Below are positions 1-32,071 of a stretch of 32,071 nucleotides of DNA, piece by piece. The first letter of the stretch is position 1, and each line of letters begins with the position of its first letter. Made by a program: the position numbers and the translations under genes. The notes below the pieces were generated by a model that ran no database searches, was not told the origin of the DNA, and saw nothing but the letters and a program-made list of their open reading frames with translations. Location of the stretch: assembly GCA_003697085.1 (NCBI GenBank), contig RFFU01000082.1:1-32071 (forward strand), given 5' to 3'. Source of the DNA: Candidatus Hydrogenedentota bacterium. GTDB taxonomy: Bacteria > UBA8481 > J006.

Positions 1-2140
1 GACCGAGTTTCCAGGCTTCGATGTAGGTCTTCTCGATCTCTTCGACCGTGGCGTCGTGGGGCATATTGACCGTTTTGGAGATCGCTCCGGACAAGAAAGG
101 CTGGACGGCGGCCATCATTCGAACATGCCCCATCGGTTCGATGGAGCGAGTGCCTTTCAAGGGACGAAATGCGCAATCGAAGACGGGAAGATCTTCCTCG
201 CGCAACCCCGGCGCTCCCTCGATCGTGTCGTTCGCATCGATGTACGCCGAAATCTTCTTGATTTCTTCCGAGGAATACCCGAGTTTTCGAAGAGCCTCTC
301 CGACGCTTCTGTTGACGATCTTGAGTGTCCCGCCTCCGGAAAGTCGCTTGTATTTCACTAAGGCGATGTCCGGCTCGATCCCCGTCGTGTCGCAGTCCAT
401 CATAAAAGCGATCGTTCCGGTGGGAGCCAACACCGTCGCCTGGGAGTTCCGATAGCCGTATTTTTCGCCGAGAGCGACGGCTTCTTTCCAGGCTTCTTCG
501 GCAGCGGAACGAAGATCCGAGAAAAGAGCCTTTTTCCATAAGGTTGGCGTCTCCGGAAGGGGCACATCCTCCACGGCTTTCTGGTGCTTTCTCATCACTT
601 CAAGCATCGAGTCGCGATTCTTGGGAAATTCCTCGAAACATCCTTGAATGCGTGCCAGATGAGCCGACTGAAGATAAGCACGCCCCGTCATCAACGCGGT
701 GATATATGCGGCAATCGAGCGTGCTTCCTCGGAATCGTAAGGAATACCCAAGGTCATCAGGAGGGCGCCGAGATTGGCGTATCCAAGGCCAAGCGGCCGG
801 TATTTGTGGGAGTTGTCGGCAATTTCCGGCTTGGGATAAGAAGCGCGATCGACGATGATCTCCTGCGCGGTGATCATCGTTTCACAGGCGAATGAAAATC
901 CCTCCGTATCAAAATGGTCGTCTTGAAGATAATGGAGGAGGTTGATGGAGGCGAGGTTGCAGGCGGTGTCGTTGAGAAACATATATTCGGAGCAGGGGTT
1001 GGAAGCGACAATAGGACCGGAGGCCTTGCAGGTGTGCCACGTGTTGATTGTATCGTGAAATTGAAGTCCGGGATCACCGCAGGCGTGAGTGCATTCGGCG
1101 ATCTTCCGCATAATATCGCGAGCGCGGTATGTTTCCATAATCGTTCCGGTCGTTACAGCCTTGGTGTGCCAAGGGCCGTCCTCGAGGACGGCCTTCATAA
1201 ACGTATCGGAGACACGAACGGAATGGTTGGCGTTCTGGAAGAAGACGGAAGAGTAGGCCTCCCCGTTGACGCTGCCGTCGTAACCGGCGTCGATCAAAGC
1301 ATGTGCCTTTTTCTCTTCGCGATACTTGCATTCGATGAACTCCATTATGTCGGGATGCTCGACATTGAGGATGACCATCTTGGCGGCCCTTCGCGTTTTG
1401 CCGCCGGACTTGATAACGCCGGCAAAAGCATCAAAGCCTTTCATAAACGAGACAGGGCCGGATGCTACGCCTCCGCCGCGAAGCGATTCCCGACTGGAAC
1501 GCAAGGTCGAGAGGTTGCTGCCGGTTCCGGAACCGTATTTGAAAAGCATCCCTTCGGTCTTCGCAAGATTCAGGATCGACTCCATCGAATCCTCGACGGA
1601 GTTGATAAAACAGGCCGAACATTGCGGGCGCTCTTCGTGCCCGACATTGAACCAGACGGGACTGTTGAACGAAGCATGCTGGAAGAGAAGCAGGTAGGTC
1701 AGCTCGTCCTCGAAAATTTTCGCATCTTCTTCTGAAGCGAAGTAGCCGTCCTCCCGCCCCCAACACGCGATCGTATGGGCGACGCGATAAATCATTTGGC
1801 GGACGGAAGTTTCCCGTTCCGATGTGCCGGGTTTTCCCTGGAAATACTTCGAAGCGACGATGTTGAGCGCCAGATTCGACCAATGTTTCGGGACCTCGAC
1901 GTTTTCCTGGCGAAAGACGATCCGCCCGTTGTCGTCCGAAATCTCGGCCGTGCGACGCTCCCACTCGCACAGACTCCAGACATCCGTGTCCGCTTGAGTA
2001 TGACGCCGGAACCATTTCAAACCTTTATTATTAATGCGAGAGAGGCTTGTATCGGCGGCTCCCTTCGCTGTCCGCCGTCGTTTTTGTTTTGAAACATTGT
2101 GCCCTTTTTCGTTCGTGTTCGTGAGTGTGCCAGACGTCAT
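1..2140 (-). CDS. nrdJ: Adenosylcobalamin-dependent (class II) ribonucleotide reductase, C-terminus missing
   Basis: This enzyme reduces ribonucleotides to deoxyribonucleotides with adenosylcobalamin as radical source. I translated the reverse strand by hand: 713 codons are open from ATG at 2140 to the window edge, with one base left over. The reading frame leaves the window, so roughly the last 150-250 residues of a large NrdJ, including the usual Cys-rich tail, are outside (length inferred from the family). Visible class II features are the first redox cysteine region PQCSACF (C174/C177), the finger-loop motif NPCSEY with N381, thiyl C383 and E385, the second redox cysteine C394 eleven residues later, as in characterised NrdJ, and the substrate motif APTGTIAF at 572-579. 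GGAGGA abuts the ATG and AAGGAAGGGA lies about 10 bases upstream. It is divergent from the nucleotide superoperon. No small subunit gene is seen, as expected for class II. Confidence 0.96.
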   Translation of the reverse strand, partial: MTSGTLTNTNEKGHNVSKQKRRRTAKGAADTSLSRINNKGLKWFRRHTQADTDVWSLCEWERRTAEISDDNGRIVFRQENVEVPKHWSNLALNIVASKYFQGKPGTSERETSVRQMIYRVAHTIACWGREDGYFASEEDAKIFEDELTYLLLFQHASFNSPVWFNVGHEERPQCSACFINSVEDSMESILNLAKTEGMLFKYGSGTGSNLSTLRSSRESLRGGGVASGPVSFMKGFDAFAGVIKSGGKTRRAAKMVILNVEHPDIMEFIECKYREEKKAHALIDAGYDGSVNGEAYSSVFFQNANHSVRVSDTFMKAVLEDGPWHTKAVTTGTIMETYRARDIMRKIAECTHACGDPGLQFHDTINTWHTCKASGPIVASNPCSEYMFLNDTACNLASINLLHYLQDDHFDTEGFSFACETMITAQEIIVDRASYPKPEIADNSHKYRPLGLGYANLGALLMTLGIPYDSEEARSIAAYITALMTGRAYLQSAHLARIQGCFEEFPKNRDSMLEVMRKHQKAVEDVPLPETPTLWKKALFSDLRSAAEEAWKEAVALGEKYGYRNSQATVLAPTGTIAFMMDCDTTGIEPDIALVKYKRLSGGGTLKIVNRSVGEALRKLGYSSEEIKKISAYIDANDTIEGAPGLREEDLPVFDCAFRPLKGTRSIEPMGHVRMMAAVQPFLSGAISKTVNMPHDATVEEIEKTYIEAWKLG

Positions 2141-2176
2141 TCCTCCGAGTCCCTTCCTTTCTGAAAAGATTCTCCG

Positions 2177-2222
2177 AAAAAAGGCCGCGCGCCCCTCTTT
2201 CGAAACCGATTGAAAACGGCCT
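2177..2222 (-). terminator. Possible attenuator hairpin in the nrdJ leader
   Basis: On the minus strand AGGCCG (2222-2217) can pair with CGGCCT (2187-2182), directly followed by a run of T (2181-2177). The 29-base loop contains a small self-complementary stretch (TTTCGAAA). It lies about 40 bases before the nrdJ start codon, inside the leader. The outer stem is only six pairs, so this is a weak candidate for transcription attenuation. Confidence 0.3.
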
Positions 2223-2354
2223 CGAGGTCGGTCACCGCCCTCGTTTTTCGGGTTGACTCAATCAAACCCCACCTCCCTGCCACCCCTTGGCCCGCCGGCG
2301 AAATCGCATCCGCAACTTCGTTCGGAACCGAACCGTGGCATTTTGGTGGGCTCT

Positions 2355-2410
2355 GATTCAGGTTTGCGAAAACACTCCCTGAATCGGGAAGATTCTTCGC
2401 GCTCCCTGAA
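2355..2410 (-). promoter_or_regulatory. Repeats and hairpin in the 5' part of the nrdJ leader
   Basis: Two copies of CTCCCTGAA (plus-strand reading) lie at 2375-2383 and 2402-2410, 27 bases apart. The first is also the right arm of an 8-bp perfect inverted repeat, GATTCAGG (2355-2362) with CCTGAATC (2378-2385). They sit just downstream of the predicted nrdJ transcription start. They could be a repressor site or RNA structure. They do not look like the AT-rich NrdR box, and I could not find the conserved B12-box of cobalamin riboswitches. Function unknown. Confidence 0.4.
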
Positions 2411-2421
2411 GCCGAAAACCG

Positions 2422-2449
2422 ATTATACCACATAAGGCGGTATTGTCAA
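2422..2449 (-). promoter_or_regulatory. Consensus sigma-70-type promoter for nrdJ
   Basis: On the minus strand TTGACA (2449-2444) is followed after 16 bases by TATAAT (2427-2422). Both hexamers are perfect. It points at nrdJ and predicts a start near 2415 and an untranslated leader of about 275 bases, long enough for leader regulation. Confidence 0.8.
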
Positions 2450-2592
2450 TGAAAAATACCATATATTTCGTGTTATATTTCTAGTAATTTCAATATGTTT
2501 CAAACAATTTCTAATTCCTTTATTCTCAATCATTCCCCTCTCTTCTCACAAAAAATAGAAGAGAAGATGCACTACATATGGTTGTTTTTTTA

Positions 2593-2629
2593 TTGACTAT
2601 GACACAAAATTGAGCATATTTCCTAGAAT
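2593..2629 (+). promoter_or_regulatory. Candidate promoter(s) for the purine-pyrimidine superoperon
   Basis: Two overlapping options are visible: TTGACT (2593-2598), 16 bases, CATATT (2615-2620); or ATGACA (2599-2604), 19 bases, TAGAAT (2624-2629). Either gives a start near 2630-2636 and a guaB3 leader of about 165 bases. Neither is perfect, so the exact choice is open. No other promoter is evident in the following 17 kb, where genes overlap almost throughout. Confidence 0.45.
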
Positions 2630-2665
2630 ACGGATGGAGATTCGGAGAAAAACACGGCCCAGGAA

Positions 2666-2696
2666 AGGGAAACGAGGAAACGTTCCCTATTTTTTT
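2666..2696 (+). terminator. Intrinsic terminator in the guaB3 leader (probable attenuator)
   Basis: AGGGAAACG (2666-2674) pairs with CGTTCCCT (2681-2688), with one bulged A and a 6-base loop. After one A comes a run of seven T (2690-2696). It lies 101 bases before the guaB3 start and just downstream of the candidate promoter. The gene to its left, nrdJ, runs the other way, so only superoperon transcripts could use it. I could not identify a known purine, PRPP or PyrR-binding element in front of it. Confidence 0.6.
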
Positions 2697-2797
2697 AGGA
2701 AGATGAACGTTTTGGCTGAAGATTCCCGAAGGAAAAATCCAAAGGCGACAGGGGAAGGAAAGAGGAGAGGGGAACTCGGAAAGGAGCTAGGAGAAAG

Positions 2798-3961
2798 ATG
2801 GCGTATTACATCGGGATGAACCGTAAGGCGCGGCGCGCGTATGGTTTTGACGAGGTGGCGTTGGTTCCCGGACAATGCACGATCAATCCGGAGGAAGTGG
2901 ATATCGGCTTCCAAGTCGGTGATGTTCGGTTGGAGGTTCCCATCATTGCCAGTGCGATGGATGGGGTCGTTGATACGCGATTTGCGGTCGAGATGAGCCG
3001 ATTGGGGGGGATGGCCGTTCTGAACCTGGAAGGAGTTCAAACGCGTTATGAAGACCCCTCGTCGGTTTTGGATGAGATAGCAGGTTCTGATCCGGAGACG
3101 GCGACCCGGTTGATCCAGAAACTTTATGTTCCGCCGGTGAAGACGGAATTGATCGGAACGCGTATTGAGGAGATCAAGAAAGCCGGAGGTATTGCAGCCG
3201 TTTCCGCAACGCCGCAAAAGGCTGAAGAATACATCGGTCCGGCTCAAGAGGCCGGCGTAGATATTTTCGTCGTGCAATCGACGGTTGCAACGGTGCGCCA
3301 CATCTCGACGCAATACAAGACCCTCGATTTGGCGAAATTCTGTCGAGAGGCGAAGGTTCCCGTCATCGTTGGCAACACGGTGACGTACGAGATGGCGTTG
3401 GAGGTGATGGCGGCCGGGCCCGCGGGTCTTCTGGTGGGAATCGGTCCCGGCGCGGCCTGCACGACGCGAGGAGTTCTTGGGATCGGAGTTCCGCAGGTGA
3501 CGGCGACGGTCGATTCCGCCGCGGCGCGGGATATGTTCCACAAGCAAAGCGGGCGGTACATTCCGATCATCACGGATGGCGGTATGAGCACGGGGGGCGA
3601 TATTTGTAAGGCTTTCGCCAGCGGCGCGGACGCCGTTATGATCGGCTCGGCCTTCGCGAAGGCTTCGGAAGCCCCCGGGCGGGGATATCACTGGGGGATG
3701 GCGACGCCGCACTCGAATCTGCCGCGGGGGACCCGTGTCCGCGTTGGGATCACCGGTTCCTTGGAACAGATACTCCTCGGGCCGGCGAACCTGGATGACG
3801 GGACGCAGAATCTTGTCGGCGCCTTGAAACTCTGTATGGGGTCGGTGGGAGCCAGGAATATCAAAGAACTTCAAATGACGGAGTTGATCATCGCCCCCGC
3901 AATCAAGACGGAAGGAAAACTCTTCCAGAGAACCCAGCATATCGGTATGGGGAAGTCGTGA
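2798..3961 (+). CDS. guaB3: GuaB3-family IMP dehydrogenase
   Basis: Oxidises IMP to XMP with NAD+, the committed step to GMP. The 387-residue protein is a bare TIM barrel without the CBS pair of classical GuaB, and the N-terminal [15 protein letters not shown] is the GuaB3 pattern. The catalytic loop is GPGAACTTR with the active-site Cys at 221, followed by the phosphate-binding [10 protein letters not shown] at about 260-269. The start fits the family N-terminus and has AAGGAG/AGGAG upstream. It is first gene of the superoperon and overlaps guaA by four bases. Pairing with guaA supports a true IMP dehydrogenase role rather than GMP reductase. No CBS-containing guaB is in the window, so this may be the main enzyme (inference). 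Confidence 0.93.
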
Positions 3962-5616
3962 GAGAAGGGAACGATTTCGAACCAGAAAAGGAAGCGCGTT
4001 TGCATTCCACGATCGCGATTCTGGATTTTGGCTCGCAGTACACGCAGTTGATCGCGCGGGCGATTCGCGAGCAGGGGGTTTATTCAGTGATCTTCCCGTG
4101 TTCCGCATCTCCCGAGGAGGTGAGGCGGGTTTCTCCACGAGGGCTCGTTTTGTCCGGCGGTCCCTCGAGCGTTTTGGATGAGGAAGCGCCGCGCTGCCAC
4201 GAGTCATTTCTGGAAGGTGAAATTCCGGTGCTTGGCATCTGTTACGGAATGCAGTTTCTCTGCCGGGAACTCGGGGGAGACGTTCGGCCGGGTTCCGCGC
4301 GGGAATACGGGCGCGCCGAGATCGTGGTCGCCGACGGCGGAAGGAGGCCGTCTCCGCCGCGGCTCTTTTCTGATCTTCCTAAAACGCAAGCGGTTTGGAT
4401 GAGCCATGGGGATTGGGTGGAACGCTTGCCGAAGGGCTTCCATCCCGTTGCCTTTTCGAGGAACGGAACGAAAGAAACGCCGGCGAGGGATGAAACGCCG
4501 GCGAATTCGTTGCGGGGGTGTGTTGCGGTGGAAGATGAGGCCGGCCGTCGTTTCGGCCTCCAGTTCCATCCGGAAGTTCGGCATACGAAATTCGGAAAGG
4601 AAATCCTCTCCCGTTTCCTCTTCGATGTGTGTGGGTGCCGCGCCGATTGGACGCCGTCCTCTTTCATCGAGGAGACGATTTCGGCCGTGCGGGAACGAGT
4701 CGGGGATTCTCACGTCGTATTGGGGTTGAGCGGAGGCGTGGACTCTTCCGTCGCCGCGGTTCTGCTCCATCGCGCCCTTGGAAAGAAACTTCATTGTATC
4801 TTCGTGGATAACGGTTTGCTGAGGAAGGGGGAGAGGAAGGAGGTCATCGAACGTTTTCGAGAGGCGATTGGGATTCCTCTTCACGTGGTGGATGCCTCGG
4901 AACGGTTCGTGCAATCCCTGATCGGAGTTACGGATCCGGAGGAGAAACGCAGGATCATCGGCCGTCTCTTTATCGAGACTTTTCGCGGCGCGTTGAAGGA
5001 ACTGACGGCCCGCGACGAAAGGATCCGCTTTTTGGCTCAGGGGACTCTTTATCCCGATGTGATCGAGAGCGTTTCGGCTACGGGAGGGCCCAGCGCGAAG
5101 ATCAAAACGCACCACAATGTCGGAGGTTTGCCCGACGATCTCAACTTTGAACTGATCGAACCGTTGAAGATGCTTTTCAAGGATGATGTCCGCCGGATCG
5201 GCCGTGAACTTGGGATTCAGGAAGAGATTCTTCAACGCCATCCTTTTCCGGGACCGGGGTTGGCCGTGAGAATTTTGGGGGAGGTGACACCGGAGGGGTT
5301 GGCGATACTGCGGGAGGCGGATGCGATTTTTATCGAAGAATTGCGCCGCGCGGGAAAGTACGACGACGTGAGCCAAGCCTTGGCCGTGCTTCTTCCCGTT
5401 CGAAGCGTCGGTGTGATGGGAGATGCTCGAACCTACGAACGGGTCGTTGCGCTCAGAGCCGTCACGACGGAGGACTTTATGACGGCCGACTGGGCTCGCC
5501 TTCCTGCTGATCTTTTGGCGCGTGTCGCGAATCGGATTATCAACGAGGTCTCCGGAGTGAACCGTGTTGTGTATGATATCTCTTCGAAGCCGCCGGCGAC
5601 GATCGAGTGGGAATAG
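3958..5616 (+). CDS. guaA: GMP synthase (glutamine-hydrolysing)
   Basis: Converts XMP to GMP with ATP and glutamine. The N-terminal class I glutamine amidotransferase domain has nucleophile C95 in GICYGMQ and the H204/E206 pair in QFHPEV. The ATP-pyrophosphatase domain has SGGVDSS at 258-264, and the C-terminal dimerisation domain ends in the usual IEWE. At 552 residues it is longer than the usual 510-525, because of a leader of about 15 residues before the conserved [11 protein letters not shown] and a hydrophilic insertion around residues 166-190 of the amidotransferase domain. The GTG start overlaps the guaB3 stop by four bases; TTG at 4000 would give a more typical N-terminus. Confidence 0.96.
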
Positions 5617-5636
5617 TGGGAGGAGGAGAAAGAAGC

Positions 5637-6170
5637 GTGCGTGTTGGAATCGTGATGGGATCGGATACGGACCTTCCGATTATGGCGGAGGCGGCCAAGG
5701 TTCTCCGGGATATGGAAATCGAGTATGAGGTGCGGATCATCTCGGCGCATCGGACGCCGGAAGAAGCGGCCGAATATGCTCGTACGGCCCGCTCCCGTGG
5801 ACTCGAAGTGATCATCGCCGGCGCCGGTGGGGCGGCGCATCTGGCTGGAAGTCTGGCCGCCTGCACGACGATCCCGGTTTTGTGTGTTCCGATGCCGACG
5901 ACGAGCCTTGACGGTCTCGACAGCCTCTACTCGATTGTTCAGATGCCGGGAGGGGTTCCGGTAGCCACTCTGGCGATCGGCCGCCCCGGCGCGAAGAACG
6001 CCGGGTTGCTCGCTGCACAGATTCTGGGCTTGAAGGATGAGGCGATTCGCCGCCGGGTGGAAGAGAATCGAATTCGAATGAAGGAAAACGTGCTCGCCAA
6101 GGATCGGCGACTGAGAGAAATCGGAATCGAGGCATATCTCCAGAAGAAAAACCAGGAGAAGAAACGATGA
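5637..6170 (+). CDS. purE: N5-carboxyaminoimidazole ribonucleotide mutase
   Basis: Moves the carboxyl group of N5-CAIR to give CAIR in purine synthesis. The 177-residue product starts [16 protein letters not shown] and carries SAHRTPE (about 36-42) and GAGGAAHL (about 62-69), the PurE active-site segments. I chose GTG at 5637 because GGAGGAGGAG lies about 8 bases before it and the length then matches the family; an open extension back to 5607 would overlap guaA. The 20-base gap after guaA is the only real gap in the superoperon. Features look class I, which normally needs PurK, but no purK is present here. The class assignment is inference. Confidence 0.94.
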
Positions 6171-7051
6171 CGGAATCGTCATTACCGGCTCCGGATTATC
6201 GGGGGAAGGTGCGCGACATCTATGACCTGGGCGACAAACTCCTTCTGGTTGCCTCGGATCGAATCAGCGCCTTCGACGTGGTCTTCGAGGAGCCGGTACC
6301 GGAGAAAGGGCGCATCTTGACCGGCATCAGCGCGTTTTGGTTTTCGTCGGATTCTCCGATCGGCGACATCGTCCCGAATCATCTTCTCGAGACGGAGGTC
6401 GCTCGCTTTCCGGCTCCCTTCAACGAGGCGGTGCAGAGTCTGGACGGCCGCTCGATGCTCGTGAAAAAGGCGCGTCGCGTGGATTTCGAGTGCGTGGTCC
6501 GCGGTTATATTTCCGGATCGGCGTGGCGAGAGTACGCGCGCTGCGGAACGGTGAATGGGATGCCGTTACCGCAAGGATTACGGGAATCGGAGCGTCTTCC
6601 CGAACCGATCTTCACCCCCGCGACGAAAGCGGAATCGGGACATGATGAAAATGTATCCTTCGATCGAATGGCTGAGGATATCGGAGAGGATTTGGCGAAG
6701 CGTCTTCGCGACATTTCGCTTTCCTTGTACGAGGCGGCTGCGGAATATGTCGCGAAAGCGGGGCTTCTCCTGGCCGACACCAAATTCGAGTTCGGAATCG
6801 ATGAGAAGGGGGAGATTCTTTTGATCGACGAAGCGTTGACACCGGATTCATCCCGGTATTGGTTTCAGGATCGCTACGAAATCGGACGCCCCCAATTCGC
6901 CTTGGACAAGCAGTATCTCCGCGATTATCTCGAAACACTCGACTGGAACAAACAACCTCCTCCGCCCCGCCTGCCTTCTTCGGTTATCGAAAATACGGCG
7001 GAGCGGTATCGTACCGCTTACCGGCTCGTAACAGGGAGAGAATTTCAATGA
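6167..7051 (+). CDS. purC: SAICAR synthetase (phosphoribosylaminoimidazole-succinocarboxamide synthase)
   Basis: Joins CAIR and aspartate with ATP to give SAICAR. The N-terminus [29 protein letters not shown] is the nucleotide-binding start of the family, split here across strands [10 protein letters not shown] and [13 protein letters not shown]. The segments [22 protein letters not shown] and [12 protein letters not shown] are conserved. At 294 residues it belongs to the longer version of the family rather than the roughly 240-residue one. ATGA overlaps the purE stop. Confidence 0.96.
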
Positions 7052-7284
7052 GGTATGTCGTCGAGGTGCATTTGAAGCCGGAGGTATCGGATCCCGAGGG
7101 GGCTGCCATCCTTCAAGCCGCGCGGGCGCTCGGGTTCGATTTTCTTTCCGATGTGCGCGTCGGAAAGAGTTTCGAGATCGAGGTGAAGGAGGGGACGGAG
7201 GAGAAGGAGTTGGAAGTCCTCAGCGACAAGTTGCTAGTGAACCCCGTCGTCGAGACCTTCAGGATTCGCCGCGATGACGATTGA
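7048..7284 (+). CDS. purS: Phosphoribosylformylglycinamidine synthase subunit PurS
   Basis: Small structural subunit that bridges PurL and PurQ in the three-part FGAM synthase. The 78-residue product reads [18 protein letters not shown], then [15 protein letters not shown] and [12 protein letters not shown], the usual PurS core. ATG at 7048 overlaps the purC stop by four bases, and the gene overlaps purQ by 11 bases. Its presence agrees with a small-type PurL and a separate PurQ directly downstream. Confidence 0.95.
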
Positions 7285-7942
7285 AGCGGGGGTCATCGTC
7301 TTTCCCGGTTCGAACTGCGATCGGGACTGTGTCCGGGCTCTGAAGGGAATGGAGGGATACCGTGTTCGGGAGATTTGGCACCGCGAGACGGAACTCGGCG
7401 GGCTGGACCTCGTCGTTCTCCCGGGGGGATTCTCCTACGGCGACTACCTTCGACCGGGGGCGATCGCGCGGTTTTCTCCGATTGTGCGGGAGGTGACTCG
7501 TTTCGCTGAACGCGGAGGGTATGTTCTGGGAATCTGTAACGGGTTCCAGATATTACTGGAGGCCGGGCTGCTTCCGGGAGCCTTGATCCGCAACGCGGGC
7601 CTTCGTTTTATTTGTGAGCCGGTTCCGCTTGAATGCACGAATACGAATACTCCGTTTACGAAAAAGGTGCCACGGAACCTCACGCTTCCGATTGCGCACG
7701 GACAAGGAAGATATTTCATTGATGAAACGGGTCGTTCGAAACTCGAAGCCGAAGGACGGATCGTGCTGCGTTATGCCGGAGGTACCAATCCGAACGGTTC
7801 AACGAATCGGATAGCGGGAATTGTGAATGAAAAAGGAAACGTATTGGGAATGATGCCTCATCCGGAGCGGGCCTGCGAAATCTTGATCGGTTCCAGCGAA
7901 GACGGGCGCTCTTTCTTCGAATCCCTTTTGCAGGCGGCTTGA
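7274..7942 (+). CDS. purQ: Phosphoribosylformylglycinamidine synthase, glutaminase subunit PurQ
   Basis: Hydrolyses glutamine to feed ammonia to PurL in the fourth purine step. It is a class I amidotransferase of 222 residues, with PGSNCDRD near the N-terminus, nucleophile C88 in LGICNGFQ and the H196/E198 pair in MMPHPER. The start inside purS suggests translational coupling. One base separates it from purL. Confidence 0.97.
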
Positions 7943-7943
7943 C

Positions 7944-10244
7944 GTGAGAGAAGCCCCGGTGTTGCAAATCCCGAAAAGGGACACGGTGCCGAGCGAAGGG
8001 ACGAGCAAAACGTTTCTTCAGAGTTTGGGGTTGTCTGAGGAGGAAATCGAGCGGATTCGATCACTCTTGGGACGGGAGCCCACCGAGACGGAATGGGGGA
8101 TCTTCTCCGTGATGTGGTCCGAACACTGCTCCTACAAGAATACGAAACGTCTCTTGGCCGCTCTTCCTACGAGCGGGAAAGATGTGCTTCAAGGTCCGGG
8201 GGAGAATGCCGGAGTGGTCGCCGTCGATGAAGAGTGGGCGGTCGCCTTCAAGGTCGAATCCCACAATCATCCCTCCTTCGTGGAGCCTTATCAAGGGGCC
8301 GCCACGGGGGTCGGGGGCATTCTGCGGGATATCTTCACGATGGGGGCCCGTCCCATCGCTCTTCTCGATTCGCTTCACTTCGGGTCGACGGAAAACGATG
8401 TTCACTCAATACGCTCCCGCCGTATCGCGGAAGGTGTCGTTCGGGCGATCGCCGATTACGGAAACTGTGTCGGGATTCCCACGGTGGCGGGGGAAACGCA
8501 TTTTGACCGGAGCTACTCCGGGAATCCCTTGGTCAATGTCATGGCCGTGGGGGTCGTGAAACGGAAGGATGTGGCGCGAGCCGTCGCGTCGGAACCCGGA
8601 CGAAAGGTGTTGTATTACGGCAATCCGACGGGACGTGACGGAGTGCACGGCGCCACGATGGCCTCGGAGACATTTGAAGTCGAAGACGAAGATAAACGAA
8701 TCAATGTTCAGGTCGGGGATCCCTTTATGGAAAAGAAGATTCTCGAAGCGACGCTGGAACTCGTTCAAGCAGGTCTCCTTGAAGCCGTCCAGGATATGGG
8801 TGCCGCCGGCCTGACGTGTTCCTCCTGCGAAATGGCGGGTCGGGGGAACACGGGAATACGAATTCATCTAAACAGAATCCCTTTACGGGCCGAAGGACTC
8901 ACTCCATACGAGATTATGCTGTCGGAATCGCAAGAACGAATGCTGGCCGTCGTGAAGGAGGAGAATTGGGAGAGCGCTCGCCGGATACTCGAAAAATGGG
9001 ATCTCGAAGCCGTAGATATCGGAGAAACGACGGGCGACGGATGGATGCGCGTCTGGGGGAACGAAGAGCCGGAGACGGAGGTGGCGGCGATTCCCGTGCG
9101 TTGTCTTACGACAGAGGCGCCGGTTTATTTGCCGCGACGCGCGGGAAAGAAAAGCGGGGCGGAGGTGCGCCCGCAACCCGCGCTTTCCTCGGAAGAGGGC
9201 AACGATATTTCCGGACATCTCCTTCGATTTCTCGCCTCTGAGAATGTTTCTTCGCGCCGCCCGATCTACCGGCAATACGATACAATGGTCGGCACGCGAA
9301 CGGTTTGGAAGACCGTGGGAGGTGATGCCGCTGTCCTTCGCCTGGACGGTACGGAGAAGGGGCTGGCCGTCACGATCGATTCGAACGCGCGTTTCGCCCG
9401 GCACGATCCCTTTCGGGCTTCCGAGTATGCCGTCATCGAAGCCGCAAGAAACATCGCGGCCGTCGGAGCTCGGCCGCTGGCCGTCACCAATTGCCTCAAC
9501 TACGGCGATCCCGGAAATCCGGAGCGCTTCGAGGAGATCGCGGCCGGGGTCGAGGGTTTGGGATATGCCTGCGCCCGAATCGGAACTCCGGTCACCGGCG
9601 GCAATGTTTCGTTGTACAACGAAACGGCGGGCGCGGCGATTCTTCCGACGACTGTGGTGGGAATGATCGGGATAATGGATGATTACCGCAGGACAACAAG
9701 CCCGGCCCTTTCCGGCGACGATCTCTGGCTTCTCGGAACCCATTCACCGTCTTTGGCGGGAAGCGAGTATGAACACTGGAGCCGGGGAGAAACCTCGGCG
9801 GCTCTTCCGGAGATTGATTACGATTTCGAGCGATCTCTGCATGCCTTTATGGTGGAGGCGGTCTCGAAGAATCTTCTTCGTTCCGCTCACGACATCTCCG
9901 CGGGAGGGATTTTCGTGGCGGCAGTGGAGATGGTCTTGAAAGGGAAACGCGGTTTGGTTTGGGAGAAGGTTCCGGAAGATGATGATTTCGCCCTTGTTGA
10001 GTATCTGCTGGGCGAGGGAGGCGCGGCGATGTTGATTGCGACGGCGGCCGAAAAGCGGGGCACCGTGGAGGCGTTGGCTCGACGGTGGAATTTGCTCATC
10101 GAGCGGGTGGCGTCGATCGAGGGGGATCGGCTCGTCTTCGGAAAGCAAATCTCATTTTCGCTCGAGAATCTCGCCGCCGCGTGGGAAGGGGATCTCGAAA
10201 AGAGGATTTTTTTACTTGCCGGGAAGGAGGAGGCAGCCTCGTGA
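7944..10244 (+). CDS. purL: Phosphoribosylformylglycinamidine synthase, large subunit PurL
   Basis: ATP-dependent synthase part of the FGAM synthase complex. The 766-residue protein is the small PurL type with two AIR-synthase-like halves. It shows SEHCSYK at 59-65 with the catalytic His, ESHNHPS at 105-111 and TGGNVSLYNET in the second half. It lacks the fused glutaminase of large PurL, matching the separate purS and purQ. GTG at 7944 was taken from the one-base gap to purQ; the Shine-Dalgarno is weak and the first 25 or so residues are not conserved, so a later GTG is possible. Confidence 0.96.
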   Translation: MREAPVLQIPKRDTVPSEGTSKTFLQSLGLSEEEIERIRSLLGREPTETEWGIFSVMWSEHCSYKNTKRLLAALPTSGKDVLQGPGENAGVVAVDEEWAVAFKVESHNHPSFVEPYQGAATGVGGILRDIFTMGARPIALLDSLHFGSTENDVHSIRSRRIAEGVVRAIADYGNCVGIPTVAGETHFDRSYSGNPLVNVMAVGVVKRKDVARAVASEPGRKVLYYGNPTGRDGVHGATMASETFEVEDEDKRINVQVGDPFMEKKILEATLELVQAGLLEAVQDMGAAGLTCSSCEMAGRGNTGIRIHLNRIPLRAEGLTPYEIMLSESQERMLAVVKEENWESARRILEKWDLEAVDIGETTGDGWMRVWGNEEPETEVAAIPVRCLTTEAPVYLPRRAGKKSGAEVRPQPALSSEEGNDISGHLLRFLASENVSSRRPIYRQYDTMVGTRTVWKTVGGDAAVLRLDGTEKGLAVTIDSNARFARHDPFRASEYAVIEAARNIAAVGARPLAVTNCLNYGDPGNPERFEEIAAGVEGLGYACARIGTPVTGGNVSLYNETAGAAILPTTVVGMIGIMDDYRRTTSPALSGDDLWLLGTHSPSLAGSEYEHWSRGETSAALPEIDYDFERSLHAFMVEAVSKNLLRSAHDISAGGIFVAAVEMVLKGKRGLVWEKVPEDDDFALVEYLLGEGGAAMLIATAAEKRGTVEALARRWNLLIERVASIEGDRLVFGKQISFSLENLAAAWEGDLEKRIFLLAGKEEAAS

Positions 10245-11695
10245 AAGACTTCCCTCTGAAAGCACTTTCTTTCCATCCCAGGGAGGAGTGTGGCGTCGTC
10301 GGTATTTGGAACGTTCCGGAGGCGGCGAAATTGGCGTATCTCGGCCTTTACACGCTCCAGCATCGCGGGCAGGAGAGCGCGGGGATCGTGACGGCTCGAG
10401 AGGGAGAGTTGTGGGGGCACCGGGGAATGGGGCTCGTGGCCGATGTCTTCGATGCTGAAACATTAAATCATTTACCGGGCACGCGGGCCATCGGCCACGT
10501 ACGGTACTCGACGACGGGGGACCCGGATCCCGAGAATTGCCAACCGCTTCAGATTCAATACCGCCGAGGGGGATTGGCCTTGGCTCACAACGGAAACATC
10601 GTCAACGCCTCGAGTATCCGGAGGGAATTGGAATTGTCGGGAGCCATCTTTCATACGACGGTCGATTCCGAGGTGATACTCCATCTCTTGGCGCGAGATG
10701 TCGGAAGCTTTGAAGACACTCTCTTCTCGGCGTTGTCGGCGGTCCGTGGCGCCTACTCAATGGTGATTCTCACGCCGGAATCACTTGTGGCGGTGAGGGA
10801 CCCCAATGGTTTTCGACCGCTTCTTTTGGGACGTCTCAAGGAAGGCTGGGTCGTGGCTTCCGAGACCTGCGCCTTCGACCTGATCGGGGCCGTTTATGAA
10901 CGGGAGGTTGAACCAGGGGAGGTGATCATCTTCGATCGGGAGGGATTGCGTTCGCGCCGCCTGGCGCCGGCTTCGCGCCAATCCCTTTGCATTTTCGAAC
11001 TGATTTATTTTTCTCGGCCGGACAGTACGATCTTCGAGGAGTCAGTTCACGAAGCGCGATTGCGTTTGGGAGCGGCGCTGGCGCGAGCCTGCCCCGCCGA
11101 GGCGGATGTCGTCATTTCCGTGCCGGATTCCTCGAATACCGCAGCGCTCGGATATGCTCGGGAAGCCGGTCTGCCCTTCGAGCAGGGGTTGATCCGTTCC
11201 CACTACATCGGGCGGACATTCATCGAGCCGGACGCGAACATCCGGGATTTCGGCGTCCGGTTGAAGTACAATCCGGTCCGAGCCGTGCTCGAAGGGAGGC
11301 GCATCGTGCTCGTGGATGACTCGATCGTTCGAGGCAGTACCAGCCGGAAGATCGTGAGAATGATTCGCGCGGCCGGCGCGCGGGAGATTCATATGCGGAT
11401 TTCCTGTCCCCCCTGGCGGTACCCCTGTAACTACGGAATCGATACTCCCGAGGCCGAAAAACTCATTGCGCACAGGAACGATGTCGAGACGATTCGGAAG
11501 GAGATAGACGCCGATTCGCTCGGGTATCTCACGGTCGAGCAGATGTTGGCGGCGATTCCGAATCATCAATTCTGCACGGCCTGCTTCACCGGCGACTATC
11601 CGGTTCGTTTCGAGACGCGCGAGAAGAAGACGGTTCTCGGAACCGGACGCCGGACGACGGTCGCAAGAAAGGCGGGAGGATTCTTATGCCTCTGA
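10241..11695 (+). CDS. purF: Amidophosphoribosyltransferase
   Basis: First committed purine step: PRPP plus glutamine to phosphoribosylamine. GTG at 10241 overlaps the purL stop by four bases, has GGAGG about 10 bases upstream and gives 484 residues; a longer open frame from 10085 lies inside purL and is rejected. A propeptide of 16 residues precedes nucleophile C17 in EECGVVG, so maturation by cleavage is expected as in the Bacillus type. Likely [4Fe-4S] ligands are C250, C389 or C396, and C445/C448. The PRPP site VLVDDSIVRGS is at about 355-365. Confidence 0.96.
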   Translation: MKDFPLKALSFHPREECGVVGIWNVPEAAKLAYLGLYTLQHRGQESAGIVTAREGELWGHRGMGLVADVFDAETLNHLPGTRAIGHVRYSTTGDPDPENCQPLQIQYRRGGLALAHNGNIVNASSIRRELELSGAIFHTTVDSEVILHLLARDVGSFEDTLFSALSAVRGAYSMVILTPESLVAVRDPNGFRPLLLGRLKEGWVVASETCAFDLIGAVYEREVEPGEVIIFDREGLRSRRLAPASRQSLCIFELIYFSRPDSTIFEESVHEARLRLGAALARACPAEADVVISVPDSSNTAALGYAREAGLPFEQGLIRSHYIGRTFIEPDANIRDFGVRLKYNPVRAVLEGRRIVLVDDSIVRGSTSRKIVRMIRAAGAREIHMRISCPPWRYPCNYGIDTPEAEKLIAHRNDVETIRKEIDADSLGYLTVEQMLAAIPNHQFCTACFTGDYPVRFETREKKTVLGTGRRTTVARKAGGFLCL

Positions 11696-12687
11696 CCTAC
11701 GAACAAACCGGCGTGGACACGAAGCGCGGGGATGAAGTTGTCCAGCGCTTAAGACGATTTCTTCCGGAGATCGGAGATTTCAACGGGCGCTTCCCGTTAC
11801 CGGAGTTTTCCGGTGTTCGCCCCTCGCTGGTGGCCGCCGCCGACGGCGTCGGTACGAAGGTTCTTCTGGTGAAGGACAGGGAAGACCGTCTCGCGATCGG
11901 AACCGACCTTGTTGCAATGAATATCAACGACATACTTTGTTCGGGCGCGAAACCGCTTTTCTTTCTCGACTATATCGCGACCGGTCGCCTCGATCCGGAA
12001 AAGGTGGAGGAATTGGTTCGCGGTATCGGACAGGCCTGCGACGAGGCCGGCTGCATCCTTCTCGGTGGAGAAACAGCGGAAATGCCCGATCTTTACGGCG
12101 AAGAAGAATTCGATCTGGCCGGCTTTGCCGTGGGAATCGTGGACGAGGAAAAGGCCTGGGGGCGGCATCGAGTCCGAAGCGGCGATCTCCTCGTCGGCTT
12201 GGCGTCCTCGGGGATTCATTCGAACGGGTTGACATTGGCACGGAAGGCTCTGCGGCGTTTTCTCGAAGGGCCGGATAAGGACGAGACAGTTCGAAAAAGA
12301 CTTCTCGTTCCGACACGAATCTATGCCCGCGCGGTCGAAGCCTTGCCCGACGAGGCGGTTCACGCCGCCGCTCACATTACCGGAGGAGGGCTCGTGGGAA
12401 ATCTCGTTCGCGTTCTTCCGGAAGGTGCGGGGTTCCGAATCGACAAGAGAACGTGGATCGTTCCTGAAGTTTTCGAGTTGATCCGGCGGGAAGGGCGGGT
12501 AGAAAACGACGAAATGTTCAGCGTGTTCAATATGGGAATTGGAATGGTCCTCGTTTCGGAAAGGGAATCCGGAGACGAAATCCGTCGTATTTTGGAAGAG
12601 AGAGGATATGCGAGCTCGATCATCGGAGAGGTGACGGAGACCGGAACTGTCGAATGGAAAGATTCCGATGGAGGAACGCATCGATGA
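11686..12687 (+). CDS. purM: Phosphoribosylformylglycinamidine cyclo-ligase (AIR synthetase)
   Basis: Closes FGAM to aminoimidazole ribonucleotide with ATP. The 333-residue protein begins TYEQTGVDTKRGDEVV and has the GVGTK motif, ATDLVAMNINDILCSGAKPLFFLDY in conserved pieces (NINDILCSGA, LFFLDYIATG), the GGETAEMPDLY loop and ITGGGLVGN. It overlaps purF by 10 bases and purB by four. Confidence 0.97.
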   Translation: MPLTYEQTGVDTKRGDEVVQRLRRFLPEIGDFNGRFPLPEFSGVRPSLVAAADGVGTKVLLVKDREDRLAIGTDLVAMNINDILCSGAKPLFFLDYIATGRLDPEKVEELVRGIGQACDEAGCILLGGETAEMPDLYGEEEFDLAGFAVGIVDEEKAWGRHRVRSGDLLVGLASSGIHSNGLTLARKALRRFLEGPDKDETVRKRLLVPTRIYARAVEALPDEAVHAAAHITGGGLVGNLVRVLPEGAGFRIDKRTWIVPEVFELIRREGRVENDEMFSVFNMGIGMVLVSERESGDEIRRILEERGYASSIIGEVTETGTVEWKDSDGGTHR

Positions 12688-13988
12688 TACCGCGGTATGT
12701 TCGGGAGGAGATGGGGGAACTCTGGAGTGAGGAGAGCAAATTCAAACGTTGGCTCGAAGTGGAATTGGCCTATTGCCGCGCCTGCCGGGAGGAAGGTCTG
12801 CTTTCGGAGGAAGATTGGCGGACGATCCAAGAGAAAGCCGAGGTTCGCATCGAGAGAATTCTCGAGATAGAGGAACGGACCCACCATGACGTCATTGCCT
12901 TTCTGGAAGCGCTCGGGGAGAACGTAGGGCCGGCCGCAAGGTTTATCCATCTCGGCCTGACCTCGAGCGATATCGTTGATACGGCCAACGCCTTGGCCTT
13001 GACGCGCGCCGCCGACGTGCTTCTTCAAGGGCTCTCTCTTTTGCTCGACTCGGTGCGTGAAAAGGCCTGCCGGTACAAGTTCCTCGTCTGCGCGGGGCGT
13101 ACCCATGGCATACACGCCGAACCGACGACCTTCGGGATCAAAATGGCCGTCTTCTGGGCCGAACTGAAACGACAGGAGAGGAGATTGAAGCAGGCTCGAG
13201 AAGAGATTGCGTGTGGAAAATTGTCCGGAGCGGTCGGATGTTATGCGGAGGTTTCGCCGGAACGAGAAGCCCGAGCGCTTTCCTTTCTCGGTCTGAAGCG
13301 GGATGAAGCGGCCACGCAGGTTATTCAGCGGGATCGCCATGCCGCGCTGATCGGGAATCTTGCTCTTCTCGGTGGAACTTTGGAACGGATGGCGGTCGAG
13401 TTTCGGCACCTTCAGCGAACGGAAGTCGGCGAGGTTCGGGAGCCTTTCGCCCAAGGGCAAAAAGGGTCTTCGGCGATGCCGCACAAGAGAAATCCGATCG
13501 TATGCGAACGGATTTCCGGCCTGGCGAGGCTTCTCCGTTCCTACGCGTTGGCCGCGATGGAAAACCAGGCCTTGTGGCACGAGCGGGATATTTCCCATTC
13601 CAGCGTGGAACGGGTGATCTTTCCGGACGCCTTTTGTGTAGCCGATTATATGCTCGATCGTATGACACGGATCGTGTCCGGTCTTGTCGTGAATGAGAAA
13701 CGAATGAAAGAAATATTGGATTCCTCCCGGGGACTGCTTTATTCGAGTCGGATATTGACGGCGCTGATGCGAAAGGGGGTTTCGAGGAATGCCGCTTATG
13801 AATGGGTTCAAGCGGCCGCGATGCGTTCCCAAGACGAGGAGAAATCGTTCGTGGATTGTCTGATTCAGGAACCTTTTGCGGGAGGAGAACCGCCGCTGGC
13901 GGAAGAGGAAATTCGAGAATTGGCGACGCCGGAGTATCTTCATGCTTCGGCGGAAAAAATTTTTTTGCGACTGGGGCTGGACGGATGA
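12684..13988 (+). CDS. purB: Adenylosuccinate lyase
   Basis: Releases fumarate from SAICAR and from adenylosuccinate. ATG at 12684 overlaps the purM stop as ATGA and has GAGGA upstream; it gives 434 residues starting MIPRYVREEMGELWSEE, the short Bacillus-like form. Active-site segments are TSSDIVDT (93-100), GRTHGIHAEPTTFG (138-151) and the fumarase-superfamily signature GSSAMPHKRNP (261-271). An in-frame extension to 12654 lies within purM and is not needed. Confidence 0.97.
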   Translation: MIPRYVREEMGELWSEESKFKRWLEVELAYCRACREEGLLSEEDWRTIQEKAEVRIERILEIEERTHHDVIAFLEALGENVGPAARFIHLGLTSSDIVDTANALALTRAADVLLQGLSLLLDSVREKACRYKFLVCAGRTHGIHAEPTTFGIKMAVFWAELKRQERRLKQAREEIACGKLSGAVGCYAEVSPEREARALSFLGLKRDEAATQVIQRDRHAALIGNLALLGGTLERMAVEFRHLQRTEVGEVREPFAQGQKGSSAMPHKRNPIVCERISGLARLLRSYALAAMENQALWHERDISHSSVERVIFPDAFCVADYMLDRMTRIVSGLVVNEKRMKEILDSSRGLLYSSRILTALMRKGVSRNAAYEWVQAAAMRSQDEEKSFVDCLIQEPFAGGEPPLAEEEIRELATPEYLHASAEKIFLRLGLDG

Positions 13989-15286
13989 AGATTCTTGTCG
14001 TGGGTTCGGGCGGTCGCGAGGATGCTTTGGCTTGGCGGCTTTCGCAGGAAAGAGACGCGGACGTTTTTACAACGCCGGGGAATTGTGGAACCGCCCGTTG
14101 GGGTGAAAATCTCGAGGGTGATCCCGAGGAAGTCGCGGCAAGGTTGGAACCGGACCTAATCGTTGTGGGGCCGGAAGCCCCGCTGGCGGAGGGACTCGGG
14201 GACCGATTGCGTTCCGCGGGATTTGCGGTGGTGGGTCCCTCGGCGGAAGCGGCACGCGTGGAGTCAAGCAAGTCCTTCGCAAAAGAGTTGATGAAGCGCG
14301 CGGGAGTTCCCACAGCCCGATCCTTGAAAGCAAGAAACCTCGAGGAAGCGCGGAAGGCGGTCGCGGAAGTGGGGCGTTTCTCCGAATCTTCCGACTCCCC
14401 CCGGCGCGGCGTCGTCGTCAAAGCGGATGGATTGGCTGCCGGGAAGGGGGTTACCGTTTGCCGCACTGAAGAAGAAGCCGAGAACGCTGTCAGGGAGATA
14501 TTCGTGGAACATCGTTTTGGAGAAGATTCTCCTGTCGCCGTGATCGAGGAGATCCTTGTTGGAAGGGAAGCCTCGATGTTGGCCGTCGTCTCTTCCGGGA
14601 CCTTTCTCCTCCTTCCCGGCGCGGAAGATCACAAGGCGGTGGGGGACGGGGATAGCGGACCAAATACGGGGGGAATGGGAGCCATCTCTCCGACTCCGGT
14701 CCTGACGAGCGAAATCGAAGAGAAGGTGTCGGAAAGGATATTCCAGCCGATGGTGGAAACGTTGTTCCGGGAAGGGCTCGATTACAGGGGAATCCTTTAT
14801 GCCGGTTTGATGATTTCCCCTTCAGGAGATCCGAGTGTGGTCGAATTCAACTGCCGCTTCGGCGATCCGGAGGCGCAAGCGGTGCTTCCCAGAGTAAGAG
14901 GTCCTCTTTTGGACGTTCTTCAAGCCTGTGCGACGGGGGAAAGGTTGGTGGGGAGACTCGAGGTCGATTCGAGTGCGGTTGCGTGTGTCATTGCCGCTTC
15001 GGAAGGTTATCCCGTTGCGACGCGTACAGGCATGCCGATCGAGGGGCTTTCGCTCGATGACACTGTTGACGAGACGGGGCTTCCGGAGGTCTTCGTTTCC
15101 GGGGTCAAGCGCCGAGGCGATATCTTCGTAACCGCGGGCGGGCGCGTCGGGGGGTTTATGGGGCGTGGAGAAACGCTTGGAGCGGCGTTGGAGATTGCTT
15201 ATCGCTCGCTCGAAAAGGTTCGGTGGGAAGGGATGCACTTTCGAAGGGATATCGGTCGTCGAGAGAAAAGGGGGCTTGTCGTATGA
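13985..15286 (+). CDS. purD: Phosphoribosylamine-glycine ligase (GAR synthetase)
   Basis: Second purine step, joining phosphoribosylamine and glycine with ATP. The 433-residue ATP-grasp enzyme starts MKILVVGSGGREDALAW and has the family segments VGPEAPLAEGL, VVKADGLAAGKGV, GAEDHKAVGDGD, NTGGMGA and FNCRFGDPEAQ. The start overlaps the purB stop as ATGA. It is the last purine gene; pyrR follows with a four-base overlap and no spacer for a separate promoter. Confidence 0.97.
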   Translation: MKILVVGSGGREDALAWRLSQERDADVFTTPGNCGTARWGENLEGDPEEVAARLEPDLIVVGPEAPLAEGLGDRLRSAGFAVVGPSAEAARVESSKSFAKELMKRAGVPTARSLKARNLEEARKAVAEVGRFSESSDSPRRGVVVKADGLAAGKGVTVCRTEEEAENAVREIFVEHRFGEDSPVAVIEEILVGREASMLAVVSSGTFLLLPGAEDHKAVGDGDSGPNTGGMGAISPTPVLTSEIEEKVSERIFQPMVETLFREGLDYRGILYAGLMISPSGDPSVVEFNCRFGDPEAQAVLPRVRGPLLDVLQACATGERLVGRLEVDSSAVACVIAASEGYPVATRTGMPIEGLSLDDTVDETGLPEVFVSGVKRRGDIFVTAGGRVGGFMGRGETLGAALEIAYRSLEKVRWEGMHFRRDIGRREKRGLVV

Positions 15287-15861
15287 CGGAGAAGAAAGGG
15301 GTTTCCGGCGGCCGGATGAAAGGGGTAATGAGTGCGGGTGAAATGACGGCGGTGCTTGAGGAGATGGGCAGTGCCATCCTGGACGTATGCGGTGAGGATC
15401 CTCCGCGATTTGTTGGGATTCTCTCCCGGGGCGTTCCCCTTTCCCATAGGTTGGGACGGATCGTCTCTTCGGGGGAACGGGAGATATCGGAATACGGCGA
15501 ACTCGATATCGCGCTTTATCGCGATGATTTCACGGAAGGAGGCGGCGATTGGCCGGAGGTGCGCGGGAGTCGGATCCCCTTTGATATTGCGGGAAAGACG
15601 ATCATATTGGTCGATGACGTTTTGTTCACCGGAAGAACGATTCGCGCGGCCTTGAATGCCTTGATGGATTATGGCCGCCCGAAAAAGGTTCTTTTGGCGG
15701 TTCTGATCGATCGAGGCGGGCGGGAACTTCCGATCCAGGCGGACTTCGTCGGAAAGCGTATAGAGGTCGGCGAGCAGGACCATGTGCGCGTGCGGTTGCG
15801 AGAGGTGGATGGAGAGGATGGGGTCGTGATCTTCCAACGGCGGAAAGGCGGGGAAGAATGA
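15283..15861 (+). CDS. pyrR: PyrR, pyrimidine regulatory protein / uracil phosphoribosyltransferase
   Basis: PyrR proteins bind uridine nucleotides and pyr mRNA to cause attenuation or translational repression, and many also have uracil phosphoribosyltransferase activity. The 192-residue product has GILSRGVPL, the typical ALYRDDF stretch (78-83) and the PRPP loop [17 protein letters not shown] (107-123). It has about 15 extra N-terminal residues before the conserved start MSAGEM. It opens the pyr half of the superoperon, overlapping purD and pyrB by four bases each, so no attenuator can precede it locally. The target of any regulation is therefore not obvious from the sequence. Confidence 0.93.
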
Positions 15862-16799
15862 TTCGGTTGCGATCCCGGCATCTCCTCACGATCGAGGAAC
15901 TCACCCACGATGAGATTCTCGAGATCCTCGATACGGCGAGAGGAATGAAAGAAGTCTTTGCTTCTCGAGAGGAAAATACCCGTGCCGTAAAAAAGGTTCC
16001 TGTCCTTCAGGGGAGGACCGTCGTGATTCTCTTTTTTGAGCCCTCGACGAGGACGAGGCAGTCTTTTGAGTTGGCGGCGAAACGGTTGAGCGCGGATGTG
16101 GTGACACTCAACATTGCGGCGTCGAGCCGGGAGAAGGGAGAAACCATCATCGACACGGTCCGTACGCTTGAGGCGATGGCGAGCGACATTATCGTCGTGC
16201 GCCATCGTTCCTCCGGCGTCCCGCGGTTGCTTTCGAAAACCGTTCGTTCCTCGATCGTCAACGCCGGCGACGGCTGCCATGCGCATCCCACGCAGGCGCT
16301 GCTCGATTTTTTCACGATGCGCGAACATCTTGGGGAATTGAAAGGAAGGAAGGTCGTGATCGTGGGGGACATTCTGCACAGCCGTGTCGCCCGCTCGAAC
16401 ATCCACGGCCTCCAAAAATTGGGGGTCAAGGTAACGCTGGTCGGGCCTCCAAGTTTGGTTCCGCGGGAATTCTCCCGGTTGGGGGTGGAGATCGAGTACG
16501 ATTTCGACCGAGCGTTGGCCGGAGCCGATGTCGTTATGATGTTGCGAATACAGAAGGAGCGGATGATGGGCGCTTTCTTTCCGTCCATCGGGGAGTACCA
16601 CCGATTTTATGGATTGAATCGACAACGCCTTGCACTGGCGAAACCGGACTGTCTCGTGATGCACCCCGGGCCGATCAATCGCGGGGTGGAGATCGACTCG
16701 GACGTGGCGGACGGGCCGCAATCCGTGATTTGCGAACAAGTCACCAACGGAGTGGCTGTTCGGATGGCGATCCTCTATCTTTTGGCGTCGCGGCTATGA
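15858..16799 (+). CDS. pyrB: Aspartate carbamoyltransferase catalytic subunit
   Basis: Makes carbamoyl-aspartate from carbamoyl phosphate and aspartate. The 313-residue protein carries FEPSTRTR (60-67) for carbamoyl phosphate, then HPTQALLD and MHPGPINRG. No regulatory subunit pyrI follows, so it is a catalytic-only enzyme. Adjacency to an active-type dihydroorotase leaves open a PyrB-PyrC complex as seen in some bacteria (inference). ATGA overlaps join it to both neighbours. Confidence 0.97.
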
Positions 16800-18091
16800 G
16801 AACGGAGGAAGAGGCGGTGTTGCTCAAGGGCGGGCGCCTGGTCGATCCCGGCTTCGATGGAGAGGAATCGGTCGACCTCCTGATTCGCAACGGGCGAATC
16901 GAGGCGATCGGGAAGGATCTTTCGTTTGCTGATGTTCGGGTGAAGGACATCCGCGGACAGTGGATCGTGCCAGGACTTATCGATCTTCATGTCCATTTTC
17001 GGGAACCGGGAGAAGAGGAGAAAGAGACGATCGCGACCGGCTCGGCCGCCGCGGTCAAGGGGGGCTTTACAGCCGTGTGTTGTATGCCGAATACTTCTCC
17101 GCCCCTGGATACCCCCGCGGGGATTCGTTTCGTCATCGATCGCGCGAACGTTGTCGGAAAGGCACGGGTTTACCCCATCGGGGCGATCACGATGGGATTG
17201 GAAGGCGAGGGCCTGACGAATATCGGAAGTCTCGCCGAAGCGGGTGCCGTTGCTTTGTCCGATGACGGCAGGATGGTTATGGATTCGCGGATAATGAGAC
17301 GGGCGATGGAATACGCGAAGGCGTTCGGGATCCCGTTTACCCTCCATTCCATCGATGAGAATCTCGCGGCCGGCGGTCATATGAACGAGGGAGTCGTTTC
17401 AGCAAAATTGGGCGTGAGCGGAAGCCCCGCGCACGCGGAAATCATTGCGGTTATGAGAGACGTTGCGTTGGCGGAATTGACCGGAGCGCGGGTTCATATC
17501 GCCCATGTTTCGACAAAGGGAGCCATTGAAGTGATCCGAAGAGCGAAGGAGAAGGGTTTGCCCGTTACCGCGGAGGTCACACCGCACCACCTCATCCTGA
17601 CGGAAGAAGCCGTGGAGGATTACGACCCGAACTTCAAGATGAATCCCCCTTTGAGGACGAAGGAGGATCGAGAGGCGCTTCAAGAAGCGCTTCAAGAGGG
17701 GATCATCGATGCGATTGCGACGGATCACGCCCCCCATACCGTTCTCGAGAAAAGTCTGCCTTTCGATGAGGCTCCTTTCGGGGTGACGGGATTGGAAACG
17801 GCGGTCGCCGCGACATATACCTATCTCGTGAAACCGGGAATTCTGAAACCGAGGCGATGGATCGAGAGTCTTGCAACAATGCCGGCGAAAATTTTCGGGC
17901 TTCCGGGAGGACGCCTGGCGGTCGGGGAACCCGCCGATCTGACCGTTATCGACCCGAATCTGGCGAAGGAGGTCAAGGAAGAGGATTTTGTTGGAAAAGG
18001 AAAAAACAGTTGTTTTCTCGGAGAAACGCTTTCGGGGTGGCCGACGATGACGTTTGTCGGGGGGCGGTGTCAATACGCCGCGGAGGAGTGA
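16796..18091 (+). CDS. pyrC: Dihydroorotase
   Basis: Cyclises carbamoyl-aspartate to dihydroorotate. The 431-residue amidohydrolase has the metal motif HVH (65-67) in [10 protein letters not shown] and the later segments [21 protein letters not shown] and ATDHAPH. With its metal and substrate residues intact it should be active, not a PyrC-like pseudo-enzyme. ATG at 16796 overlaps pyrB as ATGA; a longer frame back to 16730 is inside pyrB. Confidence 0.96.
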
Positions 18092-19095
18092 TGTTTTACG
18101 AAAAGATTCTCCGTCCCCTTCTGTTTCGAGCCGATCCAGAGAAAATACACGATCGTTTAGTCACTCTTCTTGCTTCGACGCCGGTCTCGGCTTTCGCTCC
18201 CGAGCGAAGGATTTTTTCGATGGGCGGCTTCGAGAAGATCGGCCTCCGTTTTCGTAATCCGGTCGGTCTTGCCGCCGGTTTCGACAAGAACGCGGCTGCG
18301 CTTCCGGCGTGGTATCACTTGGGATTTGGATTTTGTGAGATCGGAACGGTGACACCGCGGCCTCAGACCGGGAACCCGAAGCCTAGAATTCGCAGGATTC
18401 CGGAGGAGAAAGCCCTGGTGAACCGAATGGGCTTTCCCAATGTCGGGGCCCGGGAAGTACGGCGCCGCTTGGAACGATTTAGAGATAAAATGAAGAGAAC
18501 GGATTTTTCGATCGGTGTCAATATCGGGAAGAATCGGGATACGGCGATAGAGAAATCGGGTCAGGATTACGGAGCATGTGTCGAGATATTGGGAGAGGTT
18601 GCGGATTTTTTCGTGCTCAATCTCAGCTCTCCCAATACGCCGGACCTGCGACGCCTTCAAGGGACGGAATATCTCGAAGGAATTCTCGGGACAGTTCAAG
18701 AGAGAAACCGTCGCGGTGAGGAAAAACCGATACTCTTGAAAATATCTCCGGACGAAACGGAAGAGCGATATGAAGAGATTGCAGAGGTGATACGGAAGTT
18801 CGGACTCGGGGGAGCGGTGGCAACCAACACAACCGTGTTTTGTCCGAATGAGTGGAAGATTCAAGGAGGCGGGGGAATGAGCGGTGCACCGCTGCGGGAG
18901 AGGAGCGGGAGGGTGGCTCGAAGAATGAGGGATCTTCTTGGAGAAGACTTCCTTGTCATCGGTGTGGGCGGTGTCCTTTCGGGGGAGGACGCCCGGGCTC
19001 GGAGAAACGCCGGTGCCGACTTGATTGAACTCTATTCCGGCCTCGTGTATCGCGGTCCCGGTTTGGTTCGGGAATGCCTCGAGGCTCTCTCGTGA
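18091..19095 (+). CDS. pyrD: Dihydroorotate dehydrogenase, class 2 (quinone-dependent)
   Basis: FMN enzyme oxidising dihydroorotate to orotate and passing electrons to membrane quinone. The 334-residue product starts [21 protein letters not shown], the membrane-associating N-terminal segment of class 2, and has GLAAGFDKNA, EIGTVTPRPQ, NRMGFPN and NLSSPNTPDL (177-186) with the class 2 catalytic serine. Class 2 works without PyrK, and none is seen. The start shares one base with the pyrC stop (TGATG). It implies a respiratory chain. Confidence 0.96.
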   Translation: MFYEKILRPLLFRADPEKIHDRLVTLLASTPVSAFAPERRIFSMGGFEKIGLRFRNPVGLAAGFDKNAAALPAWYHLGFGFCEIGTVTPRPQTGNPKPRIRRIPEEKALVNRMGFPNVGAREVRRRLERFRDKMKRTDFSIGVNIGKNRDTAIEKSGQDYGACVEILGEVADFFVLNLSSPNTPDLRRLQGTEYLEGILGTVQERNRRGEEKPILLKISPDETEERYEEIAEVIRKFGLGGAVATNTTVFCPNEWKIQGGGGMSGAPLRERSGRVARRMRDLLGEDFLVIGVGGVLSGEDARARRNAGADLIELYSGLVYRGPGLVRECLEALS

Positions 19096-19814
19096 AGCAC
19101 GCACTCCCCTCTTGCCCCGTCATTCCGGCTCTCGATCTTTCTTCCGAAGAAGAAGCCCTGGAGTTGGTGCGGGCTCTTTCCCCGCCTTGTGAGATCTTCA
19201 AGATCGGCCTGCGTCTCTTCTGCCGGGGAGGCCCGGATTTCGTGAGACGGCTGGCGGGAGAAACAGGCGCGAAGATCTTTCTCGATTTGAAATTGCATGA
19301 TATTCCCCGCACGGTTGCCACCGCCGTCCGTGAGTTGCGTTCCTTGAACGTGACATTTGTGACCGTCCATATCAGCGGCGGACGGGAAATGATTCGTGCT
19401 GCGGTTGAAGCGGCGGAAGAAGGAATGGCGGTTCTTGGCGTGACGGTTTTGACGAGTCTTTCCGCAGAGGCGAGTCAGAAGATATTTGGAGTAAGCGAGC
19501 CGGAAAGCGCGGTCCTCCGTTTTGCAAGGTGGGCGGTCGAGGAACGATTGGCGGGAGTGGTGGCGTCTCCGTTGGAAGTGGCGCCGATCAGAGAACGTTT
19601 TTCTCGGGAGGAACTTCTTGTTGTGACGCCGGGAATTCGGCTGTCGGAAAAAGAAAGAAGAGGGGATGACGATCAGGCGCGTGCGGCCACGCCGCGAAAG
19701 GCTTTTTCCGAGGGGGCCGATTATCTCGTGGTCGGCCGTCCGCTCTACGAATCGAAAAAACCGCGGGAGGTTCTGGAGGAGATTCTTTCCGAATATGAGG
19801 AATTGAGAAGATGA
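19092..19814 (+). CDS. pyrF: Orotidine 5'-phosphate decarboxylase
   Basis: Last step to UMP. The 240-residue barrel has PVIPALDLSS at the N-terminus, FKIGLRLF, and the catalytic DLKLHDIP with D65, K67 and D70. VVTPGIR and the C-terminal YLVVGRPLY bind phosphate. GTG at 19092 overlaps pyrD by four bases (GTGA); an earlier in-frame start at 19074 is inside pyrD. Confidence 0.97.
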   Translation: MKHALPSCPVIPALDLSSEEEALELVRALSPPCEIFKIGLRLFCRGGPDFVRRLAGETGAKIFLDLKLHDIPRTVATAVRELRSLNVTFVTVHISGGREMIRAAVEAAEEGMAVLGVTVLTSLSAEASQKIFGVSEPESAVLRFARWAVEERLAGVVASPLEVAPIRERFSREELLVVTPGIRLSEKERRGDDDQARAATPRKAFSEGADYLVVGRPLYESKKPREVLEEILSEYEELRR

Positions 19815-20413
19815 AGAATGAGGAAAGCGGGAGGAAGGGGAAAGGAATCGAGGAAGCATTGGAACGGACCGGCGCCGTCTTGACGGGTCACTTCCGTCTG
19901 GCTTCCGGTCTTCATTCGGATCGGTATCTCCAGTGCGCGCGGCTCTTGGCGATTCCGCGGGAGGCCCGGGCGGTTGGGAAGGCCTTGGCGGAGGAATTTC
20001 GAAACCATAACGTAGATGCGGTTGTCGGTCCGGCGCTGGGCGGTGTTGTTTTGTCATTCGTCGTGGCGGACGCTTTGGGAGTTCCGGGTTACTTTGCCGA
20101 AAAATCCTCCGATGCTCCCAACGGCTTTCTTCTTCGCCGAGGATTTCCGGTTCCGCGCGGAAAACGGGTTCTGCTTGTCGAGGATGTAATCACCACCGGC
20201 GGCTCGATCCTGCGCCTGCGGAATTATTTGCGGGGACTTGGAGCGGAAATTGTTGGTATCGGCGCCATAGTGGACCGCAGAGCGAACGATGAGGGATTTG
20301 TTTCGAAAGAGGCGTACCGGGCTCTCGTTCGTATCCACGCACGGCTTTACCAGGAAGAAAATTGTCCACTGTGCGCGAAAGGGCTTCCTCTGGACCGTCC
20401 CGGAAGTGGTTGA
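19811..20413 (+). CDS. pyrE: Orotate phosphoribosyltransferase
   Basis: Attaches orotate to PRPP giving OMP. The 200-residue product has the PRPP loop VLLVEDVITTGGS (120-132), HFRLASGLHSD near the N-terminus and VGPALGGVVLSF. The C-terminal CPLCAKGLPL with two cysteines is common in this subgroup. It closes the superoperon; a terminator lies about 190 bases downstream. Confidence 0.96.
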   Translation: MKNEESGRKGKGIEEALERTGAVLTGHFRLASGLHSDRYLQCARLLAIPREARAVGKALAEEFRNHNVDAVVGPALGGVVLSFVVADALGVPGYFAEKSSDAPNGFLLRRGFPVPRGKRVLLVEDVITTGGSILRLRNYLRGLGAEIVGIGAIVDRRANDEGFVSKEAYRALVRIHARLYQEENCPLCAKGLPLDRPGSG

Positions 20414-20500
20414 GGGGGGATTTTTTCCGGGTTTTCCCCGCCGCCTTGCGTCAAGGGGGCATGGCAAATTGTGGGCGGAGTCGAATTTCGGTAAAGAGGA

Positions 20501-20535
20501 GTTCCCGGGAGCGCAGGCATCCTGCCCGCGGGAAC
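20501..20535. repeat. REP-like imperfect palindrome downstream of pyrE
   Basis: GTTCCCG (20501-20507) pairs with CGGGAAC (20529-20535), and inside it GCAGG (20513-20517) pairs with CCTGC (20521-20525) around the loop CAT. No T-run follows, so it is not an intrinsic terminator. It resembles short intergenic palindromes that recur in many genomes; only one copy is in the window. Confidence 0.5.
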
Positions 20536-20600
20536 GAGTTCGTAGGGTGTTCCTTTTGTCCGCCAGGATCGTGTATGGGTTTTTCGTTTAGCGGACTCCT

Positions 20601-20630
20601 GGCATGATTCGGAGGATCATGCCCATTTTT
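20601..20630 (+). terminator. Intrinsic terminator of the nucleotide superoperon
   Basis: Perfect 8-bp stem GGCATGAT (20601-20608) with ATCATGCC (20616-20623), 7-base loop, then CA and five T (20626-20630). It is the first terminator-like structure after the 17 overlapping genes and separates them from the PilZ-like gene. Confidence 0.75.
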
Positions 20631-20658
20631 CGCCACGCTCCCCTCACTCAAGCGCAGG

Positions 20659-20687
20659 TTGTCATTTTCGAGCGCGTGACTTAGACT
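20659..20687 (+). promoter_or_regulatory. Promoter of the tandem PilZ-like gene
   Basis: TTGTCA (20659-20664), 17-base spacer, TAGACT (20682-20687). The start codon is only nine bases after the -10 hexamer, so the mRNA would have a leader of a few bases at most. This agrees with the lack of a Shine-Dalgarno sequence. Confidence 0.55.
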
Positions 20688-20696
20688 GAAAAAATC

Positions 20697-21482
20697 ATGG
20701 AAGGAAAAACACGAGACAACCGTATCTTCGTTCGGTATAAGGCCGCCTTCGGGACGAACATCTCTCTTCGCCCTGAGGGAATGGAAGAGTTCGATGCCCG
20801 CCTGCTCGATCTGAATAAGGCCGGCGGTTTCGGAGTCTTCATCCCGATGAAGAACAATATCGGCAATCTCTTTTTCTCAACGGTGTTTCTCCCGTGGATC
20901 CTCATCCGGCAAAGTCGCGGCGGCTTGATCGAGGTTCCAACAAGAGTGTATAACGCGATTCCAACGGTGATGTACAATGAAACGGGCATCCGTATGGCGC
21001 TCTTGCACGTCGATTCCCGCGGGCGTTGGATGGCGCAACAGGGGCGGAAACGGCGGGTCAAAGAGCGTCTAAAGGTTGACTCTCTCTCCGTGGAACTTCG
21101 CAATAAGGAAATTCTCTTCACCGGCAATCTTTATGACATCAGTGAAGATGACGGAGCCGGGATCGATGTGACTCCGGACGGAGTGGGCGAAGCGACATGG
21201 AATCATGTTTTCAACGGTACGTGGAAGTTGTTTCTTATGGGAAGAACCTTCCCGACGAAGATTCGACGTGTCTCCGTGGGAGAGACCTCGGTTCAACTGG
21301 GAGTCAATGCGAATGGAATTTCGAAGATGATCGATGAACTTACGGCTCAATCGGAAACGGATGCAAACGAAACCTCGAAAGAGCCGGCGAAGGTGACTCC
21401 GTCAGGATCGGATGACGAACTCGTGGCTTTTCTCGAGGAGTTTATGAAGGAATCCGGGGAGCCGGAAAAAAAGTCGGGTTGA
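20697..21482 (+). CDS. Protein with two PilZ-like domains, possible c-di-GMP receptor
   Basis: 261 residues, soluble, no signal peptide. The first half has R9-x3-R13 (RIFVR) followed by DLNKAGG (39-45), close to the PilZ pattern RxxxR...DxSxxG. The second half repeats it as R120-x3-R124 (RVKER) with DISEDDGAGI (147-156), which has one extra residue before the glycine. The C-terminal 50 residues are acidic and probably disordered, with a short helix ELVAFLEEFMKES. PilZ domains bind cyclic di-GMP; whether both sites are functional is uncertain. Partners are not shown by context: it is a single gene between the superoperon terminator and convergent hemC, 17 bases away. Confidence 0.7.
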   Translation: MEGKTRDNRIFVRYKAAFGTNISLRPEGMEEFDARLLDLNKAGGFGVFIPMKNNIGNLFFSTVFLPWILIRQSRGGLIEVPTRVYNAIPTVMYNETGIRMALLHVDSRGRWMAQQGRKRRVKERLKVDSLSVELRNKEILFTGNLYDISEDDGAGIDVTPDGVGEATWNHVFNGTWKLFLMGRTFPTKIRRVSVGETSVQLGVNANGISKMIDELTAQSETDANETSKEPAKVTPSGSDDELVAFLEEFMKESGEPEKKSG

Positions 21483-21499
21483 GAGCGTGAGAGCGCCGT

Positions 21500-22390
21500 T
21501 CAGGTAAAATTTTCGACGACCTTGTGAACGAGAGAATCGATTCGTTTTTCCGAATGGATGAAAAAACGAAGTCTATTGTCCAACAAAGTCGCGGCGTGAA
21601 CGATCCAGTGTTCGTTTTCGTGGGAAAGGTGGATCCCGGTCGCGCTGTGACAGCCGCCGCCGAGAGACTGCAAGATCGATCGCTCGGCGAGAACGGCGGC
21701 TCGGGTCTCGGGATCGTCGATTCGCGAAAGGAGAGCCACCGTTTTCCGGTCATCGCGACGACACTGAACCGCGAGCGCGCCTTGACCGGGAGCCGGAGGA
21801 AAAAGTGAAACGGGAAGCGGATGAAAGGCGCGCTGTGTTTTCAAACGATTCAACGCGGCGGCGGCCAGAACCAGAGCCTCCGCGGTTCCGGAATCGACTT
21901 TCTTTAACCTCGTGTCGATGTTTCCGCGGATCGGAACAACGACGGCATCGGGACGCCAATGCCGGAGAAGGGCTTTCCGCCGCGGACTGGAGGTGGCCAC
22001 GCGTGCGTTGAGCGGAAGTTCTTCCAAGGAAACGGAATTTCCTGATGCGGGTACGAGAACATCGCGCGGATCTTCGCGAGAGGGAATGGCAGCAAGGAGC
22101 AAATCCGGGTGTGATTCGAGGGGGAGGTCCTTGAGAGAATGCACGGCGAAATCAGCATCGCCCCGAAGCAAAGTTTCCTCGACGGCTCTCGTAAAAAGAC
22201 CGGTTTCGGAAAAATCCTGAAGTCTTGTCGTTCGATCACGATCCCCCTCCGAAGTTACGAAATGGAAAGCAATTTCCCGATTGCAGATGGCTCGCAGTCT
22301 TTCGACGACCCATTCGGACTGTCTTTTGGCTAAGAGAGATGAACGTGTGGCGAGACGAAGGGGCGGGCGATGAGAGGAGGGTTTAACCAT
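21500..22390 (-). CDS. hemC: Hydroxymethylbilane synthase (porphobilinogen deaminase)
   Basis: Polymerises four porphobilinogens to hydroxymethylbilane, the precursor of heme, cobalamin and other tetrapyrroles. The 296-residue product begins VKPSSHRPPLRLATRSSLLA and carries HSLKDLP (84-90), SSPRR (134-138) and the dipyrromethane-cofactor cysteine C247 in LGGGCHSATG. ATG at 22390 overlaps the end of larC by eight bases; an extension to 22522 would lie within larC and has no family similarity. The C-terminal domain is somewhat short. No other heme gene is nearby; it appears coupled to the lar genes. Confidence 0.94.
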   Translation of the reverse strand: MVKPSSHRPPLRLATRSSLLAKRQSEWVVERLRAICNREIAFHFVTSEGDRDRTTRLQDFSETGLFTRAVEETLLRGDADFAVHSLKDLPLESHPDLLLAAIPSREDPRDVLVPASGNSVSLEELPLNARVATSSPRRKALLRHWRPDAVVVPIRGNIDTRLKKVDSGTAEALVLAAAALNRLKTQRAFHPLPVSLFPPAPGQGALAVQCRRDDRKTVALLSRIDDPETRAAVLAERSILQSLGGGCHSATGIHLSHENEHWIVHAATLLDNRLRFFIHSEKRIDSLVHKVVENFT

Positions 22391-23603
22391 TTTTTTCTTT
22401 TTCTTCCGAGCCGCCGGAGAATTTTTCCGAAAATAAGCGAACCAACTCCTGGCGAATTTTCCGAAGGGGAAGATTCTGGTCCTTCGCGATTCGCCGGCAA
22501 TCCTCGAATTCCGGTCGCGCACCGAAGGGAGAGATTTTGAAACGAACAGGACCGTAGGGAGTAGAACAGATTTCTATCTCCCGGGAAACAACCCAGCGAT
22601 CCTGAAAGAGGACACGGATTCCCAGCGATCCCGTTTCCTTAAAGAGGATTTCTTGTAGGGAGAGGATCTTCTCGAGGGGGGAGAGCACACGAATCTGATA
22701 ACCGGGTCTCCCCTTTTTCATAAGGATCGGAATGAGAACAGCATCGAGTGCTCCGCATTCAAACAGGCGGTTGAGCAGAAAAGCAAGCGTTTCGCCGTCG
22801 AGATGGTCCACATCGGTCTCGAGAACTGCGATTCGTTCTAGATCTGCTTTCGATTGCAGTGCGGGTACATTCGGTTCGAAGAGAAGACCGCGGAGCACAT
22901 TGGGCCATTCCGGATCTCGCGATCCGGCTCCGTATCCTGAAGCCACGAGTCTTCCGCCTGAGAAGCCCGACCATTCCTGAGCAAGTTCCTTGAGCAAGAC
23001 GGCGCCGGTGGGGGTAACGAATTCGAAATCCCGGAAGTCCGAAGTGAAGGAACGTCCTTCGAGGAGCCGTATGACCGCGGGGGCGGGATTCGGATAGCGC
23101 CCGTGGGCGATGGAGATTTCACTGGCGGGAAGGGGGAGGGGCGTGTGATAAATGTTTGTTATGGACAGTTGGTCGAGAGCGACCACGACGCCGAGAATCT
23201 CTCCGACCGCATCGAGTTCGCCGGCTTCGTGAAGATGGATATCCCGTGGGGATTTTCCGTGAACAAGTGCCTCGGCGGAGAAAAGAGAATGAAAGATACG
23301 AGATGCCGTTTTCGAGAGATCTTCGGGAAGAGCCGCTTTTTCCACGAAGGTGAGCGCCTTGTCCAGCGTGAGAGAATGGACATCTCGGCTCTTATGGGAG
23401 TCCTCTCCGTTCCAGAGAATGACGGCTTTTCTGGCTTGGATGCCCCTGCGAATGATCTTGGACGTTTCAAGGTCCGCGTTCGGACCGAGAGCGCGCCGAA
23501 TAGTATGACGGAGAATGTCACAATCCGCACCGAGCTCGATGAGAAGACCGAGGAACATATCTCCAGAAATACCGGAACGGGGTTCCAGAAGAAGACTTCT
23601 CAC
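22383..23603 (-). CDS. larC: Nickel-pincer cofactor biosynthesis protein LarC
   Basis: CTP-dependent cyclometallase that inserts nickel into the pyridinium dithioacid nucleotide to finish the NPN cofactor. The 406-residue protein starts MRSLLLEPRSGISGDMFLG, matching the family SGISGDMFLG motif, followed by HLHEAGELDAVGEILG (about 123-138) and FVTPTGAVLL. In some species larC is split and read through by a frameshift; here it is one intact frame. It overlaps larB by four bases and hemC by eight. Confidence 0.93.
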   Translation of the reverse strand: MRSLLLEPRSGISGDMFLGLLIELGADCDILRHTIRRALGPNADLETSKIIRRGIQARKAVILWNGEDSHKSRDVHSLTLDKALTFVEKAALPEDLSKTASRIFHSLFSAEALVHGKSPRDIHLHEAGELDAVGEILGVVVALDQLSITNIYHTPLPLPASEISIAHGRYPNPAPAVIRLLEGRSFTSDFRDFEFVTPTGAVLLKELAQEWSGFSGGRLVASGYGAGSRDPEWPNVLRGLLFEPNVPALQSKADLERIAVLETDVDHLDGETLAFLLNRLFECGALDAVLIPILMKKGRPGYQIRVLSPLEKILSLQEILFKETGSLGIRVLFQDRWVVSREIEICSTPYGPVRFKISPFGARPEFEDCRRIAKDQNLPLRKIRQELVRLFSEKFSGGSEEKEKNG

Positions 23604-24352
23604 AAGCGCGCCATCATCGCCGCCGCGGCCGCGGCCCCGAAGCCGTTGTCAATGTTAACGACCGTGATGCCCGGCACGCAACTGGAAAGCATTCCCGCCA
23701 GGGCTGTCAATCCGCCGCGTCCAACTCCGTAGCCCACGGATGTAGGCACGGCGATGACAGGGCCTCCGAATATTCCTCCAACAACCGACGGCAACGCTCC
23801 CTCCATTCCAGCCAGAACGATCTTGATGAAGACTTCACGGAGAGCGGAATGATGCTGGAGAAGACGATGAAGACCTGCCACTCCTGAATCCGTTATGGGA
23901 AGAGACGGAATCCCGAGGTGTGTCAATGTTTCAAGCGCTTCTTCCGCGACCGGAAGGTCCGCCGCCCCGGCGGAAATTATCGCGACAGTGCGGGCTTCTT
24001 TTTGAAATTCGCCTTGTTTCCGTCGATACCGAAAGGTTCGCGCTCGGAAATTGGCATATCCCCCGGGAAACTCCTTCTCCAAAAGTTCCACGGTTTTTTT
24101 CTCGAGACGCGTTGCAAGGAAGGCCCCTTCCGTCTCGGCAAAGGCCTTCGCCGCAGAGAGAATTTGATCGGGTGACTTTCCCTCGCCTAATATGACCTCG
24201 GGAAACCCGCACCGCAATTCCCGGTGAGTATCGAGAATTATATCTTCCGTTTTGAGGTACGGAAGAACAGTCAGCCGCTCAAGTGTTTCCTCGAGGGACA
24301 TATCTCCTCGGGAGAATTCCACAAGGAGGTTTTTGATTTCTTCGCGATTCAT
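23600..24352 (-). CDS. larB: Pyridinium-3,5-biscarboxylic acid mononucleotide synthase LarB
   Basis: Carboxylates and hydrolyses nicotinic acid adenine dinucleotide, the first NPN step. In the 250 residues, the N-terminal part is helical and the C-terminal 130 resemble PurE/AIR carboxylase, with ISAGAADLPVAEEA, VAGLHRL, AGMEGALPSVVGG, VPTSVGYGVG and NIDNGFGAA. This is a distant paralogue of purE at 5637. The start shares one base with the larE stop (TAATG). Confidence 0.94.
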   Translation of the reverse strand: MNREEIKNLLVEFSRGDMSLEETLERLTVLPYLKTEDIILDTHRELRCGFPEVILGEGKSPDQILSAAKAFAETEGAFLATRLEKKTVELLEKEFPGGYANFRARTFRYRRKQGEFQKEARTVAIISAGAADLPVAEEALETLTHLGIPSLPITDSGVAGLHRLLQHHSALREVFIKIVLAGMEGALPSVVGGIFGGPVIAVPTSVGYGVGRGGLTALAGMLSSCVPGITVVNIDNGFGAAAAAAMMARL

Positions 24353-25137
24353 TATTTGAGAATAGAGGCCGGGAACAAGCGTGCAGCGCCACCCCGGCGA
24401 TATCCTTCAGGAGAGAATTCCACGTTCGAGAATCCTAGGGATTGGAGTCGAGAAATGATTTCCGCACGTTCGTTATTGTTTAGACGATGGAGATCTTCTC
24501 GGCCGACCTCCACTCGTGCCGCATCTCCCCTGTCACGAACCCGAACAACTTGGTAACCACGGGCGCGAAGATAGATTTCCGCCTCTTCGATTCGTTTCAA
24601 TCGCTCCGGCGAGACGCGAATTCCGGTTACAAGGCGTGAAGCGAGGCAGGGGGAAGGAGGCGTGTCGGCCCACGAAAAATCTCGAGCGCGGGCCTCTGCG
24701 ATGATATCTTTCCGGCTCCATTCCGCCTCGATAAACGGAGCGATAACGCCGAATTCGGAGGCGGCACGATGGCCCGGCCTGTCGTCCGCGAGATCATCGC
24801 GTTGGGCTCCGAAGAAGACGCAATCGAAACGGGGATTCGATAAAAGCATCCCTCGAAGTGACGCGAAGAGATGATAGCGACACCAATAACACCGGTCTTC
24901 TTCATTTTGCAGATAACGTGAATCTTGAAATTCGCCGGTCTCGATAAAGATATGTTTTATGGAAAACCGCTTTACCAGTTCCGTTACGGCGTCGCGGTCC
25001 CAATCCGGAAAAGCGGGAGAAACCGCCGTCACGGCCAGAAAGGAATCTCCATAATACTCGTGACAAAGGACCGTCAGGAGGCTGCTGTCTACTCCACCGG
25101 ACAAGGCGACGACCGGAGCCGTATAGCGCGAAAACAC
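24352..25137 (-). CDS. larE: ATP-dependent sulfur transferase LarE
   Basis: Activates the LarB product with ATP and adds sulfur to form the dithioacid of NPN. The 261-residue PP-loop protein has SGGVDSS at 13-19. It carries three candidate cysteines, C83 and C86 in RCYWC and C164 in PSPCLASR. In part of this family three such cysteines hold a [4Fe-4S] cluster that carries the sulfur, in contrast to the sacrificial single-cysteine type (family knowledge; assignment here is inference). GTG at 25137 gives an N-terminus shorter than usual. The frame stays open upstream, and a CTG at 25185 overlapping the TGA of the preceding gene would add 16 basic residues of plausible LarE length. Confidence 0.93.
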   Translation of the reverse strand: MFSRYTAPVVALSGGVDSSLLTVLCHEYYGDSFLAVTAVSPAFPDWDRDAVTELVKRFSIKHIFIETGEFQDSRYLQNEEDRCYWCRYHLFASLRGMLLSNPRFDCVFFGAQRDDLADDRPGHRAASEFGVIAPFIEAEWSRKDIIAEARARDFSWADTPPSPCLASRLVTGIRVSPERLKRIEEAEIYLRARGYQVVRVRDRGDAARVEVGREDLHRLNNNERAEIISRLQSLGFSNVEFSPEGYRRGGAARLFPASILK

Positions 25138-25181
25138 GCCAAAAATACGCCTTACCCGGTTTCTATGAGGGTTTTTACGGG

Positions 25182-26279
25182 TCAGAGGAAGACCTCGTCA
25201 CGAAGGAAACGTTTCACGAAGACGCGGTCTCCCGCCTGAAGATGTTGAAGAATCTCGTAGGCCTTGGGCGCACGTACATTGACGGGGTTGTTTCGGAGAA
25301 ACGTTGTCATCTGCTGAAAACCTTCCTCGTAGCGTTCCAAGAAGAAGAGGCCGAGAGCGTAATTGAAGGGGCCTTCGGGGTGTTTTGTCGAATAGTCACG
25401 AAGAGCGGCCAAAGCCGCCTTGGCTTCCGGTCCCGTTTTTGTCAAACGAAGAACCTTGAGGTATTCCGCCATGGCGAAGGCATCCCAACCGAGACTGCGG
25501 TAAGCGTCGGCCAATCGAAGGCGCGGTTTCGGCCAATAACGCGCCTGCCCCACCGCTCGAAAATACTCCTTTACGGCTTGGCGAGTGCTGCCTTCCGCGG
25601 AAAAGAGGTCTCGAAATTGGAAGGCGGTTGAGATAAGGGATGGGGCCAATTTCCGGCATAGGACACCGTAATAAATATCGGAAGAGCGGTTGAGTTGTCG
25701 AATTGAAGCCTCTTTGGCAGGGGATTTCGCCACAAGAATTTGTTTAGAAAGTTCCCGAGAAACTTTTTGCTCTACAGTGTCTCCATCTTCATATTGCGCG
25801 CATAAGTTTAAAAGAGTCAAAAGGTTATTTGGTATTTGACGAGCAATTGTCGATATTCGTTTTCTTATCTCAAGGTCAGATTTCGTATAACGTCGGGATA
25901 AGTTATTCTGGCTACACCAATCCACCCAACGGTCGTATTCCTCGACGAGCCTAATGAGGGGAAAAATCGTGTTTTCGATTTCCTCTTGAGTATGACGAGA
26001 ATTCTTTTGAAAGGTAGGGTCGTTGCCGTTTATTTTCAGTAACGCACTTCTTTTTCGGAACATGTCTCCTCTTTGGATGTGGGGTCCAGCAATCTTTTCC
26101 CGAAGAACAGGAACATAGACGGCCCATAAAAGAAAAGAAACAAAAGCGACACAAAGAGCAAATGTGAATAAATAAGATGTAAGGGACAAGAAATCCCTTG
26201 CAGGTGGGGAAAGAATTTTATCCCGCAAAAACGACGCATTTATAATAACTGATCGTTCCCTGCCGGAAAAAGATACCAC
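25182..26279 (-). CDS. Membrane-anchored protein with TPR-like C-terminal region, function unknown
   Basis: About 365 residues. One strongly hydrophobic segment at about 31-59 (LTSYLFTFALCVAFVSFLLWAVY in part) suggests a single membrane anchor with a large C-terminal domain. The C-terminal half is helical with TPR-like spacing (AVKEYFRAVGQARYWPKPRLRLADAYRSLG in part, then FNYALGLFFLERYEEGFQQM). The longer frame from 26333 overlaps tRNA-Phe, so I chose GTG at 26279, which has GAGG five bases upstream. TTG codons at about 26225 and 26190 are alternatives. The N-terminal half is markedly AT-rich for this window. It precedes larE with the stop near or within the larE start; no known role in NPN synthesis. 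Confidence 0.7.
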   Translation of the reverse strand: MVSFSGRERSVIINASFLRDKILSPPARDFLSLTSYLFTFALCVAFVSFLLWAVYVPVLREKIAGPHIQRGDMFRKRSALLKINGNDPTFQKNSRHTQEEIENTIFPLIRLVEEYDRWVDWCSQNNLSRRYTKSDLEIRKRISTIARQIPNNLLTLLNLCAQYEDGDTVEQKVSRELSKQILVAKSPAKEASIRQLNRSSDIYYGVLCRKLAPSLISTAFQFRDLFSAEGSTRQAVKEYFRAVGQARYWPKPRLRLADAYRSLGWDAFAMAEYLKVLRLTKTGPEAKAALAALRDYSTKHPEGPFNYALGLFFLERYEEGFQQMTTFLRNNPVNVRAPKAYEILQHLQAGDRVFVKRFLRDEVFL

Positions 26280-26303
26280 GTTCGCCTCGAGGTTCCTGCA
26301 ATT

Positions 26304-26376
<73 letters not shown>

Positions 26377-26390
26377 TTGTTTCGCACGTT

Positions 26391-26419
26391 AACCTATCGA
26401 CTTCATCGCGCCATCGCAA
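26391..26419 (-). promoter_or_regulatory. Candidate promoter of tRNA-Phe
   Basis: Minus strand TTGCGA (26419-26414), 17 bases, TAGGTT (26396-26391), 14 bases before the mature tRNA end. Hexamer matches are modest. No separate promoter or clear terminator is seen between the tRNA and the TPR-like gene 25 bases downstream, so read-through into that operon is possible. Confidence 0.4.
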
Positions 26420-26638
26420 GAAAAAGAAACAGCACACGAAAGATTCCCTTTGCGAACCGCTCCGGGGAACAGAATCCTTCTCGGGGACGAGCAATTTGAT
26501 CAGGAAAGAACTCGCCACGCAGCCGGAGGAAAGGCCCCGAAGCAGAAGACAAAAGGCAACAGCGGTGGGGCGTCTCCAAGCCGCGCCGTAATCGAATCCT
26601 TAATACATTCAGCGCGTTCGGTCGGCGTGTTCCCCGGC

Positions 26639-26663
26639 TTCCCTTCCCTTCCCTTCCCTTCCC
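26639..26663. repeat. Pentanucleotide microsatellite (TTCCC)5
   Basis: Five perfect consecutive TTCCC units lie in the intergenic space downstream of parB. Such arrays can vary in copy number by slippage. It is not in a gene or obvious promoter. Confidence 0.85.
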
Positions 26664-26701
26664 ACTATTCCGCCGCGTTTTCTTTGGCTTGCCTCGTCCG
26701 C

Positions 26702-26755
26702 ACCTTCTCTGTGGTTTATGGGTTTCTTTCCTTCGCGCCTCCTCGTGTTTCTTTG
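26702..26755 (-). repeat. Second, degenerate copy of the repeat family, downstream of parB
   Basis: On the minus strand it reads AAAGAAACACGAGGAG, then GGAAAGAAACCCATAA and ACCACAGAGAAGG. The pattern of ACCAC(A/G)GAGAA words spaced by purine-rich runs is the same as in the element upstream of parA. More degenerate, so moderate confidence. Confidence 0.4.
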
Positions 26756-26793
26756 AATGCGAATTACCCCTTTTCGGCTTTGAGGAAATACGT

Positions 26794-27786
26794 CTATTCC
26801 CTCAGCAGCAGATCCACGAGGACCGTAAGGTCGCTCTTATCGTAATATTCAAAAGACAACAGTCCTCGTCGAGAATCTCCACGAAGAACGACCTTTCTTC
26901 CAAAACGGGTCTCCAAACGATGAAGGGTTCGTTGATCGATCACGTCACGGTTATTGCGAGAAGCGCGGCCGCGACCGCCCCGCGAGGAGCTGTTTTCGTG
27001 AGACCGAAACGCCGCGACGAGTCGTTCGATCTGACGAGCCGATAGCCCTTCGCGGATAATCCTTTTCGCCAGGGGTAGGATACGTTCGCGCTCCAGGCCG
27101 ACCAATGGACGCGCCTGGCCGGAAGAAATCTTCCCGTCGCGAAGCCATTCCTGTACCTGCTGAGGAAGCGCGAGCAGACGAAGCGAGTTTGCGATCGCGC
27201 TGCGACTCTTCCCCACCGTGGCGGCGATCTCATCCTGTCGCATCCCGTGCTCCTCTTGAAGTCGCCGATACCCCAGCGCCTCCTCGATGGGGTTGAGATC
27301 TTCCCGGAGAAGATTCTCGATGAGCGCCGCCGCGGTCGCCTCCGCATCATCAAAAGGCCGAACGACGGCCGGGATGGTGGCCAAGCCGACCAGTTTAGCG
27401 GCCCGCCACCGGCGCTCCCCGGCCACGATTTGGTATCGCGGAGGATCAAGAGAGAGCGGCCGGACGACGATCGGTTGGAGGACACCGTTTTCCTTGATGG
27501 AGAGTGCAAGGGAGCGAAGAGTTTCGGGATCGAAATTTCGGCGTGGTTGGTCGGGATTGGGCTGGATCTGGCCAATAGACAGCGACAGCGGCTCGGACAA
27601 ATTTCTAGGAGCGGAGCTTCCGTAATCAACAGCGACAGTGGGCCTGAGTCGGTCCGACTCTTGAGATTTCGGAAGAGTGGAGAGATCTTGTTGGGAATCT
27701 GCTGTTTTTTCAGTCGGCGGCAGCGGGTTGGAAAGGAGTGATTGGAGACCGCGACCGAGTTGAAATTTTTTGACGGCTTTCGGCAT
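26794..27786 (-). CDS. parB: Chromosome partitioning protein ParB
   Basis: CTP-dependent sliding clamp that loads at parS and spreads to organise the origin region. The 330-residue protein starts with the typical KKFQLGRGLQSLL, then a linker, the ParB/Srx-like domain with QPNPDQPRRNF and the CTP-binding GERRWRAA (123-130), ENLLREDLNPIEEA (157-170), a helix-turn-helix around 182-205 (DEIAATVGKSRSAIANSL) and a C-terminal dimerisation segment YYDKSDLTVLVDLLL. The start lies 77 bases inside the end of parA, an unusually long overlap. Confidence 0.96.
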   Translation of the reverse strand: MPKAVKKFQLGRGLQSLLSNPLPPTEKTADSQQDLSTLPKSQESDRLRPTVAVDYGSSAPRNLSEPLSLSIGQIQPNPDQPRRNFDPETLRSLALSIKENGVLQPIVVRPLSLDPPRYQIVAGERRWRAAKLVGLATIPAVVRPFDDAEATAAALIENLLREDLNPIEEALGYRRLQEEHGMRQDEIAATVGKSRSAIANSLRLLALPQQVQEWLRDGKISSGQARPLVGLERERILPLAKRIIREGLSARQIERLVAAFRSHENSSSRGGRGRASRNNRDVIDQRTLHRLETRFGRKVVLRGDSRRGLLSFEYYDKSDLTVLVDLLLRE

Positions 27787-28627
27787 TGAGCACCTCCCTG
27801 GCTAAATCGAGATAGGCTTCGGCGCCCGTCGAGGACGGGTCGAAGAGAAGAATCGGCTTACCATGGCTTGGGGCCTCGGCAAGGCGGATATTTCTGGGAA
27901 TGATCGTGTGGCAGACGGCGGTGGAGAAGGAGGTGTGAAAGTTGGGGAGCGTGGAGGTGATTTCATCGCGGACGGCGCGGGAGAGACGGAGACGGGAGTC
28001 GAACATGGTGAGAAGGATGGAGACGGAATCAAGAGTGGTCTGAAAGTTCTTCTGGAGCAGAATTAGGGTGCGAAGGAGTTGGGAAAGTCCCTCGAGAGCG
28101 AGATATTCGGTTTGGACGGGAACGAGTACGGTATCGGCGGCGACAAGCGCGTTGACGGTGATGAGGCCGATTCCGGGGGGGGTATCGAGGATGAGGTAAT
28201 CGAAGTCGAGAGGCGGATCGGCTGTGGGAGAGGAAGGAGGACGAGGAGGAGAGAGGGAGGGGGGGAGAGGGGAGCGAAGTATCTTTCGGAGGAAGACGCG
28301 GGAGTCCGGGTGTTCGGAGAGTTCGATCTCGAGGGCGGCGAGATCGGCGGAACCGGGGAGGAGGAAAAGGGGTTCGAGTGTGGTGGGGGTGAGAGAGAAA
28401 GAGACGGGCGTTGCGGGATTCTGAAAATAATCCGTAATGACGGCATAGATATCGCGGCGTGGCTGATCGGGGAGAAGCGCTGAGAGGGAGGATGTGGCAT
28501 TGCATTGAGGATCGAGATCGAGCAAGAGGACGCGGTGGTCGAGCGCAGAGAGGGAAACGGCGAGGTTGACGGCGGTGGTCGTTTTTCCGACACCGCCCTT
28601 TTGGTTGGCAACGGTTAGGATTTTCAT
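27710..28627 (-). CDS. parA: Chromosome partitioning ATPase ParA (Soj)
   Basis: Walker-type ATPase that moves ParB-parS complexes. The 305 residues start MKILTVANQKGGVGKTTTAV, with the deviant Walker A at 10-17, LLLDLDPQ (about 35-42) and LILDTPPGIG. Between LRKIL and FDYLILD there is an extra block of about 22 residues, almost only Pro, Ser, Leu and Arg (about 119-140), not found in ordinary ParA. After the normal end (REVL) about 25 basic and Pro-rich residues run into parB in another frame. ATG at 28627 fits the family; an upstream ATG at 28660 would add 11 unconserved residues. No Shine-Dalgarno is seen; the promoter lies so close that the mRNA is nearly leaderless. Confidence 0.95.
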   Translation of the reverse strand: MKILTVANQKGGVGKTTTAVNLAVSLSALDHRVLLLDLDPQCNATSSLSALLPDQPRRDIYAVITDYFQNPATPVSFSLTPTTLEPLFLLPGSADLAALEIELSEHPDSRVFLRKILRSPLPPSLSPPRPPSSPTADPPLDFDYLILDTPPGIGLITVNALVAADTVLVPVQTEYLALEGLSQLLRTLILLQKNFQTTLDSVSILLTMFDSRLRLSRAVRDEITSTLPNFHTSFSTAVCHTIIPRNIRLAEAPSHGKPILLFDPSSTGAEAYLDLAREVLNAESRQKISTRSRSPITPFQPAAAD

Positions 28628-28640
28628 GACGCCGGAAGGA

Positions 28641-28670
28641 ATTCTACAACATTCCTTCAAAGAATTTCAA
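28641..28670 (-). promoter_or_regulatory. Promoter of parAB
   Basis: Minus strand TTGAAA (28670-28665), 18 bases, TAGAAT (28646-28641), five of six matches in each. The start codon is 13 bases beyond the -10, giving a leader of about 5-8 bases, consistent with the missing Shine-Dalgarno. Confidence 0.6.
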
Positions 28671-28756
28671 GAGATTAAAAAACTTTCTTGAAGAGAAGAT
28701 TCTGCTACCGTAGAGTAATTCGCGTTCCCTTTTTCTCTTCTTTCTTCCTTCCTTTC

Positions 28757-28765
28757 TTCACGTGA
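28757..28765. promoter_or_regulatory. Degenerate parS-like core
   Basis: TTCACGTGA matches the central part of parS, but the flanks do not. It lies 250 bases from the perfect site and could be a weak ParB site or chance. Confidence 0.25.
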
Positions 28766-28844
28766 TTGCTGTTTCGTTCGCCGTGGTTCCTGAATGTGCG
28801 GGCGCAGCGGTCCTTTCTCGGTCTGTTCCTTTTTCCCTTTTCCC

Positions 28845-29017
28845 ATGTGCCTTTTCCTTTTTCGTGTTCTCGGTGTGTTCCGTGGTTTCTCGGTGCCTTC
28901 GGCGTCTTTCGCGGTTTCCTTTCTTCCGTGTCTTTCCGCGTTTTCCGTGGTTGCCTTTCTTCCGTGTCATTCCGTGTCTTCCGGGGTTTCGCTTTTCTCC
29001 GCGTGCTCCGTGGTCTC
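28845..29017 (-). repeat. Degenerate A(C)CACGGAA-type repeat element with two 36-bp tandem units
   Basis: On the minus strand the motif ACACGGAA and variants (ACCACGGAA, ACGCGGAA, ACACCGAGAA) recur about every 9-12 bases. Two adjacent 36-base units, 28987-28952 and 28951-28916, are near identical (five or six differences by eye). It can be read as a Lys/Arg/Thr/Glu-rich frame, which I regard as spurious. It ends directly at parS. Confidence 0.75.
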
Positions 29018-29033
29018 TGTTTCACGTGAAACA
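29018..29033. promoter_or_regulatory. parS centromere site
   Basis: TGTTTCACGTGAAACA, a perfect 16-base palindrome identical to the consensus bacterial parS. It lies about 390 bases upstream of parA. ParB should load here; this also supports a chromosomal, origin-proximal location (inference from known ParABS loci). Confidence 0.95.
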
Positions 29034-29176
29034 CCCACGGCCTCTTTATCTCGGCACCGCGTTATCATCAACACCACGCTCGAACGGCGAGACCGAGCAA
29101 GGCGTTCCAAGTTCCGGCCCTTGAAACCCTCCAATTCCGGGGCGGAAAAGCCAAATCGAGAATTCGCGAACTACTG

Positions 29177-29197
29177 ACATTATGGGAGTTATAATGT
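29177..29197. repeat. Perfect 7-7-7 inverted repeat
   Basis: ACATTAT, seven-base spacer, ATAATGT. The size and symmetry are those of a protein-binding operator or a recombinase core, but the arms do not match dif well. No adjacent gene explains it. Confidence 0.4.
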
Positions 29198-29361
29198 ATC
29201 CGGGAAGTCGAAACGAACGGCGTCCCCCCTTCGGAAATTGCGACTCGAAAAAATTCTCCAACAATCGACCACTTTCGAGATGGCCATTCTTTCCTTTGGT
29301 TCAGCGAAGAGGCTGAAACGAAAAATATCCATATCTAGCGTTTTTTTCTGAAACAAATAGG

Positions 29362-29391
29362 ATTATATCGTGTATCGAAAATTTTTGTAAA
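29362..29391 (-). promoter_or_regulatory. Candidate leftward promoter in the AT-rich island
   Basis: Minus strand TTTACA (29391-29386), 18 bases, TATAAT (29367-29362). It would transcribe through parS toward parAB, with no gene in between. It stands back to back with a rightward promoter eight bases away. Confidence 0.4.
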
Positions 29392-29398
29392 AAAGTTC

Positions 29399-29427
29399 TT
29401 GCATTTAAATTACCGCTGTGCTATTCT
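29399..29427 (+). promoter_or_regulatory. Candidate rightward promoter of a small RNA
   Basis: TTGCAT (29399-29404), 17 bases, TATTCT (29422-29427). The predicted start near 29434 lies directly in front of the strong hairpin at 29447-29499. Confidence 0.4.
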
Positions 29428-29433
29428 ACCCCA

Positions 29434-29499
29434 CGGTGACGGCGATGCCCGGGCGCGGAGCGGCTTCGAGGAAGTCACCCGCGTTCCGGGCTGTTTTTT
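29434..29499 (+). ncRNA. Candidate small structured RNA or attenuator ending in an intrinsic terminator
   Basis: GCCCGG (29447-29452) pairs with CCGGGC (29486-29491), then CGCGG (29454-29458) with CCGCG (29479-29483), then GGCTTC (29462-29467) with GAAGTC (29471-29476) around the loop GAG, about 17 pairs in total. TG and six T follow (29494-29499). With the promoter just upstream, a transcript of about 65 bases is predicted. It does not look like SRP RNA, 6S RNA, RNase P RNA or tmRNA. It could equally be an attenuator for the tiny frame at 29520. Confidence 0.45.
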
Positions 29500-29519
29500 G
29501 GGGCAAGGTTAGGGAAGCA

Positions 29520-29618
29520 ATGGAACAGAGTATTCCATCGAAAGAAAAAGCATCGAAAAGCATACGATTTAACATTCAATCATTATCGCGGGCGGAAACG
29601 CAAGGGCTCTACCAATAA
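29520..29618 (+). CDS. Possible 32-residue peptide, unknown
   Basis: ATG at 29520 with a purine-rich TTAGGGAAG upstream opens a 32-codon frame, polar and basic (begins MEQSIPSKEKASKSIRF). It follows the promoter and hairpin at 29399-29499. No family is recognised and chance is a real possibility. Confidence 0.2.
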   Translation: MEQSIPSKEKASKSIRFNIQSLSRAETQGLYQ

Positions 29619-29687
29619 CGAAGAAGATACCCCGTTGACAGTCGAGTTCACTCGTCGCAAGAGACGATATGAAAGCGGGGGCGGGTG

Positions 29688-29990
29688 ATGGAAAAACGAA
29701 CGCCACTGCGGTTTCTTCCTCGGTCGAAGGAAGATGAGAGCACGGGTATCGCTCGCGGATACGAGGAAAGCGGGAGAAAACAACAAAAAAAATGGGACGC
29801 CGCGTATCCTTTTCTGGTTCTGGTCGGTGCCGAATACCGTGATGGGGAAGGGAAACAGTGTACAGGAAGTGGAAAGGTGTTTGCAGTCGAACTCGGGCAT
29901 TCGCGTCTCGACGCGGGGTTATGTTGTGAACTTGTCAAAGTTGAGATTTGCCTGAGCAGACCTGAAATTCGAGAAAATGGGGGAGATTGA
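29688..29990 (+). CDS. Possible hypothetical protein of 100 residues
   Basis: Open frame from ATG 29688 (begins MEKRTPLRFLPRSKEDE), charged N-terminal half, then YPFLVLVGAEYRDGEG, GSGKVFAVELGH and LCCELVKVEICLS, which read like protein strands. No good Shine-Dalgarno, and other frames of similar length are open on both strands, so coding is unproven. No family recognised. Confidence 0.25.
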   Translation: MEKRTPLRFLPRSKEDESTGIARGYEESGRKQQKKWDAAYPFLVLVGAEYRDGEGKQCTGSGKVFAVELGHSRLDAGLCCELVKVEICLSRPEIRENGGD

Positions 29991-30241
29991 CCGGCTCCGG
30001 AGAGGTGCGGTACTGATTGCGCCGTCGTGAGGCGCGAATCGGCGCGGGTTGTGCGAGAAAAGAGGGAAGGTGAGGAAAGGACCTGCTCTGAGCGAAACGG
30101 TTTTTCCAGGGAAGAGATGATTTCCTTCGAGGGGCGCGGGGTACGGGTCGAGGTGAGAAAGTCGCGCGGCGTTCGAAACGGCGATCGAGTTTCGAAGAAA
30201 AGGGAAGAAAAGGAAGATTCGTTTGCGCGACGGTGAGAGGG

Positions 30242-31756
30242 CTATCTGCGAAAGCCGATATCGTCGAGATAGATGAGGCCGTCCCTCACGTCGATTTCAT
30301 CTCGTTCCAAAACCACCACGAACTCGGTCATGTCGCGCCAATCGGAGATTCCTTCGAAAGCCGCCAGGGGTACGGTGACCTTCCGCCAGCGTGGAGCCAA
30401 GCCGGTTATTCGGACTGTCCCGCGTTCCCGCGCGTTCTTCAATTCTACCTTGAATCGCGACGTTCCCTTCAGCGTTCCCGATCCGGTTCGCGCCCAGAAT
30501 TCCAAATAACGGTACCGGTGCAGGTCCAGCGTCGTGTCGCCCTTGTCTCGAAATTGGAGCCAGAGGCCTCCGTATGCCGGATTAGGACCGTCGAGATCGT
30601 AGCGGAGTTTGAGGCAATACCCGTTGGGTTTCCCCTCGCGATCGTCGGGATCGTACGCCTCGAAACAGCGAATGGTCGGGTCGGTGGGATCGCTGATCCA
30701 GGCGCCGAAAGGACAGACCCATTCCCGTTCCGTCGCGCCGTTCTTGTCGAAATCGGCCACGAGGAAGACGCGGGGCGGGGGAGGGCCGTGATCCCTTGGT
30801 GTTGCGGGCGCCTTCGAGATGACGACCTGCGGTCGGGGAAGGCGCTCAAAACGGGCGGGTTCCGTATCGACGGTTTGCGGCGGGGAGGTTTTCGTCTGCG
30901 GGGGCGTCTCCAGATTCACGGCGGCTGGTTCCTTTCGAGAAGGATGACCGGTTGCGTCGGGAGGCGCGGCTGCGGGTCGTGAATTTTCGGGGGATGTGCC
31001 CGCGATTCTCCTCCCCTCGTCCGTGACGCGGCGGGCCAGAAAAAAGATGGCCGCCGTGAGCAAGACCAGCAGCAACAAGGTGAGGAAGCCCAGGAACGGC
31101 CGTTTCCAGGAATGTGTTTCCGTGAGCCGAACATCCGGACGGATCTCGATTCGGGAATCCGTCAGAAGGGCGACCTGCCGAAGCCGAACCCAGCCGCCGC
31201 GTTCTCCCGACCAGATCCAATCCTCCGGACGCAACTTCCCGTCCGCCAAGGATTTTCTCACCTCCTCCGTCGTGAGCGGTCCGAATTCTTCTTTCCGCGT
31301 TGTGAAGATGTACCACAGCCGTTGCGGCCCCGTCTCCGTGAAGTACCGCTCCTCCCTCCACTGGATGAAGCGTTTCAAGAACGCCATATCCTTTTCGGAA
31401 AGTGTTTGGAAGGCGAAGGTGAGGAAATATCGGTAGCCCGGCACCCAGGAATTTTCCACGCGCAATACCTTCGCGCGTACCAGGAAGCGATCCTTCCGGG
31501 GAAGTTCGAGTTCGATATTGACAGGCTGTCCGGCTTTCGGGATCCCCCGGGCTTCGGTGTCCCCGGCCAGATCCAAGCGTGCCCCGAGGCCGTTTTCGTT
31601 CAAGCCGGTGGTTTCTCCGGAGAGACAGGTTCCATCCGGAAAGCGGACGTGGACGGGTACCTGCATCGTGACCAGGCGCGTCGCCCGGCGGCGATAGGCC
31701 GCTCCTTCCGGTGGTCGTTCCCCTTCTTCGACTTCCCCTCTCGGTTCCTCTTCCAT
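30242..31756 (-). CDS. PilZ / GYF_2-like / transmembrane / carbohydrate-binding-like chimeric protein
   Basis: About 504 residues. Residues 20-135 form a PilZ domain with RRATR (23-27) and NENGLG (53-58), a possible c-di-GMP site. Residues 147-196 (LWYIF, FGPLTTEEVRKSL, WIWSGERGGWVRL) resemble the GYF_2 domain. One membrane helix follows at about 221-241, then a Pro-rich linker (250-330) and a C-terminal beta-sandwich-like region (330-504) with FEAYDPDD, GLWLQF, YRYLEFWART, VPLAAF and the terminal GLIYLDDIGFRR, as in carbohydrate-binding or CIA30-like modules. PilZ and GYF_2 would be cytoplasmic and the sandwich outside. ATG at 31756 has AGGTGG about eight bases upstream; GTG at 31768 with GGGAGG is an alternative. 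TAGAAT at 31797-31792 may be its -10. Function not known; domain names are from pattern recognition. Confidence 0.75.
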   Translation of the reverse strand: MEEEPRGEVEEGERPPEGAAYRRRATRLVTMQVPVHVRFPDGTCLSGETTGLNENGLGARLDLAGDTEARGIPKAGQPVNIELELPRKDRFLVRAKVLRVENSWVPGYRYFLTFAFQTLSEKDMAFLKRFIQWREERYFTETGPQRLWYIFTTRKEEFGPLTTEEVRKSLADGKLRPEDWIWSGERGGWVRLRQVALLTDSRIEIRPDVRLTETHSWKRPFLGFLTLLLLVLLTAAIFFLARRVTDEGRRIAGTSPENSRPAAAPPDATGHPSRKEPAAVNLETPPQTKTSPPQTVDTEPARFERLPRPQVVISKAPATPRDHGPPPPRVFLVADFDKNGATEREWVCPFGAWISDPTDPTIRCFEAYDPDDREGKPNGYCLKLRYDLDGPNPAYGGLWLQFRDKGDTTLDLHRYRYLEFWARTGSGTLKGTSRFKVELKNARERGTVRITGLAPRWRKVTVPLAAFEGISDWRDMTEFVVVLERDEIDVRDGLIYLDDIGFRR

Positions 31757-31768
31757 TACGGTTTCCAC

Positions 31769-32071
31769 CTCACGGACTGACCTCCCCGCGAATTCTATTT
31801 TTTCTGCCGGTCGCTTTCCGGAATGCCCGCGTGGGTGATTCTACGTCGGGTCATAGATTGGGGAAAGACAAAACGGATTCTTTCCTCTCCGGCGGCGGAG
31901 GATTAAGAATATAATGTTGAAATAAAAAAAGCCGCCGCGGCAAGCCGTTGATTTTGAATTTACGATCCGGACTCCTGCAGGTTCCCGAAAAAAGGGATAC
32001 AACACAGAGACACAGAGATCACAGAGGATGAAATGAAAAAAGGAAGAGACCCGAGAAAACCCGCGGATTCA
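31769..32071. other. Right-end intergenic region
   Basis: These 303 bases show no gene. They contain the upstream region of the PilZ chimera, a GC-rich palindromic stretch next to seven A (31924-31941) and a short run of ACACAGAGA-type repeat at 32001-32027, related to the element upstream of parA. Confidence 0.5.
32001..32027 (+). repeat. Short ACACAGAGA-type repeat
   Basis: Three consecutive units of the form (A)CACAGAG(A) on the plus strand (AACACAGAGA, CACAGAGA, TCACAGAGG). Same family as the longer element at 28845-29017 and the traces at 26702-26755, by motif and spacing. Confidence 0.55.

Follow-up and report, generated by a model that had tools for sequence, protein, structure and literature searches.

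In the textbook system, the PyrR protein binds to attenuators in the leader of the pyr operon, and in the pyr operon of Bacillus subtilis pyrR is the first gene, with attenuators located before pyrR, pyrP, and pyrB (PMC7430163). According to the textbook view, separate control of the pur and pyr operons lets the two pools be balanced. A literature search of incomplete coverage found no work on mixed purine/pyrimidine operons. The locus described here resembles the B. subtilis pyr operon (PMC7430163) in that pyrR is found together with pyr genes; here, however, pyrR is the twelfth gene of a run that begins with purine genes, it overlaps purD, and no PyrR element accompanies it.

The window, i. 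e. the whole stretch of 32,071 nucleotides that was analysed, corresponds to bases 1-32071 of contig C117 in the draft genome G000 (3.2 Mb in 145 contigs, 94.6% complete). Open reading frame and family scans of positions 2798-20413 confirmed 17 intact purine/GMP and pyr genes, including pyrR, on the forward strand: guaB3 (2798-3961), guaA for GMP synthase (3958-5616), purE (5637-6170; start chosen by its ribosome-binding site), purC (6167-7051), purS (7048-7284), purQ (7274-7942), purL (7944-10244), purF (10241-11695), purM (11686-12687), purB (12684-13988), purD (13985-15286), pyrR (15283-15861), pyrB (15858-16799), pyrC (16796-18091), pyrD (18091-19095), pyrF (19092-19814), and pyrE (19811-20413). 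The locus contains contiguous pur genes with orthologous products on one strand, as expected for a purine (pur/gua) operon, and these run directly into pyrR-pyrB-pyrC and the other pyr genes, forming a mixed pur-pyr superoperon. The junctions are tight. Recomputation gave the same count as before, 14 overlaps, a 1-base gap between purQ and purL, and a 20-base gap between guaA and purE in which GGAGGAGGAG precedes the purE start codon GTG at 5637. The overlaps are mostly of the ATGA type and span 4 bases (guaB3/guaA, purE/purC, purC/purS, purL/purF, purM/purB, purB/purD, purD/pyrR, pyrR/pyrB, pyrB/pyrC, and pyrF/pyrE); the others measure 11 bases (purS/purQ), 10 bases (purF/purM), 1 or 4 bases (pyrC/pyrD), and 4 or 22 bases (pyrD/pyrF).

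Each of the genes is named by NCBIfam models, and for 15 of the 17 at least one equivalog-type model scored above its curated cut-off. The exceptions are purS, with 71.7 bits against a cut-off of 75 but 55.6 bits with TIGR00302 (cut-off 39), and pyrC, which passed the subfamily model TIGR00857 and failed the equivalog models; score and gene order make both identities clear. The pyrR product matched NF003549 with 179 bits, and pyrD encodes a quinone-dependent (class 2) dihydroorotate dehydrogenase. The IMP dehydrogenase is of the GuaB3 type (TIGR01304, 453 bits, cut-off 342), and the canonical model scores far below its own cut-off on this protein. Since no second IMP dehydrogenase-like gene was found in the whole assembly, GuaB3 appears to be the only one it encodes. 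Several steps are located elsewhere, as revealed by searches of the genome with the E. coli proteins: carA-carB, for the first pyrimidine step that is shared with arginine, at C138:28137-32073; purA, for the AMP branch, on contig C119; purH, for the last steps to IMP, on contig C52; and purN-like pieces at contig ends. Neither pathway is therefore complete in the unit, nor is the set for IMP, AMP, and GMP, and the earlier statement that both branches are tied to one promoter can apply only to the genes that are present.

The preliminary description had proposed a comparison of gene order with related genomes. In G001, the only genome of the same order that was compared and a member of another family, so that the lineage is sampled by two genomes, 15 of the 17 genes (guaB3 to pyrD) are present on contig C163 in the same order and on the same strand, with 46-80% protein identity, and purD and pyrR again overlap by 4 bases. 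The pyrF and pyrE genes form an adjacent pair on a different contig, and according to the open reading frame list, purE and purQ are preceded by gaps of about 139 and about 197 bases, respectively. As judged from these two genomes, the fusion of pur to pyr genes is old within the lineage, with a tail that differs; due to the gaps and the separate pyrF-pyrE pair, the unit is not fixed.

How unusual is such a fusion? We surveyed genomes sampled throughout the domain, usually one for each family and many of them fragmented, and could locate both purD and pyrB in 93 of them, in a few cases placing pyrB by the adjacent pyrR. The two genes lie within 2.5 kb of each other in four genomes (G000, G030, G056, and G109); the next shortest distance is 50 kb. 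The view that pur and pyr operons are normally separate holds as a rule (89 of 93), but such clusters also occur in other lineages. Tight purD-pyrB linkage was absent from all 40 named genomes that encode the closest GuaB3 proteins. The clusters of G030 and G056 are large, and in G109 we saw only purQ-purD-pyrR-pyrB-pyrC-pyrD. G056 belongs to the Elusimicrobiota, and purD and pyrB are side by side in about 20 of 60 sampled genomes of this phylum. One member, Endomicrobium proavitum (G259; PMC4505116), has the order purC-purL-purQ-purD-purE-pyrR-pyrB-pyrC-pyrD-pyrF-...-purN-purB. As in our locus, the Elusimicrobiota clusters (G259, G056, G253, G274, and G243) are unidirectional and follow the scheme purC-purL-purQ-(purF)-purD-purE-pyrR-pyrB-pyrC-pyrD-pyrF-pyrE, with some genes undetected in some genomes. 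In contrast to our locus, they are not headed by guaB3-guaA (in G243, a guaB3 match is found some 5 kb upstream), purM-purN-purB come after the pyr genes, the gaps are larger, pyrD matches the class 2 query weakly, and there is no nrdJ gene nearby in the three genomes tested. Conversely, a guaB3-guaA-purC-S-L-Q-F-D-E run headed by guaB3-guaA, as in our locus, is present in other Elusimicrobia (L046, L078, L089, and L103), whereas pyrB is not near purD there.

The cluster of G030 lies on one strand in the order purC-purS-purL-purQ-purF-purD-purE-pyrR-pyrB-pyrC-pyrK-pyrD-pyrF-pyrE-guaB-guaA-carA-carB-purA (purC, purS, pyrK, pyrD, and pyrF were identified by eye from the translations). G240, a second member of its three-genome phylum, has the same arrangement from nrdJ to guaA. 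In both genomes nrdJ adjoins the pur-pyr unit, as it does in our locus; there, however, it is codirectional at the head of the unit, whereas it is divergent in G000 and G001. Moreover, both genomes differ from ours by a canonical GuaB, a PyrD with an apparent PyrK partner, and the gene order, and G030 in addition by having carAB and purA inside the cluster. A PyrB tree placed G000 and G001 in one group and G030, G056, and G109 in another with weak to modest support, and a PyrR tree gave no resolved grouping. The PyrB sequences thus suggest that pur-pyr linkage arose more than once. We would class the present locus as a compact version of an uncommon yet recurrent organization, with pur genes leading into pyrR-pyrB-pyrC, rather than as unique. 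What seems to be new is that PyrR has apparently lost its regulatory signature, and that nrdJ is repeatedly found next to such units, in two unrelated lineages.

This signature emerged from aligning PyrR from 30 loci with the B. subtilis protein; the reference sequence and the numbering, reportedly that of Savacool and Switzer in 2002, are provisional. Positions 19, 22, 140, and 146 are presumably RNA-contact residues. The protein of G000 retains the phosphoribosyltransferase motif, but it carries E19, S22, G140, and Q146, with K at position 152, and so lacks the combination R19/H22/H140/K152. An RF00515 element lies beside pyrR in 10 of 28 loci (most matches score below the gathering score and were accepted for their position), and the four residues are present in all ten loci with the element as compared to three of the 18 without it; since the sites were picked with the alignment in view and the sequences share ancestry, the corresponding Fisher p of 2e-5 is only a guide. 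The signature is absent from all five genomes with linked pur and pyr genes (G000, G001, G030, G056, and G109), but it is not only the fused loci that have lost it, as several other pyrR genes inside operons lack it as well. Because pyrR overlaps purD by 4 bases, it lacks a separate leader, and Rfam detected no PyrR element in the leader of the unit or ahead of either pyrR or pyrB. This, as well as the absence of the element-linked residues, suggests that PyrR of G000 is probably a uracil phosphoribosyltransferase rather than an attenuator protein, which would fit the fused arrangement, although a separate upp gene in the genome may make this enzymatic role redundant. If the association holds, the four residues could be used as a sequence test to distinguish regulatory from purely enzymatic PyrR proteins.

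Upstream of guaB3 lies the divergent nrdJ gene for a class II (B12-dependent) ribonucleotide reductase (1-2140, reverse strand, truncated at the contig end; PF02867, 2.7e-142; PF08471, 4.6e-24). A homologue with 63% identity occupies the same place in G001, again divergent from guaB3 (C163:28868-30901). The gap between nrdJ and guaB3 is AT-rich. It contains a predicted sigma-70 promoter of nrdJ with a 12/12 consensus match and an extended -10 region (2422-2449, reverse strand), and the best candidate for an operon promoter is the weak promoter-like site TTGACT-16-CATATT (9/12; 2593-2620, forward strand). We also considered NrdR-box-like sites: The best one in the window (12/16) was equalled in 8 of 300 shuffles, and those in G001 were unconvincing. 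In G001, the contig that carries the unit also encodes nrdR itself (C163:33333-33797). A search upstream of carA, purA, purH, purN, pyrF, and the operon revealed no common motif in either genome. At the other end, a terminator-like hairpin with a 10-pair stem followed by CATTTTTC is located downstream of pyrE (20601-20634, forward strand) and likely marks the end of the transcription unit. The preliminary description had seen no internal terminator; this is not quite right, as there are hairpins with T-tracts on the same strand in the leader (2666-2696, 8 pairs with one bulge, then a run of seven T, without an Rfam match) and inside pyrD (18191-18218, 8 pairs, then ATTTTTTC). The latter is probably masked by translation, and the four terminator-like sites are only a slight excess over the mean of 1.8 in shuffled sequences.

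We consider it probable that the 17 genes are transcribed as one unit in which PyrR does not control the pyr genes separately. The predicted single-unit architecture is strongly supported by the overlaps and their conservation in G001: Tight junctions between intact reading frames are combined with a shared 15-gene order, the purD/pyrR overlap, a divergent nrdJ in both genomes, and a hairpin after pyrE, and promoter-like and terminator-like sites within the unit are close to the shuffled expectation. The location of the missing steps elsewhere agrees with this reading, as do the lack of a credible Rfam element in either leader or near pyrR and the distribution of the PyrR signature in the loci with RF00515 and in the five linked genomes. 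On the other hand, the candidate main promoter matches at only 9 of 12 positions, there are the hairpins in the leader and in pyrD, the relative has its pyrF-pyrE pair on another contig, the PyrR comparison relies on a provisional numbering and a provisional B. subtilis sequence, and upp exists separately. Internal promoters could also sit in the G001 gaps before purE and purQ. Alternatively, the locus might consist of two or three transcription units, such as guaB3-guaA, possibly extending to purE and beyond, one of pur genes, and one of pyr genes with a promoter inside purD or pyrR, and the clustering would reflect shared function and not control. The G001 gaps, the 20-base gap with its good ribosome-binding site before purE, and a promoter-like site inside pyrR (15581-15608) would agree with several units; yet the purD/pyrR overlap is found in both genomes and promoter-like sites within the unit are about as frequent as in shuffled sequences, and we regard this subdivision as unlikely.

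A quite different possibility is that the hairpin and T-run at 2666-2696 are a true attenuator that responds to a nucleotide or to a protein, possibly the PyrR encoded by the twelfth gene, so that the whole unit would answer to the pyrimidine level. The hairpin is compact, it is followed by ATTTTTTT, and pyrR belongs to the unit. However, Rfam found no PyrR or other element in the leader of G000 with permissive thresholds up to E 5, and in that of G001 only two chance-level matches to eukaryotic or plastid families; the leader folds no better than shuffled sequences (z-score 0.29), an upstream antiterminator partner was not seen, the G001 leader has no hairpin before a T-tract, and the PyrR signature is lost. 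The same results give no positive support to the one leader of the preliminary description, and make such an attenuator very improbable. Finally, the chance that an assembly or binning artefact has joined separate pur and pyr operons is practically negligible even for a draft as fragmented as this one (145 contigs, 94.6% complete), since the independent genome G001 contains the same junctions and gene order at 46-80% identity and purD and pyrR overlap by start and stop codon in both genomes.

If the 17 genes do form one unit, a promoter in the AT-rich nrdJ-guaB3 gap (about 2440-2640) would transcribe them all to the terminator at about 20634, and translational coupling at the overlapping stop and start codons would keep the enzyme ratios. 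Given the overlap of pyrR with purD, the lack of a PyrR-binding element, and the absent residues, the pyr part would have been freed from its own PyrR attenuation, with PyrR serving as a uracil phosphoribosyltransferase, and the balance between purines and pyrimidines would depend chiefly on feedback at the enzymes and on carAB, purA, and purH, which are encoded elsewhere. It is tempting to go further and to speculate that the locus is a divergon, in which one regulated control region drives nrdJ in one direction and the single purine and pyrimidine transcript in the other, that separate PyrR attenuation was given up in favour of a balance based mainly on enzyme feedback, and that nrdJ-pur-pyr loci have more than one origin (G000/G001 and G030/G240); we put this forward only tentatively, and it may well prove wrong. 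Lineages with fused genes and an apparently non-regulatory PyrR offer natural test cases for the question whether purines and pyrimidines need to be balanced at the level of transcription at all.

The unit is followed by an open reading frame for 261 amino acids (20697-21482, forward strand) that has no match in Pfam or NCBIfam. Further downstream, hemC (21500-22522) adjoins three genes on the reverse strand (22383-25137) that, based on Pfam only, resemble the nickel-pincer cofactor genes larC (nickel insertion), larB (AIRC domain), and larE. A parA-parB pair (26794-28660, reverse strand) is found near a tRNA-Phe gene (26304-26376), and this region is possibly close to the chromosome origin.
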